Shown: positions 1-60,095, counted from the first letter of the stretch. The stretch is DNA of 60,095 nucleotides from Deltaproteobacteria bacterium (GCA_020845895.1 JADLEX010000120.1:1-60095); one strand, 5' to 3'. The notes: a model not told the origin generated them from the letters alone. A program made the numbers and translations.

Positions 1-959
1 ATGAAGAACTTGTCGAAGAGGTTCAACGCGCGATCCGCGGCGTAGATGTACGCGAAGAGCAAATTGAGCGCCGGCTCGACCTCCTCCAGATCGAGAAACC
101 CGTCGGTGAGGTACTTCTCCTGTTGAAACTTGAGCGAGCCGATGCGCGATCGCAAGACACCAATATTTGGAAAAGCCTCCTGCCCGCCATCCCGGCCGTA
201 GCTGCCGAAGCTGAGCTGCGCGTAATTGGGCGACATGTGCCGAGTGAGAGGCGTCCGAAAGTGCTCGTCCGCCGATTCGTTGTGGTCCTGCATCAGGTTC
301 ACGGCGATGTGGCTCGGCGGCGCGATCATGAGCAGGAAGACTTTTTCGCTCATGGTCTCGTTATCTCCCTGCGGGGTCTGTGCGGAAAACATGGCCGCGT
401 ATTTCGCCGCCTCGGCGGGTGTGGCGAAGTTCCGGAACCCCGGGAGAAAGAGGACGCCCGGGCGCGGAGGCAGATTATCGAGAACGTCTGCGTTGCACAC
501 GTCCGAGGGAGTAATACTGTCATCCATTTCCGTGGCGATGTAGCCGAAGACGTCGCCTTCCGCGACCGCCGGACCGCTGCCACCGAGGTAGCCGATGAGG
601 GACCGAAAACGCACCCTGGCGGTGCAATAGTCGCGACGGGTCTGGGCCTGCCATCCGGTGCGGCCCGGATCGCCGTCGTCGCTGAAGTCCAGCCCGAGGC
701 TGATGACCTCGAACTGATCGATCTCGAAATCGTCGCGATCGATGTGTGTCGCCGTGTCATTGCTGTCATCCGTATCGAGATCCCCTTGGCGATACCCGAT
801 ATATTCGTTTCCGTCCCACGCCTCGCAGGTGATGAAAAGCTCGTCGAGATAGGTCGTTGGTTCCTCGAACGAGCACGGGCTCGCCCATGCCGCGCCCGCC
901 AAGGCGCACATCACGATGACCGTAAACGCGCACACACGTCTCCTGTTGCCGGTTCTCAT
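1..959 (-). CDS. Secreted protein of unknown function, C-terminus beyond window
   Basis: An open frame of 319 codons runs from an ATG at 959 off the left edge of the window without a stop. The start has a strong ribosome binding site (GGAGG about 8 nt upstream). Residues 1-27 form a Sec signal peptide (MRTGNRRR, a hydrophobic stretch, then AGAAWA), so the product is probably exported to the periplasm or surface. The mature part has scattered cysteines (PCSFEE, ITCEAW, RDYCTA, SDVCNA) and an acidic segment, but no family that I recognise. The start lies 62 nt beyond the stop of the lipoprotein gene upstream (stop at 1022), so the two may be cotranscribed. Function is unknown. Confidence 0.7.
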   Translation of the reverse strand, partial: MRTGNRRRVCAFTVIVMCALAGAAWASPCSFEEPTTYLDELFITCEAWDGNEYIGYRQGDLDTDDSNDTATHIDRDDFEIDQFEVISLGLDFSDDGDPGRTGWQAQTRRDYCTARVRFRSLIGYLGGSGPAVAEGDVFGYIATEMDDSITPSDVCNADVLDNLPPRPGVLFLPGFRNFATPAEAAKYAAMFSAQTPQGDNETMSEKVFLLMIAPPSHIAVNLMQDHNESADEHFRTPLTRHMSPNYAQLSFGSYGRDGGQEAFPNIGVLRSRIGSLKFQQEKYLTDGFLDLEEVEPALNLLFAYIYAADRALNLFDKFF

Positions 960-1021
960 GGTTCTCCCTCCAGCGTTTGCGAATCAGGTTGTTTCGATCA
1001 GGCTACCGGATGCTCGAACTC

Positions 1022-3448
1022 TCACTCGTCTATGATGGACGGCGAAAACTTCGCCGAGAAAACCCCATTGTAGATTTCATAATTATTAATACCAAATACA
1101 GAAATAAAATCCCCATTATTGAGACGACCTAGAAATTGAGGGCTTGCGTTCGAAATCGCGAACATGAAAATCGGATGCCACATCCACTCGCCATTCTTTT
1201 TCGATCCGTAAATGATGCCGCCCTCATTATTCCATTCCGAATAATGATCACCGATCAAATTGACGACGTGGGGACTCCCGTTTTCATCAACAAATTCCGC
1301 ATCGGAAATGAGCGCATATTCAATTTGCTCCGTTTCCCAATCGCCAGTGAAATCCGTGATATACCACCCTGCCCCCCCCCCACCTCCATGGAAAACATGA
1401 TTCGCACCTTCAGAATCCACGACTAGATTTCCAGCGCCATGATCCGCTCCGGCAAAAACCAATTCGGTCTCCCAGTTCCCGTTGGAGACGCGCTTGGCGA
1501 ACTCGAGATCGACGGACATTGAACGATACACCGTTACTGGATCGCCGTCCAGATCAAGACCGATGTCATATGGGTAGATCATGAACGGCAATTCCTCGGT
1601 CTGCCAGGAACCTCCGGCGCGCGTGGCGAATTTTCCGGGAGTATTCGCCCCGTCGTACACGAGCATGGGTTCATCGTCGAGACCCAGCACCAATCGCGTT
1701 TTACTAAAAGACGTCCCGGAATCCACAGTCTCATTCACCCACGCACCGCCGATCAGTCGGCTGTGCATCAATTGCTCGTATTCTTGGTTTGCCCAGACGA
1801 TTTGCGGGATGTCGTCCGACCCCACGTCAATCGAGACTTCCAGCCCGACAGGCAGTCCAGTCGTCGGCGTCGAGTAGATCTCACTCTCCCACCACACGCC
1901 GTTCTCCAGCTTTCCGTAAACGATGCGTTGATAGTGATCCCGGATGAATGCGAAGTGTAAAACATCGTCCTTCAGGAAAAAGCCTTCACGGCTATCGGAG
2001 TCGATGTCGTGCGAACCGCCGATGGTATAACGACGCCAGTCGCCGAACCGGTTGGTGGTATAATAGAGCTTCGCATAGCCGCCGTCCCATCGGTGGATGG
2101 CGTGGACCTTCCCGTTCGCGTCCACCACCGACGACATATCCTGCCCGTCACCCCCGTCGCCCGTCACCATGCGCGTGAAGACCCAGTCGCCCGACTCGTT
2201 CGTCGTGTAGAACACGTCCGTCCCGTAGCCGTTGGCGTAGACGATGTGCAGCGCGCCGGCCGCATCGATGAAGAGCTTCGGGTCCCGAATGCCGTCGCGA
2301 CAGTCGTCAATGTCCTCCCACGTCCACACGTCGGCTTCGAAGACGCCGTGATAAAGGTCCCCATCCGTGATTCCGTTCGAGACGATGTGCCGCCGGTCCT
2401 GATCGTCGAACCCAAAATCCCAGCTCGCTTGATCCGCATCGACGAGCGTCTTCACCCAAGTCTCCGTTTCGTAGAGATCCCACGCGAAGAGCCCGAAGTC
2501 GTCCGTGGCGATGATGTGCGGCTCGTCCGCGGAATCGAGCGCGATGTAACACCCGTATCGCCACGTCGTGTCGTCCGGCGCACGCTGCGTCTCGGTGAGC
2601 GTTTCGCCGTCCCACGTCGCGTAAAACATGCTCTTGTCGTAGCGGGCGACGCCGGCGTACACGATGTGCACCAGTCCGTTCGCGTCCACCGCCATGTCGA
2701 AGTCGGGCGAGCCGCGATCGACCTCGCGCAGCAGGATGTCCTCCCACTCGCCGCTCTTGTCGGTCGCGTAACGCAGTTCGTTCACCTCTTCGTCGGGCTC
2801 GCGGCGGTAGGTGTAGACGAGGTGGACGTGATCGTCGGCGTCGATGTCCATCACCTTCCACTCGCCGCCGAGGGGATTGATCGTGTCGCGGGTGATGTCG
2901 CCCGCCGCGTCGATCATGTAGTGGTCGAGGGAGAGGCCGTCCTGACCGACCGCGTGGATGACGCCGTCGCTCGACACCGCGATGTCGTTTTGGCCGAATC
3001 CCGCGCCCGACGAGAGAATCTGCTGAAAGGTGATCCCGTCGCGCTCCCACTCGGGCCAAGGGCCGTAGGGCACGGCGGGGACGATGACTTCAGGGACTTT
3101 GTTGAACGGATCGCACACGGTGCCCGTACCGGGACGCACGGTCGTCGTCGTCGTGGACGTCGACGTGGTGGTCACAACCGTGGTGGTCGTCGTACTCGAA
3201 CCGGACGGTGATGTCGTGGTCGTGGTTGTTGGTGACGTCGTGGTCGTCGTCCCCGCGTCGTCGTCGAGGTCGTCGTTCAGGGAATCGTCGTCGAGGATGG
3301 AATCATCGTCCGGCCCCGCGCCGTCGGCATTGTCGTTGGATGAACCGCAATCGCAGGCGGGAAAGAGCAGAAGACAAATCGCGAGGAGATAAAGGAGTGC
3401 GAGCCCTTTGTTTTCCAGAGAATTCCGTGGTTTCCGAATTGATTTCAT
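1022..3448 (-). CDS. Large surface lipoprotein with Asp- and Thr-rich linker and propeller-like repeats
   Basis: An 808-residue predicted lipoprotein. A basic N-terminus (MKSIRKPRN) is followed by a hydrophobic helix and lipobox LLFPAC. Next come an Asp-rich linker of about 30 residues and a Thr/Ser tract of about 50 residues (TTTTTSPTTTTTTSP and similar). The remaining ~680 residues contain repeats of the type DxxGxxHIVY...YATxxxGxW, as in beta-propeller exo-repeats, so an extracellular propeller on a stalk is likely. I chose ATG 3448 because the longer reading from 3517 begins with TTG and adds residues before the signal sequence. Ligand and role are unknown. The same Asp-linker architecture recurs in other lipoproteins of the window. 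Confidence 0.82.
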   Translation of the reverse strand: MKSIRKPRNSLENKGLALLYLLAICLLLFPACDCGSSNDNADGAGPDDDSILDDDSLNDDLDDDAGTTTTTSPTTTTTTSPSGSSTTTTTVVTTTSTSTTTTTVRPGTGTVCDPFNKVPEVIVPAVPYGPWPEWERDGITFQQILSSGAGFGQNDIAVSSDGVIHAVGQDGLSLDHYMIDAAGDITRDTINPLGGEWKVMDIDADDHVHLVYTYRREPDEEVNELRYATDKSGEWEDILLREVDRGSPDFDMAVDANGLVHIVYAGVARYDKSMFYATWDGETLTETQRAPDDTTWRYGCYIALDSADEPHIIATDDFGLFAWDLYETETWVKTLVDADQASWDFGFDDQDRRHIVSNGITDGDLYHGVFEADVWTWEDIDDCRDGIRDPKLFIDAAGALHIVYANGYGTDVFYTTNESGDWVFTRMVTGDGGDGQDMSSVVDANGKVHAIHRWDGGYAKLYYTTNRFGDWRRYTIGGSHDIDSDSREGFFLKDDVLHFAFIRDHYQRIVYGKLENGVWWESEIYSTPTTGLPVGLEVSIDVGSDDIPQIVWANQEYEQLMHSRLIGGAWVNETVDSGTSFSKTRLVLGLDDEPMLVYDGANTPGKFATRAGGSWQTEELPFMIYPYDIGLDLDGDPVTVYRSMSVDLEFAKRVSNGNWETELVFAGADHGAGNLVVDSEGANHVFHGGGGGAGWYITDFTGDWETEQIEYALISDAEFVDENGSPHVVNLIGDHYSEWNNEGGIIYGSKKNGEWMWHPIFMFAISNASPQFLGRLNNGDFISVFGINNYEIYNGVFSAKFSPSIIDE

Positions 3449-3732
3449 TCGACGAAGCGCCTTTTTTCGGATCGTGTCGAGCGCGTCACCGGCGAATCTG
3501 TTCAAAGGATGGCACAATCATACAGGAGCCGTCAACAGAAATCTTTGTGAATTTGGAGTGACGCGGACGCCGATTGTATCGACGCGCCACAACTCCCAAA
3601 CCTTCGCCAACCCATCCCGACCGGGGCAGAGATTATTTGCCGAACCCCGGACGCGCGACATCACGACGCTTTTTTCAAAACGCAAATGGCTCAAGAACGA
3701 ATCTCACGCACGTCGTTCGCGGACCGCGCGCG
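3449..3732. other. Intergenic stretch upstream of the propeller lipoprotein gene
   Basis: This 284-nt region lies between the permease stop and the lipoprotein start, both on the minus strand. A TATGAT hexamer (minus strand, 3517-3522) could be a -10 element about 70 nt upstream of ATG 3448, but I see no good -35 at standard spacing. No RNA gene or convincing terminator is visible. Confidence 0.3.
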
Positions 3733-6315
3733 TTACTCGTACTTGAGCGCCTCGCGAAGCTGGAGATTCGCCGCCTTGGCTGCGGGAATAAGTCCCGCGG
3801 ACGCCGCGAATGCGACGGAGAAAACGAACGCCGTTGCGATTACCGGCACGGAAAAATGCACGGCCATCGTCCAGCCGGACAGAATGATCGACAGGCGCTT
3901 GAGGTGGATGATGCCGATCCCCCACCCCACCGCAGCGCCGACGCACGCCCCGCACAAGCCCATGATGGCCGATTGCGCAAGGAAAATGCGTCGGATCTGC
4001 GCCTTGGTCGCGCCGAGCGAACGCAGTACGCCGATCTCGCGCGTGCGATCGATGACGTTGGAGAGCAGGTTGTTGACGATACCGATGAGCGCGATGGCCA
4101 GCGCGACGATTTCCAGCGCCACCGCGAGACCGAAAACCTGATCGATCGCCTCGATAATCGATGACTTGAACTCACGATTCGTCAGCACGAACAGGTTGAA
4201 GTTGTCCCCGACGATCGCATCGATGCGGCGGCGGATTTCCTGGGTGTCCACGCCGGACTGGATGTACACATGGTAAGTATCGACGAGGTTGTCGTTAAAG
4301 TTTTCGACGAAATACGACCGGTTGAACAGGATCGTGCCGGTCTCGGACGTGTAATCGACGACCTCGGCGAGAATGGGAAATTCGCGGCGACCGTGTGGCG
4401 TGTCGAGCGTGACGTGCGTGGCGGTTTTCAGTTCCGGGTGCCGGCTGACGAGGTTTTGCGACAGCATGACGCCCTCGTTGGCGATCAGCCTGCGAACGGC
4501 TGCGGGATTGTCGTCGCCGGGAAACTGAATCCGCGCCTTTTCGATGTACGCGCCGAAGTTGACGCCGAGCAGGACGATGCGGCTGTCTTTGAAGTCCTGG
4601 AGTTTCAGCCGCACCTCGACGAGATGCTCGATGCCGGGCACGGACCGCAGCTTATCCGTCATCGAGGGGTCCATCGGAACCGAGGTGCGCGTGGCGAAGT
4701 TGTTCGACGACGTGATGTAGACGTCGGCCTTGAGCACGTTGTCCATCCACGCCTTGAGCTCGGCGCGCATCGAGCCCATGAACAGATAGATTTCGAAGAG
4801 GACCGCGAGCGCGACCATGAACGCGGCGACGGTCATCGACGAGCGCCCCAGATCGCGCATGAGGTTTTCGGCGGCCATGCGCGACAGGGCCGAGCGCAGC
4901 CACGTGGACATCGGGATCAGGGCGCGAAGCACGAGGTACATGAAGAGCGGTGTCGCGCCGACGCCGACGAACAGCATGAACATCATCGCGCCGCGAATTC
5001 CGTCGATCGTGTGAAAACGCGGATGCAGCGCAAGAATCAACGTCAAGGCGAACGACGTGACGGCGAGCGCCGTCCAGCGAGCGAGATTCGTCTGTCGCCC
5101 GCCCGCGAGACCGGGGCCGAAGCGCAGCACCTGAAGCGGCGTGATGCGTGTTGCGCGCCACGCCGGCCACAACGCCCCGACCAGCGTAATGCCGAGCCCC
5201 ATCGCCGTGCCCATCGCGATCATGTCCGGGCGAAAGACGGCGTGCGTGGTGTTGGCGGGGATGAACAGGCTCGTGACCTTGCCGATGTAGTGCAGCACCG
5301 TGAAGCGACCGAGTGCGAATCCCCCCGCGATGCCGACCGCCGAGCCGAGAAGGCCGAGAATGAGCGCCTCGGCCGCGACGACGTTCCAGATGCCCATGCG
5401 CGTGACACCGATCATCCGCATGATGCCGATCTCACGCAGGCGCTGGTACACCGAGGTCGTCATCGTGTTGAAGATGATGAACCCGCCCATCGCCATGACG
5501 ACCAGCGTCATGATGCTGAGGCCCATGTTCATGCTGCGCAGGAGAGACTCGACGCCTTGATTGCGCTGCTCGGGCCTCCGTACCTCGTACGCGCCCGCGA
5601 GCCAACTTTCGGCGGCGGCTTTCACCGCGTCCACGTTCGCGTCCGGTTCGAGAAGCAGGTCGATGGAGTCGAACATCTTTTCGCGGCCGAAATAGAGCTG
5701 CGCCGCATAGACGTCCATCAGGGCGAAGTTGCCGCCGAAGGCCGCCGCCGGTCCCGACGCGTCGAGCAGGCCCTTGACGACGAACGGCTTCTTGCCCGCG
5801 CTCGTCATCAGATCGATCGTGTCGTCGACGGCGATGTTGAATCGTTTTGCGAATTCGCGATTGAGCAGCAGCGTGTTGGGTGCATTGAGAAACGCGAGGG
5901 GGTCCTCGATCTCGGCGCCGCCGGAGTCGGTCATCTTGTAGTCGCGGGCGGCGCGGTCGTTGAGCGTGTCCACGGCGAGGATGAGGACGTTCTCCGTGCC
6001 GTACTTCGTGACGTTCTGAATGGTCGGCATGGCCGCCGCCAAGCCGGGGATCGGCGAGCGCCCCTGCTCGTCGCGAATCTGAATTCGATCGTAAATCTCT
6101 TCCGAGACTCCCGTCTCGCCGCCGCTGATCTGAAGCTGCGCCTTGCCCGAAACGGCGTCGATCATCGACGAGAATGAATCGGTCATCGTCGCCAGGATCA
6201 TCTGCACCGCGATGTTGGCGGCGACGCCGAGCGCGATCCCCACGATCGTCAGAAACGACCGGAACGGGTGCTCCATGAGTCGGGGAATCGAGATCAGGCG
6301 CAGGACGTGACGCAT
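3733..6315 (-). CDS. ABC transporter permease with two FtsX/MacB-type domains
   Basis: An 860-residue integral membrane protein of the FtsX/MacB/LolCE type. A first membrane helix near residues 19-41 (SFLTIVGIALGVAAN) leads to a MacB-like periplasmic domain. An FtsX core follows at about 265-385, containing the coupling motif REIGIMRMIGV. More helices come near 410-480, then a second periplasmic domain and a second FtsX core at about 735-855 with REIGVLRSLGAT. This is the double-length arrangement, in which one polypeptide supplies both permease halves. Such permeases use a separate LolD-like ATPase to move lipoproteins, lipids or drugs; none is encoded nearby. It follows the DUF1329 gene by 47 nt, so rhodanese, DUF1329 protein and permease probably form one operon. 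The substrate is inferred only. Confidence 0.88.
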   Translation of the reverse strand: MRHVLRLISIPRLMEHPFRSFLTIVGIALGVAANIAVQMILATMTDSFSSMIDAVSGKAQLQISGGETGVSEEIYDRIQIRDEQGRSPIPGLAAAMPTIQNVTKYGTENVLILAVDTLNDRAARDYKMTDSGGAEIEDPLAFLNAPNTLLLNREFAKRFNIAVDDTIDLMTSAGKKPFVVKGLLDASGPAAAFGGNFALMDVYAAQLYFGREKMFDSIDLLLEPDANVDAVKAAAESWLAGAYEVRRPEQRNQGVESLLRSMNMGLSIMTLVVMAMGGFIIFNTMTTSVYQRLREIGIMRMIGVTRMGIWNVVAAEALILGLLGSAVGIAGGFALGRFTVLHYIGKVTSLFIPANTTHAVFRPDMIAMGTAMGLGITLVGALWPAWRATRITPLQVLRFGPGLAGGRQTNLARWTALAVTSFALTLILALHPRFHTIDGIRGAMMFMLFVGVGATPLFMYLVLRALIPMSTWLRSALSRMAAENLMRDLGRSSMTVAAFMVALAVLFEIYLFMGSMRAELKAWMDNVLKADVYITSSNNFATRTSVPMDPSMTDKLRSVPGIEHLVEVRLKLQDFKDSRIVLLGVNFGAYIEKARIQFPGDDNPAAVRRLIANEGVMLSQNLVSRHPELKTATHVTLDTPHGRREFPILAEVVDYTSETGTILFNRSYFVENFNDNLVDTYHVYIQSGVDTQEIRRRIDAIVGDNFNLFVLTNREFKSSIIEAIDQVFGLAVALEIVALAIALIGIVNNLLSNVIDRTREIGVLRSLGATKAQIRRIFLAQSAIMGLCGACVGAAVGWGIGIIHLKRLSIILSGWTMAVHFSVPVIATAFVFSVAFAASAGLIPAAKAANLQLREALKYE

Positions 6316-6362
6316 GGCGAAAGCATCCGTATCAATGAATCGAAGTCAAGACCGCCTCGCGA

Positions 6363-7631
6363 CTAGCGGGACTTTTTCCGCATCTCGGTGAGCGAGAGTT
6401 TGTTCGGATCGATGCCGACATTCGCCTCGTTGCGAAACCACGGGAAGACGGTGGCATGCTCGGCCTGAAGATCGACAACGAACGAGGTCGCCACGAGAGG
6501 AGGTTTCGTCGCGGGGTCGTTCGACACGTTGGAGGCGTTGATGAGCACCTTCCAGAGCTGCCCCTTGGCGTCGTACGCCTCTTTCATGTGGATGTAGAAC
6601 GCCTCGGCGTCGATGTAGAAAACCTGCCGGCTGTATGGATATCGCGCGAGCCGCGGCGTCGCCTCGACGACGTACACCGGCCGGGGTTGCCACTTCAGAC
6701 GCGGATTCCAGTGCGGCGGCGTCTCGAAATCGTAGGTCTTTTTCGCCGCGTCGGGGCCGAATTCCACACCGGCGCCCATCGGCGCGAGGATCGTCGCGCG
6801 GCGCAGGATCTTCCAGTTCATCCACTCGGGGCGACCGGAATAGCCGCGCACGTCCTCGTAAAGCAGGTCCGTGTTGTTCCACGCCTCTCCGTGTCCATCC
6901 GAAGTGAATCGCACCGTGCGACGCTGGGAGGGCACATACACCCACCCTTCCCGCTCGGTCGGGTTGTCGTAGGCGATGTACAGTGCGAGCTGACCCTTGA
7001 GATCCGGCGGAAAGAGCGTCTCCGTCATCGAGATGGCGGCGATATTCCTGTCGGCGAACTCGGCGAGCACGGGTTTGGGATCGATGTCCGTCCGGTGCTT
7101 CGTGTTCGAGATGAAGAACCACCGCCAGACCTCGTTGCGTTCGACGCCGCGTTTCGCCGAAACCCAGTAAACGCCGAACTCGTGCCGGCCATCATCGCCG
7201 TGATGCCCGTGAAGGAAATTCCACGCGACCTCTTCGCCGGTCTTGGGATCGGGAAACGGCAGTCCGGCCGTGTAGCCGCCGAGGCCGACCACATCGGTCT
7301 TCCCGCCCGTATCGAGCGCCTTCGCCTGCCCGCGATATTTGTTGGTGGCGTCGATGTAGCCATCGGTGGGCGCGTAGGCTTCATACGGGCGCGTCACGAT
7401 CTTCAGATTCCAGTTGCGGACAAGCAGGTACGTCGGCTCGGCGATCCACATCCGAAAGGCATCGACATTCGTGGCGTCGATCGTCAAAGCGTCCGACCAG
7501 CCGGGAATCGCGAGATCGGGCGCGAAGCCGACCATGGCGCCCCAATTCACCCTCGTGATCGGCTCTTCTGACCATGCGACGGCGCATACGCAAAGAACCA
7601 GCGCGATTGCCGCGAAGTTTCGACGTTTCAT
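6363..7631 (-). CDS. DUF1329 family protein (LolA-like outer-membrane lipoprotein-sorting fold)
   Basis: A 422-residue exported protein. The signal peptide (MKRRNFAAIALVLCVCAVAWS) ends near residue 21. The body matches my recollection of DUF1329 proteins, with features such as YVPSQRRTVRF, ARYPYSRQVFYID and DLLYEDVRGYSGRPEWMNWK. These are about 430-450 residues long and related to LolA-type lipid carriers. I chose ATG 7631 because it precedes the signal peptide, lies 4 nt past the rhodanese stop and has a purine-rich ribosome binding site. It sits between a rhodanese lipoprotein and an FtsX-type permease, which suggests transport of a lipid or lipoprotein to the outer membrane. In other bacteria DUF1329 genes often neighbour RND pumps and DUF1302 proteins; neither is present here. 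Confidence 0.82.
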   Translation of the reverse strand: MKRRNFAAIALVLCVCAVAWSEEPITRVNWGAMVGFAPDLAIPGWSDALTIDATNVDAFRMWIAEPTYLLVRNWNLKIVTRPYEAYAPTDGYIDATNKYRGQAKALDTGGKTDVVGLGGYTAGLPFPDPKTGEEVAWNFLHGHHGDDGRHEFGVYWVSAKRGVERNEVWRWFFISNTKHRTDIDPKPVLAEFADRNIAAISMTETLFPPDLKGQLALYIAYDNPTEREGWVYVPSQRRTVRFTSDGHGEAWNNTDLLYEDVRGYSGRPEWMNWKILRRATILAPMGAGVEFGPDAAKKTYDFETPPHWNPRLKWQPRPVYVVEATPRLARYPYSRQVFYIDAEAFYIHMKEAYDAKGQLWKVLINASNVSNDPATKPPLVATSFVVDLQAEHATVFPWFRNEANVGIDPNKLSLTEMRKKSR

Positions 7632-7635
7632 CGGT

Positions 7636-8058
7636 TCACTCGTCCCTTTTCGTCGGATAGCCCTTGGCCGTCCAGCCGCGCCAACTTGCGGAATAGTCCC
7701 ACACACGCGTGAAACCGTTCTTCATCAAGTATTTGACGGCCTGAGCGCTGCGCGATCCGCTGTAGCAGTAAACCACGATGTCCTTGTCTTTCGGTAAACT
7801 CGCTGTGCGCGCCCGCAATTCGTCGAGCGGCATGTGCGTCGAACCGGGGATGTAGCCGCGCTTGCGTTCGAAGGCCGTGCGCACGTCGATCAGCAGAAAG
7901 TCCTCACCCGCGTCGATGCGCGTCTTGAGCTCTTCGGTCGCCATGACGTGCCCGCCGCCCGGTTCCGCCGCGGTTGAACACGCCGCCGCGACGAGAACCA
8001 GTAAAGCCGCACCGGTCGCGTGCGCCAAGAGCCTGCGAAAAAGCACTCCCCACATCAT
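7636..8058 (-). CDS. Rhodanese-domain lipoprotein
   Basis: A 140-residue protein with a hydrophobic N-terminus and lipobox LVAAAC at about residue 27, so it is probably anchored in the periplasm. The rest is one rhodanese domain: DFLLIDVRTAFERKRGYIPG is the usual first half, and VVYCYSGSRSA is the active-site loop with the catalytic Cys. Single-domain rhodaneses transfer sulfane sulfur or sense redox state. It is the first gene of a probable three-gene operon with the DUF1329 protein (4-nt gap) and the permease. A second in-frame ATG one codon in (8055) is an equally good start. Confidence 0.88.
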   Translation of the reverse strand: MMWGVLFRRLLAHATGAALLVLVAAACSTAAEPGGGHVMATEELKTRIDAGEDFLLIDVRTAFERKRGYIPGSTHMPLDELRARTASLPKDKDIVVYCYSGSRSAQAVKYLMKNGFTRVWDYSASWRGWTAKGYPTKRDE

Positions 8059-8180
8059 CCCGTCTCCGCAATGTTCAAATCGAGTTTGGAAGATAGCCGA
8101 AAGGCGCGACCGCTCCTAGCCGTGGATCGCCGCGGCCCGGCGTGTCGCCCGGCCCTTCGCAAACGGGGGATCGCGGCCTT

Positions 8181-8209
8181 TTGCCGCGCGCGCCGCGTTC
8201 GACTAGAAT
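8181..8209 (+). promoter_or_regulatory. Sigma-70-like promoter for the Asp-rich secreted protein gene
   Basis: A -35 element TTGCCG (8181-8186, 4/6 match) and a -10 element TAGAAT (8204-8209, 5/6 match) are separated by exactly 17 nt. They lie 25 nt upstream of ATG 8235. Location and spacing fit a housekeeping promoter; there is no experimental support. Confidence 0.5.
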
Positions 8210-8234
8210 TGTCGCTCCACGTGCGAGGTGAACG

Positions 8235-8540
8235 ATGAAACCTTGGTCGTCCCGGTGGTCTGGATTCCTATTTCTTCTGATTGCGCTGGTCGCGCAAGGC
8301 TGCGCGGGCGACGACGACGATTCGTCAGGCGATGACGATGACGCCGCCGTCGACGACGATTCCGTCGATGACGACGCAACCGACGACGACGCGGACGACG
8401 ATACGACGCCCGACGACGACACGACGGACGACGACACGACGGATGACGACACATCGGACGACGACACCGTCGACGATGACACCGATCCCGGTGACCCCAT
8501 CGAGCCGACCACGGGATTCACGGAGCGCTGCGAGCAGTAG
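8235..8540 (+). CDS. Asp-rich lipoprotein N-terminal segment ending at an in-frame amber codon
   Basis: A 101-residue open frame with a good ribosome binding site (GAGGTG). It encodes a signal peptide with lipobox VAQGC (Cys23), a 62-residue Asp-rich linker (residues 26-87) and a short tail ending TERCEQ. It stops at TAG 8538-8540. The reading frame continues without another stop for 609 codons to 10370. In the other Asp-linker lipoproteins of this window the linker leads directly into a folded domain, so this is very likely the start of one ~711-codon gene. The codon before the stop is CAG, and a single C-to-T change would turn a second CAG into this TAG. A sequencing error, a recent nonsense mutation and readthrough are all possible. 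Confidence 0.7.
   Translation: MKPWSSRWSGFLFLLIALVAQGCAGDDDDSSGDDDDAAVDDDSVDDDATDDDADDDTTPDDDTTDDDTTDDDTSDDDTVDDDTDPGDPIEPTTGFTERCEQ
8310..8495 (+). repeat. Asp-codon-rich low-complexity tract
   Basis: A tract of GAC/GAT codons in triplets separated by Thr, Ala, Ser or Val codons, encoding residues 26-87 of the interrupted lipoprotein gene. It is repetitive at the DNA level and prone to length change. Confidence 0.8.
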
Positions 8541-10370
8541 TTGCAAGACTGCTTCACGGCCGCCACACCGCCGGCCGGCGGGCTTTATGCGCAAATCTGC
8601 CGGCTCGAGGTCGGCGGCGAGATCAACGAAACGCCGATCCGCAACAATCTGACGAAGGCACAGAACCGCGAAGACACGTCCGACTTCGGGCTCACGGGCA
8701 CAATGCGCATGCTCTATCTCTACGCCGACAGCCCCTACTACCCCGAGGAGTTGCAGGCCGACATCAAGGAAACCCTGCTCGGGTTCAAGTTCTGGATGGA
8801 CGAACCCGGCCCCGACGACATGGTGTTCTGGTCCGAGAACCACGAAGTGCTTTTCCTGCAGCTTCAGCTTCTCGCGGGTCAGCTCTGGCCGGACGAGATC
8901 TTCACCAACTCCGGCCACACGGGTGCCGAGCAAATCGAGATCGCGAAGACGCGGCTGCGCGACTGGTTTCACTGGCGTTCACTATTCGGCTTCACCGAAT
9001 GGCACTCGAACGTGTATTTCAACGAGGACGTCCCGGCGCTGATGAACCTCGCGGACTTCGCCGAGGACACCGAGATCGCCACGCTGGCGTCGATGACGCT
9101 CGACCTGCTGGCGTTCGATCTCGCGCTCAATTCGTTCAAGGGTTTTCTCGTCGCGCCGCACGGGCGCACCTATCCCGATCAAGTGATGGGGCGCATGAGC
9201 GACAGCATGCGCGCCGCCAACTATCTGTGGACGGGCAACGGCTCGGTGAACGACTACGGCAATTTCAGCGCCACGCACATCTGTACCGCGCAGCGCTACG
9301 TGCTGCCGCCGCTTCTGGAGGCGGTCGCCGACCCGGACCGGGACGAATTCATCAATCGCCAGCGCGACGGCATCAACATCGCGGACGGTCCCGATTGGGG
9401 GCTGACCTACGACGATCCCGAACACGTGACCTTTTGGTGGTCGATGGGTGCGTACGCCGACTGGCGGATCGTCGAGGGCACATTCCAGACCGTGGAGGAC
9501 TGGGACATGTGGGGCGGATGGCTGTGGAGCGACATCGACTTCCTGCGCCCGCTGGTGGGATCGCCGCTCCTATCGATCGTCACCAAACTGGTCGAGCCCA
9601 TCGCCAGCGGCTCGGCGCTCGAAGAAATGCACGCCTACATTTACCGCACGCCCGACTACCAGCTCGCGTCGGCGCAGGACTTCAAGCCCGGCTACTGGGG
9701 CGCACAGCAGAACGTGCTCGCGGGCATCATCGACGGTGAGGCGGTCGTTTTCACGTCGTATCCCGGCGGCGTTTCCGGCGATTATCTCGGCACGGATTGG
9801 ACCGGCGGATGGCTGCCGCGCGCGGCGCAGTTCGAGAACGTTCTCGTGGCCATCTATGACGAGCCCTGGCTCCCGATCACGGATTATAGCCACGCGTATT
9901 TTCCCGCGGCCGCGTTCGACGAGGTGCGCGAGAACGGCAACTGGACACTGGGCCGCAAGGGCGACGGTTACGTGGCGCTATGGTCGCAGACGACGCCCGA
10001 ATGGGCCGCGCCGCCCAACGACGGATTCGAACTCATCGCCGATTCGATCTCGAACGTGTGGGTGATGGAGATGGGCCGCGCCACCGTGGATGGGTCCTTC
10101 GACGACTTCGAGGACGCCGTGACCGGCGCGCCGATCGAAACGGATGGGCTTGCCTTGGAGTATGACTCTCCGAGCATCGGAATGGTCGAGTACGCCTACG
10201 AAGGCGACTTCGTCGTGGACGGGTCCGTGATCGACCAGTCCGACGGGCGGCGTTTCGTCAACGACTACTGCGTGCACGAACTCGGGGACAATCCGTACGT
10301 CATCAGCGACGGCGCCGCGACGCTGGAACTCGACTTCGAGATGCCGCGCCGGCGTTACTTCAACGACTAG
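8541..10370 (+). CDS. Secreted protein of unknown function, downstream of the amber codon
   Basis: This is the continuation of the frame that starts at 8235, about 609 codons, ending at TAG 10370. The first codon after the amber is TTG, with no signal peptide and no convincing ribosome binding site, so independent expression is unlikely. The protein is rich in Trp, Tyr and acidic residues (WGLTYDDPEHVTFWW, WDMWGGWLWSD). It has a helical first half, and a second half with segments such as TSYPGGVSGDYLGTDWTGG that suggest beta structure. An alpha/alpha-barrel polysaccharide lyase or heparinase-like fold is conceivable, but I cannot assign a family. If the amber is real the gene is probably inactive or depends on suppression. 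Confidence 0.65.
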   Translation: MQDCFTAATPPAGGLYAQICRLEVGGEINETPIRNNLTKAQNREDTSDFGLTGTMRMLYLYADSPYYPEELQADIKETLLGFKFWMDEPGPDDMVFWSENHEVLFLQLQLLAGQLWPDEIFTNSGHTGAEQIEIAKTRLRDWFHWRSLFGFTEWHSNVYFNEDVPALMNLADFAEDTEIATLASMTLDLLAFDLALNSFKGFLVAPHGRTYPDQVMGRMSDSMRAANYLWTGNGSVNDYGNFSATHICTAQRYVLPPLLEAVADPDRDEFINRQRDGINIADGPDWGLTYDDPEHVTFWWSMGAYADWRIVEGTFQTVEDWDMWGGWLWSDIDFLRPLVGSPLLSIVTKLVEPIASGSALEEMHAYIYRTPDYQLASAQDFKPGYWGAQQNVLAGIIDGEAVVFTSYPGGVSGDYLGTDWTGGWLPRAAQFENVLVAIYDEPWLPITDYSHAYFPAAAFDEVRENGNWTLGRKGDGYVALWSQTTPEWAAPPNDGFELIADSISNVWVMEMGRATVDGSFDDFEDAVTGAPIETDGLALEYDSPSIGMVEYAYEGDFVVDGSVIDQSDGRRFVNDYCVHELGDNPYVISDGAATLELDFEMPRRRYFND

Positions 10371-10389
10371 AAGAGGGAACGGACGCACG

Positions 10390-12111
10390 ATGTCCACACG
10401 GCCCGAGAACGGCGATCTGACCCATATGCCCGAGTCCGCCCCCTTCGGCGACGTGACGCAAACTTTTCGCCTCGTGCTCAACGGGGTCGAACTTGCCGTG
10501 CGCCGAAACGATCGCATCGACGCGCATCTCGAACGCGCGCCGCATCCCGGTCAGCTCCCGCCACTCGGCCTGATCGTCAACAATCGCCTGACGGGGTTGT
10601 CCCGGCGGGTTACGGCGGATTGCGAAGCCTCGACGGTGGACTACGGCACCAAGGAAGGCGCGTACATTTACCGCCGCACCGCATCGCTCATTCTTTACAC
10701 CGCCGTCAACGAGCTGTTCCCCAAGGCGGAGATCGAGATCGGGCAGAGCATTCACGGCGGGTACTTTTTCGAGGTGCCCGGTCGCACGGTGACGCCCGAT
10801 TTCGTCACGTCGATCGCCGAGCGCATGAACGAGATCGTGAACGAGAGCCTCAAGATCGCGTTCCGCCGCCTCTTCGTCGACGAGGTCGTCGATCTGCTGG
10901 AGCGCATGGGCTTTCGCGACAAGGTCCGATGGGTCTCGCAAACGCCGCGCGGCTATCTTTGGATGGCAGAGCTTCGCGGATTTTACGACATCCTGCGCGG
11001 ACCGCTCGCGCCCGAAACCACGCACATCCGCAACTGGACGCTCGACGCCTATCGCCACGGATTCATCCTCCGCTTTCCGCGGACCGACGGCACGCCGCCG
11101 GGGCCGATCCGCACCGACCGCCCCCTGCTCTTTTCGACGTTTCAGCGGGTGCGTCGCGACAACGAAATCCTCGGCGTCAAGAACGTCTCCGACCTGACGG
11201 ACGCGCTCGTGCGCGGCGAGAGCGACGAACTCATCCGCGCGAGCGAGGCGCTGTTCGAAAAGCGGATCATGGAAATTTCACGCGAGATCGAAGAACGCCG
11301 GGAGCGAGTGCGCATCCTGTTCATCTCGGGGCCGTCGAGTTCGGGCAAGACGACGTTTTCCAAGAAACTGGGCGTATTCCTTCGCGTCATGGGCGTAAAA
11401 CCCGTGACGCTTTCGATGGACAACTACTATGTGGATCGCGTGGAAACGCCCAAGCACGCCGACGGCAGCTACAACTTCGAGGCGCCCGAGGCCCTCGACA
11501 TCGAACTGTTCAACGACAACCTGGAACGACTGATTCTCGGCGAAGAAGTGTCCGGGCCCGTTTACGATTTTCGCGAGGGCATTCGACATCCCTCCAAGAC
11601 CGTTCCGATGCGGCTCGGCGAAAATCAGATCCTCATCATCGAGGGCCTGCACGCGCTCAATGACCGCATGCATGCGCGTATCCCGCGCAATGCCAAATTC
11701 CTGATCTTCGTCTCTGCGCTCACGCAGCTCGCGATCGACCAGCACAACCGCATCTTCACGTCGGATACGCGCCTGCTCCGCCGCATCGTGCGCGACCGCA
11801 AGTTCCGGGGTTACGCCGCCGCCGAGACGATCCGCACGTGGGCTTCGGTGCGCGCCGGAGAAGAGAACTACATCTATCCGTTTCAGGAGGAGGCGGACGT
11901 GATGTTCAACTCCGCGCTCGTGTACGAGCACGCCGTACTGGCGCCGTATGCGAAACGATTTTTGCTGGAGGTACCTTCGAGCGACCCGGCGTATGTCGAG
12001 GCGATCCGACTCTACGAATTCGCCGATCTCTTCCTGCCGATTTTTCCGGAAGAAGTGCCGCGCGACTCCGTCCTGCGTGAATTCATCGGCGGGTCGGGGT
12101 TTTCGTACTGA
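10390..12111 (+). CDS. Nucleoside kinase of the uridine kinase / phosphoribulokinase family
   Basis: A 573-residue cytoplasmic protein with two parts. Residues 1-~290 carry a TGS/threonyl-tRNA-synthetase-like N-terminal region (LVLNGVELAVRRNDRI, then IGQSIHGGYFFEVPGR). Residues ~308-520 are a P-loop kinase with Walker A GPSSSGKTTF near residue 314, the uridine-kinase substrate segment LSMDNYYVD and IIEGLHAL. This two-part arrangement is typical of the long uridine-kinase-like nucleoside kinases of bacteria such as Thermotoga. It should phosphorylate a nucleoside with ATP or GTP; the substrate may not be uridine. It starts 19 nt after the preceding gene and ends convergent with the DUF4388 gene. 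Confidence 0.88.
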   Translation: MSTRPENGDLTHMPESAPFGDVTQTFRLVLNGVELAVRRNDRIDAHLERAPHPGQLPPLGLIVNNRLTGLSRRVTADCEASTVDYGTKEGAYIYRRTASLILYTAVNELFPKAEIEIGQSIHGGYFFEVPGRTVTPDFVTSIAERMNEIVNESLKIAFRRLFVDEVVDLLERMGFRDKVRWVSQTPRGYLWMAELRGFYDILRGPLAPETTHIRNWTLDAYRHGFILRFPRTDGTPPGPIRTDRPLLFSTFQRVRRDNEILGVKNVSDLTDALVRGESDELIRASEALFEKRIMEISREIEERRERVRILFISGPSSSGKTTFSKKLGVFLRVMGVKPVTLSMDNYYVDRVETPKHADGSYNFEAPEALDIELFNDNLERLILGEEVSGPVYDFREGIRHPSKTVPMRLGENQILIIEGLHALNDRMHARIPRNAKFLIFVSALTQLAIDQHNRIFTSDTRLLRRIVRDRKFRGYAAAETIRTWASVRAGEENYIYPFQEEADVMFNSALVYEHAVLAPYAKRFLLEVPSSDPAYVEAIRLYEFADLFLPIFPEEVPRDSVLREFIGGSGFSY

Positions 12112-12135
12112 CCTTCGCGACGGACGCGGACGGGC

Positions 12136-14400
12136 TCACTTCTTCTTGAAAAACCCGCCGAGGATTCCCTTTTTGTCGTCCGCGGGGCTCGGCGTCGCCG
12201 GCTTGGCCTGCGCCTTGCGCGTCTGGAGGCGCTGATTGAGCAGGCGCATCTCGCGATTGATTTCAACCGATTCCGGATTGATTTCGAGCCCCTTGGTCAG
12301 ATTCGATTTCGCGCGACCGAGGTCGTCGTACACGAGCGCGATCTTGGCGACGACGTAATAGGGCTCGTCGATCTCCGGAAACTGGCTCATCAGGTCCTGA
12401 AGGCGCGTTTCCGCCGTGTGGCGGCTGGACGACTTCGTTTTGTGATCGCGCAGAAACTCCGCCCACACGCGATAGGCCAGCGCCGCGCCCATGTCCGGCG
12501 AAAGTTCGGCCACCTCCGTGAGGGTTTCGACCGCGTCGTCGAAGTGATTCTGCTGAATGAGCGACTGAGCGCGGGAGAAGAGTTGCTGCGCGCGGACCTT
12601 GCGTGCCTGATCGAGGTGCTTCTTCTGGCTCTCCGACGCACGGATGCCCCGGTCGTACATCCGGCGCTTTTCCTTCGCCGACAGGATCTCGTACGCCTCG
12701 TTGATCATCATGAACGCGCGCTGAGCCAGCGGGTGATCCTTCAGCCGTCCCAGTGAATCGGGATGAAGCTCCTTGGCGAGCTGAAAGTAGGCTCGCTTGA
12801 TCTCGGATTCCGGCGCGTCCACCGCGACCCCGAGAACCGCGTACAGGTCCTTGTCTTCCTTCGCCTCGACAAACGCCATCACCGAAGCCAGGCGTTCTTC
12901 GTCGTTCTCACCGGCGCCCGACGACTGATCAACCATCCGCGGACGTGTCCGAATGAGACCGGAAAGCGCTTCGCGATGGGTTGAATCCAACTCGTAGGCC
13001 CGCGTATAGAATTCATTGGCGCGGTCGCGATCGCCGGTGTGTTCCTGGCAACGCGCGAGATCGTAGTAGATGCGCGCGTCGTAGGCGTCGAGGTGCAGCG
13101 CCTGCGTCAGATAGGTCATCCACTGCGGGTCGATTGCGCGACCGGTTCGCAACGCCCAGTCGAGCGGCGCGGCGCCGCGCAGTCGGCGATACTCCGCGCA
13201 ATAATCCACGAGCTTTTCCGCCAATCGCAGTTCGCGATCCGCCGCGTCGAGTTCGCCCCGCTCGGCCGCGGCCCGCGCCGCGAGCGCGTGGCCCTCGGCC
13301 TCGATGGTGGAGCCGATGTCGTCCACCGTCTCGTTCGCCAGATGGAAGAAATAGTCGAATCGGCCCGCCTGTCGCGCCTTGTACCACGTGATAAGCGCCT
13401 CGAAGTGGCTGCTGGCGCGGTCGAAAAGCCGTTTGGCGAGCACCTGATGCTGCGCGGGAAGGTTCGGCACGAGCTCCGTCTGGTGATATTTTTGCGCGAG
13501 CTGGTAATACCCGCGACGCACGTCTTCGTCCGTGAAATATCGTCCGATCTGGAAAAGATCGAAGGGACTCCTCTCGAGCATGCGTTCGGCGTCGCGCGAG
13601 AGCAGCTCGGCGAAATCGCGTTCGCGGTCGTTCAATTCCGCCATGGTCCGGTTCGACACGACCGTCTCGTGCGGAAACTCCATGTAACCTTCGATGAGCA
13701 GACGTCGCATGAACACGAGTGCGACGTCGGTCTCCATCGGGGCGGCGTACACGATGTCCAGAAAGTGCGTGGACCCGTCGATTCGCCGCAACAAGCGCTG
13801 CTCTTCGCCCGAAGCCTGCAAGTGCGCCTTGATGACGTCGATGTCCTGCGTCAGGCGCGGCATCGCGAAGCCGTTGTGCTTGGCGAACGCGCGCAGTTCT
13901 TCCCACGACGAATACTGGCGCAGTCCCCTCGAAATCAGCGTGGTCGGGTCGAGCGCGACGCCCAGCCCCCGAAACGCCTCCGGAACCGGCTCGTCGAAGA
14001 TGAACAGGTAGTCGCCGTCGCGCCAGCGGAAGACTTCGAGCACGCGTTGTTCGGCCAGATCCGCCAGCAGCGTCGAAACCTCGTCCGGCCGGATGAAACC
14101 GTTGCGGACCGCCCACGCGGTCAACGAAAAGCCCTGGGCTTTCGCCTGCGCCACGAGGTCCTCGGGCAGCGGGAGCGCGATCCGCCCCATCTCGACGAGT
14201 TTGCGAAACAGGTTTTCCTGAACGAGGCTCGACTGGACGTAGACGATGCGGCCCTGATCGAGGAACAGGCGCTTGAGCACCTTGTCGTGCCGCAGGTAGA
14301 GCGCGCCCGTCTCTTTCTGAACCGCGAGGGAATGAATCAGGTCGGAAAACGGGAGTTCGCGAAAACGACCGTAAAACGATGTCGTGTAGTCCCGACCCAT
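12136..14400 (-). CDS. DUF4388 / J-domain / TPR protein
   Basis: A 754-residue cytoplasmic protein. Residues ~8-120 match DUF4388 (FSDLIHSLAVQKETGALYL, a PATAN-like signalling module found mainly in deltaproteobacteria). The middle is mostly helical. A J domain lies at about 515-585 with the HPD motif in QLAKELHPDSLG, so it can stimulate an Hsp70 (DnaK) partner. The C-terminus has TPR-like helices and ends in a Lys-rich tail (GILGGFFKKK). The start has GAGG 4-5 nt upstream. It lies 110 nt downstream of the epimerase gene and may be read from the same glycan operon. The combination suggests an adaptor in regulation, motility or assembly; its target is unknown. Confidence 0.82.
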   Translation of the reverse strand: MGRDYTTSFYGRFRELPFSDLIHSLAVQKETGALYLRHDKVLKRLFLDQGRIVYVQSSLVQENLFRKLVEMGRIALPLPEDLVAQAKAQGFSLTAWAVRNGFIRPDEVSTLLADLAEQRVLEVFRWRDGDYLFIFDEPVPEAFRGLGVALDPTTLISRGLRQYSSWEELRAFAKHNGFAMPRLTQDIDVIKAHLQASGEEQRLLRRIDGSTHFLDIVYAAPMETDVALVFMRRLLIEGYMEFPHETVVSNRTMAELNDRERDFAELLSRDAERMLERSPFDLFQIGRYFTDEDVRRGYYQLAQKYHQTELVPNLPAQHQVLAKRLFDRASSHFEALITWYKARQAGRFDYFFHLANETVDDIGSTIEAEGHALAARAAAERGELDAADRELRLAEKLVDYCAEYRRLRGAAPLDWALRTGRAIDPQWMTYLTQALHLDAYDARIYYDLARCQEHTGDRDRANEFYTRAYELDSTHREALSGLIRTRPRMVDQSSGAGENDEERLASVMAFVEAKEDKDLYAVLGVAVDAPESEIKRAYFQLAKELHPDSLGRLKDHPLAQRAFMMINEAYEILSAKEKRRMYDRGIRASESQKKHLDQARKVRAQQLFSRAQSLIQQNHFDDAVETLTEVAELSPDMGAALAYRVWAEFLRDHKTKSSSRHTAETRLQDLMSQFPEIDEPYYVVAKIALVYDDLGRAKSNLTKGLEINPESVEINREMRLLNQRLQTRKAQAKPATPSPADDKKGILGGFFKKK

Positions 14401-14510
14401 GGACCTCGCCTTCAGATCTTCACGGGCGCGACGAGCCTTCGCCGTCCCGCCCTCACGCGTGTCGGGGCATATTGGGAACGCCGCGACGGCGCGTCAAGCG
14501 CGGGGTCGCG

Positions 14511-15500
14511 TCAGAAATACGCCTCTCGCCGCGTGTCGTAGTATTCGATTGTGCGCTCGAGGCCGTCGCGCAGATTCCAGCGCGCCGTCCAGCCCAGGGC
14601 GTCGCGGATCTTATCCGTTTTCGCGACGTAATCGCCGATCTCGATGACCTTGGCCTCGGCGGGAAACGGGACGAGTTTCCACGATCCACCGCGCAGGTCC
14701 ACCAGCGTCCGGGCGATCTCGACCAGCGACGCGGGCGTGCCGCCGAGGTTGTAAACCTGTCCGTCCACCTCATCGCTCGCGCCGGCGAGCAAAAACGCGT
14801 CCACCACGTCGTCGATGTAGTTCGCGTCGCGAACCTGCGTTCCGTCGCCGAAGACCGACACCTCGCGCCCTTCCAGAATCAGACGCACGAACCAGTTGAT
14901 GATGCCTTGGCGGTGATGGCGCATCTGGTGGCGCGGGCCGAAGGTGTTGGTGAGGCGCAGCGAGCACGCGCGAAGACCGTACACGTTGTTGTAGAGGATG
15001 TGGTACGCCTCACCCGCGACGTTGTTGATACCGTTCACGTCGGCGGGATTCATCGGGTGCTTTTCGTCTACGGGCAGATACTCGGCGCGCCCGTATTGGC
15101 CGCGCGTCCCGGCGAACAGGATTTTCACATTCGGGTTGTTCTTGCGGCACGCCTCCAGAATCGACAACTGGCTCACGCAGTTGATCTGCAGGTCGGTGAA
15201 CGGGTCTTTCATCGAGTCGGTGTGTGAGAGCGTGCCCGCGAGATTGAAGATGACGTCGCGGCCCTTGACGAGCCAGTTCATCGAATACGCGTCGCGCACG
15301 TCGGCGATGTTGACCGTCACGCGGCCTTCGAGCCCGGCGATGTTCGCGAGGTTGCCGCCGTAATCCGGAATGAGGCTGTCGATGAGGGTGACGCGCGCGC
15401 CGAACCCCACGAGTGCGTGGGCGAGCGAGGATCCGATAAACCCGAGCCCTCCCGTGATGAGGATGTCCCGGCCCCGGTAGAACTCGCCGACCTCGTGCAT
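14511..15500 (-). CDS. NAD-dependent epimerase/dehydratase (extended SDR) with altered catalytic motif
   Basis: A 329-residue Rossmann-fold enzyme. The NAD-binding motif TGGLGFIGS is near residue 18, and a conserved C-terminal substrate segment follows (RLTNTFGPRHQ, VFGDGTQVRDANYIDDVVDAF). It resembles nucleotide-sugar epimerases and dehydratases of the WcaG/GalE type. The usual YxxxK catalytic pair is absent: the equivalent stretch reads VNGINNVAGEAYH, placing Asn where Tyr and Lys are normally found. I recall homologues with an NGINK version of this motif, so loss of Tyr may be a subfamily trait and loss of Lys specific to this copy. It starts 3 nt after the stop of the upstream glycosyltransferase gene, so a role in sugar supply for a surface glycan is likely. 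Confidence 0.85.
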   Translation of the reverse strand: MHEVGEFYRGRDILITGGLGFIGSSLAHALVGFGARVTLIDSLIPDYGGNLANIAGLEGRVTVNIADVRDAYSMNWLVKGRDVIFNLAGTLSHTDSMKDPFTDLQINCVSQLSILEACRKNNPNVKILFAGTRGQYGRAEYLPVDEKHPMNPADVNGINNVAGEAYHILYNNVYGLRACSLRLTNTFGPRHQMRHHRQGIINWFVRLILEGREVSVFGDGTQVRDANYIDDVVDAFLLAGASDEVDGQVYNLGGTPASLVEIARTLVDLRGGSWKLVPFPAEAKVIEIGDYVAKTDKIRDALGWTARWNLRDGLERTIEYYDTRREAYF

Positions 15501-15503
15501 CGC

Positions 15504-16517
15504 TCACCCTTCCCCGCTCTGAGCTCGGTGCGAAAAGATCAACTGGAACATGCGCTCCGGCGTCGCGGTGGCGTGGCTCTCGAACCCGGCAGCGTGCTTT
15601 TTCATGCGCCGCGTGAGCGACGCCGCGCCGAGCCACGCGTCGACGCCGTTCGCGACGCCGCGCTTGCGCGAAACGTCGAACATCTCCCGCCGCACGGACG
15701 AGCGCACCTGACCGCCGAACCGCGCCCAGCCGTCGAAGAGCAGGTTTTTTCGATAGACGAGCACGCGATTTCGCGCGCGCAGGCTGTCGATGCGTTTCGC
15801 GCGCTCGCGGTCCTTGGCGTACAATATGCCGCGCTGGTGCAGCGCGATCGCGGCCGGGTTGTACCAGAACCGATAACCGAGCCATCGGGCGCGCCACGCG
15901 AGGTCGGCATCGAGGTGCCCGGCGATCAGATCCTCATCGAACCAGTGGCCCGAGGCCGCGCGTACCGCATCGAGACACCGTCGATCCCAGAACGCCGCCG
16001 CGCCGGCCGGGCCGAAGACCTCGCGCCCTTTCGCGACGCGGTCGTCTTCGGTTGCCGCATGATTTTGCGGAATGATATGCGCGCCGCGAAGGGCGATCCC
16101 GGTCGAGTCGATCATTCGCCCGCCGGGACTGTCGTGTCCGAGCAGCACCCGCGCGGCCGCGCCGCCGAAACCCGGCGTGCCCTGAAGCAATGCGACCTGT
16201 GCGGAGAGAAAATCCGATTCCAACTCGGCGTCCTGCGCGAGGATGAGCGCAAATGGGGCGGACGTCTTCGACAACGCGACGTTGTACGCCGCGGCTTGAC
16301 CCGTGTCCGCCGAGTTCACGATGTGCTGAACCTGCGGATACCGCGAATTGATGAGGAAATTGGATTGATCGCGAGAGTGGTTGTCCACCACGGTCACCTG
16401 AACGTGACCCTCGTAACGCTGGAGATAGACGCTCTCCAGGCAGCGCAGCAGCAGATCCTTGCCGTCGCGGCTTCCGATGATGACATCGACGTCCGGCAGA
16501 CTCACGGATTTCTCCAT
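15504..16517 (-). CDS. Family 2 glycosyltransferase
   Basis: A 337-residue GT-A fold enzyme. The N-terminal DVDVIIGSRDGKDLLLRC and VTVVDNHSRD segments bind the nucleotide sugar, and ILAQDAELES stands in place of the usual DxD metal site. LDADLAWRARWLGYRFWYNP fits the acceptor side of rhamnosyl- or GlcNAc-transferase-like GT2 enzymes. The C-terminal ~80 residues are basic and may sit on the membrane. I chose ATG 16517: the frame upstream of it lacks homology, and this start overlaps the preceding glycosyltransferase gene by 16 nt, indicating translational coupling. It probably adds a sugar during O-antigen or exopolysaccharide assembly. Confidence 0.85.
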   Translation of the reverse strand: MEKSVSLPDVDVIIGSRDGKDLLLRCLESVYLQRYEGHVQVTVVDNHSRDQSNFLINSRYPQVQHIVNSADTGQAAAYNVALSKTSAPFALILAQDAELESDFLSAQVALLQGTPGFGGAAARVLLGHDSPGGRMIDSTGIALRGAHIIPQNHAATEDDRVAKGREVFGPAGAAAFWDRRCLDAVRAASGHWFDEDLIAGHLDADLAWRARWLGYRFWYNPAAIALHQRGILYAKDRERAKRIDSLRARNRVLVYRKNLLFDGWARFGGQVRSSVRREMFDVSRKRGVANGVDAWLGAASLTRRMKKHAAGFESHATATPERMFQLIFSHRAQSGEG

Positions 16518-17314
16518 AGCCGCCCGGCCGCGGCGAGCAGGCGAAAGCGGAAGATGCGGATGAAGCCGTCGAGCAGCCGCCCGAGCGTGAGCTGGCTTTG
16601 GCCGCGCTCGCGATCGACGAAGCGGATGGGCACCTCGACGATGCGGCAGCCCCGGCGGGTGGCGCGCAGCAGAATCTCGTGGACGATGCTGGGGCCCGCG
16701 GACGTGAGGGTCGCCGGTTCGATCAGCGACATGGTGGCCGCCTTGTACGCGCGAAAACCCGAGTTGCAGTCCCGCACGCGCGTGCCGAGCAGGAATCGGG
16801 CGAAGCCCGTCGTGAGCCGCGTGAGCCATCTTCGCGAAGCGGACGGACGGTCGTCGCGACCTCCCGCGACGAACCGTGAGCCGATGGCGAGATCGGCCCC
16901 GGACTCCAGCGCCGACAGCAGCGCGGGCAGATCCTCGGGCCGGTGCGACAGATCCGCGTCCATCTCCACGATGCGCGCCGGCGACATCGCGAGCGCCTTC
17001 ACGAACGCCTCCGCCCCCGCGTAGCCGCGGCCCTTCCGCTCCATTCGCCGGAGAAGATGCACGCCCGAATCCGCGGCCGTCATGGCCTCAACGATCCGCC
17101 ACGTGCCGTCGGGACTGTTGTCGTCGGCCACCAGTACCTCGACGCCAAGCGCGCGCAGGCGCGACACGAGTTCGGCGATGTTTTCGGCCTCGTTATACGT
17201 CGGCAGCGTCACGATCGTTCGCTGCCCGGTCACCCGCGCGTCGGCCACATCGAATCCATTCGAGAAGTTCACCCAATTCGGCACGCGCACGCTAGCACAA
17301 GTCCCGAACCCCAC
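16502..17314 (-). CDS. Polyprenol-phosphate glycosyltransferase (dolichol-phosphate mannosyltransferase-like, GT2)
   Basis: A 270-residue enzyme with LPTYNEAENI and VADDNSPDGT at the nucleotide-binding end, and MDADLSHRPEDLP as the DxD metal-binding motif. SRFVAGG and the conserved RVRDCNSGFRAYKA segment follow. This is the usual length and order for bacterial polyprenol monophosphomannose synthases, which transfer a hexose from a nucleotide sugar to undecaprenyl phosphate at the inner membrane. The C-terminus lacks the extra membrane helices of longer homologues. The start is uncertain: GTG 17314 gives the longest form, and a GTG near 17230, just before the conserved core, is also possible. 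It is the first gene of the epimerase/glycosyltransferase set. Confidence 0.85.
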   Translation of the reverse strand: MGFGTCASVRVPNWVNFSNGFDVADARVTGQRTIVTLPTYNEAENIAELVSRLRALGVEVLVADDNSPDGTWRIVEAMTAADSGVHLLRRMERKGRGYAGAEAFVKALAMSPARIVEMDADLSHRPEDLPALLSALESGADLAIGSRFVAGGRDDRPSASRRWLTRLTTGFARFLLGTRVRDCNSGFRAYKAATMSLIEPATLTSAGPSIVHEILLRATRRGCRIVEVPIRFVDRERGQSQLTLGRLLDGFIRIFRFRLLAAAGRLWRNP

Positions 17315-17330
17315 AAAGACGATACGTGGT

Positions 17331-17359
17331 TTGACATGCGCGCGTCGGCAAGGGAAAAT
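17331..17359 (+). promoter_or_regulatory. Sigma-70-like promoter for the propeller lipoprotein gene
   Basis: A perfect -35 element TTGACA (17331-17336) is followed 17 nt later by GAAAAT (17354-17359, 4/6 match to the -10). It lies 26 nt upstream of the GTG start at 17386, in the divergent gap with the glycosyltransferase operon. Confidence 0.5.
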
Positions 17360-17385
17360 TATTTGAAGTTCCGGAGGTTCCTCGC

Positions 17386-18693
17386 GTGAAACGAATCGCC
17401 CTCGTATCGCTGTTCATCGCGCTCGTCCTGCCTCTCGGGTGCCAGAAAGACGAGTCGGAACCCGAGGACGAGGAATTCCCCGTCATCGGCGACGACGACA
17501 CGGACGACGACATCATCGTTCCGCCCGGCGACGATGACGATTCGGCCGATGACGATGGCGGTGACGATGACGATTCCGACGACGACTCGGACGATGACGC
17601 CGACGACGATTCCGATGACGATTCGGACGACGACGCCGACGACGATGCAGACGACGACACGGTCGAGCCCGAGGCGCGCGCGGACGGCTGGGTGCTCGGC
17701 GAATCGCGCGACGGCGACAAACCCTTCGCCGGACGCATTCAGGACGGCGCGATCGAAACGACGCTCGTGCCGGATAGCGGCAATGTCATTTTGCATGCGA
17801 TGGATTTCGCCGACGAAAGCTGGGGCGTCGCCGTCGGCTGGAACACGAATTCCCTGACCGGAGTCGCGTACAAAATCCAGGACGACGTCTGGACGGCGAT
17901 CCCGATCGACATTCCAACGCTGCTCGGCGAATGGGAACTGCGCGGCGTGGACGTTCTCGCGCCGGGTGACGCCTATCTCGTCGGTCGACAGACGGTGAAT
18001 CCGCTCGGCACGATCGGCCTCGTTCTGCATTTCAAGAACGGCGTCGTCTCGCGCATGACGCTTCCCAACCTCTCGACGAATTTCCGGCTCAACGCCGTTT
18101 CCATGGCGAGCGAGACGCTCGGTTGGTCCGTTGGCCAGAATGTCGTCAGCGGCAAAGGCGTAATTCTGAACTGGGACGGCAACGACTGGCAGCCGTCGAC
18201 CTACACGCTGACGGAAAACGAGGTGGAGTTCCTCGACGTCGTCGCGGTTTCCAACAGCAACGCGTTCGCTGTCGGATACGCGAGGCCGACGGGCGAACTC
18301 AACGTGCGCGGCATTGCGATGCGTTACTCGAATCTGACGTGGCAAAAGACCGGCAACTTTCCCGAAGACGGCGAAAACTGGCGGTTGTCGAATGTGAATG
18401 CGCAGGGTCAGGACGACGTCGTGAGCTTCACGTCGAAGTTCGACAAGATGGAGCACTGGCACTACGAGGACGGGACGTGGGATCGCCGCTCGTATGGGTT
18501 CGACCTCCCCGCGGGCGGCTATGTCACCGGAGCGTCGCTCGTCGATTTCGACAACGGTCTCGTGGGTTTCGCATCGGTCGCGGACAACACGGGACTTGTC
18601 TTCGAGCGCATCGACGGCGTCTGGTTCACCGTGGACCCCTATCCCGAAAACATGGGACGCATCCGCGACGTCTTCACCTTCGCCGTCGAGTGA
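17386..18693 (+). CDS. Asp-rich linker lipoprotein with beta-propeller domain
   Basis: A 435-residue predicted lipoprotein starting at GTG with GGAGG 8 nt upstream. The lipobox LPLGC places the lipidated Cys at residue 19. An acidic, Asp-rich linker fills residues 22-92. The remaining ~340 residues contain WGVAVGWN, LGWSVGQN and NAFAVGYA repeats, as in HCF136/YCF48-like or sialidase-type beta-propellers. It is probably an outer-surface protein with the propeller held away from the membrane by the acidic stalk. No ligand or catalytic residues can be assigned. It converges with the gene ending at 18697 with only 3 nt between the stops. Confidence 0.85.
   Translation: MKRIALVSLFIALVLPLGCQKDESEPEDEEFPVIGDDDTDDDIIVPPGDDDDSADDDGGDDDDSDDDSDDDADDDSDDDSDDDADDDADDDTVEPEARADGWVLGESRDGDKPFAGRIQDGAIETTLVPDSGNVILHAMDFADESWGVAVGWNTNSLTGVAYKIQDDVWTAIPIDIPTLLGEWELRGVDVLAPGDAYLVGRQTVNPLGTIGLVLHFKNGVVSRMTLPNLSTNFRLNAVSMASETLGWSVGQNVVSGKGVILNWDGNDWQPSTYTLTENEVEFLDVVAVSNSNAFAVGYARPTGELNVRGIAMRYSNLTWQKTGNFPEDGENWRLSNVNAQGQDDVVSFTSKFDKMEHWHYEDGTWDRRSYGFDLPAGGYVTGASLVDFDNGLVGFASVADNTGLVFERIDGVWFTVDPYPENMGRIRDVFTFAVE
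17530..17661 (+). repeat. Asp-codon-rich low-complexity tract
   Basis: GAC/GAT codon triplets separated by Ser or Ala codons, encoding residues 49-92 of the propeller lipoprotein. Confidence 0.75.
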
Positions 18694-18696
18694 ACA

Positions 18697-19500
18697 TCAC
18701 AGGCGGCGAAAGACCCTCGCCGCCCACAACCCGAGCTTCCAGAGCTTTGGCCGCGGCGAGACCAGGGCGCGCCCGCGACGCGTCGCGAGACGCAGGTAGC
18801 TGAGCGGTCTCGGGCCGGCGACCATCTCCGACCAGGACCCGCGGTCGATCCACAACGCGGCGTGTAGCGGCGAAAACGATTTTGCGCAAAGGTCCGCGAC
18901 CATCCGATGTTGCCCCGCCCAATCGAGCGGTCCGTCGGCCAGACCGAATGCGTCGAGCGTCGTCATCAGAGTGACTTTCCCCCCCGACTTGCCGAGGATG
19001 AGCGACGTGAACGGCACGCGGCCCTCGAACACAAAAAGACCCACGCACGTTTCGTCAGGCCAAATCCGGTCGATCGCGCCCCGGCCCGGAATTTTTGGGA
19101 GGGACGGCCATCGCGCGATCATCGGATGCCAAACCACGCGCGTCTTCGCCGCCTCGAGCAATGACGAGACGATCCCGAGAAGTTGCTCTTCCCAATCTCG
19201 GTCCATCGCGAAATCGGTCTGCCACGCGTGCATGAATTCGCCGATCGCCTCGATGGGGACAAGCGCGACACGCTCCACGTCGTGCGCTTCTCGTAGCGCC
19301 TCGACGTCGTCGCGATCGGTGTCGAAGTCCACCCCGGGAACGGGGCCGCGTTTGTTGTGAATCGCCTTGACGCACCGCCCGTCCTCGATGAACACGTAGA
19401 GCGTCGGCGCGATCGTGACCCCGCCCCGCGGCGCGAGCCGCATCAGATTTTTCCAATGACGCGAATCGAGATCGACGGCCAGGACATCGCGACTCAGCAC
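18697..19500 (-). CDS. Conserved-looking protein of unknown function coupled to the GH35-like gene
   Basis: A 267-residue protein without a signal peptide or membrane helix. It starts at GTG 19500 and overlaps the last 7 nt of the GH35-like gene (GTGCTGA), a typical coupled start. The open frame extends further upstream, but only as the shadow of the hydrolase gene. Visible segments such as GGVTIAPTLYVFIEDGRC, IPGRGAIDRIWPDETCVGLFVF and LILGKSGGKVTLMTTLDAFG suggest an alpha/beta domain; I do not recognise a family. Close coupling suggests the product works with, or on the same substrate as, the hydrolase. Confidence 0.7.
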   Translation of the reverse strand: MLSRDVLAVDLDSRHWKNLMRLAPRGGVTIAPTLYVFIEDGRCVKAIHNKRGPVPGVDFDTDRDDVEALREAHDVERVALVPIEAIGEFMHAWQTDFAMDRDWEEQLLGIVSSLLEAAKTRVVWHPMIARWPSLPKIPGRGAIDRIWPDETCVGLFVFEGRVPFTSLILGKSGGKVTLMTTLDAFGLADGPLDWAGQHRMVADLCAKSFSPLHAALWIDRGSWSEMVAGPRPLSYLRLATRRGRALVSPRPKLWKLGLWAARVFRRL

Positions 19501-21542
19501 GGCGATTCCCCCATCACGAGGCGAAAGACTCGCACCGTCCACGCGGGCATCGCGATTCGCAGGGCATTGTCGCCGCACAGTTCCTCGCCGGTGCGAAGAT
19601 CGACCAGGCGAGCGGGTGCTGCCGTCTGCATCCCGGCAAGGCGCGCCTCGTCGGTCGGGTTCGCGACGTAGACGATCGTGCGATCGGCGTCGCGCCAGAT
19701 GGTGCGTTCGCACGGGGGATCGACGGGCATTTCCGGCGCGAGTCCCAGATACGTCGTGATCGCCTGCATGCACTCGTTCGCGGTTGAATTCCCGGGCGCG
19801 ATCGGTCCGTTGATGAGCACGAGTTTTCCGGCGCCCGCGGCGAAGACCAGCGTCTGGATGCCGCAGTTCAGAACCTCGATCGGACGGCCGAGAAATCCTT
19901 CGAACGCCGAGAATTCGCTCATCGTCTCGTCGCGGGACGGCGCTTCCGGGCCGATGACGACGGCGCATCCCCGGCGCATCGCTTCGACGAGACGGTTCTG
20001 CAAACCGCGATCCATAAACTCGAAACCCGGGCAGAATATCGCGCGCGACGGACCCGCGATTTCGCCATCGCATCCGTCCGCCACTCGGATCGTCACGCCC
20101 GCGGCCTCCAAGCCCGCCAGAAATGCCCTGCTCACGCGCTCGTGCTCGATCTGCGGACCGTACGTCATGCCGAACCGATCCTCGCGGCAAAGCCCTTCCC
20201 AGCCGACACGCGACTCGAAGGGCATCGGCGTGATCTGCGCGAAGAGATTGGTGACGGAACTCAGCCGGTCGTAGATGCGGGGAACGATCACCGACGCGGT
20301 CGCCTGCCTGCGAAGATCGAAGAGCCGGTGATTTTCGACGAGCGCAACGAAGTCCGCATAGAACGTGTAATGATCCTTGCGGATGCCGCCGCGCCGCGTG
20401 ATCGGCGAACCGTACCAGCGTTCGCGCTCGACGATCATGTACCAGTTGAATCCGCGTAATCCCCACATCATTGCGTAGGGAGTGATGAATCGGTGGTCGT
20501 CGAGATCGATCGGGGTCCATGCCTGATAGCAGCCCGCGCCGAATTCCGGCGACCAGGGCAATCGCGTCTGCCCTTCGAGCGACAACACGCGCGATTTCAC
20601 GACAGCGTTTTCCGTTCGCGGGTGATAGAAATCCATCCCGACCGTTTCGAGCGCGCGCTCGTCGCGCCCGATATTGAAGGGCGTGCGTCCGGACGACGGC
20701 GGCACGTTGTGCGAAAACACGACGTCTCTGATGCCGCGCGACTCCCACTCGGCGCGTATGCGCACAAGTGCGTCGCCGAGCATGCGTTCCTTGAATTCGG
20801 CCCAATCGAGATAAGGACGCAGGTCGTCACGTCGCGTCGCGCGAAACCGGGTCGGCGGCTGGACCGCGCCCGCTTCCGTCGCGTGATGAACTTTTTGCAG
20901 TTCGCGCGGATCGGGATACTTTCCCTTGAGGAAGGCCTTCCACGCCGTCCTTGCGCCGTCGCTGTAATCCAGCTCGAACGCACCGGTGCGAAAAAAATAG
21001 CTGCACTCGTTGTCGCACTGCACCATGACGACGGGGCCGCGCGGATGCAGCATGGGCGCGATCTGTTCGGCCACGACGTCGAACCACGGCCCAAGTTCCT
21101 TCCAGAACTTGTCCGAGGCGTAACTCGGGATCGGAAAACCCATCGGCGGCACGGGGAGCACCACGGGCGCGCCATCGGGCCCTTGTGCCTGAATTCGTTC
21201 GTTTCTCAGGATGCGTTCGGGAAAACCGAAGCCGGAAATCTCGGCGTTGATGTGCGGACCGGGACGGACGATCGCCAACAGGTCGTTCTTTTTCACGAGA
21301 CGCAGGAACTCGCGAAGGTCCTTTTCCGGCGCGAGATCGCCGAAGTCGAACCGGCCCTCCTCGATCTCATGCACCGACCACGGAACGTAGGTGCACACGA
21401 GACGCAGGCCGAGCGCGCGGACTTTTTGCAGGCATTCGTCCCAAAGCGCCCGGGCGACGCGCCAGTAGTGCATCGAGCCCGACAGCATCGGCACGATGGC
21501 GCCTTCGACTTCGAGCCCACGTTCGGACCAGGTGACCGGCAT
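19494..21542 (-). CDS. Glycoside hydrolase of the GH35/GH42-like (beta-galactosidase) type
   Basis: A 682-residue TIM-barrel enzyme. The N-terminal GSMHYWRV, GLRLVCTYVPWSVHE and VRPGPHINAE segments follow the GH35 pattern. A Gln-Cys-Asp-Asn-Glu stretch near residue 178 fits the NE acid/base motif, and LPWSPEFGAG near residue 333 could hold the nucleophile Glu. A Rossmann-like domain follows at ~450-600 (AIFCPGFEFMDRG), as in GH42 and related enzymes. No signal peptide is seen, so it may act in the cytoplasm on imported oligosaccharides. I chose ATG 21542, which has GGAG 5 nt upstream, over GTG two codons earlier. Substrate specificity cannot be read from the sequence. Confidence 0.8.
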   Translation of the reverse strand: MPVTWSERGLEVEGAIVPMLSGSMHYWRVARALWDECLQKVRALGLRLVCTYVPWSVHEIEEGRFDFGDLAPEKDLREFLRLVKKNDLLAIVRPGPHINAEISGFGFPERILRNERIQAQGPDGAPVVLPVPPMGFPIPSYASDKFWKELGPWFDVVAEQIAPMLHPRGPVVMVQCDNECSYFFRTGAFELDYSDGARTAWKAFLKGKYPDPRELQKVHHATEAGAVQPPTRFRATRRDDLRPYLDWAEFKERMLGDALVRIRAEWESRGIRDVVFSHNVPPSSGRTPFNIGRDERALETVGMDFYHPRTENAVVKSRVLSLEGQTRLPWSPEFGAGCYQAWTPIDLDDHRFITPYAMMWGLRGFNWYMIVERERWYGSPITRRGGIRKDHYTFYADFVALVENHRLFDLRRQATASVIVPRIYDRLSSVTNLFAQITPMPFESRVGWEGLCREDRFGMTYGPQIEHERVSRAFLAGLEAAGVTIRVADGCDGEIAGPSRAIFCPGFEFMDRGLQNRLVEAMRRGCAVVIGPEAPSRDETMSEFSAFEGFLGRPIEVLNCGIQTLVFAAGAGKLVLINGPIAPGNSTANECMQAITTYLGLAPEMPVDPPCERTIWRDADRTIVYVANPTDEARLAGMQTAAPARLVDLRTGEELCGDNALRIAMPAWTVRVFRLVMGESPC

Positions 21543-21611
21543 GCGCACTCCGCGCGATCATCTTTGACGCCCAAACGCCGCGTTGCAAGCGAGGGGCGGG
21601 ATTTGCCGGCG

Positions 21612-23291
21612 CTATCGGCCGCCGTAGATCTTGCGGATGAAGTCCTTGGCCTCGAAGCAGTCGGGGTTCACCTCGACGGCGCGCACGAAATACAGTTCCG
21701 CCATTCCGTTGTCGTTTTCTTCGAGATAGATGCGGCCCATCAGCAAGAAGGGCAGATCCAGCTTCGCGTTCGCCCCGATGGCCTTTTGCAGAAGACTGGC
21801 GCCCGCCGCGAAGGGATCGTCGCCGCCGAGGTGATACCGCGCCCATCCGGCATACGCGAGCGCATCGGCGCCCTCATAACCGCGATAGGTGAGTTCGGCG
21901 AAGGCTGCCTCCGCTTCCTTCCAGCGGTTCTCGTCGCAGAAGTTCTTCAACGCCGTCAGGATCGTCTCGACGCTGTCCTCCGCCCCGAATCGGACGTTGG
22001 CGGATTCGAGATCGAGATCGCCGAACCCCTCGACCAGGTCCTCCGCGGGATTCGGGTCGAAGTTGTACCCGGGCGTTCCCTCGATCGAGTCGATCGCTTC
22101 GAGCGAGGTCGTTTCGCCATCGGCGAAGTCCGTAAAGCCGGAGATCGCGGGAGACGGCGCTTGATCGTCATCCACGTCGAAGTCGAAGTCCCCGGGCGAA
22201 GGCGCCGGCGGAATCGTGGGCTCCTCGTCATCGGAGAACTCGATATCATCCGACGCTTCGTCCCCGCCCTGCCCGGTCATCATCTGGCGTTTCAGGCGCT
22301 TGATCTCCAGCAGTTTCTGGAGCCGTTCTTCCAGCGCTCCGTGCGTCAGTTCCCCTTCCTCGATCTCAACGTCCACGCCGGGCGATCGGGGTGCGATTGT
22401 TCCCGAGGCGACCTGCGCGCGGATCCGATCCACGCCCCGCGACGCCTCCTCGAAGAGTCGTTCGAAGGGGTCGGCCGCCCGCTTCGCCGCTCCGTGCAGG
22501 GGTTTCTTGCGGCCCTCGCCGGCAAACTTCAAGAACCCGAGCGTGAGGAGCGCGTAAACGAACGACAACGCGTGCGTGCGCCGCCCCTCCATGTCCGCCA
22601 CGATGCGAGACGGCGTGGCACCCTTGCGGATGGCGCTCATCACAGGTCCCATCTGGACCTTGGCCGCGAGAACATCGGGGTCCACCATCGTGACAATGGA
22701 ATGGTCCTCTTCTCCCTTCGCGTCCTTATCCTTTCGCGGTTCGACCAGCTTCAGCGCGGTGTCCATTCGCTTCGACAACCGTTCCTTGACGATGAGCGGA
22801 TCGTATTTCTCCGCGATCCCCTCGACGATGAAGGTCGCCGCGGTCTCCGGCGAGGTCGATTGCCCTTCGTGCTCGATGGCGCGGTCCTGAAATTGATAAT
22901 CGCCGCGCTTCCACGAAAAGAGTCCGGGTGTGGATTTCCAGTAGAATTCCTCGGCGAGGCGCTCCACTTCCGGACGTTCGATCACCTTCTGCTCGATCAT
23001 CAGGTCGATCGGTCGACGGTCCTCGGCCTTGGCGCGCTTGGTGTAATTCGTCAGTTCGTCCGATGTGATCTGGCCGCGCGTGACGAGGTACTGGGCGAAA
23101 TTCCGATCGCGAAGAACAACCTCGCGATCGCACACGACGCATCCGTCCGACAGGTGGATGACCAGCCGAGCGCCGCCGTCCTGAATCGTCAGGATCCCGG
23201 TCTTCTTCGCCACCAGAAAACCCGCCAAAAGCTTGGCGGGATGAACAGCGTCGAGTTTGCCCTTGATGACGCCCGCGCCCTCGGCGGTCAT
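21612..23291 (-). CDS. DUF4388 domain protein with acidic linker and TPR-like C-terminus
   Basis: A 559-residue cytoplasmic protein. Residues ~8-120 form a DUF4388 domain (KLLAGFLVAKKTGILTIQDGG and LFSWKRGDYQFQDR are typical). A helical middle part leads into a disordered acidic region near 330-430 (FSDDEEPTIPPAPSPGDFD). The end has TPR-like helices (LAYAGWARYHLGGDDP, MGRIYLEENDNGMAELYF). It is the second DUF4388 protein in the window, and its domain order parallels the one ending at 12136 but without a J domain. The start at ATG 23291 is chosen over a longer frame that lacks domain content. Such proteins are thought to be adaptors in deltaproteobacterial regulation; the specific role is unknown. 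Confidence 0.8.
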   Translation of the reverse strand: MTAEGAGVIKGKLDAVHPAKLLAGFLVAKKTGILTIQDGGARLVIHLSDGCVVCDREVVLRDRNFAQYLVTRGQITSDELTNYTKRAKAEDRRPIDLMIEQKVIERPEVERLAEEFYWKSTPGLFSWKRGDYQFQDRAIEHEGQSTSPETAATFIVEGIAEKYDPLIVKERLSKRMDTALKLVEPRKDKDAKGEEDHSIVTMVDPDVLAAKVQMGPVMSAIRKGATPSRIVADMEGRRTHALSFVYALLTLGFLKFAGEGRKKPLHGAAKRAADPFERLFEEASRGVDRIRAQVASGTIAPRSPGVDVEIEEGELTHGALEERLQKLLEIKRLKRQMMTGQGGDEASDDIEFSDDEEPTIPPAPSPGDFDFDVDDDQAPSPAISGFTDFADGETTSLEAIDSIEGTPGYNFDPNPAEDLVEGFGDLDLESANVRFGAEDSVETILTALKNFCDENRWKEAEAAFAELTYRGYEGADALAYAGWARYHLGGDDPFAAGASLLQKAIGANAKLDLPFLLMGRIYLEENDNGMAELYFVRAVEVNPDCFEAKDFIRKIYGGR

Positions 23292-23472
23292 GACACCCCC
23301 AGATCCGCGATGTCCCGGTCGGATCCGCCCGCCGCGATCGCGCACGAATTGTTGGGGGACGGTGCGCGGGTGTCAAGCGTCGATCCCCGCGCGAAACCGC
23401 CGGATTTTTCCGGGTCGCTCGACGTTTCGTTGCCGTCTTGCGGCGCTTCTCCCGACATCCCATAGTGATCGC

Positions 23473-24261
23473 ATGCGTTTAAGTTGCGCCGTCATGTTCA
23501 TGATCGCTCTCGGCCTTACCGCCGATGTCGCTTGGGCCGATTCGCGCACGTTTGAATTGCGTTATCGGTCGGCCCGCGAGATCGTCGATCAGGTCCGCGC
23601 CCTTCTCGGCCCCGACGGCGCCGTCGTCATCGACGAAGCGACCAACACGCTCGTCGTGCGCGACCAGACCGCCGTCTTGCGGGACATTGAAAAGCTGGTG
23701 GCGCGGCTCGATGCGGCCCCGACGCTCTGGACCGTAACCGTGACGCACACGGACGCGCGGGTGTGGTTCGAGGGTGCGAAGAGCGTGGAATTCGTCGACC
23801 AAGGGCCGTGGAGAGTTGCGACGATCCCAAAAGAAGACCAAGCGACCGCCCGCGTCACCTCGTCCGCCGAATCGGCCGCGCGAACATTGCGCCTGCGCGC
23901 CGGGGACCCCGCCGTATTCGCGGTGGGCGATGGAATTCGGATCGACGAAGTCCAGGGGACCTGGTTTGGCCGCCACGGTTTCGGTCTCGATTTGCAGATG
24001 GCCACCGCACGCGCCGAGTTGTCCGTTCGCGTTTCCGGTTCCGGTGAGAACCGCCGACTCGCCATCACCCCTCGCGTCGCCGTCGATTCGCCGAGCGGCC
24101 CTGTCTTTCGCGATCTCGACGGGATCGATGTACCGTTGGCCCCGGGCCGGCGCATCGCGATTTCGATCCGATCCGGCGATGCCCGCGACGTCTGGGGACC
24201 CATCGGCGCGGGTGTCGAATACGCCTGGATGTTCACCGTTCTTCCGGAGAACGCACCTTGA
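23473..24261 (+). CDS. Exported secretin_N-domain protein
   Basis: A 262-residue protein. A signal peptide (MRLSCAVMFMIALGLTADVAWA) precedes one secretin short domain: FELRYRSAREIVDQVRALLG, then DEATNTLVVRDQ and IEKLVARLD, as in the N-domains of type II/III and pilus secretins (NolW-like). The C-terminal ~170 residues look beta-rich and do not contain the membrane-embedded secretin ring domain, so it cannot itself form a pore. It may be a pilotin-like or stand-alone periplasmic ring component. The start is ATG 23473. It overlaps the next gene by 4 nt (TTGA), indicating coupling. Confidence 0.75.
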   Translation: MRLSCAVMFMIALGLTADVAWADSRTFELRYRSAREIVDQVRALLGPDGAVVIDEATNTLVVRDQTAVLRDIEKLVARLDAAPTLWTVTVTHTDARVWFEGAKSVEFVDQGPWRVATIPKEDQATARVTSSAESAARTLRLRAGDPAVFAVGDGIRIDEVQGTWFGRHGFGLDLQMATARAELSVRVSGSGENRRLAITPRVAVDSPSGPVFRDLDGIDVPLAPGRRIAISIRSGDARDVWGPIGAGVEYAWMFTVLPENAP

Positions 24262-24821
24262 AAGCTCATGGCCGCCGGATGTTTTTCGTGATCTCGATGG
24301 TTGTCACGGTCGCTCTGTGCGCTTGCGAGACCGTGTCGAAGCCGGTCGAAACGACTCCCGCTCCCACGCCGCGACCCGACAAACCGATCGTCGTGCAGAC
24401 AGAAACGCCATCTCAAACCGGCGACATGAGCGAGGACGAGGTGCGCGCGTTCCTGCTACGCCTCGAACTCGCGTGGCAGACGGGAGACACAGCCGCGCTC
24501 GAGACGATTTATACGCCGGATGCGGAAATCCTCGTGAACACCGGGCAGCACGCCCGGACGCTCACCGCGGGGGAGTACCTGAAATTGGCGGCGGCGACGC
24601 GCGCACGCCTCGCGGACTATCGCTACCGGGTCGAAGAATCTCGCATCACCGTCGCCGCGGATGTCGCCACGGTGGTCGAAAACATCGCCGAAGAAGGGCG
24701 TGATAAAGACCGCGTAATCCGATCGGACACCGACGCCGCCTACACGATCGTCCGTTTCGAAAATGGTCTTCGCATTTCACGCGTCGAGGCGAAGGTTTTG
24801 ACGGCAACTCCGGGGGAGTGA
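24258..24821 (+). CDS. Small lipoprotein with SnoaL/NTF2-like domain
   Basis: A 187-residue exported protein. The N-terminal hydrophobic stretch ends at a likely lipobox (LCAC, Cys23). A Pro/Thr-rich spacer follows, then an NTF2-like domain at ~55-185 with VRAFLLRLELAWQTGDTAALETIYTPDAEI, the pattern seen in SnoaL and DUF4440 proteins. These domains bind small molecules or act as periplasmic accessory modules. I use TTG 24258, which overlaps the previous stop and has GGAG 8 nt upstream; ATG 24279 is the alternative. It probably works with the secretin_N protein encoded just upstream. Confidence 0.72.
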   Translation: MKAHGRRMFFVISMVVTVALCACETVSKPVETTPAPTPRPDKPIVVQTETPSQTGDMSEDEVRAFLLRLELAWQTGDTAALETIYTPDAEILVNTGQHARTLTAGEYLKLAAATRARLADYRYRVEESRITVAADVATVVENIAEEGRDKDRVIRSDTDAAYTIVRFENGLRISRVEAKVLTATPGE

Positions 24822-24852
24822 CCGTGTCTTCCGACCGGCGGCACCTGCCGGT

Positions 24853-25326
24853 TCAACCGCGCCGGCGATCGCGAATCGCGCGATCGGTTTCGCGGCGATC
24901 CTGCTCCTCGCGCATCGCCTCGCGTTTGTCGCCGAAGGTTTTGCCCTTGGCGAGCCCGATCATCAGCTTGGCCCGGCCCTTGGAAAAATAGAGCTTGAGC
25001 GGCACCACCGTGTAACCGCGCTCGCGAACCTTCGTGTCGAGTTTTTCGAGTTCGCGCCGGTGCAACAACAGCTTGCGCTGGCGGAACGGTTCGTGATTCG
25101 TATAGCCGCCGTGGGAATACGGCGGGATGTGAACATCGACGAGCCAAGCCTCGCCGTTCCGAATATCGACGTACCCCTCCTGCAGGCTGGCGTGACCCTC
25201 GCGCAGCGACTTGACCTCGGTGCCGGTGAGCACAAGGCCGGCTTCGAACTGCTCCACTATGTGGAAGTCGTGAAACGCCTTGCGATTCCCGGCGATCATT
25301 TTTTCGCCGGACGGTTTGTCGGTCAT
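24853..25326 (-). CDS. smpB: SsrA-binding protein SmpB
   Basis: A 157-residue protein with the complete SmpB fold: NRKAFHDFHIVEQFEAGLVL, GTEVKSLREG and HIPPYSHGGYTNHEP are diagnostic. The positively charged C-terminal tail (DRRETDRAIRDRRRG) enters the ribosomal decoding centre. SmpB delivers tmRNA to stalled ribosomes for trans-translation. It is the last gene of the tmk-holB-ricT-ricT-smpB group and starts 15 nt after the stop of the second ricT copy. No tmRNA gene was seen next to it. Confidence 0.96.
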   Translation of the reverse strand: MTDKPSGEKMIAGNRKAFHDFHIVEQFEAGLVLTGTEVKSLREGHASLQEGYVDIRNGEAWLVDVHIPPYSHGGYTNHEPFRQRKLLLHRRELEKLDTKVRERGYTVVPLKLYFSKGRAKLMIGLAKGKTFGDKREAMREEQDRRETDRAIRDRRRG

Positions 25327-25341
25327 GTTCGGATCGTGACG

Positions 25342-26247
25342 TCAGTTCACGTCGGTCGTCGAGGGGTCCGGCGGATCGTCGGAAGTCGCGTCGCCCAAAA
25401 CCCCGTCGGGTTCGTCGGGCGCCTCGTCTACCACAGTCGGCGCGACTTGACCACCGGAAGCGTCGAATCGGCGCACCTCACCGGGCTCGAACGGCGTCTC
25501 GCGGCCTTCGTCGAGCACGACGAGCACCTTGCCGCCGATGGGATCGTGCCGCGTCACCCGCCCGATGCCTTGCGGCGTGTGGCAGCGCTTGCCGACCTTG
25601 GGCAGTCCCTTTGAAAACGAGCAGTAGAAGTCATGCTCGTAACGCAGGCAGCATTTGAGCCGTCCGCACACACCCGACACCTTCGCGTCGTTGAGCGCGA
25701 GGCACTGGTCCTTGGCCATTTTGATCGAGACGGTCGCAAAGTTGCCGAGAAACATGGCACAGCACAGCTCGCGTCCGCACACACCCGCTCCGGTGAGCTT
25801 TTTCGCGGCGTCTCGCACGCCGATCTGCAGCATTTCGATGCGCGTGCGGTAGCGACCCGCGAGTTCACGCACGAGTTCTCGAAAATCGACGCGGGCCTCG
25901 GCCGTGAAGAAAAAGGTGAGGCGGCTGCCGTCGCACGCGGCGTCGACATCGACGAGCTTCATGGCGAGGTTGCGCCGGGCTGCGGACGTTCGACAGACGT
26001 CGAGCGCCTCGCGCGCGCGTTCGGCGTTGTGGCGCGCGCGGTTCAGGTCATCCGAACCGGCGGACTTGATCACTTTCGGTCGCGACGATCCGTCGTCGGT
26101 CTCCGCGACCTCGTCGCTCACACGGGCGATCGTCGGGCCATGCTCGGCGTCGACAATGACGGTTTCGCCGACGCGCAGATCAAGCGCCCCGGCATCGTAT
26201 TCCGCCGCTTTCCGCTGCCCTTGCAGCACCGCCTTCACCACACGCAC
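25342..26247 (-). CDS. RicT/YaaT-like PSP1 domain protein, second copy
   Basis: A 301-residue cytoplasmic protein. The PSP1 C-terminal domain includes FFFTAEARVDFRELVRELA and the Cys-rich motifs CGRELCC and SGVCGRLKCCLRYEH. In Bacillus, RicT with RicA and RicF forms an Fe-S-containing complex that affects RNase Y and phosphorelay function; the role in Gram-negatives is not established. The acidic C-terminus (DEPDGVLGDATSDDPPDP) is disordered. I chose GTG 26247, since the upstream frame has no domain content. It lies 133 nt downstream of a paralogue with the same motifs, so this is a tandem duplication. Confidence 0.85.
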   Translation of the reverse strand: MRVVKAVLQGQRKAAEYDAGALDLRVGETVIVDAEHGPTIARVSDEVAETDDGSSRPKVIKSAGSDDLNRARHNAERAREALDVCRTSAARRNLAMKLVDVDAACDGSRLTFFFTAEARVDFRELVRELAGRYRTRIEMLQIGVRDAAKKLTGAGVCGRELCCAMFLGNFATVSIKMAKDQCLALNDAKVSGVCGRLKCCLRYEHDFYCSFSKGLPKVGKRCHTPQGIGRVTRHDPIGGKVLVVLDEGRETPFEPGEVRRFDASGGQVAPTVVDEAPDEPDGVLGDATSDDPPDPSTTDVN

Positions 26248-26292
26248 GTCATCCCCATGGTATCTGGAAGATCGGGCACTCCCGACGGAATC

Positions 26293-26320
26293 ACTGTAAC
26301 CGCGCGCGTCCGAAAAACAA
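26293..26320 (-). promoter_or_regulatory. Possible internal promoter before the second ricT copy
   Basis: Read on the minus strand, TTGTTT (26315-26320) and TACAGT (26293-26298, 4/6) are 16 nt apart in the only sizeable gap of this operon, 46 nt upstream of GTG 26247. The match is modest. Confidence 0.25.
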
Positions 26321-26380
26321 GAGTTCCATGTCGAAATTGCGTGGGTCACTCGACCGCGCGTGTTTTTAACATTCCCGGGA

Positions 26381-27325
26381 TCAATCTTCGAGTTTCGCCA
26401 GATCGTCCGCCGCGACGTCTTCCTCAACCGCGTCAGGCGAGTCCGCCGCGTCGTCCGTGGGGGGCACCATGGAGACGGGTGTCCACTGATGGGCCTCGCC
26501 GGCGCGCTTCGCCTCGTCGTTGCGAGGCGTGATGCGGCGAATCTCCTCCGGCGGAAACGGCAGGATCTCGTCGGTTCCTTCGAGCCGCACCAGAACGATG
26601 CCCTGAATGGGATCGTGCCGATTGACGCGGCCGGCGCGCCCATCGGCGGTCTCGCAACGTTTGCCGACCTTCGGCAAGCCGCGGCTGAAGCTCGTGTAGA
26701 CTTCGTGCTCGAAACGCAGGCAGCACTTGAGGCGACCGCAGACGCCGGAAACTTTCGACGGATTCATCGCCAGATTCTGGTCCTTGGCCATCTTGATGGT
26801 CACCGGCTCAAAACCCGTGAGGAACTTCGAGCAGCACAACTCCCGACCGCACACGTCGTAACCGCCGAGTTTGCGCGCCGCGTCGCGCACCCCGATCTGC
26901 ATCATCTCGATGCGCGTTCGAAATCGCTGGGCGAGTTCCCGCACGAGGTCGCGAAAGTCGACGCGGTCCTCGCTCGTGAAGTAAAAGACCATTTTACTGC
27001 CGTCGAAGACACTCTCGACCGAGATGAGCTTCATCGGCAGATTGCGCCGGGCCATCGCCTGTTTGGCGTGAAAAAACGCCATCACCTCCTGGTCGCGGAC
27101 CTTCTCACGCCCGGCCAGATCGCCGTCCGTCGCGGGCCGCAGCACGCGCGGAAACTTTCGCGGCGGCCCCTCGAAAACCTTCGGCTCGTCGTGCACGCGC
27201 GCGAGAGCCGGGCCTTTCTCGGCCTCGACCACGAGCCAGTCGCCCGCCTTGGGTTCGTGATCGGCACTGTCGTATTCCACCGGGCGATTGCTGCCCGGAA
27301 ACTTCACGGTCAGGGTCTGCGTCAT
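26381..27325 (-). CDS. ricT: RicT/YaaT-like PSP1 domain protein, first copy
   Basis: A 314-residue cytoplasmic protein of the PSP1/RicT family. The order is an N-terminal barrel (VKFPGSNRPVEYDS), an alpha-helical insertion, the conserved MKLISVESVFDGSKMVFYFT and RTRIEMMQIGVRDAARKLGG, then CGRELCC and SGVCGRLKCCLRFEH. The C-terminus is acidic and disordered. The start ATG 27325 overlaps the holB stop in an ATGA. Position next to holB matches ricT (yaaT) in many bacteria, so I regard this copy as the orthologue and the following gene as the extra paralogue. Confidence 0.9.
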   Translation of the reverse strand: MTQTLTVKFPGSNRPVEYDSADHEPKAGDWLVVEAEKGPALARVHDEPKVFEGPPRKFPRVLRPATDGDLAGREKVRDQEVMAFFHAKQAMARRNLPMKLISVESVFDGSKMVFYFTSEDRVDFRDLVRELAQRFRTRIEMMQIGVRDAARKLGGYDVCGRELCCSKFLTGFEPVTIKMAKDQNLAMNPSKVSGVCGRLKCCLRFEHEVYTSFSRGLPKVGKRCETADGRAGRVNRHDPIQGIVLVRLEGTDEILPFPPEEIRRITPRNDEAKRAGEAHQWTPVSMVPPTDDAADSPDAVEEDVAADDLAKLED

Positions 27326-28332
27326 CGGGGTATCGTCCGGGCGAAGTCCGTCGCCCTCGGCGTAAGAATGTCGACCAGCAGGGCCTGAACGGCGAGCGGC
27401 GCATTCGCGTTTCGTTGAAGCAACCGCTGCGTGAAGGTCACGCTGCGGACTTTCGAAGTCAGTGCCCTCATTTCGTAACGCGCCGCGAACGCGCGCGCGT
27501 CGGCATCGAGATCGGGATTCATGATCCGCCGCGCGTCGGCCAGCGCCGCGCTTCGGATCGCGTCGGCGAGAAAGACCTTCACCATCTCGAGCGCGTCCTC
27601 CGCCCCCGATGACCACTGCGCGACCGTCTCGGCGAAGCGCGCGATATCGCCGTCGCCGCCCAAAGGCAATCGATAGAACCTCGCGCCGAGACCGTGACGC
27701 TCCTCGCGAAGCGGGCCGGGTTCCATCCCCAGCGCGCGTCCGAGGCTACCGTCGCAGGCGCGGGCGATGATTCGCGCGTCGTCCGGCTCGCGCCCCCGCT
27801 CGACGAGCACGCGCTCGATGAGGTCGGCATCCATCGGACCAAAGACCACTTTCTGGCAGCGCGAAAGCACGGTGGGCAGAAGCTGCTGCGGCGCGCTTGT
27901 GACGAGCAGGAAGACGATATTTCGACCCGGTTCCTCGAGCGTCTTGAGCAACGCGTTCGCGGCGGCCGGATTCATCGTCTCGGCCTGAAGAACCAAGTTC
28001 ACCTTCCATTCGGCTTCGTACGGCGCGTACACGAGCTTGTGCACCAACGCGTCGACCGCCGCCTTCTTGATGAAGCGGCCCTCGGGTTCGAGCACCTGCA
28101 TGTCCGGATGATTGCCGTCGACGATTTTGCGATGGGTCAATTCGACGTCGCGGGTCGCGGCGAGCAGTTCCGCCGCGAACGCGTACGCCGCCATCGTCTT
28201 GCCGACGCCCTCCGGACCGAGAAACAGGTATGCGTGCGCAACGCGGCCCGACGAAACCGCGCGGCGGAGTTGGTCCACCGCGCGCTCGTGCCCGCGAACG
28301 TCATCGAGCGACGCCACCGATTCGACGGTCAT
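27322..28332 (-). CDS. holB: DNA polymerase III subunit delta'
   Basis: A 336-residue AAA+ clamp-loader subunit. The start ATG 28332 overlaps the tmk stop (ATGA), and the frame before it is the shadow of tmk. Motifs include LGPEGVGKTMAAYAFA (P-loop), NPAAANALLKTLEEPG (a hallmark of delta') and VLSRCQKVVF (SRC motif). The four-Cys zinc site that E. coli delta' and gamma/tau carry after the P-loop is missing: that interval reads RDVELTHRKIVDGNHPDM. Some bacterial delta' proteins lack this site, so function is probably retained. It acts in loading the sliding clamp at the replisome. Confidence 0.92.
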   Translation of the reverse strand: MTVESVASLDDVRGHERAVDQLRRAVSSGRVAHAYLFLGPEGVGKTMAAYAFAAELLAATRDVELTHRKIVDGNHPDMQVLEPEGRFIKKAAVDALVHKLVYAPYEAEWKVNLVLQAETMNPAAANALLKTLEEPGRNIVFLLVTSAPQQLLPTVLSRCQKVVFGPMDADLIERVLVERGREPDDARIIARACDGSLGRALGMEPGPLREERHGLGARFYRLPLGGDGDIARFAETVAQWSSGAEDALEMVKVFLADAIRSAALADARRIMNPDLDADARAFAARYEMRALTSKVRSVTFTQRLLQRNANAPLAVQALLVDILTPRATDFARTIPR

Positions 28333-29021
28333 GCGCGCTCGCCGAAATTGTCTTGCAACACCGCAATCATCCTCTCGCCCACCGTCTCCTCGTCGCCGGT
28401 CGCGTCGATCACGCGCACGCGTTCCGGTTCTCTCGTCGAAATCGCCAGATAACCCTCGCGCACACGCCGATGAAATTCGAGCGCTTCCCGCTCGAAACGA
28501 TCCTCGCGCTTCGTCTCGTCGGCAATCCCCGCGGCGCGACTCCAAGCCCGCCGGAGCGCATCGCCCGCGTCCATGTCGAACAGCAGCGTCAGATCCGGCG
28601 CGAGCCCGGCGGCCGCCTCGCGATTGCCGTGCCGCACGCGCTCCAATCCGAGCCCTCGCGCGAAGCCCTGGTAGGCTTCCGTCGCGTCGCCAAATCGGTC
28701 GCACAACACGACGCGCCCCGCGGCCAACGCCGGTTTGACGACGTCAGCCACGTGTTGCGCCCGCGCCGCCCAGATCAGATAAAGCTCCGTATCCGGCGCC
28801 AGCCCGGCATTCTTCGATGCGAGGAGAATCGCACGGATCTCATCCGCGACCGGGCATCCGCCGGGCTCCCGCGTGAGCGTCACGTCGCGGCCACGGGCAC
28901 GCCACCACTCGGCAGCCCGCCGGATCTGCGTCGTCTTGCCCGTCCCTTCGGTGCCTTCGAACGTCACGAATACGCCGGAAGCACCTTGACCGACCTCGCG
29001 AAGGCGCATGTTTTCGTCCAT
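28329..29021 (-). CDS. tmk: Thymidylate kinase
   Basis: A 230-residue dTMP kinase. The P-loop FEGTEGTGKTTQ starts near residue 23, TREPGGCPVADEIR is the substrate loop, and LCDRFGDATEAYQG is the DR(Y/F) motif. It phosphorylates dTMP to dTDP for DNA synthesis. It heads the tmk-holB-ricT group, an arrangement common in bacteria. The start at ATG 29021 leaves about 20 residues before the core; a little N-terminal variation is normal in this family. Confidence 0.95.
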   Translation of the reverse strand: MDENMRLREVGQGASGVFVTFEGTEGTGKTTQIRRAAEWWRARGRDVTLTREPGGCPVADEIRAILLASKNAGLAPDTELYLIWAARAQHVADVVKPALAAGRVVLCDRFGDATEAYQGFARGLGLERVRHGNREAAAGLAPDLTLLFDMDAGDALRRAWSRAAGIADETKREDRFEREALEFHRRVREGYLAISTREPERVRVIDATGDEETVGERMIAVLQDNFGERA

Positions 29022-29160
29022 CGGTCGTCGTCCTTGAACAGAGACTGTAGTCGATTCGCCCGCGCAGTGGCAAGTTCATCGCTCCAAATCCTGACCTTGT
29101 TCATGGTCTTGAGCGGGCGATGTTGTTATATTCCGTACGCTTTCGAATCGGAGGGTGGCG

Positions 29161-30651
29161 TTGAAGCTCCGTGTCTGCCCGATTCTCGTCCTGATTGTCG
29201 CGGCGTGCCCGAGCTTATCGCCGGCCGTGAACGGGTCCCTGCGTTCGACGGACAAGGGCCAACGCATTCTGCACGTCTGGGGAACCGACTACGAGATGGG
29301 ATATGCGCACGGTTTCCTGCTCGGGCAGGAGATCGTCGATGTCATGAGCGTTTACGGCCTTCCCGGCCCCATGTACACGGCGCAGGAATTCAACGATGAA
29401 CGCGATTTCACTTTCGACACGTTTGAATTCGACGCGGAACTGTTGGATGAAGCCGAAGGCATGTTCGACGGACTCGTCGATGCCGGAGCCGACCTTCACG
29501 TCCCGCCCCTCGACCGCGATCTGAACGCGGATGACATCGTGACGTTCACGGCCCTTCGCGAACTCGCCGGTTTGCAGTGCGCGACGTGGGCCGCGTGGGG
29601 CGACGCGACTGCGGGCGACCCCGACATCGATTCGCAGATGGCCGTCGCGCACAACAGCGACTTCGTTCTCGTGGGCGACGAATCGACCCTGCATTACGCC
29701 GGCACGCACGGTCTCGTCGTGGCTTACGAGCCATCCGATCCCGACCGCCAGCGATACGTCTCGGTCGTGTTTCCCGGATTTCTCGGCGTCGCTGCCGGGC
29801 TCAACGAGTCGGGAGTCGGGATCTTCGTCAACCGCGGATCGATCGTCATTCCACGCGCGAGCATGAATCTCGACCCGGGCATCGTGCTTGGCATCTATCA
29901 GACGCGCAAAGCGCTCGCGGCACGCGACGGCAACGAGGACGGCGTGAACGACATCGTGGATATCCACGATCATTTCGCCGGCGTGCGCCAATACGCGCCC
30001 GCGATCATTCAGGCTTTCGGTCCCGCCGGGAGATCGAATCCTCCGTCGGCGGTCCTTGAAATCAACAACCTCGTGCGTGCGTCGCGACTGCCGGCGGACG
30101 ACGCGAATTTCGCGCCTGACATGCAGCTTTCGCTGAACTGGGAGGACCAACTGGTTCCCGTCCGCCAGACGTTTCACCAGATTCGCTACGTCTTCGACGA
30201 GAAGCTCATCAACGAGACCTACGGGCATGCCGCCAGTCTCGCGAACATGTGGGATTTCCTGGATCGTAACGCCGGCGTTCCGCAGATCAACGTGACCTTT
30301 TATTCGATGATTTTTCTCCCCGAGCAGCTTCGAGTCGGTCTGTCGCTGTGGTCCGATTTCGACAACGATCCCTCGACCAACCACGTCTGGTACGACTTCG
30401 AGGAGTTGTTCACCGAAGTGGACGACGACACGGACGACGACGCGACGGATGATGATTCCGCCGATGACGATCTGGCGGATGATGACGACGATGCCGCGGA
30501 CGATGATTCCACGGACGACGACGTGAATCCCGATGACGATGGGTCTCCGGATGACGAAGCGAACGACCCGAACGATGACGATTCTCCGGCCGCCGACTCC
30601 GCCGACTCAAAGTCTTCGGAATCCGATCACGACGCCTCGTGCGGGCGTTGA
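29161..30651 (+). CDS. C45-family (acyl-CoA:6-APA acyltransferase-like) hydrolase with acidic C-terminal tail
   Basis: A 496-residue exported protein. The N-terminus has a signal sequence ending in IVAAC, a possible lipobox. GTDYEMGYAHGFLLGQEI and the region around AGLQCATWAAWGD fit peptidase C45 / Ntn-hydrolase proteins, where the Cys near residue 140 would become the N-terminal nucleophile after self-cleavage. HNSDFVL and GFLGVAAGLNESGVGI are also typical. Unusually, the Asp-rich segment sits at the C-terminus (from about residue 420), followed by a Ser/Asp tail. I chose TTG 29161 because GGAGG lies 6 nt upstream; GTG 29155 would overlap it closely. The substrate, an amide or ester, is unknown. 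Confidence 0.8.
   Translation: MKLRVCPILVLIVAACPSLSPAVNGSLRSTDKGQRILHVWGTDYEMGYAHGFLLGQEIVDVMSVYGLPGPMYTAQEFNDERDFTFDTFEFDAELLDEAEGMFDGLVDAGADLHVPPLDRDLNADDIVTFTALRELAGLQCATWAAWGDATAGDPDIDSQMAVAHNSDFVLVGDESTLHYAGTHGLVVAYEPSDPDRQRYVSVVFPGFLGVAAGLNESGVGIFVNRGSIVIPRASMNLDPGIVLGIYQTRKALAARDGNEDGVNDIVDIHDHFAGVRQYAPAIIQAFGPAGRSNPPSAVLEINNLVRASRLPADDANFAPDMQLSLNWEDQLVPVRQTFHQIRYVFDEKLINETYGHAASLANMWDFLDRNAGVPQINVTFYSMIFLPEQLRVGLSLWSDFDNDPSTNHVWYDFEELFTEVDDDTDDDATDDDSADDDLADDDDDAADDDSTDDDVNPDDDGSPDDEANDPNDDDSPAADSADSKSSESDHDASCGR
30421..30588 (+). repeat. Asp-codon-rich low-complexity tract at a gene 3' end
   Basis: GAC/GAT-rich repeats encoding the acidic C-terminal tail of the C45-family protein. 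In the other genes of this window the same kind of tract lies directly after the lipobox. Confidence 0.75.
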
Positions 30652-30658
30652 CGCGAAG

Positions 30659-31900
30659 TCAGAACGCGTAGCCAATCTGCGCGTAAGGCAGCGCCTCGGG
30701 CTTGGGGATTCGCGTTTCTCCGACGTCATTGAAGATCTCGGCCCGATGGCTCACGAAACGCATGTCGAACGCCACGGAAAGCGTGTCGTCGAAATCGTAC
30801 GCCGCGCCCAGCAGAAACATCGAGCGTTCGTCCCGGTAGCCGCTTCCGGAAAGTCCGTTTCTCCGATCGGGATCGAAATGGTCGTATCGCCCGATGAACG
30901 CGGTGCGCCGCGCCACATCGATGTCGCACCACATCGAAAAGACCGACGCATGAATCCGATCGTGTTCGGTCCCGTCGTCCTGCGGTGAATAGAACTGATT
31001 GTGAGCCTCGAACGCGATGTCGATTCGCCGACCGTCCGCGCGTTCGCCCCGGTAATGAGCCATTGCCGAGACGCGCATGAGCGTCTCGCCCGCGTCGGCA
31101 TCGATCTCCTCGCCCCACGCGTATCCGCTCACGGTCATGCCATCCAGCTTTTCGACGCGCGCAAACGGTGCGATCGTCACTCGAAGGTCCGCGGCATTCC
31201 CCTTCGCGTTCTCCGGTTCAAGCAGTCCCTCTCCGGCGTAGATCCCGAGCCGGTAACGCAAATATCCGTGAGGTGCCGCTCCGCCCACCGCGACGCCGAC
31301 GTCCGATTCCGACGGACGCCTCTCCGGCACGCTGACGGCTCGAATTTCGGCCCGATCTTCCGTGGCGACGAAGCCCTTACGTAACGGCGCTCGGCGATAG
31401 AGCCACAGCTCGTACGCGGTCTTTTCAACGTACCGTCGCCGGTAGGCCACATTCGCAAAATCAATCCACCCCGTCGGAACGATGCCGGCCTCCGTCTGAA
31501 CGGAAGGCACCCAAGTCACACGGGCCCACGCCGCCACCGGTCGAAAGATCACCTCATCGCGATCGCGTTCCTCAGCGGGAAGTCGTTCGCCAGTGAACTC
31601 GGTCGCGGTCTCCGATTCCGCGATCACGGAGATTCGCGCGTCGAACCTTTCGCCGTCGCTTGCCGCGAGGCCGAGCACCGCGCGGTCGAACTCGAAATCG
31701 CTGTCGCCCTTGCGTTCGCGCCGCTCGTGCCACTGCTCATACCAGGGCGTCCAATTGCCGCGCCAGCGCGCGGCGAATTCGCCGATCGGCCGCGCCGACC
31801 AGCCGGAGGAATCCTCCTGCGCCGCGGCCGGCCCCGCCGACGCGACGACCATCATTCCAATCGCGAGGAAACCGAGCGCGTGTTTGGCGAGTCGAGTCAC
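30659..31900 (-). CDS. Outer-membrane beta-barrel porin of the arsenosugar-type operon
   Basis: A 413-residue protein. The signal peptide (MTRLAKHALGFLAIGMMVVASAGPAAA) is followed by alternating-residue beta strands throughout, and the chain ends in QIGYAF. A terminal aromatic residue is the usual signal for BAM-mediated insertion of outer-membrane barrels. I chose GTG 31900 because it overlaps the ArsS stop (GTGA) and precedes the signal peptide; the frame upstream is a shadow. Its position suggests export or uptake linked to the ArsS pathway. The barrel class is a phosphate-selective or alginate-type porin by general look only. Confidence 0.75.
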   Translation of the reverse strand: MTRLAKHALGFLAIGMMVVASAGPAAAQEDSSGWSARPIGEFAARWRGNWTPWYEQWHERRERKGDSDFEFDRAVLGLAASDGERFDARISVIAESETATEFTGERLPAEERDRDEVIFRPVAAWARVTWVPSVQTEAGIVPTGWIDFANVAYRRRYVEKTAYELWLYRRAPLRKGFVATEDRAEIRAVSVPERRPSESDVGVAVGGAAPHGYLRYRLGIYAGEGLLEPENAKGNAADLRVTIAPFARVEKLDGMTVSGYAWGEEIDADAGETLMRVSAMAHYRGERADGRRIDIAFEAHNQFYSPQDDGTEHDRIHASVFSMWCDIDVARRTAFIGRYDHFDPDRRNGLSGSGYRDERSMFLLGAAYDFDDTLSVAFDMRFVSHRAEIFNDVGETRIPKPEALPYAQIGYAF

Positions 31901-33030
31901 GCCGTCGCGCCTTTGCACGAACTGCCACACCCAGCCGTACAGCCGAAGCAGTGGCGCGCCGTCACGATGCGTCGGGACGCGAATGCCGCGGCATCGAAGT
32001 CGCGGATGTGCCCGAACCGACCCTGGGGGGCCGACTCGAGATCCAGCATCTGATTGAAGTCGCAATCGAACACGCGTCCGTCCCAGGACACCGAGATCGT
32101 ATTCCGGCACATCAAACCGTCGATCGTCGCGGGGTTGAACGACGCGACCAGTCGTTTCAGGTAGCTCTCCAGATTCCCGGATTCGACGAGCCATTCGAGG
32201 AAGCGCGAGATCGGCATGTTGTTGAGGGCAATCAGGCGGTCGAAACGCACTTCGTACCGGTTCGCGAATTCGGCTTTCCACTCGCGCTCCGTTGCGGCCT
32301 GTTCGGGCGCGAGAAACGCGCCGATGGGATTCGTCACGAAGGTGAGGACGCGCCGCGAATCGCCGCCGCCGTAGCCCGCGGTGTTCAGCATCCGCAGCGC
32401 TTCGATCGAGCGCTCATACGTTCCCGTGCCGCGCTGCGCGTCCGTGCCCGAGCGACGCACATGTGGCAACGAGCAGACGATTTCGACGCCGCGCTCGCCG
32501 AGCCATTCCGGTAGGTCGCGATACTTCGGAAGAAGCAGGACCGTCAGATTGCATCGATCGATGACGTGCTTTCCACGTCGCACGCACTCGTCCACAAGAT
32601 CCCGAAAGTGCGGATTCAACTCCGGCGCGCCGCCGGTGATGTCCACCGTATGGCAGTCCGTGCGGTCAAGCGCCGCGAGGCAAGCGTCCACGGTTTCGCG
32701 GTTCATCATCTCGCCCGTGCGATCGGGACCCGCATCGACGTGGCAATGTCGGCAAGTCATGTTGCACAGCCGACCGAGATTGATCTGGAAGTTTTCCAGC
32801 TTCCCGGGGATGAGCGGCGATCGACCGGCAGATGTGAGCGAGCGCTCGAATTTCGCGTCCTGCCCCATGCGGTCGGTGACGCGCGCCCCGGCTAGAGTTC
32901 GAAGCTGGGTTTCAGACGACGCCAGCGGCGCGCCACGGCGGACGAGGCTCAGAACCTTGGTGTCCGAAGATGCCTCCGACACGTTTTCGTCGTGCGCACT
33001 TTCGACTTGCGCCGCCAAGCGACCAGCCAT
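31897..33030 (-). CDS. arsS: ArsS-like radical SAM protein (arsenosugar biosynthesis)
   Basis: A 377-residue radical SAM enzyme. QINLGRLCNMTCRHCHVDAGP near residue 85 holds the CxxxCxxC cluster motif and the HVDAGP signature typical of ArsS/DUF3641 proteins. The C-terminal RHCFGCTAGCGSSCKG is the auxiliary Cys region. ArsS is thought to add the adenosyl-derived sugar to dimethylarsenic compounds. I chose ATG 33030, which has GGGAG 6 nt upstream, over ATG 33057. The N-terminus is about 50 residues longer than in many homologues. It sits between an AhpD-like gene and a porin; no arsM methyltransferase gene is in the window. Confidence 0.87.
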   Translation of the reverse strand: MAGRLAAQVESAHDENVSEASSDTKVLSLVRRGAPLASSETQLRTLAGARVTDRMGQDAKFERSLTSAGRSPLIPGKLENFQINLGRLCNMTCRHCHVDAGPDRTGEMMNRETVDACLAALDRTDCHTVDITGGAPELNPHFRDLVDECVRRGKHVIDRCNLTVLLLPKYRDLPEWLGERGVEIVCSLPHVRRSGTDAQRGTGTYERSIEALRMLNTAGYGGGDSRRVLTFVTNPIGAFLAPEQAATEREWKAEFANRYEVRFDRLIALNNMPISRFLEWLVESGNLESYLKRLVASFNPATIDGLMCRNTISVSWDGRVFDCDFNQMLDLESAPQGRFGHIRDFDAAAFASRRIVTARHCFGCTAGCGSSCKGATA

Positions 33031-33109
33031 CCAGACTCCCGTAGAAAGAAACAGCATTAACGCAAAGGCCGCATCGCGACCAGTCGCCCAACAGGCGCGG
33101 GGTTCTCAC

Positions 33110-33439
33110 CTACATCGAGGTCTTTTCCGCCTGCTCGAGCATCTGCATTCCGTGGACGAGCGACGCCCCGCCGCGAATGGCGACCGCGACGTGCACCGCC
33201 TCGGTCATCTGCTCCAGGTCGGCCCCGTTCTTCAGGCTTTCCGTCGTGTATGCATCGATGCAATACGGGCACTGCACGGCGTGCGCGACGGCAAGCGCGA
33301 TCAGGGCTTTCTCGCGAACGGACAGCGCGCCGTCGGCAAAGACCGCGCCGTAGTAGTCGAAGAATTTCTTCCCGAGTTCGGGCTGTCCCTTCGCGATTCT
33401 CGCGAATTCTTCGAGGTGTTCGTTTCGATAGTACGACAT
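33110..33439 (-). CDS. AhpD-like carboxymuconolactone decarboxylase family protein, ArsS-associated
   Basis: A 109-residue protein with one CMD/AhpD domain. AVQCPYCIDAYTTESLKNG contains the CxxC peroxidase-type active site plus the downstream acidic residues. Small AhpD-like proteins with CPYCIDAYT are recurrent neighbours of arsS (annotated as arsenosugar biosynthesis-associated peroxidase-like). The start has GGAGG about 8 nt upstream. It is the first gene of the operon with arsS and the porin, downstream of an 18-bp palindrome that may control it. Activity (thiol peroxidase or arsenic-related) is inferred. Confidence 0.87.
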   Translation of the reverse strand: MSYYRNEHLEEFARIAKGQPELGKKFFDYYGAVFADGALSVREKALIALAVAHAVQCPYCIDAYTTESLKNGADLEQMTEAVHVAVAIRGGASLVHGMQMLEQAEKTSM

Positions 33440-33467
33440 GCAAAGCCTCCAACTAATTCGAGAAAGC

Positions 33468-33485
33468 CCTAGAAATATTTCTAGG
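33468..33485 (-). promoter_or_regulatory. Perfect 18-bp palindrome upstream of the ArsS operon
   Basis: The sequence CCTAGAAATATTTCTAGG is identical to its reverse complement and lies 29-46 nt upstream of the AhpD-like start, where an operator would overlap the promoter or leader. Its AT-rich centre stands out from the GC-rich surroundings. The binding factor is unknown; it does not look like a classical ArsR site. Confidence 0.55.
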
Positions 33486-33702
33486 TCTACTTCCGGTTAT
33501 CGCACGATGTAATACGGTCGGCTCCAAAGCCGCGTTCCGGCCACGCAACGGAAAGCCGCCAAGTATCTGATATAAAAGGCATAATTCGAATTTTCGATCC
33601 AATCGGTAACCAACGGTGATTTTCGTTACGATCCCCATTTCTCCCTTGAATTGTGAGTCGGATTTCGGCATAAGGAACGGGCTCTTTTTTGGTCTCCTGC
33701 TC

Positions 33703-34416
33703 ATGCCCACGGATGGAAATGGAATGTTCGCCGCCAGTCCCACCGAAGACGTTTCGGGCTCGTCGAGTCGTCTCTCCGTCCTGTTCGGGGCGCGGAAATT
33801 CCGCCACCTGGGTTCGGTCAAGAACATCTCCTCCAATGGGCTCGTCGTCTGTTCGCACAACGTGTTTCGTCCGGGCGCCGTCGTGCAGGTTCAGATCAAG
33901 AACGCAGAGGAACCCGATCAGTTGTGGAGCCTTCGCGGCCGAGTGCGTTGGAGCGATTATCTCCCGGCGGGGTCTCGGCGGGAAGGCATCTTCGAAATGG
34001 GAATCGAGTTTGTCGATTTGCCGCTCGCGGACCGCGTTCGGCTCGGCGACCTCGAACGCGACATTCTCGGCAAGCGACGGGAGCCGCGTTTCTCCAAGTC
34101 GTTTCGTGTTTCGGTCAACGGGGCGCACGAGGACGGCGAGTTCCTCACAGCCAATCTCAGCCGGCATGGAATGTTCATCACGACGTCGCGCATTCCTGAT
34201 GATCAGGCCGACGTCGATCTCCACATCCTCAACATCGACATCATGGAGATCATCCGGGCCCGGGCCAAGGTCATCGGCCGGATCAGCGTCGAAGAGGCCG
34301 TCGCCATGGGTTCCCACGCCGGTTTCAACGTTCAGTTCACGGATTTCTTCCCCGGCGACGAGCAGATCTTCCAAGACTACATCGCCTCGCTCGAGAAGCA
34401 CTACAACCTCGAGTAG
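33703..34416 (+). CDS. PilZ-domain protein
   Basis: A 237-residue cytoplasmic protein built from two PilZ-like beta barrels. The first is at about 18-120 (KNISSNGLVVCSHNVFRPGAVV, then GRVRWSDY), the second at about 125-230 (KRREPRFSKSFRVSVNG, TANLSRHGMFITTSR, GFNVQFTDF). RREPR and the NLSxxGxF motif in the second domain match the c-di-GMP-binding RxxxR and D/NxSxxG pattern; the first domain is degenerate. PilZ proteins link c-di-GMP to motility or polysaccharide export. The start is uncertain: GTG 33616, ATG 33703 and ATG 33724 are in frame, and I prefer ATG 33703 because the conserved part begins shortly after it. Confidence 0.8.
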   Translation: MPTDGNGMFAASPTEDVSGSSSRLSVLFGARKFRHLGSVKNISSNGLVVCSHNVFRPGAVVQVQIKNAEEPDQLWSLRGRVRWSDYLPAGSRREGIFEMGIEFVDLPLADRVRLGDLERDILGKRREPRFSKSFRVSVNGAHEDGEFLTANLSRHGMFITTSRIPDDQADVDLHILNIDIMEIIRARAKVIGRISVEEAVAMGSHAGFNVQFTDFFPGDEQIFQDYIASLEKHYNLE

Positions 34417-34520
34417 CCCGACGCCATGTTCGCGGCGGCCTCCCCAGCCCCCGGATCGGAAGCGATTTTTCGTAATCTCCGCGTGGGACTTGTCTTGGCC
34501 GAATCTGCTATGTTCGGCGC

Positions 34521-35984
34521 ATGAATCCGACGACCGTCGCTTTGGTCCGCGCAAACGAGCGCTACGAGGGCGAGCACCGCACCCTCGAAACGAACATCTT
34601 CGGCGCGTTTCCACCGCTGGGCATCGCACACATCGCCGCCGTTGTCCGCGACGCGGGATTTGCCGTCCGGCTCCTGGACGGCACCGTGGAAAACGCGACT
34701 CCCGACGAACTCGCGCAGCGAATCGGAGCGAATTTCGACGGCATCGCGGGTTTCACGTCGGGCACGCTCAACTGGCGCTCCACCTATCGAGCCATTCAGT
34801 CGCTCAAGCGCATCGCGCCGCGAGCCGTCGTCGTCGTCGGCGGCCCGCAAATGGATGTCTATCCCGACGAAGTTCTGACGTTCCCCGAGGTCGATTTCGG
34901 TATCGTGGGCGAGGGCGAATACGCGTTCACGGATCTCGTTCGCGCCATCGATCGGCGCGAAGACCCGACCGTGCTTCCCGGGCTGGTTTATCGGCGCGAC
35001 GGGGTCGTCACGAAAAACCTACCGGCCCCGCCGATCAAACGGCTCGGCGAGTTGCCGTTCGCGGCGATCGACCTGCTGCCGGTCGACCAGTACAAGGCGC
35101 TGACGATCCCCTCGCCGTTCACGACCCTCGTCACCAGCCGCGGCTGCCCGTTCAAGTGCAACTTCTGCTCCCAACAGTACGCCGGCGGCAAGTTCCGCCA
35201 GCGGCCGGTGCAGCACGTCGCGGATGAGATCGCTTGGCACCTGCGTGAGTTCAAGACGCGCGAGATTCTCTTCTTCGACGAGACCTTCACCATTGGCACG
35301 CAGCGGGTGATCGACCTGTGCGAGGCCATCATCGGCCTCGGCGCTCCGGTGGGGTTCAATATTCGCGCACGCGCCGACACCATCACGCGCCCCGTCGCCC
35401 GCGCCCTCAAGGCCGCGGGGTGCACCGGCGTCAACGTCGGGATCGAGGCGGGCACCGATCGAATCCTGAAAAAGATGAACAAAGCCGTGACCGTCGAGGA
35501 GATGCGGCGCGGCATCGAGATCTGCGCGTCGGAAGGACTCATCACGCGCGGATATTTCATGCTGGGCTACGAAGGCGAAACCGTCGAGGAGATCGAGGCG
35601 ACGCTCCAGTTCGCGTGCGACCTTCCCCTGGACTTCGCATCGTTCACGATCACGCAGCTCAATCCCGCTACCACGGATTACGAAAGCGCCCTGTTCAACG
35701 GGTACACGTGGGATTATTGGCGGGATTACACGCTCATGAAGGACGTTCCGCCGGTCCCGCCACGTCCAGCGAACGCGCAATACAGCGAAGAGTTTCTGAA
35801 CGGGATGCTCCGGCGCGCGTATCGAAAGTTCTATTCGCGCCCGCGCCTGATCGCGAAACACCTGGCGAGTTCCCGCATGCGTCGGTGGGTCGCGGACACG
35901 CTGGTGAATCAGGTGTCGCTGACGAGCGCCTTCGCCGAACTCATGCGCCCGGCCTATCTCTCCGCGGGATATGCGAACGGCTGA
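34521..35984 (+). CDS. B12-binding domain radical SAM protein
   Basis: A 487-residue enzyme. Residues ~20-150 look like the cobalamin-binding Rossmann domain (PPLGIAHIAAVVRDAGF, VVVVGGPQMDVYPDE, DFGIVGEGEYAFTDLV). The radical SAM core follows, with CPFKCNFCSQQY near residues 209-216 supplying the three cluster cysteines. VGIEAGTDRILKKMNK is the conserved barrel strand. The C-terminus has the KFYSRP motif shared with the tandem paralogues at 53-60 kb. Such class B enzymes methylate unactivated carbons or do other radical chemistry on lipids, tetrapyrroles or natural products. It is followed by a terminator-like hairpin. Confidence 0.88.
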   Translation: MNPTTVALVRANERYEGEHRTLETNIFGAFPPLGIAHIAAVVRDAGFAVRLLDGTVENATPDELAQRIGANFDGIAGFTSGTLNWRSTYRAIQSLKRIAPRAVVVVGGPQMDVYPDEVLTFPEVDFGIVGEGEYAFTDLVRAIDRREDPTVLPGLVYRRDGVVTKNLPAPPIKRLGELPFAAIDLLPVDQYKALTIPSPFTTLVTSRGCPFKCNFCSQQYAGGKFRQRPVQHVADEIAWHLREFKTREILFFDETFTIGTQRVIDLCEAIIGLGAPVGFNIRARADTITRPVARALKAAGCTGVNVGIEAGTDRILKKMNKAVTVEEMRRGIEICASEGLITRGYFMLGYEGETVEEIEATLQFACDLPLDFASFTITQLNPATTDYESALFNGYTWDYWRDYTLMKDVPPVPPRPANAQYSEEFLNGMLRRAYRKFYSRPRLIAKHLASSRMRRWVADTLVNQVSLTSAFAELMRPAYLSAGYANG

Positions 35985-36003
35985 TCGGCGCAAGCCCAAA
36001 TGA

Positions 36004-36039
36004 AAACGCCCCCGGAGCCTCGCGGCAACGGGGGCGTTT
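36004..36039 (-). terminator. Rho-independent terminator for the lipoprotein gene, possibly bidirectional
   Basis: An 11-bp perfect stem pairs 36004-36014 with 36029-36039 around a 14-nt loop, between two converging genes. Read on the minus strand the 3' arm runs into GTTTTCATTTG, a good U-tract. On the plus strand only three T follow, so termination of the radical SAM gene would be weaker. Confidence 0.75.
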
Positions 36040-36054
36040 CGACTCAGGAGTCCG

Positions 36055-36696
36055 TCAGGGGACGAGATTCACGCAGACGTCTTCGATCACGTTGCTGCGA
36101 AGTCCGTCTCCGTCCGTCGCGCGAATGTCGGCGCAGTACTCGCCCACGGACGCTCCCGCGAAGTTCACCTGAATCGTGACCTCGGCCGGCGCTCCGCAGT
36201 CGCTCACGTCTCCGAGACCGCTGAAACCGTCCCACGGCGTTTCATCCGCGAGGAAATTGTCGGTGCTGCCCGCGTTGAGAATGAAAAGCTGGCCGCCGGA
36301 CAGATTGTCTTCCTCGTCGCACACACTGACGGCGAACGTGCTGACGGCGTCCGTGGTGGAGATTTCCGCGGGATCCCATGTGCCGCCGGAAAGCACGGGG
36401 CCACCGTCATCCTGCTGCCAGTCGTCGGTGGTATCGTCGTCATCCGCCGCATCGTCGTCGGCGGCGTCGTCATCCGCCGCGTCATCGTCCGCGGCATCAT
36501 CATCGGCGGCGTCGTCGTCGGTCGCGTCATCGTCATCCGCCGCGTCCGTCGTGGAGCGGTTCTCGTTCACAATCGGCGTCAAGTCGCCGGTGTCCTGCTC
36601 GTCCGTCACGCCCTTTTTGTGCTCCTTGCAGGCGCCGAATATCATCATCGTCGCCACCAACAACGCCACCCACAGCCATCCGCGACGCCCGAGCAT
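36055..36696 (-). CDS. Asp-rich linker lipoprotein of unknown function
   Basis: A 213-residue predicted lipoprotein with GGAGG about 8 nt before its ATG. The lipobox IFGAC gives Cys23 as the lipidation site. Residues 51-92 are a nearly regular Asp tract made of AADDD units. The C-terminal ~115 residues have four Cys (SVCDEED, VSDCGAP, GEYCADI, EDVCVNL) and beta-rich character, like a small immunoglobulin-type domain with disulfides (VTIQVNFAGASVGEYCADI). It ends at a strong hairpin terminator. It is divergent from the B12 operon, but no functional link is evident. Confidence 0.8.
   Translation of the reverse strand: MLGRRGWLWVALLVATMMIFGACKEHKKGVTDEQDTGDLTPIVNENRSTTDAADDDDATDDDAADDDAADDDAADDDAADDDAADDDDTTDDWQQDDGGPVLSGGTWDPAEISTTDAVSTFAVSVCDEEDNLSGGQLFILNAGSTDNFLADETPWDGFSGLGDVSDCGAPAEVTIQVNFAGASVGEYCADIRATDGDGLRSNVIEDVCVNLVP
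36421..36546 (-). repeat. Asp-codon repeat with five AADDD units
   Basis: A near-perfect 15-nt repeat (about five copies coding AADDD) inside the lipoprotein gene. It is the most regular of the Asp tracts and a candidate for slippage. Confidence 0.75.
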
Positions 36697-36889
36697 GACA
36701 TCAACCTCCGGGGACCCACGATCGACGCACGTCGATCCCTTGTGAAAAGCGGCACACGGTTATCACAAAGCCCCCCGGCGTGCAAGGCGGAACGGCCCGC
36801 TCCGGTTTCGCGCGGGCGTCCGTCGTCGAACGAACTCCGCCCGGATTTTCCTCCAAGTGCACCCGGAATCACCAAGTTCGGATTTTTTC

Positions 36890-36918
36890 TTGACCCGGGA
36901 CGCGCGGCGTGATAGCAT
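36890..36918 (+). promoter_or_regulatory. Sigma-70-like promoter of the cobalamin operon
   Basis: TTGACC (36890-36895, 5/6) and TAGCAT (36913-36918, 4/6) are 17 nt apart. A transcript would start around 36925, immediately before the riboswitch P1 helix, which supports the assignment. Confidence 0.6.
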
Positions 36919-36926
36919 GGCTCATA

Positions 36927-37040
36927 ATTTGAGACCGGCGGTGTCGGGGAAGTCCGGTGAGAGTCCGGCGCAGTCCCGCTACTGTGACAGGCGGTCATTT
37001 CCCCGCCTGAAGTCAGGATACCGATCCGCCCGGTGCAAAT
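36927..37040 (+). promoter_or_regulatory. Cobalamin riboswitch aptamer
   Basis: This leader carries the hallmarks of the cobalamin (B12) aptamer. The core GGGAAGTCCGGTGAGAGTCC is followed by GCGCAGTCCCGCTACTGTGA and the B12-box-like AGTCAGGATACC (37011-37022). The ends close a P1 helix: ATTTG at 36927-36931 plus ACCGG pair with CGGT and CAAAT at 37031-37040. It lies just downstream of a promoter and 150 nt upstream of the first gene of the B12 operon. High cobalamin normally represses such operons. Confidence 0.92.
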
Positions 37041-37111
37041 CGTTCGCTCTTCGGCAGAAAGAGTGGATTTGCTTCGGAGCAATCCCACGCCTCTTTCCAA
37101 CCGGAAAGAGG
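37035..37111 (+). promoter_or_regulatory. Riboswitch expression platform with mutually exclusive hairpins
   Basis: Three foldings compete. GCAAATC (37035-37041), the 3' strand of P1, can instead pair with GATTTGC (37066-37072). The latter can alternatively fold into a local hairpin (37065-37073 with 37078-37085, loop TCGG, one bulged T). A third hairpin, CCTCTTTCC / GGAAAGAGG with a 4-nt loop, lies at about 37090-37111. Only a weak T-rich run follows it, so control could be terminator- or translation-based; the ribosome binding site at 37183-37187 is about 70 nt further on. Confidence 0.6.
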
Positions 37112-37192
37112 TGCTTTCATTTGGGGGCTCCGCGTCAACCCGCCCTTTTTTTCCGAGAGCCGTCGCAACACGATCGACCAAAGGAGGTTCCC

Positions 37193-38635
37193 ATGATCGG
37201 CGCGCACGGTTCCTGGCAGGGGTTCGGATTCCTTCTCATCTCGGTCCTGGCAATGGTCTCCATATTTTTCGTCGGCGGCTGCGGAGACGACGATGACGAC
37301 GATTCGGGCACTACGGATCTCCCCCTAATCACGGATGACGACACAAACGACGATGATGACACGACGGACGATGACGCGGCCGATGACGACACGGCTGATG
37401 ACGACGCCACGGACGACGATGATGATGTCACACTCAGCGGCATCGAGTTGAGTCCGTCCGAACTGCACCTGCCGGTCGGAGCGGCCCGCACGCTGACCGC
37501 GACGGCGGTGTGGAGCGACGATACACGCACGACCGACGAAGACTTCGTTTTCAGCGTTTCCGATGACACGATCGTCGAGGCGAACACGGGCGGCACGACG
37601 ACGGCCCTCGCGCGTGGCGAAGCGACGGTCACCGCTTCGCTCGGCGATTTCTCCGCGGACGCGAGCGTGAACGTCGGCGCGTACGTCTTTGCGTACGACG
37701 GCATCGCGGGGACACTGGGCGCCCTCGACCCCGAGACCGGGGACTCGATCGCCGATTATCTCGCCGACGAGAAAGACGCCATTCTGACGATCGGCTCCGA
37801 TCTCGAAATTCGCGAGGGCGTCGCTTTTCTCGTGGAGTCCGGCGACGGCGTGCCCGGCACCGTGGGCACGGAAGGTCTCGTCGTCGTCGATCTCGCGACG
37901 AAGGACGTTCTGAACGTGCTGATCGAGGACCTCGACAATCCGTGGAACGTCGATATGGTCGGCACAACCGCGTACATCACGGGAAACTTCTCGAACGACC
38001 TGGTGGTCGCGGATCTCGAAGCCGACGCCTCGCGCGCGATCGACATGCCCGAGGACTGCGTGCCGACGGGCGTGCACGTGATTGGCGATCGGGCGTTCGT
38101 CGCGTGCAGCGGATACGATTCGGGCACGTTCAGCTACGCGGACCCGGGAATCGTCGCCGTGGTCGATCTGACCGACGACTCGGTCAGCACGATCGAGACG
38201 ACGCGCGTGAATCCCACGGTTGTGGCGGCGGGACCCGACGACGACACCATCTACATCGTCTGCACGGGCAATTTCGACGACGAACTCGGCGTGATCGACG
38301 TGATCGACGTCTCGGACGAGTCCGTCGCGGACAGCGTCGCGATCGGCTCCGCACCCGGCGAACTCGTTCTGGCCGCCAACGGCACGGCGTTCGTCGCCGA
38401 CGGCTTTTCCGGCCAAGTGATGACATTCGACTCCGATTCGCTCGCTGTCGGCGCAAACGTTTCCATCGCTGGCGCATTCTGGGTCGCGTCGCTGGCCTAC
38501 GATCCCGTCACCGACCGCGTATTGGCGTCCGACTGGACCAACGCGAAAATCCAGGTCATCGATCCGGATGATCTCGACGTCGAGTCGTCCGTCGACGCCG
38601 CGAACGCCTCCGGCGTGAGCGTTTGGACCGAGTGA
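37193..38635 (+). CDS. Riboswitch-controlled surface lipoprotein: Asp linker, Big-2-like domain, beta-propeller
   Basis: A 480-residue predicted lipoprotein, first gene of the B12 operon, with a near-perfect ribosome binding site (AAGGAGG). The lipobox FVGGC puts lipidated Cys at residue 30, and residues 32-78 are Asp-rich. A Big_2-like immunoglobulin domain follows at ~80-165 (LSPSELHLPVGAARTLTA, ATVTASLGDFSADASVNV). A YncE-like seven-bladed propeller fills ~165-480 (VVDLATKDVLNVL, VADGFSGQVMTFDSDSLAV). In Bacteroides the propeller lipoprotein BtuG binds B12 on the cell surface. Similar fold plus riboswitch control suggests the same job here, though by architecture only. Confidence 0.82.
   Translation: MIGAHGSWQGFGFLLISVLAMVSIFFVGGCGDDDDDDSGTTDLPLITDDDTNDDDDTTDDDAADDDTADDDATDDDDDVTLSGIELSPSELHLPVGAARTLTATAVWSDDTRTTDEDFVFSVSDDTIVEANTGGTTTALARGEATVTASLGDFSADASVNVGAYVFAYDGIAGTLGALDPETGDSIADYLADEKDAILTIGSDLEIREGVAFLVESGDGVPGTVGTEGLVVVDLATKDVLNVLIEDLDNPWNVDMVGTTAYITGNFSNDLVVADLEADASRAIDMPEDCVPTGVHVIGDRAFVACSGYDSGTFSYADPGIVAVVDLTDDSVSTIETTRVNPTVVAAGPDDDTIYIVCTGNFDDELGVIDVIDVSDESVADSVAIGSAPGELVLAANGTAFVADGFSGQVMTFDSDSLAVGANVSIAGAFWVASLAYDPVTDRVLASDWTNAKIQVIDPDDLDVESSVDAANASGVSVWTE
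37286..37426 (+). repeat. Asp-codon-rich low-complexity tract
   Basis: GAC/GAT triplets with Thr or Ala spacers, encoding residues 32-78 of the first B12-operon lipoprotein. Confidence 0.7.
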
Positions 38636-39789
38636 TGCAGGCGCTCATCCTATTTGGGATCGCCGCCGCGCTCGCCATCGTGGGTTGCGACGATCTCGAT
38701 GAACAACATGAGGACGGCGCCGAACTCGGCGCCGATCCCTCGAACGATCCGCACGACGTCTCCAAGCCGTGGGAGTACCCGTACCACCTTGTGATCGGCG
38801 GCGGTCTCTCCGAAACGCTCAGCGTCCTGACCGTCCAAGGTCCCGGCGACTGGTCGATCGCGAACGATGTGCAGGATGCCTGCGCCGGCATCAACCAGAT
38901 GACGTGGCGCGACGGCCGTCTGTTCGCCCTGTGCTCGCTCTCGAATTCCCTTGTCACCTACGATGCCGAGGATTTGTCGATCACGGGCGAAGTATCGCTC
39001 GGCGATGGACGCAATCCCATGAACTTCGCCTTCGACGGCGACGACCGCATCCACGTCTCCAATTTCCTCACGAACGACGTGACGCTTCACGACCTCGACG
39101 ACGGCTCGACGCTCGCCACGGTTCCCCTGCCCTATCTCGACGAAGCCCACTTGGACAACCCGGACTCGGAAACGTGGCCGCGTCCCGGCTCGCTGATCCC
39201 GGACGGCGACCGCCTGCTCGTCGCCGTCGCCAACCTCAGCGCCCAGTTCACCCCAGGCGGCCCGGGAGCCATTCACGTCGTCGACACGACAGCGCACGCG
39301 GTCGCGGTCGAGGTGCTGCTCGCGGGGAGAGACACGACGACATTGCTGGCGTCGCCGGGTGCCCAGTGCGTTTTCGCCCTTTCGGCGGGGGACTACGCAG
39401 TCGGGACCGGATTTGCCGGCAACGGCGTGGTCGAATGCCTTGATCCGGCAACGCTGGCTCCCCTCGCGGTCATCGAAACCGGCGGCGCGCCGATGGGGGA
39501 ATCCGTCGCCGCTCCGAACGGACGTGTTTATGTGGGAAACGCGATGGACGCGCGAATTCTGGTCTTCGATTCGGCGACGTTGGAGATCCGTCCCGAGATC
39601 GATCTGCGCGGCGATACCGACGGACCGGAGCTGAGCTTTGTTTCCGGCATCGCCGTGGACGGCAACGGCTTCCTCTATGCCACGGACTTCAACCACGATC
39701 GGCTATTCATCGTGGACACCAACACGAACGAGATCCTCGCGAAGTTCGACACCTGCGATGGTCCCGACACGCTGGAGTTTGTCCGTTGA
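38635..39789 (+). CDS. Second beta-propeller lipoprotein of the B12 operon (YncE-like)
   Basis: A 384-residue predicted lipoprotein. The start ATG shares one base with the previous stop (TGATG). The lipobox AIVGC gives Cys18. Only a short acidic stretch follows, not a long Asp tract. The rest is a propeller with repeated blades such as TYDAEDLSITGEVSLGDGRN, HDLDDGSTLATVPLPY, VFDSATLEIRPEIDL and FIVDTNTNEILAKFD. It is clearly related in fold to the preceding product. Two propellers in one cobalamin-regulated operon suggest two surface binding proteins with different affinities or partners. Confidence 0.82.
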   Translation: MQALILFGIAAALAIVGCDDLDEQHEDGAELGADPSNDPHDVSKPWEYPYHLVIGGGLSETLSVLTVQGPGDWSIANDVQDACAGINQMTWRDGRLFALCSLSNSLVTYDAEDLSITGEVSLGDGRNPMNFAFDGDDRIHVSNFLTNDVTLHDLDDGSTLATVPLPYLDEAHLDNPDSETWPRPGSLIPDGDRLLVAVANLSAQFTPGGPGAIHVVDTTAHAVAVEVLLAGRDTTTLLASPGAQCVFALSAGDYAVGTGFAGNGVVECLDPATLAPLAVIETGGAPMGESVAAPNGRVYVGNAMDARILVFDSATLEIRPEIDLRGDTDGPELSFVSGIAVDGNGFLYATDFNHDRLFIVDTNTNEILAKFDTCDGPDTLEFVR

Positions 39790-40682
39790 AGCACGCTGCG
39801 GGAATTCTACTCGCCATCTCGATCGCCTCCATGACGGGGTGCGCGACGCCATCGCCGGAAAACGCGAGCGCCGAGCGGGCAATTCCCCGACGAATCGTCT
39901 CGCAATTGCCGAGTCTCACCGAAACCTGTTTTGCGCTCGGCCTCGGCGACCGCGTCGTCGGTGTGACCGACTACTGCCTGTACCCGGCGGAGGCGCGAGC
40001 GCGAACGCATATCGGGGGGCTTCACAATCCGAAGTTCGAGACGGTCGTGTCGCTGCGTCCCGACATCGTACTGCTGCAGGACAAACAAGAGAATTTCGTC
40101 GCCAAGTACGAGGCGCTCGGAATCCGCGCGATGACGTTTTCGACGGATACCGTTGCCGATGTCATCGCTTCCATCGCGAAGCTTGGTCGACTTCTCGGTC
40201 GAGAGACGCAGGCGACGGATCTGATCGCCCGGATCAACGCGGAATTCGACGGATTGAAGACGCAGACGTCAGACGACGTCCCGGTGCCGGCGCTCGTCAT
40301 CATCGGGCACGATCCCGGGACGTTGCAGGGCCTCTACGCCGCCGCCAAAGGGTCTTTCCACGACGAATTGCTCGTCGCGGCGGGTGGTGTGAATGTTGTG
40401 AACGACAATGGCTCGCTCTACCCGCCGATCACCAAAGACACAATCGTGGAACGCAGCCCCGAGGTCATTCTCGAACTCGTCAATGAGGGGGAGCTTTCGC
40501 CGATTCAGATCGATGACCGCGTACGCCTGTGGGACGCGCTGCCCACCGTGAGCGCCGTTCGGAACGGCCGCGTCCGCATCGTGGTCGGCGATCAACTGCT
40601 CATCCCCGGGCCGCGCATGGCGCAAGCCGCTGCCCAAATCCATCATGCCCTGCACATGGCCCCATCGGAGAAACGCCCATGA
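39786..40682 (+). CDS. btuF: BtuF-like cobalamin-binding lipoprotein
   Basis: A 298-residue class III periplasmic binding protein. A signal sequence with lipobox SMTGC (Cys19) is followed by RIVSQLPSLTETCFALGLGDRVVGVTDYC, typical of BtuF. HIGGLHNPKFETVVSLRPDIVLL is also typical, and the C-terminal lobe ends in AAAQIHHAL. BtuF captures cobalamin in the periplasm and hands it to the BtuCD ABC transporter. The start is a TTG overlapping the previous stop (TTGA), consistent with coupling. No btuC or btuD is in the window, so the transporter must be encoded elsewhere. Confidence 0.88.
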   Translation: MKHAAGILLAISIASMTGCATPSPENASAERAIPRRIVSQLPSLTETCFALGLGDRVVGVTDYCLYPAEARARTHIGGLHNPKFETVVSLRPDIVLLQDKQENFVAKYEALGIRAMTFSTDTVADVIASIAKLGRLLGRETQATDLIARINAEFDGLKTQTSDDVPVPALVIIGHDPGTLQGLYAAAKGSFHDELLVAAGGVNVVNDNGSLYPPITKDTIVERSPEVILELVNEGELSPIQIDDRVRLWDALPTVSAVRNGRVRIVVGDQLLIPGPRMAQAAAQIHHALHMAPSEKRP

Positions 40683-41908
40683 TTCCACTCTACGTCCGCG
40701 CGCTCGCGGTCCTCCTGTTGTTGGCCGTCGCGTCGCTGTTCGCCGCTTGCAGCGCGGGCGACGGCGGCGACGACGACGACGCCGATGACGGCGAATTCGC
40801 CATGGGCGACGACGACGATGCCATGATCGACGCGGCGAACGCCGACTGGACCGACACGGGCGTCGATGTCGCCGCGGGTGACACGATGAAGATCGACGCG
40901 GCGGGCGAAGTCCGGCTCGACGGCGACGCGGACCCGGTCGGCCCTGACGGCGGCGAGGCGTGCGGCCTGAGCTGTCCCATGCCCGAGGGTGCGCGCGGCG
41001 CGCTGGTGGGGCGGATCGCCGAGGGTACTCCGTTTCTCGTCGGCGCGTCGTTCGATGGCGTGGCGGGCGCGTCCGGAAGGCTTGCGCTGATCGTCAATGA
41101 CGACTCCTACGCTGACAACAGCGGCGGATTCGACGCGACGATCGAGGTGATCCCGGGCGACGACGATGCACTCCCCGCGTCCTGCCGACCGGCCAACTTC
41201 GCGATCCAGATCACCGAGTTCGACCCAGGCGTGCTGGCCGGTTTCGGGCAGAATGACGCTCCGGACAATGTACTCGGGCCGCCCGCCGGTTTCGGCGCAT
41301 ACGCCCCGCAAGCGGGACCGGACGAGCTGCTGAGCCTCGGAGAGGGCGGATCGATCACGCTCAAGATGGGTCGCGAGATCCTCGACGGCGCGGGTCCCGA
41401 TTTCGTCGTCTTCGAAAACCTGCTCTACTGGGGCGGCGAGTTCACGAATGCGTACACCGAGGCGGCAATTATCGAAGTGAGTGAAGACGGCCTGACGTGG
41501 ACGCGCTTTCCGTTCGATTTCGTCGCCGACGGACCGAAAGGGCCGTTGGACGTTCCGGACACCGTGCCGGGCAACTTCATCGGATTCGCCGGGATCGAAC
41601 CGACAAACGCGAATTGCGACCCGAACGGCGACGGGCTTTATAACGACATGATCGATCCGCTCGATCCCTCCGTTTCGGGCGGGGATCTGTTCGACCTCGC
41701 CGATATCGGCATCGCGGCGGCCCGGTACGTGCGCATCATCGACACGGGACACGCCGAGCGGGCTCCCGGCACGGAGACCTACGACGAGGACGGCGATCTC
41801 GTGACCGACGGCGGCAACCTGCTCCCGGCTTACGAAGGCATCCAAGGTTTCGACCTCGACGCGATCGCCGTGCTGAACGGCGGAGATGAACTGGAGATCG
41901 ACGAATGA
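40679..41908 (+). CDS. Lipoprotein with PA-IL-like domain and B12-operon cell-surface domain
   Basis: A 409-residue predicted lipoprotein. ATG 40679 overlaps the btuF stop. The lipobox FAAC gives Cys24, followed by a short Asp-rich linker. Residues ~55-160 resemble a PA-IL (LecA)-type galactose-binding domain (WTDTGVDVAAGDTMKIDAAG, GALVGRIAEGTPFLVGA, GRLALIVNDDSYADNSGGF). Residues ~175-405 match the cell-surface-protein type seen near B12 genes (GPDFVVFENLLYWGGEFT, IIEVSEDGLTWTRFPFDF, ARYVRIIDTGHA), probably a jelly-roll. The product may bind sugar-bearing surfaces or a corrinoid; I infer a role in uptake from the operon. Confidence 0.8.
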   Translation: MIPLYVRALAVLLLLAVASLFAACSAGDGGDDDDADDGEFAMGDDDDAMIDAANADWTDTGVDVAAGDTMKIDAAGEVRLDGDADPVGPDGGEACGLSCPMPEGARGALVGRIAEGTPFLVGASFDGVAGASGRLALIVNDDSYADNSGGFDATIEVIPGDDDALPASCRPANFAIQITEFDPGVLAGFGQNDAPDNVLGPPAGFGAYAPQAGPDELLSLGEGGSITLKMGREILDGAGPDFVVFENLLYWGGEFTNAYTEAAIIEVSEDGLTWTRFPFDFVADGPKGPLDVPDTVPGNFIGFAGIEPTNANCDPNGDGLYNDMIDPLDPSVSGGDLFDLADIGIAAARYVRIIDTGHAERAPGTETYDEDGDLVTDGGNLLPAYEGIQGFDLDAIAVLNGGDELEIDE

Positions 41909-42435
41909 ACGCGGCGGTAATTCTCGTCACGGGCGGCGCACGCAGCGGCAAGAGCACGCGCGCGCTCGAAATCGCCCGCTCGTATCCAAGACGCGTCATG
42001 ATCGCTGCCGCGGTTCCCTTCGACGACGAAATGACCCGGCGTATCGAAGCGCATCAGAGCGAACGCGGTGAGGAGTGGGTGACCATTGAGGAACCGCTGG
42101 ATCTCGCGCGAGCGATCAAGGGGATTCCCTCATCGTCCTCCGCGGAAGCCACCCTCGTGGTCGTCGATTGCCTGACGGTGTGGTTGGGCAACCTCTTTCA
42201 CGAAGAACCCGACAACGTCGGTGCGCGGATCGACTCACTGGTCGCGGCCGTGGCGTCGTGCCCGCATGACCTCGTCATCGTCACCAACGAAATCGGCTGG
42301 GGAGTCGTTCCCGCGGACGACGGAACACGGCAGTTCCGGGACGTCGCCGGTCGTCTCAACCAGCGCATCGCGCGCATTGCGACGCGTGTCGAACTGGTTG
42401 TGAGCGGAATCCCCGTCACGATCAAGGGCAACTAA
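41905..42435 (+). CDS. cobU: Adenosylcobinamide kinase / adenosylcobinamide-phosphate guanylyltransferase
   Basis: A 176-residue bifunctional enzyme. The P-loop LVTGGARSGKSTRALE is at residues 6-21. LVVVDCLTVWLGNLF and VIVTNEIGWGVVPAD are the conserved CobU/CobP segments. It phosphorylates adenosylcobinamide and then attaches GMP to give GDP-cobinamide. It overlaps the upstream gene by 4 nt (ATGA). This is the first of four nucleotide-loop assembly genes in the operon. Confidence 0.95.
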   Translation: MNAAVILVTGGARSGKSTRALEIARSYPRRVMIAAAVPFDDEMTRRIEAHQSERGEEWVTIEEPLDLARAIKGIPSSSSAEATLVVVDCLTVWLGNLFHEEPDNVGARIDSLVAAVASCPHDLVIVTNEIGWGVVPADDGTRQFRDVAGRLNQRIARIATRVELVVSGIPVTIKGN

Positions 42436-43496
42436 TGGACGACACCCGGATGCGCAACACGCTCGCGGCGATTCCCGGCGTGGACGATTCGCTCGGTCCC
42501 CGGCTGCGCGCCCGGCTCGATGATCTCACCAAGCCACGCGGGAGCCTCGGTGTGCTCGAGACGATCGTCGAGCGGGTCGGGCTCATCCAAAACACGGATC
42601 GGCCGCACGTGCGTCGGATGCGGATCGTGACGTTCGCGGCCGATCACGGTGTCGCCGCACGGGGCGTTTCGGCATACCCCGCCGCCGTCACGCCGCAGAT
42701 GGTGCGCAACATGATAGCCGGCGGCGCGGCCGTGAATGTGCTCGCGCGGCATGTCGGCGCCGAAAACGTGGTCGTCGATATCGGCGTGAACGATCCACTC
42801 GACAACGCGCCCGGGCTCGTCCGCCGAAAGGTCGCGTACGGCACGCGCGACATGACGATCGGTCCCGCGATGACGCACCGAGAGGCGCGCGCGGCGATCG
42901 ACGCGGGGATCGGCCTCGCCAACGACGCCGCGGACGAAGACGTCACTCTGCTCGGCACCGGCGAGATGGGGATTGGAAACACGACGAGCGCGGCGGGCTT
43001 ATTCGCCGAACTGCTGGGACTTCAACCGCGTGAGATCGTCGGTCGCGGCACGGGCATCGACGATGAGACGCTGGCGCGAAAGATCGACGCGGTGGAGACC
43101 GCTCTGCGGATCAATGCGCCCGACGCGGGCGATCCCGTGGCCGTTCTCGCTGCATTCGGCGGTTTCGAAATCGCGGGCATCTGCGGGCTGATCCTCGGCG
43201 CGGCGGCGCGGCGGATACCCGTCGTCGTGGACGGCTTCATCTCAACGGCGGGCGCGCTCGTGGCCGAACGTCTCGCGCCACGTTCGCGCGACTTCATGAT
43301 CTTCAGCCATCTCTCCGACGAGCGCGGCCACGCCGTTGTGCTCGACGCGATGGGTGTGCGCCCGATTCTGAATCTCAATCTGCGTCTCGGCGAAGGAACC
43401 GGGGCGGCATTGGCTTTTTCGCTGATCCACGGCGCAATCAAACTCGTGAACGAAATGGCGACGTTTTCCTCCGCCGGCGTCGCGGACCGCGCGTGA
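42435..43496 (+). CDS. cobT: Nicotinate-nucleotide--dimethylbenzimidazole phosphoribosyltransferase
   Basis: A 353-residue enzyme with the CobT signatures: TKPRGSLGVLE near the N-terminus, FAADHGVAARGVSAYP, GEMGIGNTTSAAGLFAELLG and the C-terminal NLRLGEGTGAALAF. It makes alpha-ribazole-5'-phosphate from NaMN and the lower-ligand base. The start shares one base with the cobU stop (TAATG). No dimethylbenzimidazole synthesis gene (bluB or bza) is in the window, so the base may be imported or made elsewhere. Confidence 0.96.
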   Translation: MDDTRMRNTLAAIPGVDDSLGPRLRARLDDLTKPRGSLGVLETIVERVGLIQNTDRPHVRRMRIVTFAADHGVAARGVSAYPAAVTPQMVRNMIAGGAAVNVLARHVGAENVVVDIGVNDPLDNAPGLVRRKVAYGTRDMTIGPAMTHREARAAIDAGIGLANDAADEDVTLLGTGEMGIGNTTSAAGLFAELLGLQPREIVGRGTGIDDETLARKIDAVETALRINAPDAGDPVAVLAAFGGFEIAGICGLILGAAARRIPVVVDGFISTAGALVAERLAPRSRDFMIFSHLSDERGHAVVLDAMGVRPILNLNLRLGEGTGAALAFSLIHGAIKLVNEMATFSSAGVADRA

Positions 43497-44311
43497 CCGC
43501 CGCGGTTCACGGCACGCCTCGCTCGGGTGCACTTCGTCATGCGTTGGTCGCGTTTCAGTTCCTGACACGCATTCCCATGCCGCGAGATCTGAATCCCTCG
43601 CCCGGCGACCTCGGTCGCGCCACCGGATGGTTCCCGGTCGTGGGCGTCGTCGTCGGGGCGCTGATCGCGGCGGTGGGGTCCGCCGCCATGGGAATCGGAC
43701 TGTCGCCGGGAATCGCGGCGGTCATCGCGGTCGGATTCGGCTTGGTCGTCACAGGGTCGTTTCACGAAGACGGTCTGGCGGACAGCGCCGACGCGTTCGG
43801 CGGCGGCTGGAATCGCGAGCAGGTGCTCACGATCATGCACGACAGCCGCATCGGCAGTTACGGTTCGGGGGCGGTGACCCTGCTCTTCGCGGCGCGCCTC
43901 GCCGCGCTGTGGTCGATCGATCCCGCCGCGTGGACGGCTTCGCTCATCGCGGCGCACACCGTCGCGCGGTGGACGTCGGTCCACCTCCTGCACACGAAAG
44001 AATACGCACGTCGCGACGGTGAAGCCCCGGGTTTCGGCAAGCCGATCGTCGATGGGATGTCGGGCGCGTCGTTTTGGTTCGCCACCGTCGTTACGACCGT
44101 CGTCGCCGTTTTTGCGTTCGGCCTCGCCGGGTTCGTCACCCTCGTTGCGGCGCTCGTTCTGTCGGAACTGTGGGGACGGTACTGCCGCCGGCGGATTGGC
44201 GGAATCACCGGCGACGCGCTGGGCGCGGTGAACGTCGCGGTGGAGGTCTTCACTTTAGTGGGCTGCGCCCTGCGTTTTCCCGCAACCGTCTCACCATGGA
44301 TCACGCCGTGA
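43493..44311 (+). CDS. cobS: Adenosylcobinamide-GDP ribazoletransferase (cobalamin synthase)
   Basis: A 272-residue integral membrane enzyme. FQFLTRIPMP near the N-terminus, HEDGLADSADAFGGGWNREQVLTIMHDSRIG and the following multi-helix region are the CobS hallmarks, including Asp residues for metal binding. It joins GDP-cobinamide with alpha-ribazole (phosphate) to complete the nucleotide loop. The start is GTG 43493, overlapping the cobT stop (GTGA). Confidence 0.95.
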   Translation: MTAAVHGTPRSGALRHALVAFQFLTRIPMPRDLNPSPGDLGRATGWFPVVGVVVGALIAAVGSAAMGIGLSPGIAAVIAVGFGLVVTGSFHEDGLADSADAFGGGWNREQVLTIMHDSRIGSYGSGAVTLLFAARLAALWSIDPAAWTASLIAAHTVARWTSVHLLHTKEYARRDGEAPGFGKPIVDGMSGASFWFATVVTTVVAVFAFGLAGFVTLVAALVLSELWGRYCRRRIGGITGDALGAVNVAVEVFTLVGCALRFPATVSPWITP

Positions 44312-44961
44312 AAGGACCGGACGCCATCTGGCTCGTGCGCCACGGACCGATCGATGTGGAATACGGCGTATGCGTGGGATCGACGGACGTGCCGTTGGCC
44401 GCGGCCGAAAATGCCTTGGTGCGGGCGAAAGCGCTTGCCTCGCTGATTCGCTCCGCCGATGCCGTGTATTCGAGCGATGCCCGGCGCGCGTACAACACCG
44501 CGCAAGCCTTGGCCGCCGTCATCAACGCGCCGCTCGAAACGACGCCCGATCTGCGGGAGCTCGCCTTCGGCGCGTGGGAGATGCGGGCGTGGGCTGACAT
44601 CGAGCGGGACGATCCCGCGAATTACGCCCGGTTCATGGCCGATTGGAGAAGCGAGCGCACGCCCGGCGGGGAATCGTACGGCGACCTTGAAGCCCGCGTC
44701 CGCAATTGGTGGACTCGAATCGCGCAACGCCATGACGGTGGGAGCGTCGTCGTCGTCGGTCACGGTGGATCGCTGCGCATCCTCGCGTCGCACTTGCTTT
44801 CCATGACCGCCGAAGAGGCGATTTTCATGCCGTTCGGGCGCGGACACGCGGCGATCATCCGTCCTGCGACAGGCGCGCGCGTGCTGGATATCGATCCATT
44901 CGAGCCGTCCGATGTCGAGGAAATTGAGAAGCCCGACCAGCACCTCACCGCGCGACCGTGA
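44296..44961 (+). CDS. cobC: Histidine phosphatase, probable alpha-ribazole phosphatase
   Basis: A 221-residue member of the histidine phosphatase superfamily. AIWLVRHGPIDVEYGVCVG has the catalytic RHG, RELAFGAWEMRAW and the second catalytic His in VVVGHGGSLRIL follow. As the last gene after cobU-cobT-cobS it most likely removes the 5'-phosphate from alpha-ribazole phosphate or cobalamin phosphate (CobC). I use ATG 44296, which overlaps cobS by 16 nt and sits just before the conserved start. Its 3' end overlaps the convergent lipoprotein gene by 17 nt. Confidence 0.88.
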   Translation: MDHAVKGPDAIWLVRHGPIDVEYGVCVGSTDVPLAAAENALVRAKALASLIRSADAVYSSDARRAYNTAQALAAVINAPLETTPDLRELAFGAWEMRAWADIERDDPANYARFMADWRSERTPGGESYGDLEARVRNWWTRIAQRHDGGSVVVVGHGGSLRILASHLLSMTAEEAIFMPFGRGHAAIIRPATGARVLDIDPFEPSDVEEIEKPDQHLTARP

Positions 44962-47023
44962 TCGACGCCTTGCCGTCCCCACCGATCGTCGCCTCATAGG
45001 GCGCCTGCATCGCGCCCGCAATTGCGTCGTAGACCCACACGCTGACGGTTTCGCCCGGCACGCCGGCCAGGTCCACGTTGACGGCTTCGCCGGCGAGTTC
45101 CATCGACACAAAACGTCGGTCGGCGACGGTCACGAATTTTTCCACCTCGCCGATCAGCGCGAGACCGTTCGGCCAGACCGGCGCGACGACGAAGTAGGCG
45201 AAATCGTAGAGGTCGGGGATCGAGGGCCAGTGCGTCACGTCGAGCGGCTGCCACGCCGTTCGGGATCTCCAGTCGAAGACGACGTACTCGCCCGTCGCGC
45301 CCAACTCGCGCGGCAGGTCGAGGTGGAGGTCGGTCACCTGTTCCGGAAACACGAACATCGAGCCGGCGTCCTGCAAACCATAGGACACGTAGGGCCAGAT
45401 GCGGTCGAGCGCCGTGCGTTGCGGGTGTTCGCGCGCGAGGTGGAACGCCGCCGCATAGTGCCAGCGCCCGAGTTTGCCGCGATCCGACCACGTGTGCACC
45501 GTGTAGGGACGGCGATGGTCGAAGAACATCGCGTCGATGGGCGCGGCGGGGCGGTCGGGTTTGAGGAGTAGGCCGTCCGCGCGGCAGGTGCGTCCGATGA
45601 TTTCGACATCGGCTTCGCCCACGCGGTCGCCGACTCCGACCATCCCCGCCGAAAGCGTGCTGATGAGCGCTTCGGCCTCGCCCGCCCGCTCGGTCGTCCA
45701 GAAATTGTCCTTGAAAGGCCAAACGCCGAGCGCCCACGCGATCATGGACGTCGTATGGAACTGCGGCCAGAACGACTCCTTCGAGACGTCGCGCCGGTAG
45801 TCGATGGACGTACGCGCCGTGGTGGGCGACGAGCGATCAACCACGTCGAGCAGGTGCCCGGGGCTCGCCATGCACCACTGCGTCGTGAGGCCCGCATCGC
45901 CGGCCGCGCCATCGATCCACGACATCCACTCGGCCGTCCGGCCCGGCGCTTCGCGCAGATACGACATGCCGTCCCACTGCGCAAAGAGCCAGTCCTGCTC
46001 GTACGTCGCCGCGCCCCAGTTCACCGCGTTCGCCATGAACTCGTCGTACACGTCACGCGAAAGCGGCATCGCCATCTCGGCCTCTTCGACGAATTCGTAC
46101 TCGTCGCGATAGTCGTTTTCGCTCGCGAACCAGCGATTGTGCAGGACGAGCGGAAGGCCGAGTTCGTCCTGAAACGCGGCGAGGCCGTCGGGGAACATCG
46201 CCGGGATCGGCTCCCATCGAATGAGCCCGCCGGGGGAAATCAGGCCCGGAACCTTGAAGTACCACCAAGAATCGAGCTGGAGGTAACCGTAGGGAATCCC
46301 CCGCGTGTCCGCGTCGTCCTTCACGGCGAGCAGCGTGTCCGCCTCGTTCATCCCCGGTTCGGTCTGGTAGTAGTAATAGGCCCCGTTGTCCGTCCAGTAA
46401 CCGAGATACCCGAGGCCGACGTCGGCATAGCGATCGGGTCGCGCCTTGCCGTGCTCGGCGCGCATCAGATCGCCCCAGTACTCCACCGCGGCATTGATTC
46501 CCCGTCCGCGCGCGAGAATGAACCGGTGCGTCCACCCGGCGGGAATCGCGTCGATTTCCCCCGCAACGCCCGAGACGATATTGCCGCGTCGGAAATTCAC
46601 GACGCTTTCGAAGAATTGGTCGAGCGGCGAAAACACGATCGTTTCGCCGTCATCGGCGTAAAGAATCAGAGGTCCGTGCGAAGCGACCGCGCCAAGGTGC
46701 GGGGGCGCCATGGGCGACACCTGAAACGACATGACGTGCGTGAATTTTTCCTCGACGGGGATCAGGTCGTATTCGAACGACGGCTTGTCGAATCGTCCGG
46801 TTGCGATCCCCGTCCGCGCACCGTGATGCTCGTGAACGATGATCTCATACGAAAAGATGTCCGGCGCGTCGTCGTCGATGTCGTCGTCCGAATCGTCGTC
46901 GCCCGGCTCGTTTCCGGGCTCCTCCGTATAAATTTCAACTCCGTCGTCGAACTCGCAGGCGACGAGCGTCGCCAACAGAAACACGACGATTCCCACGACC
47001 GCGCATAACGAAACCGAGCGCAT
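44945..47023 (-). CDS. Lipoprotein with glycoside-hydrolase-like TIM barrel
   Basis: A 692-residue predicted lipoprotein with a strong ribosome binding site (GGGAGGA). The lipobox TLVAC gives Cys23 and a short Asp-rich spacer follows. The main part resembles clan GH-D enzymes: a beta-rich N-terminal part, then GLGYLGYWTDNGAYYYY, PYGYLQLDSWWYFKVPG and ATYEQDWLFAQWDGMSY, where acidic residues at barrel strand ends could be catalytic. The C-terminal ~100 residues look like an all-beta domain (YVVFDWRSRTAW). It may cleave an alpha-linked glycan at the cell surface. The GH family and catalytic residues are not certain. Confidence 0.75.
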   Translation of the reverse strand: MRSVSLCAVVGIVVFLLATLVACEFDDGVEIYTEEPGNEPGDDDSDDDIDDDAPDIFSYEIIVHEHHGARTGIATGRFDKPSFEYDLIPVEEKFTHVMSFQVSPMAPPHLGAVASHGPLILYADDGETIVFSPLDQFFESVVNFRRGNIVSGVAGEIDAIPAGWTHRFILARGRGINAAVEYWGDLMRAEHGKARPDRYADVGLGYLGYWTDNGAYYYYQTEPGMNEADTLLAVKDDADTRGIPYGYLQLDSWWYFKVPGLISPGGLIRWEPIPAMFPDGLAAFQDELGLPLVLHNRWFASENDYRDEYEFVEEAEMAMPLSRDVYDEFMANAVNWGAATYEQDWLFAQWDGMSYLREAPGRTAEWMSWIDGAAGDAGLTTQWCMASPGHLLDVVDRSSPTTARTSIDYRRDVSKESFWPQFHTTSMIAWALGVWPFKDNFWTTERAGEAEALISTLSAGMVGVGDRVGEADVEIIGRTCRADGLLLKPDRPAAPIDAMFFDHRRPYTVHTWSDRGKLGRWHYAAAFHLAREHPQRTALDRIWPYVSYGLQDAGSMFVFPEQVTDLHLDLPRELGATGEYVVFDWRSRTAWQPLDVTHWPSIPDLYDFAYFVVAPVWPNGLALIGEVEKFVTVADRRFVSMELAGEAVNVDLAGVPGETVSVWVYDAIAGAMQAPYEATIGGDGKASITVAR

Positions 47024-47086
47024 GCGTCCTCCCGCGTCATGCGATTTGTATCGGATATTGCGACGTGCGGCGAGACGGTTGCGGAC

Positions 47087-48625
47087 TCAGGCGGCGGAAG
47101 ACGCCCCGTCGAATTCCAATTCAACTTCGAAACCGCCACCCGCGACATTGCGTGCCCGCGCCACGCCGCCGCACGCCTTTACGCACGTCTGCACAATCGC
47201 AAGGCCGAGCCCGGTTCCGCCGGTATCGCGCGTGCGGGAGGCATCGGGCCGGTAGAATGGTTCGAAAAGGTGCGGCAGGTCTTCTTCCGGAACCCCGGGG
47301 CCGTGGTCGCGAATTCGGAGCCGAACCGTTCCCGATTCGCCGTGCCCGTCGATCTCGATCGGAGTATCCCCCGCATATTTTACGGCGTTCCGCACGACGT
47401 TCGCCACCGCACGGACGATCAGAACCTCGGAGCCGAGCACCCGGACCTCGCGGTCCAGCGTGACCCGAATCGCTCTTCCCTGCGCCTCGCGTTCGAGCGC
47501 GCGGTCCACCGTCGCGCGCAGGTTCACGATCTCGCGCCGAATCGTTTGGGGCGCCGTCTGCGCCCGCGTGAACGAAAGCAGCTCGCCGACCAAATCAGAA
47601 AGTTGGCGGACTTCCTCGATGGTGTCCTCGACGCGCACGCGATCGGGCTCGGCGACGCGCGACTCCAGAATCCCCAGGGACATCTGCACGCGCGCGATGG
47701 GCGAGCCGAGTTCGTGCGCGATATCGCCGAGAAAACGCTTCTGCCCGCGCACGTAGCCGTCGAGCTGGCGCGCCATGTGGTTGATCGCCGCCCCCAGCCG
47801 GCCGATTTCATCACCCCGTGTTTCATCGACCCGCGTATCGAAGTCGCCCGCCGCGATGCGTCCCGTCGCCTCGGTCATGCGGCGAAGCGGTCGCGTGATG
47901 TGCCAAACCGCCGGAATCCACCACAACAGAGTAACGAGTCCGAGAATCGTTCCGAGCGCGATCCAGGGGCGCGGATCGAAGAGTAACCCGTTGGCGGTTC
48001 GCGAGTCCGAACGAATGACCATCGCAAAGTGTTCCGGCGGCGCGAAACGGCGCGTGACGACGGCGATTTCGTGCGCCGTCCAGTATGACCGCGGAACACC
48101 GCTTGCCTCGGAGAAACGCAGGTCCGGTCCGGCGATTGGGGGCGGCGCGGGCGGCGGACCACCCGGAAAACCCCCGCGCTCATCCCTCTCGGTCCCTTCA
48201 CGCGGCGGTCGATCTGCGGGCGGGCCGAATCCATCCGGGCGCCCGCGCCCGATACCCGCTCGCTCCCGTCGTTTCGATTCGCGCTCCATCAGGTCCACGA
48301 CGCCGACCCGGACCGATTCGGGAAGCGCGGTCGGCGTTCCCGCAATAACGAGTCCGTCGCTGCCGCACAGGGCGAAGTCCACGCCGTAGTTCTCGCTGTA
48401 TCGGACGAGCAACGCGGACCATTCCGATGTCTCGGCCGAAGCGAGTTCGCTTCCCAAAACGCGGCTCAGCGAGCGGAGCCGGTCATCGGCTTGCCGCTGA
48501 ACGGTCTTGCCGATTCCCCCGCCGATCGAGGTCGAAAAAAGGACCAGCGCGACGAGCGCGACGAGCACCACGTTGCCGACGAGCCACGCCGCCACCTTGC
48601 CGAGAATCGAGAACCGGATTTTCAC
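47087..48625 (-). CDS. Sensor histidine kinase (HAMP, HisKA, HATPase)
   Basis: A 512-residue membrane sensor. The first helix is at about 13-33, followed by a periplasmic domain of ~170 residues with a Pro/Gly/Arg-rich loop (GGPPPAPPP). A second helix lies near 215-240, then a HAMP domain (TRPLRRMTEATGRIAAGDFD). The phosphorylated His304 lies in FLGDIAHELGSPIARVQ. The ATPase boxes are VVRNAVKYA (N), IRDHGPGVPEEDLPHLFEPF (G1/F) and GGTGLGLAIV (G2). The gene overlaps the response regulator by 4 nt (ATGA). The layout resembles CpxA-type envelope sensors; the signal is unknown. Confidence 0.92.
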   Translation of the reverse strand: MKIRFSILGKVAAWLVGNVVLVALVALVLFSTSIGGGIGKTVQRQADDRLRSLSRVLGSELASAETSEWSALLVRYSENYGVDFALCGSDGLVIAGTPTALPESVRVGVVDLMERESKRRERAGIGRGRPDGFGPPADRPPREGTERDERGGFPGGPPPAPPPIAGPDLRFSEASGVPRSYWTAHEIAVVTRRFAPPEHFAMVIRSDSRTANGLLFDPRPWIALGTILGLVTLLWWIPAVWHITRPLRRMTEATGRIAAGDFDTRVDETRGDEIGRLGAAINHMARQLDGYVRGQKRFLGDIAHELGSPIARVQMSLGILESRVAEPDRVRVEDTIEEVRQLSDLVGELLSFTRAQTAPQTIRREIVNLRATVDRALEREAQGRAIRVTLDREVRVLGSEVLIVRAVANVVRNAVKYAGDTPIEIDGHGESGTVRLRIRDHGPGVPEEDLPHLFEPFYRPDASRTRDTGGTGLGLAIVQTCVKACGGVARARNVAGGGFEVELEFDGASSAA

Positions 48626-49350
48626 ACTGGCTCCGGCTCATCGAGAAAGAGGTATCCGGCCGAGCGAACGGTCTTGATGAATCGCGGTTTGCGTGGGTCG
48701 TCGCCGAGTTTCTTTCGGATCGACGAGATGTGCACGTCCACGGACCGGTCGAAGACCTCGTATTCCCGTCCCGCCACGGCGTCGAGAAGTTGGTCGCGCG
48801 TAAGCACGCGCCCGGCTGCCGCCGCGAGCACCGCGAGCAGGTCGAATTCGATCGGCGTGAGCACCATCGCCTCGCCGCGCAAAAAAGCCGAGCGCGACGA
48901 GGGCTCCACACGCAGGTCTCCGACGACGACGGGCGACGGCACCTTCGGCACGGCGGTCTTGCCCATTTCGAGCGCGCGTCTCGTCACCGAGCGTAGCCGC
49001 GCCAGGAGTTCGCGCGCGGAGAACGTCTTGGGCAGGTAGTCGTCCGCTCCGATCTCGAGGCCGACGATCCGGTCTGTCTCCTCTCCGCGCGCCGTCAGTA
49101 TGAGGACGGGGATCTCCGAGTCTTTTCGCAGGCGGCGAAGCACCTCGAATCCGTCCATTCGCGGCATCATGACGTCGAGAATGACCACGTGATGGCGACC
49201 CGACAGAGCTTCCGTTAATCCTTCCGCCCCGTCGTGAACGGTGTGCACCTGATAACCCATCGGGCTCAGGTAGTCCTCGATCAGCCGGCAGAGCTTGCGG
49301 TCGTCGTCGATAACGAGCACGCGGATCAGAGAAGCGGTTTCACCGGTCAT
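48622..49350 (-). CDS. OmpR/CpxR-type response regulator
   Basis: A 242-residue regulator. The receiver domain has the acidic pair in IDDDRKL, the phospho-acceptor Asp near residue 55 (VVILDVMMPRMDGFEVLRRL) and the conserved Lys in GADDYLPKTF. The C-terminal winged-helix DNA-binding domain spans ~140-235 (LTPIEFDLLAVLAAAAGRV, RSVDVHISSIRKKLGDDP). It is cotranscribed with the kinase. A direct repeat of TGTAAA in the gap upstream may be its own binding site. The ribosome binding site is GAGGTG. Confidence 0.94.
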   Translation of the reverse strand: MTGETASLIRVLVIDDDRKLCRLIEDYLSPMGYQVHTVHDGAEGLTEALSGRHHVVILDVMMPRMDGFEVLRRLRKDSEIPVLILTARGEETDRIVGLEIGADDYLPKTFSARELLARLRSVTRRALEMGKTAVPKVPSPVVVGDLRVEPSSRSAFLRGEAMVLTPIEFDLLAVLAAAAGRVLTRDQLLDAVAGREYEVFDRSVDVHISSIRKKLGDDPRKPRFIKTVRSAGYLFLDEPEPV

Positions 49351-49383
49351 GCGTGTTTCACCTCGAATTCCACGATCCGGTTA

Positions 49384-49398
49384 TCGCCGGGCCGGCGA
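49384..49398. promoter_or_regulatory. Odd palindrome in the leader of the two-component operon
   Basis: TCGCCGG G CCGGCGA has 7-bp arms around a single central base, 34-48 nt upstream of the response regulator start. It could be an operator half or simply a GC-rich hairpin. Confidence 0.3.
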
Positions 49399-49413
49399 AT
49401 CGTCACAACGGCA

Positions 49414-49430
49414 TTTACACAAGGTTTACA
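49414..49430 (-). promoter_or_regulatory. CpxR/OmpR-type direct repeat
   Basis: On the minus strand two TGTAAA hexamers (49425-49430 and 49414-49419) are spaced 11 bp apart, giving GTAAA-N6-GTAAA. This closely matches the GTAAA-N5-GTAAA box of CpxR and puts both half-sites on the same face of the helix. It lies in the 198-nt divergent gap between the regulator and the small Cys-repeat lipoprotein gene, so it could control both. Confidence 0.55.
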
Positions 49431-49548
49431 AAATTCGCCCATTGCACGCACGAATTCTAAACCTCGGCACGGCAAATTGGGATCGCACGGTGTGCGGGAT
49501 TTCGACGACGAAGACGGAAGATCGCCACCCCCAACGCGGAGATGCCCC

Positions 49549-50073
49549 ATGAAGCGAATGACTGTTTGGACCCTGGTCACATTGACGGCGCTGGCCGCCC
49601 TGGCGGCGCTCGCCGCGGGATGCGCGCAGGACAGCGACGCGTCCGGTTCGGACACCGAACTGGTCGAGAGCAGTTCCGACAGCTTGTCGACCGACGCGGC
49701 GGACGATGAAGCCCAGCGCGGCGATCGTCCGCCCCACGAGCCCCCGGCGGAAGCCGTGGACGCATGCGAAGGCCTCGCGGACGGCGACGCGTGTTCCTTC
49801 GAAGGCCGCGAGGGCGAGGAGATCACCGGCACCTGCGAAACGCACGAAGACATGATCGCTTGCCGCCCGGAAAACCCGCCGCCTCACGGCGACCGGCCCC
49901 CCCTCGAACCGCCCGCCGAAGCCGTGGACGCGTGCGCGGACGCTGTCGAGGGTGACGAGTGCGAATTCGAAGGTCGGGACGGCGAGACCGTGAGCGGGAC
50001 CTGCGAGCAGCACGACGACCTGATCGCCTGTCGCCCCGAAATGCCGCCTTGCCCACCGGCCGAGGAAGAATGA
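49549..50073 (+). CDS. Small lipoprotein with two Cys-containing repeats, next to the two-component system
   Basis: A 174-residue predicted lipoprotein with GGAG about 8 nt upstream. The lipobox LAAGC gives Cys25, followed by a Ser/Asp-rich spacer. Two ~50-residue repeats follow, each with PPAEAVDAC, a GDxCxFEGRxGE segment, GTCExHxD and IACRPE. That gives four cysteines per repeat, likely two disulfides. I recall similar repeats as unnamed small exported proteins near CpxR-like regulators, but know no function. Divergence from the response regulator suggests it is a target or accessory of the system, perhaps in sensing envelope redox or metals. Confidence 0.8.
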   Translation: MKRMTVWTLVTLTALAALAALAAGCAQDSDASGSDTELVESSSDSLSTDAADDEAQRGDRPPHEPPAEAVDACEGLADGDACSFEGREGEEITGTCETHEDMIACRPENPPPHGDRPPLEPPAEAVDACADAVEGDECEFEGRDGETVSGTCEQHDDLIACRPEMPPCPPAEEE

Positions 50074-50136
50074 TCGCGACGCGGCGCGAACGTCCTCCAC
50101 GCGCCGCGAAACCGTCGACGTAGAAAACCAGATCCG

Positions 50137-50176
50137 GGAATCGGGGCGGCGAATGTCGCCCCGATTCCGTTTTCTC
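50137..50176 (+). terminator. Rho-independent terminator after the Cys-repeat lipoprotein gene
   Basis: A perfect 12-bp stem pairs 50137-50148 with 50157-50168 around an 8-nt loop and is followed by GTTTTCTC. It ends the lipoprotein transcript before the radical SAM gene. Confidence 0.85.
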
Positions 50177-50270
50177 ATTGCGATCCCGCATTCCTGTGAG
50201 GTGCGAAATTGACCGGTGCGTCCATGCGTGTACACTTTCCGCATGGTCCATACTGCGATGCCGAACGTCG

Positions 50271-51581
50271 ATGCGTAGCGACTGCCCCACATGCGGCGCG
50301 GTCGTCGATGCCCACCTCGAGTACGAGCCCGACGGTGCGTTTCTCGTGAAACGGTGCGATGCGCACGGCGAATCGCGGACTCTCTTCACGAAAAACGCTG
50401 AATTCCACCGGCGGGCGCGAGCCCTGAACAATGACGGCCTGTGGCCGGAAGGCGCGCTCGACGTATTTGGCGCCGCGGCGACGCAAATGCTCACGACATT
50501 CGCCATCGACGTCACCACGCGCTGCAACATGACGTGCCCGACGTGCGTGAGCAATGCCGACACCGCCAAGGGATCGGTGGACCGGCCCCTCGACGAGATC
50601 CTCTCGTGGGTGCCGGACTTTTCGAGGGACCGCCGACGATTCCGCCCGAACATCTCGCTCGTCGGCGGCGAGTCGACTCTGCGCGAGGATCTGCCGGACA
50701 TCATTCGCGGGGTCATCGCCAAGGGACTGCTTCCTCGACTGAATTCGAACGGACTCACGTTGCGTAACCCCGAACTGCTCGACCGCCTTTGGGACGCGGG
50801 CCTTCGCTGGGTGATCCTTCAGTTCGACGGATTCACCGGTGTCGGCTCGCAGGAATTTCGCGGCAAAGACCACACGCGCGCCAAGCTGGACGTGGTTGAG
50901 AAACTCGCCTCGCGTGGATTCTTCATTCACCTCGCCGTCATGGTTCAGCAGGGCGTCAACGAAACCGAAGCGGCGGATATCCTGCGTTACGCGCTGGAGC
51001 GGCCCAACGTGCGGCGGGTCTCGTTTTATCCGCGAAGCCGAATCGGCCGTTTCGCCGCGCCCGACGGGGGATTCACCGACGTCGGCGATCTCGTCCGCGA
51101 ACTCGACCGGGGAACGAGCGGAGAACTAACGACCGAGGACCTGCTGGACGCCAAGCGGATCGGGCACTGGATGTACCGTCTGACCCGGCACCCCATGTTC
51201 TTCCAGCGGGCGTGCATTTACCCGTTCCTTCTGTTGGGACATCGCGGGCGCATGATTCCCGTTTCGCGGCTGTTTCGTCCGGCGTGGGCGCTGCGTCACC
51301 CGGGCGCTCTATGGACGATGATCAAGGCTCTACCCGCGCTGTTCCGGCCCGATCACGGCCGCTATCCGGCGAATCTGCTCTACGTGAACATCGAGAAGTT
51401 CTACGACCGCGACGCATTCGATTTCGAGCAGTCTCGAAACTGCCATCACGTCTATCTCACCGACAAGGGCGCGTTTCCCTTCTGCGTGTACAATCAATTC
51501 CATCGCGACAACGCGCCGGTTCCGGTCGATTATCTGGGCGTTCGGGAAGAGGGCCCCGAGTATTCCGCGAAATCCGCCTGA
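50271..51581 (+). CDS. Radical SAM protein resembling tetraether-lipid synthase-type enzymes
   Basis: A 436-residue enzyme. The N-terminal 60 residues form a zinc-ribbon-like module (DCPTCGAVV, then LVKRCDAHGESRTLF), as found in Tes and MJ0619-type radical SAM proteins. The core has DVTTRCNMTCPTCVSNAD with cluster cysteines 85, 89 and 92. A further C-terminal Cys pair lies in NCHHVYLTDKGAFPFCVYN and may bind an extra cluster. Members of this group join or modify lipid chains or methylate pterins, but sequence alone cannot say which. I chose ATG 50271, directly before the first Cys module. The next gene, 142 nt downstream, encodes a GT-C glycosyltransferase. Confidence 0.78.
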   Translation: MRSDCPTCGAVVDAHLEYEPDGAFLVKRCDAHGESRTLFTKNAEFHRRARALNNDGLWPEGALDVFGAAATQMLTTFAIDVTTRCNMTCPTCVSNADTAKGSVDRPLDEILSWVPDFSRDRRRFRPNISLVGGESTLREDLPDIIRGVIAKGLLPRLNSNGLTLRNPELLDRLWDAGLRWVILQFDGFTGVGSQEFRGKDHTRAKLDVVEKLASRGFFIHLAVMVQQGVNETEAADILRYALERPNVRRVSFYPRSRIGRFAAPDGGFTDVGDLVRELDRGTSGELTTEDLLDAKRIGHWMYRLTRHPMFFQRACIYPFLLLGHRGRMIPVSRLFRPAWALRHPGALWTMIKALPALFRPDHGRYPANLLYVNIEKFYDRDAFDFEQSRNCHHVYLTDKGAFPFCVYNQFHRDNAPVPVDYLGVREEGPEYSAKSA

Positions 51582-51723
51582 CCGACCGATTCCTTCATCT
51601 TTCCGGCGACCCCTTCCCGCGCGCTCATCGCACTGATATGTCCTGCGTGATGCTTCCGCGATCTCGCCATGATCTGTTCGGTCCACCACCTCGTGACGGT
51701 GACATCACGCAGCGCGGCGACTC

Positions 51724-53403
51724 ATGAAATCGACGACCCAACACCGACTCTCTCGGATCCTCGCCATCTGCGAGATCTCGCTGCTTCTCGGGTACGTCGC
51801 GATCATCTGGATTTGGAGGTGGCAGCAAATCGGGATCGCACCGGTCGATCCCGACGAGGTGTTCTTTATTGGCGGCGTCGATCGCATGGCACGCGGGCTG
51901 CTCCCCTACATCGATCACGCCGAAGCCCACATGCCGCTCGTTTCGCACCTCCTGGTCCCGCTCTGGAAAGTCGTGCGTGAACAACCCGACTTTCTCGTCC
52001 CCTTTCGGATCCTCGAGTGGTGCGTCGTCGGCTTGGCACAATTCGCGCTGGGAGCCGTCGCGTGGCGATTCGGACGCGTGCGCGCGGGCGCTTGGACGCT
52101 CGGATTGTTGAATGCGTTCGGCTTCGCCCTCGAGCGATCCGTGCAAATCCGTTTCGAACCCTTCGCGACAATTCTCGTGCTCGCGGCGTTCGGTGTCTTC
52201 GCGACGCGCCGGAAACCGGGATTCGGTATCCGCGAAGGCGTTGCCGCTGTTCTCATGGGACTGGCGACGGCGAGCCATGTGAGCGGACCATTCCTCGTCG
52301 CCGCATTTGCCCTGACCCTGCTCGCGCTCGATGGCGGATCGGCGGGGGTCCGAGCGGCGCGATCCTCGATCGCATTTGGGGTCGTCGCCGTCGGGACATG
52401 GCTTGGGGTGTTCGCAATCGTGCTCGGAGGAAGACTCTGGACCGGTCTCGCGGCACTTCGTGACGGCTTCGACTTCGATGCGGTTTATCAAGCAGCGTTG
52501 AAAAGCGATCTGACGTTTTTTCTGCCCGGAATTCTCCGAGAAAGCCCCGTGACGGCGGCGTTATGCATCCTGCTGTTGATCACCGCGCACGACGCGATCC
52601 TGCGTCAGCGCCACCGGGAGCCCGCACTCGTCCTCGCGGTTCTGCTCGCCGACTGCTCCCTAGCCATCGTCCTCACGCGAACTCCGGACTATCCGCAGCG
52701 ATACCTGCCGCTCGCGACCTATGGTGCGCTCGTCGCCGGTCTCGAGGTCGCGCGTCGAACGAAAGTGGCCGTTGAGGGCGTCGCAGGGCGACTTGTTCCG
52801 ATCCTTGCGTTACTGGCCGCGCTCGCCGTCGTGGTTCAGGCTCGATCTGTTCTTTCGGCTCCGAATCTGACCGATCCTGAGTTCGGCGTGAAGCCCGACG
52901 ACGAGCCCGTTCCTCGATTGTCCGACGGATATCGCATTCTTCCGGGTGATCTTTTGCTCTGGTGGGATGCCGGCCGCGCCGCACCCGACGCTTTTCGATC
53001 CCGATCGATCGAAGAATACCGCTCCGTCGTTCGATTCCTGAAAAAGCACTCCGGTCGGGACGACCGCGTTTTCACGGATTGGATGAATCCGCCGATCCGG
53101 GAACTCCCTGCGCTGAACCACCACGGCGGCATGATCGACGTTTTCGAGCGCTCGCGCGAATTGGCGGCATCGCCGGCGGTGCAATCGGCGTATCGGCGAT
53201 ACAATCCCGACTACCGATCGTCCACGCGGGCGGAAGAGTCTTTCGCAATACTGTTTGATCGGACGAATACCCGACTCATCGCCCTCGACGGCAGCATGGG
53301 GCGTGCGTTTCGAAACGACGGAGAGTTCCGTCGCTGGATGACGGAGCGATATGATTTGATGGTGGAACCGCGCAGCGAGATCGTCTTCGCCGTTCGGCGA
53401 TGA
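51724..53403 (+). CDS. GT-C type membrane glycosyltransferase (GT39/ArnT-like)
   Basis: A 559-residue polytopic membrane protein with about ten hydrophobic helices between residues 10 and ~370. The first loop contains VDPDEVFF near residue 40, the acidic motif that GT39/GT83-type enzymes use for catalysis with polyprenyl-phosphate sugars. A periplasmic C-terminal domain follows (~370-559). It would transfer a sugar from a lipid carrier to a lipid or protein on the periplasmic side of the inner membrane. The neighbouring glycan-free context (radical SAM genes) hints at a lipid acceptor, but this is speculative. Confidence 0.8.
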   Translation: MKSTTQHRLSRILAICEISLLLGYVAIIWIWRWQQIGIAPVDPDEVFFIGGVDRMARGLLPYIDHAEAHMPLVSHLLVPLWKVVREQPDFLVPFRILEWCVVGLAQFALGAVAWRFGRVRAGAWTLGLLNAFGFALERSVQIRFEPFATILVLAAFGVFATRRKPGFGIREGVAAVLMGLATASHVSGPFLVAAFALTLLALDGGSAGVRAARSSIAFGVVAVGTWLGVFAIVLGGRLWTGLAALRDGFDFDAVYQAALKSDLTFFLPGILRESPVTAALCILLLITAHDAILRQRHREPALVLAVLLADCSLAIVLTRTPDYPQRYLPLATYGALVAGLEVARRTKVAVEGVAGRLVPILALLAALAVVVQARSVLSAPNLTDPEFGVKPDDEPVPRLSDGYRILPGDLLLWWDAGRAAPDAFRSRSIEEYRSVVRFLKKHSGRDDRVFTDWMNPPIRELPALNHHGGMIDVFERSRELAASPAVQSAYRRYNPDYRSSTRAEESFAILFDRTNTRLIALDGSMGRAFRNDGEFRRWMTERYDLMVEPRSEIVFAVRR

Positions 53404-53426
53404 CATACCCGTGAGAACACCGCGAC

Positions 53427-54821
53427 TCAGTTCGCCAGAACCTTGCGGAAAAAGAAGCGAACGAGAAACGGCAGGGTTTCCGAACGATTCGGCATGCGCG
53501 CGATCAGGCGATACAGCCGCGACGGACGAAGGTAGAACTTCAGATACGCTGTGCGCCTCGCACGATTGAGCGTCTTCAGCGGGATCTCGCTCAGGTTGTT
53601 AGCGTCGTCCCAGAAGGACTGAAAGGTCTCTCCCACGGGCGTGTCGACGCCGAGGTTTCGCGCCATTTTCTCCATGGGTGTGCCCGCGTAGGGCGTGGCG
53701 CGATAGAGCCCGAAAGTATCGAGCTTCGAAGTCGCAGCGAAGCGAATCGTTTCGCGCATCTCCGACGCGGTTTCGGTCGGCAGCCCGATGATGAAATTGC
53801 CGTGCGCCGAGATGCCGAGGCTCGACGCCTTGCGGATGACGTGCTTCGCCTTTTCCAGATTCAGGTTCTTTTTCATCGTTTTTTGAAGACGCGGCGACGC
53901 GGTTTCGACCGCGATCATCACACGGTACACACCCGCTCGTGCCATCAGTTCGAGCATGTCGTCCGTCGCGAGGTTCGCATGGAAACCGTTGGGAATCGCC
54001 ATCGGCACGCGCAGGCCCTTCGCGAGCAGGGACTCGAAGATGTTGCGCACGCGATCCGGATCGAGATTGAACAGATCGTCGATGACGAGAATGTCGCGGA
54101 CGCCGTGCTTACGCACGAGTTCTTCGATCATGGAGACGACATAACCGGCGGAACGCGGGCGATACCCGTGGCCCATCGATACGTGGCACCAGGCGCAGTG
54201 GTAGGGGCATCCGCGCGCGGTTTCGATCGCCATGTATCGCGGGTGCCTGCTGATGATGCTGATGCGCGGCAGTCCTTCGTACGCACCGACGTCGATGAGA
54301 TCCCAGGCCGGCATCGGCCAGCGGTCGAGGTTCGCCTCGAAGGGCCGCTCGGGATTCTCGCGCACGCTTTCGCCGTCAAGAAACGCGAGACCGGGAATAT
54401 CGCGAAATTCCGAATTCGACTCCAGCGCTCGGATCAGGTCGAGGAACGTCTGTTCCCCCTCGCCGACCACCGCGTAATCCACGTCCGGGTTCGCCGCCAC
54501 GTCGCGACCGTAGAGCGTTGCGTGAATCCCGCCGCAGACGATCTTCACGTCGCGACGTTTCGCTTTCATTCGCGTCGCAAGATCGTACATGACCGGGGCG
54601 TCGAGTCCGTGCGCGCTGAATCCCACGATTTCCGGAGTGAACTCGTCGAACGCGCGCATCGGCGCTTCGAGATCCCGCCATTTCGGGCGCATGTCGTGGA
54701 GACGCACGTCGGCATTGGCTTCCGATCGAAGTACCGACGCAATGTGCATAAGCCCCAGCGGCTGCGAGCGTTCGACGTGTCGCTCGTGACTGGCGGCCTG
54801 GACGAGCAGAACGCGCGTCAT
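53427..54821 (-). CDS. B12-binding domain radical SAM protein (array copy 1)
   Basis: A 464-residue protein. The N-terminal ~150 residues form the B12-binding-type domain (PLGLMHIASVLRSEA, IVCGGIHATLYGRDVA, DYAVVGEGEQTFLDL). The radical SAM core has ARGCPYHCAWCHVSMG near residues 203-212 and IAVETASPRLQKTMKKN. The C-terminus has the KFYLRPSRLYRLIARMPNR pattern shared by the whole array. It is the last gene of the run on the minus strand, 22 nt after the stop of the next copy, so the two are surely cotranscribed. It converges with the GT-C gene (23 nt between stops). The substrate is unknown. Confidence 0.88.
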   Translation of the reverse strand: MTRVLLVQAASHERHVERSQPLGLMHIASVLRSEANADVRLHDMRPKWRDLEAPMRAFDEFTPEIVGFSAHGLDAPVMYDLATRMKAKRRDVKIVCGGIHATLYGRDVAANPDVDYAVVGEGEQTFLDLIRALESNSEFRDIPGLAFLDGESVRENPERPFEANLDRWPMPAWDLIDVGAYEGLPRISIISRHPRYMAIETARGCPYHCAWCHVSMGHGYRPRSAGYVVSMIEELVRKHGVRDILVIDDLFNLDPDRVRNIFESLLAKGLRVPMAIPNGFHANLATDDMLELMARAGVYRVMIAVETASPRLQKTMKKNLNLEKAKHVIRKASSLGISAHGNFIIGLPTETASEMRETIRFAATSKLDTFGLYRATPYAGTPMEKMARNLGVDTPVGETFQSFWDDANNLSEIPLKTLNRARRTAYLKFYLRPSRLYRLIARMPNRSETLPFLVRFFFRKVLAN

Positions 54822-54843
54822 GAGCGCGCACTTTCCCCGCGCT

Positions 54844-56238
54844 TCACCACATCAGCGCCTTTCGCACCCACATGCCGAAGAGTTGGGGCAGGAGCCGTCG
54901 ACGATTGGGGAGCGCGGAGACGATCGAAAGGATGCGCCGGGGCGAAAGGTAGAATCGTCGATACGCCTGGCGTTTCAGGCGATTGAGGACGCCGTCGGGC
55001 ACGAGCGAAACGTTGACCGCGTTGGACTGGTGAAACTCCATGGTTTCCAGATCGTTTCCGGGGTCCTGTCCGACACTCGCTGCGATTTCGTGAAGGTCGG
55101 TACCCTTGAACGGGATCACGCGGTAAAACGCGGCGGTGTGGAGGCGCGACTTGAGGGCGAAGTCCACCGTCGCGCGGGCCTCGTCCTCGGTCTCCGTCGG
55201 GAAGCCGAGCATGAACGACGCGTGCACCATCACGCCCTGTTTGCGCGTGAACTCGATGATGTGCCGGAGTTTTTCGAGCTTGTTGTTTTTGTGAATGAGC
55301 TTTTGAAGGCGATTCGACGCCGTCTCGACGGCGTACATGCAACGGAACATGCCCGCCTGCTTGAGCAGCAGAACGCTCTCCTCCGTCATGATGTCGCCGC
55401 GCAGTCCGATGGGAAAGCTCATGCCGATCTTGAGACCCCGGTCGATGATGAGCCGCGCGATCTCGTTGACGCGTTTCGCGTCGGCGTTGAACAGGTCGTC
55501 CATGATGACGAAATCGCCGACCCCGTACTCGTTCACCAGATGCTCCATCTCGTCCACGACGTTCTCGGGCGATCGCTTGCGCCAGCGCTTTCCCAGCGTC
55601 GTGTGGCAATACGAGCAGTGGTAGGGGCACCCGCGGCTGGTGACGATGGCGGCGTAACGCCGATGCGCGTAAATCACGCCGCATCGCGGGATGTCGTAGT
55701 ACCGGTCGAGATCGAGCAAATCAAACGCGGGATAAGGGACGTTGTCGAGATCCGTGATCCAATGGGCCGACGCGTTTCGCAGCGGACCATTGGGTCCTCG
55801 CCGAATGAGATTCGGAACGTCCTCGAAATTCTGCCGCCCTCGCAGCGCCTCGACGAGCATGCCCATCGCCTGCTCGCCCTCGTGCGTGACGACGTAATCG
55901 ACCGGCATGCGTTGCAGAGACTCTTCGCCGTAGTTGGTCGCGTGAGCGCCGCCGACAACCATCGGCGTATTCGGAAACGCCTCGCGCAGCCGATCGGCGA
56001 GAAGAGCCAGAGCCGGCGCATCGGGGGTCATCCCCGACAGGCCGATGAGGTCCGGTCGAAACGCGCGCGCCTGTTCGACCGCCGGCGCCGCGTCCTGAAC
56101 GCCGAGTTGCATGTCGAAGAACCCGACCTCGCACGAGAAGCGTTCGCGCAGCCATGAGGCGAGGTAGAGCGGGCCGAGCGGCATCGAGCGCTCGGTTTCG
56201 GGGGAATATCGAGCGGACTGAATCAGGAAGACCCGCAT
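54844..56238 (-). CDS. B12-binding domain radical SAM protein (array copy 2)
   Basis: A 464-residue protein of the same length and layout as copy 1. It has the B12-binding-type domain (PLGPLYLASWLRERF, MVVGGAHATNYGEES), the cluster motif in SRGCPYHCSYCHTTLGK near residue 205, YAVETASNRLQKLIHKNN, and a C-terminal YRRFYLSPRRILSIVSALPNR. It is the closest relative of the truncated copy at the right edge, which shares MHG/VHxSFxLGFPTET-type stretches. It is separated by 137 nt from the upstream copy, so a promoter could lie there. The substrate is unknown. Confidence 0.88.
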   Translation of the reverse strand: MRVFLIQSARYSPETERSMPLGPLYLASWLRERFSCEVGFFDMQLGVQDAAPAVEQARAFRPDLIGLSGMTPDAPALALLADRLREAFPNTPMVVGGAHATNYGEESLQRMPVDYVVTHEGEQAMGMLVEALRGRQNFEDVPNLIRRGPNGPLRNASAHWITDLDNVPYPAFDLLDLDRYYDIPRCGVIYAHRRYAAIVTSRGCPYHCSYCHTTLGKRWRKRSPENVVDEMEHLVNEYGVGDFVIMDDLFNADAKRVNEIARLIIDRGLKIGMSFPIGLRGDIMTEESVLLLKQAGMFRCMYAVETASNRLQKLIHKNNKLEKLRHIIEFTRKQGVMVHASFMLGFPTETEDEARATVDFALKSRLHTAAFYRVIPFKGTDLHEIAASVGQDPGNDLETMEFHQSNAVNVSLVPDGVLNRLKRQAYRRFYLSPRRILSIVSALPNRRRLLPQLFGMWVRKALMW

Positions 56239-56375
56239 GGGCTCCGCGTGGCGGCTCCTTTCAATGACGAATGTACCCCGAAAAGTTAGCGCCGAACCGA
56301 TTTACGCACAATGAAGCAGACTACCGAAAACGCGGTTCCGGCGAAGATTCGGCCGCCTTCCGGCCGGCCCGGCGG

Positions 56376-57860
56376 TCAACTCGCGGTCGCGGTGCCGGCC
56401 ACCGATTGCGCCTTGCTTGGGCCAAACCCGCGAATCAGAACCGCGAGACCCGACAAGCCGCGTCGAAGATCACGCCAGGATCTGAGAGAACGCAGTCGGT
56501 CCAAGACGTAGCCCGGCCGCAGCGAGAAGGCCCGATAGAATTTCAGGAGTTCGTATTCCAGCTCGGCATCGGACAGGACCTCGCTGCCCAGTGGCGGAAC
56601 GAAGCTTCCCGAAGGACTGCGCGCGAATTCCTTCCAGTAATCGGTGGCGATCCGGCCGTCCGCGAGCGCGTCGTCGTACAGTCGCGTCGCGGGATACGGA
56701 ACGTACAGCGCGGCGTGAACCATTTCCGGCCCCAGTCGGACTGCCGTTCGCAGGCTTCGCCGAATCTGCGCGCGCGATTCACCCGGATTCCCGAGCATGA
56801 AATAGGCGATGGTGCGCAGGCCCACCTTATGCGCCATGGCGAAGCTCTCGCGGACCGCGTCGAGGCCCGTTTTTCGTCCGAGGTTCTTCAACACATCCTT
56901 GTCGCCCGATTCCACGCCGAACGTCACCAGATCGCAGCCCGCCGAACGCATTTCTGCGAGCGTCGTCTCGTCAACCATGCCCGGCGTCACGCGCGCCATC
57001 CACGGAATACCAAGCCCCTTTCGCGCAATTTCGCGGCAAATACCGTGAACCCGGTCCTTTCGAACCGTGAAGAGTTCGTCATAGAACATCAGGTAACGCA
57101 CGCCGAGGCCCGCCGCGTAGGCCATCTCCTCCGCGACGCGCTCCGGGCTGCTTGCGCGCCATGTCTTGCCGGTCGGCGACAGCGCGCAGTAGTGGCAGTG
57201 AAACGGACACCCGCGGCTCGTGACCATGATTCCCACGGGAGCGAGTCGCGTGATGAGCGAAGAGTATCGTTCGATGGGCGCCAGATCCCACGCGGGCATC
57301 GGGAAACGGTCGAGGTCGCGGACCGCGGGCGCTGGGGTGAAGCCCTCGGCGCTCATGCCGGACGCCAGCACGCCGGGTATTTCCGCGGATGCGACGGACT
57401 CGAATCCCCCGTCTCGCCATGCGGCGAGCAGTCGCGGTAGCGATTCCTCGGCCTCGCCCGAGAGAATCATGTCCACCTCGGGTTGCGCGAGGGTTTCGGT
57501 TGGATAGATGAACGGCTGCACGCCCCCGACGACGACCTTCGCACGTGGCGCGCCTGCTCTCGCGGCCCGAGCGGTCGCGAGCGCATCAAGATAGGTGAAG
57601 GTCGTACTCGAAATGCCGACCAAGTCGGGTTGCCGACGCTCGACCTCGTGCGCGATCTCGACATCGGAGAGACCGAGCGCATGCGCGTCGAGCAGCGAGA
57701 CATTCCATCCGACGACTTCGCGCGCCGAGGCCGCGGGATAGAGGATGCTGATCGGCGGATTCACGCCGCGAAGGTCTTCGATGGACGCGGGGAGGTTCGA
57801 GCGCGGAACACGCCGCTCGGGCGGATTGACGAACAGAACGTGAAGCGGCGAATTGCTCAT
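56376..57860 (-). CDS. B12-binding domain radical SAM protein (array copy 3)
   Basis: A 494-residue protein. The B12-binding-type domain covers the first ~160 residues (PPISILYPAASAREV, VVVGGVQPFIYPTETL, DMILSGEAEESLPRLL). Cluster cysteines lie in SRGCPFHCHYCALSPTGK near residues 217-226. FGVESGDKDVLKNLGRKTG follows, and the C-terminus has KFYRAFSLRPGYVLDRL. It starts 10 nt after the stop of copy 4. Sequence similarity to the other copies is clear in the motifs but lower elsewhere, so it probably differs in substrate. Confidence 0.88.
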   Translation of the reverse strand: MSNSPLHVLFVNPPERRVPRSNLPASIEDLRGVNPPISILYPAASAREVVGWNVSLLDAHALGLSDVEIAHEVERRQPDLVGISSTTFTYLDALATARAARAGAPRAKVVVGGVQPFIYPTETLAQPEVDMILSGEAEESLPRLLAAWRDGGFESVASAEIPGVLASGMSAEGFTPAPAVRDLDRFPMPAWDLAPIERYSSLITRLAPVGIMVTSRGCPFHCHYCALSPTGKTWRASSPERVAEEMAYAAGLGVRYLMFYDELFTVRKDRVHGICREIARKGLGIPWMARVTPGMVDETTLAEMRSAGCDLVTFGVESGDKDVLKNLGRKTGLDAVRESFAMAHKVGLRTIAYFMLGNPGESRAQIRRSLRTAVRLGPEMVHAALYVPYPATRLYDDALADGRIATDYWKEFARSPSGSFVPPLGSEVLSDAELEYELLKFYRAFSLRPGYVLDRLRSLRSWRDLRRGLSGLAVLIRGFGPSKAQSVAGTATAS

Positions 57861-57870
57861 CGGCGGAGCT

Positions 57871-59346
57871 TTACCCGATCGAGGACGGTTCGGTCGCGGG
57901 TCCCATCAACACCGTGTTCGATGGGGATTTGGAGCCGAGCGACTTCCGGGCCATGGTCAACAGAACACCGAGTCCCTGAAGGACAGTTTTCAACTCGCGT
58001 TTCGGGTGCCGCAACATGCGCAGGAAACGGCGCGCCACGGTCGCGGGGCGGAAGTAGAATGACAAATTCGCCCAACGGACGAGCGCTCGCATCTGGGCTT
58101 CGGTGTACTTCGCCTCGAACAGCAGCTTTTCGGTGTCGATCGAGTAATCCTCCCAAGAGGAGTGATGGATACGCCGGGCACGGTCGAGGTCATCGAAGAG
58201 CGGGCTGCCCGGCAGCGGCTTGAAGACATTGAACGACACAAGATCGGGCGCAAGCCGGATCGCGTCGCGAACAGTCTTTTTGCAATCGTTCATGTCCTGC
58301 CACGGAAAACCGAGGATGAAGTTGACCTTCGCCTCGATGCCGTGGCGGCGTGTCATGCGGACGGCCGATCGGGCTTCCTCGAAGCAAATGTTCTTCTTCA
58401 GGTTCTTGAGTTCCGCATCGTCCGTGGACTCCACCCCGTACGTAATGTGGTAGCAACCCGCCCGGCTCATCAGCCGCAGCATCTCGGCGTCCACGCGGTC
58501 GACCCGGCTGAAACAGTTCCAGGTGATATCCACGCCGCGATCGAGAATTGCCTCGCACAGCGCGGCGATCTTCTTCGGCGCGACCGTTGGACCTTCGTCT
58601 TCCAGACGGAAATCGCGAATTCCAAAACTACGGTCGCACTCCCCGACCTCGGCCAGAAAGTTTTCGGGGCTGCGGAAACGCACCCGATCGAGAAAGACCG
58701 ACTTTGAACAGTAAGTGCATTTGTAGGGGCAGCCGCGCGAATACAGGATGCCGGTGGACGGCAGGCGGTAGTAGTTGCCCGGATCGGGCATGTATGACGC
58801 GACGGGGATGAGTGTTCGGTCGGGAAACGGCAGGTCGTCCAGTTGAGACTCGGCCGCCCTCACCGGTCCAAGTCGGACCTCGTCGTCCACGCGCCGCGCG
58901 AGTCCGTCGATCGCAGGAACTTCATCGAGGTCTCGGAGAGCCCGTGCCAGTTCGACGACCGTCGCCTCCCCCTCGCCGACCGCAACGTAGTCGAACGCCG
59001 ATTCCTCACGAAGTGTACGCTCCGGCAGCGCCGAGGCATGAAAGCCGCCGAGGATCGTTGCGGTCCGGGGATTCGCCTCCTTCGCGAGCGCGGCGAGACG
59101 CGACGCAAATTCCACGTTGTGTGTGTATGCCGTCAGCCCGACAAGATCCGGCTGGAAATCGAACACCGCGCGTGAATATTCGGCGTCGCTGAGATTTCGA
59201 AACGCCAGATCGAGAATCCCGACGTCGGGGAATCCCGCATGTTTCAGCGACGAAGCGAGGTACGCGAGCGATAGTGGAATTTCCTGCCCGCCCAGCGCGA
59301 GCAGCCCCCGCGAGGTATTCGGAGGTTGGATGAGCAGGATCTTCAT
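57871..59346 (-). CDS. B12-binding domain radical SAM protein (array copy 4)
   Basis: A 491-residue protein. MKILLIQPPNTSRGLLALGG and EIPLSLAYLASSLKHAGF open the B12-binding-type domain, and TILGGFHASALPE plus DYVAVGEGEATVVEL complete it. The radical SAM motif is SRGCPYKCTYCSKSVF near residues 204-211, and YGVESTDDAELKNLKKN follows. The C-terminus has LSFYFRPATVARRFLRML. ATG 59346 is chosen because the domain begins there; the frame extends 43 codons further without domain content. A candidate promoter lies 84 nt upstream. It is the first gene of the pair with copy 3. Confidence 0.86.
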   Translation of the reverse strand: MKILLIQPPNTSRGLLALGGQEIPLSLAYLASSLKHAGFPDVGILDLAFRNLSDAEYSRAVFDFQPDLVGLTAYTHNVEFASRLAALAKEANPRTATILGGFHASALPERTLREESAFDYVAVGEGEATVVELARALRDLDEVPAIDGLARRVDDEVRLGPVRAAESQLDDLPFPDRTLIPVASYMPDPGNYYRLPSTGILYSRGCPYKCTYCSKSVFLDRVRFRSPENFLAEVGECDRSFGIRDFRLEDEGPTVAPKKIAALCEAILDRGVDITWNCFSRVDRVDAEMLRLMSRAGCYHITYGVESTDDAELKNLKKNICFEEARSAVRMTRRHGIEAKVNFILGFPWQDMNDCKKTVRDAIRLAPDLVSFNVFKPLPGSPLFDDLDRARRIHHSSWEDYSIDTEKLLFEAKYTEAQMRALVRWANLSFYFRPATVARRFLRMLRHPKRELKTVLQGLGVLLTMARKSLGSKSPSNTVLMGPATEPSSIG

Positions 59347-59429
59347 GCGTCGAGTAGGGTCGGACCGCGATTTCGGTGTCATCACCGACGCGCGACCGAC
59401 CGATCGCCTCCGAAAGACAGCTTGACGTA

Positions 59430-59457
59430 ATCTTAACGCGAAGCGGGAAAACGACAA
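59430..59457 (-). promoter_or_regulatory. Candidate promoter for radical SAM copies 4 and 3
   Basis: On the minus strand TTGTCG (59452-59457, 4/6) and TAAGAT (59430-59435, 4/6) are 16 nt apart, in the 182-nt gap between array copies 4 and 5. Confidence 0.35.
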
Positions 59458-59528
59458 CGGGGGAAAGCCCACCAAGCTCTCTCATCGTGGCCAGGAATCC
59501 GCGGCGGTCGCCCCGAAGCCTTCAACCT

Positions 59529-60095
59529 TTACGCGCCGGTATACGCGCCCGCCGATCTGGGCGCCGCGGGCGCCCACGCCTTTTCGAACCACATTCGCAG
59601 GAACATCGGCATGACGCGAATCCAGTACGGAAGAAACGCCAGCAGAGCCGTCACGCGGCGCGGCGACAGGTAGAAACGTCGCCATGCGTTTCTTCTGATC
59701 CGAACGAGTTCCTTCTCCGACATCAGCGATGGGTTGACGCCATGATCGAGTTTGTAATCGTACCCGGCCGGGTCATCGACGTTCACGGCTCCCGCAGCCA
59801 CGGCCTGCGCGTACATCTTCGTCCCCTTGAATGCGACCGCGCGGTGAAACGCCGCGGTGTGCAAATCCGATTCAAGGGCGGTTCGCACCGTCAATTCGGC
59901 CTCTTTCCGCGTTTCCGTCGGGAAACCGAGAATGAACGTTCCGTGGACAAGAATGCCGATTTTTCGGGCGTACCGAATCATGGCGAGGGTCTTTTCGACG
60001 TTGAGCCTCCGCCCCGTGAACTTCTGAAGCCGTGGCGACGCGGTGTCGATCGCAAACATGCAGCGAAACAGCCCCGCTTGCTTCAGCAAACGAAG
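59529..60095 (-). CDS. Radical SAM protein (array copy 5), N-terminus beyond window
   Basis: The last 188 residues of a radical SAM protein that enters from the right edge with no start in the window. What is visible is the second half of the barrel (GLFRCMFAIDTASPRLQKFTG, VHGTFILGFPTETRKEAELT) and the C-terminal WRRFYLSPRRVTALLAFLP segment. These match copy 2 (54844-56238) most closely. By analogy the missing part should hold the B12-binding domain and the three cluster cysteines. It is upstream of copy 4 on the same strand. Confidence 0.85.
   Translation of the reverse strand, partial: LRLLKQAGLFRCMFAIDTASPRLQKFTGRRLNVEKTLAMIRYARKIGILVHGTFILGFPTETRKEAELTVRTALESDLHTAAFHRAVAFKGTKMYAQAVAAGAVNVDDPAGYDYKLDHGVNPSLMSEKELVRIRRNAWRRFYLSPRRVTALLAFLPYWIRVMPMFLRMWFEKAWAPAAPRSAGAYTGA

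Follow-up and report, generated by a model that had tools for sequence, protein, structure and literature searches.

A minus-strand array of five B12-binding-type radical SAM genes, of three lineages, in an uncultured bacterium

The window, i.e., the whole stretch of 60,095 nucleotides that was analysed, is the entire contig C120 of a high-GC uncultured bacterium, and its right edge at 60095 is an assembly end. Five reading frames, A to E, follow one another in the same direction along the minus strand at 53427-60095. Gene A (53427-54821) and its paralog B (54844-56238) both encode 464 aa, gene C (56376-57860) encodes 494 aa and gene D (57871-59346) 491 aa; gene E (59529-60095) is represented by its C-terminal 188 aa. 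In the proteins A to D, a B12-binding domain (PF02310, E-values from 3e-16 to 3e-25) precedes a radical SAM core (PF04055, E-values from 3e-21 to 3e-25, and 9e-21 for D), all matches being above the curated Pfam cut-offs. E matches Radical_SAM only (PF04055 positions 94-164, i.e., the second half of the core), since its N-terminal part lies beyond the contig end. Frames and Pfam domains agree with the first-pass annotation, which had described five B12-type radical SAM genes on the minus strand, one of them cut at the edge.

The CxxxCxxC motif reads CPYHCAWC in A, CPYHCSYC in B, CPFHCHYC in C and CPYKCTYC in D; its position in E is beyond the contig end. The FYL/FxRP motif is found in all five proteins (FYLRP, FYLSP, FSLRP, FYFRP and FYLSP for A to E, respectively). 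The order B12-binding domain, CxxxCxxC and FYL/FxRP, previously attributed to all copies, is thus seen in A to D, while E displays the radical SAM part and FYLSP only. It must be noted that FYL/FxRP is also present in 39 of the 110 B12-type modules of the taxonomic class (16 of 48 in the source genome), thus this motif marks a broad subset and not the array alone.

The intergenic gaps are of 22 bp (A-B), 137 bp (B-C), 10 bp (C-D) and 182 bp (D-E). Between the array genes no promoter-like site was found and terminator-like sites are at background level. The start of D is taken as the conserved ATG at 59346 (MKILLIQ...), the first start codon of the open frame being at 59475. The left end of contig C59 (MKVLLVNPPVADRERGHPV...), which carries the N-terminus of a B12-type radical SAM gene, was considered as the missing part of E; its sequence is not of the A/B/E type, hence it is not the N-terminus of E.

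Two plus-strand genes are localized to the left of A. Gene T (50178-51581; PF04055 and PF23545) encodes a radical SAM protein related to Tes and TrsS, the translation of which probably begins at the ATG of MRSDCPTC. Each of the seven class genomes that were compared has a single close ortholog of T, and in five of them (G000, G001, G002, G004 and G006) there are B12-type radical SAM genes in its vicinity; T possibly belongs to the same pathway as the array. The next gene (51724-53403), convergent with A, encodes a predicted membrane protein that is glycosyltransferase-like, of GT-C type by general resemblance only; no Pfam or NCBIfam match was obtained for it, and a homolog (30% identity) is found near the array in G005. 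The same window contains an AdoCbl riboswitch (36921-37074) and CobU-CobT-CobS (41905-44311), which indicate that cobalamin is handled by the cell, and nothing beyond that.

The identity between B and E is 47% (over 171 aa), that between A and E 41% and that between A and B 39% (full length). As far as E goes, copies 2 and 5 are therefore the closest, as had been noticed earlier. C, D and a further copy F (34521-35984) share about 30% identity with all the others. The tree built from the 110 class modules of B12 type gives the following groups: (i) A clusters in one clade with a single gene from each of G003, G004, G005 and G006 (support 100); (ii) B groups with genes of G003 and G005 (support 98), and the surrounding group includes E, weakly; (iii) C forms a clade with genes of G001 and G004 (support 100); (iv) D forms a clade with genes of G001, G002, G004 and G005 (support 100). 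When the array copies and their orthologs are forced into one clade, the log-likelihood drops by 107 units (p-AU 0.0001). From the tree placement and the rejection of this constraint, the array comprises three lineages, i.e., the A/B/E paralogs, C and D. In the phylogeny proposed in the first-pass annotation (the five copies plus 34521-35984), A, B and E are related, C and D are separate and copy F is not a close member.

These results bear on the suggestion that a recent tandem duplication of one gene produced the five copies, with specificity changing among them. In its favour, A, B and E are true tandem paralogs. However, C and D fall outside their clade, so that a single five-copy expansion is rejected, and orthologs of A, of B/E and of D occur in other genera and families of the class, which refutes a recent origin for the five copies; the pair B and E, of which E is incomplete, is not covered by this argument. 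Recent duplication is thus given very little credence. On the basis of the orthologs found in several other genera, the copies diverged before the radiation of the class, and the A/B/E paralogs predate the split of its families.

The comparison set comprised the source genome (G000) and six others of the class (G001 to G006), from three families. Orthologs of A are found in G003 to G006 (45-54% identity), those of B in G005 (64%), G003 (59%), G004 and G006 (50-53%), and those of C in G004 (contig C10) and G001 (contig C48), with 41-46%. Orthologs of D (45-53%) are found in five other genomes; D is single-copy in six of the seven genomes, and the genome without D is only 84% complete. Genes of the A/B/E type are present in all seven.

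A and B are adjacent in G003 (together with a third member of the family), G004, G005 and G006; in G004, all three of A, B and D fit into 4.4 kb. In G001 and G002, a gene of the B/E type is directly followed by D. Adjacency of A-B, B/E-D or A-B-D is thus observed in 7/7 genomes. The array is therefore kept in part in relatives, as conserved synteny would have it, and it is the core A, B/E and D that is found adjacent again. In G001, C shares its contig with B/E and D. Radical SAM genes apart, every gene family found beside the array is limited to at most two of the seven genomes.

The setting of the array is rich in such genes. The genomes of the class contain 45 to 74 B12-binding domains each, while in other phyla most genomes contain fewer than 10 at E <= 1e-10 and a few at least 28. 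In the source genome, 22 of 44 B12-type domains are at most 3 kb from another one. Arrays being this common, and the C ortholog of G004 lying elsewhere, the five genes could be chance neighbours among about 45 such genes, without a common function. This explanation is considered as improbable: a uniform spread would give 2.3 neighbouring domains, against the 22 observed, and the adjacency of the lineages A, B/E and D is repeated in four to six further genera.

The reading that we favour, albeit tentatively, is that of an operon-like set of class 1/class B radical SAM genes in which A, B/E and D most likely catalyze different steps of one pathway. It is supported by the short gaps between genes of the same strand, by the A and D clades, by the recurring adjacency and by the cobalamin genes in the window. 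A, B and E constitute an old family of paralogs; D is a lineage resembling BchE, and C represents a third one, which became part of the group at this place. Since before the radiation of the class, A, B/E and D have had separate identities while being kept adjacent, and it is this combination that points to different steps of one pathway. Each enzyme would cleave SAM to a 5'-deoxyadenosyl radical, which would in turn attack an unactivated C-H bond. The array enzymes may bind cobalamin, and it is synteny alone that suggests their common pathway. Counted against this reading, the array is broken up in G005, where 13 kb separate D from A-B, and in G003, where D is on a separate contig beside two other B12-type radical SAM genes, and in G004 C is away from A-B-D, beside another gene of the A/B family.

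As for the substrate, an envelope lipid or a lipid-linked glycan is our guess, and a weak one. PMT_2 glycosyltransferases are found at most 3 kb from B12-type radical SAM genes 6 times vs. 1.3 expected (p 0.0015, in a test that was chosen after the neighbours had been seen and that ignores contig edges). T is kin to the lipid-coupling enzyme Tes, and genes for esterase or ceramidase-like proteins lie beside A in G004 and G006. Taken together, these three observations favour an envelope-bound substrate; given that no neighbour other than radical SAM genes recurs more widely, the context on which this guess is made is weak. An amphipathic, membrane-binding C-terminal helix was also considered as a mark of lipid substrates and was discarded, the array being no stronger in this respect than the other modules (p 0.15).

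Fusions are found in addition to arrays. In the source genome, C17:52479-59564 is a single frame that encodes 2361 aa and in which five CxxxCxxC radical SAM cores are intact, i.e., an N-terminal core of SPASM type followed by four B12-binding/radical SAM units. One-frame orthologs with five cores (2288 to 2584 aa) are present in G001, G003, G004, G005 and G006, and the G002 counterpart is in pieces. A carbamoyltransferase gene is localized just upstream of the five-core gene in four genomes. When the four B12-type modules are placed in one tree, each position forms its own clade over the six genomes, which stand for six genera (support from 97 to 100), thus the fusion predates the class and the modules have kept separate identities. 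A second fusion of the source genome (C158:34583-40774, 2063 aa) combines three units of B12 type with a SPASM core at the C-terminus. Outside the class, no such protein was found among the two candidates scored per genome in the 386 genomes surveyed.

FbiC consists of two fused radical SAM cores, and we know of no precedent for five in one protein. In the open-access literature nothing relevant was found on arrays of B12-type radical SAM genes or on multi-core fusions, which does not imply absence elsewhere. The five-core protein is more unusual than the array, and it would represent a new organisation of radical chemistry. It is conceivable, though rather doubtful, that the class uses radical SAM assembly lines, i.e., ordered enzymes, each with its own conserved specificity, acting on one molecule, either arrayed or fused, with the five-core protein as the extreme case. 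B12-type radical SAM enzymes carry out some of the hardest C-H chemistry, and the substrate is known for only a handful of them. A conserved adjacent set with separate identities would be a good place to start looking for a new modified molecule, be it a lipid, a glycan or a natural product. The multi-enzyme sets of the class are conserved and all score below the cut-offs of named families; it is from this context, both arrayed and fused, that the array gains interest.

The comparison with known systems begins with T. The N-terminal rubredoxin-type motif of Tes is CX2CX20CX2H (PMC9433317), and T matches it exactly (CPTC-X20-CDAH, in an N-terminal part that is zinc-ribbon/rubredoxin-like). The T orthologs of G001, G003 and G004 also contain CX2CX20CX2H, and that of G005 has CxxD. 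T shares with Tes and TrsS the radical SAM core and three conserved C-terminal cysteines. On the contrary, the N-terminal auxiliary cluster of Tes (CX3CX2C) has no counterpart, the stretch of T from the rubredoxin motif to the core being free of cysteines. The scores (164 bits for TrsS, cut-off 490; 143 bits for Tes, NF045702, cut-off 450) are under both cut-offs. From these features, T is related to Tes without being a Tes.

All array proteins score under the NCBIfam cut-offs, whichever family is considered. The best named models are BchE for D and HpnJ for C. D matches nearly the full model of BchE (TIGR02026, the anaerobic Mg-protoporphyrin IX monomethyl ester cyclase) with 245 bits, and has the same two-domain order and CxxxCxxC; it differs by a score under the cut-off (481 bits), and A, B and C obtain only 142-156 bits. 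HpnJ (TIGR03471, hopanoid radical SAM) has its architecture in common with the array, with C as the best match (157 bits, cut-off 578). A modification of hopanoids or bacteriochlorophyll, as performed by HpnJ or BchE, could be proposed from these two scores. Both remain far under their cut-offs, however, and squalene-hopene cyclase (PF13249) is found in only 2/7 genomes vs. 7/7 for the A/B/E type and 6/7 for D, which makes a hopanoid substrate unlikely; this explanation as a whole is held to be highly improbable. For the B12 radical SAM family of ladderane-type lipids (TIGR04072), A to D obtain 104-109 bits (cut-off 360).

AprD4 (NF033070, apramycin 1,2-diol dehydratase), which works without cobalamin, is the closest solved structure both by sequence (E-value 8e-37 with the A/B profile) and by TM-score (0.76). 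Its fold fits as well as those of the cobalamin enzymes do, an observation that was counted against the favoured reading. The closeness of AprD4 speaks in favour of the tailoring of sugars or oligosaccharides, in which nucleotide- or lipid-linked sugars would be modified (by AprD4-like dehydration, epimerisation or C-methylation) before their use by GT-C glycosyltransferases; in G001, G002 and G003, PMT_2/DUF2079 glycosyltransferases are neighbours of the array, and they are also found close to other B12-type radical SAM genes. The identity of AprD4 to the array proteins is 22%. Against sugar tailoring, the AprD4 model score is far under the cut-off of 500 bits (the best, C, has 123) and no nucleotide-sugar enzymes recur in the array neighbourhoods. 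Sugar tailoring is thus judged to be somewhat unlikely, although it has to be taken more seriously than the chance neighbours discussed above.

The predicted folds were also taken as support for an operon-like set of class 1/class B enzymes. For B, the structure predicted by AlphaFold (pLDDT 90) resembles the PDB folds of MgmA, TsrM, OxsB, AprD4, TokK and CysS, with TM-scores up to 0.76; the model of D is weaker and yields the identical list (Foldseek E-values for both from 1e-16 to 2e-23). The predicted models share with TsrM, OxsB, TokK, CysS and MgmA the Rossmann domain of cobalamin type, the radical SAM barrel and the C-terminal helices; they differ by a sequence identity of only 17-22%. 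At the position under the cobalt (Asn186 of OxsB, Arg69 of TsrM), HMMER alignments place His in A, Met in B and Tyr in D; this residue also varies among known enzymes. Domain order and CxxxCxxC in A to D, and the predicted fold in B and D, are those of class 1/class B; from the fold matches of B and D, the class 1 set of Cbl-dependent radical SAM enzymes described in the review of Avalos and Drennan (PMC13331322) fits as a fold. Finally, B12-type radical SAM enzymes also include non-methylating members, i.e., BchE, OxsB, HpnJ and PbsB (PMC13142503), so that methylation would be only one option among the reactions of the array.

Five radical SAM cores, i.e., one of SPASM type and four of B12-binding type, are intact in a single polypeptide of 2361 aa encoded elsewhere in the source genome (G000:C17:52479-59564, + strand; L052 6480-13565). 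Orthologs occur in other genomes of the class (G001:C218, G003:C110, G004:C20, G005:C64 and G006:C398); the five-core architecture is kept within one frame across six genera and each module position forms a separate clade in the module tree. A carbamoyltransferase gene lies directly upstream in 4 of the six genera. Near the G000 gene, another fusion protein (G000:C17:46001-48139, + strand; L052 2-2140) combines a carbamoyltransferase part with a radical SAM/SPASM core; in G001 and G003, too, similar proteins are encoded close to the gene with five cores.

A second fused protein, of 2063 aa (G000:C158:34583-40774, + strand; L057 6584-12775), contains three B12-binding/radical SAM units followed by a C-terminal SPASM-type core. 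Modules resembling its own are found in long open frames of G001:C169, G003:C119, G004:C34 and G006:C66.

The window itself contains an AdoCbl riboswitch (36921-37074) and the CobU-CobT-CobS genes for the final steps of cobalamin assembly (41905-44311). It also encodes many predicted exported proteins (8235-8540, 17386-18693, 36055-36696 and 44945-47023) that have aspartate-rich runs (DDDDSADDD type) directly behind the signal or lipoprotein region.

An ArsS-like DUF3641 plus radical SAM protein is encoded at 31897-33057 (- strand), with a small separate gene upstream (33110-33439). The Tes/TrsS-related radical SAM protein T (50178-51581, + strand) has one close ortholog per class genome, and two additional copies stand side by side in G006:C292. 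T has the CX2CX20CX2H motif of Tes type but lacks the cysteines of the N-terminal auxiliary cluster of Tes.
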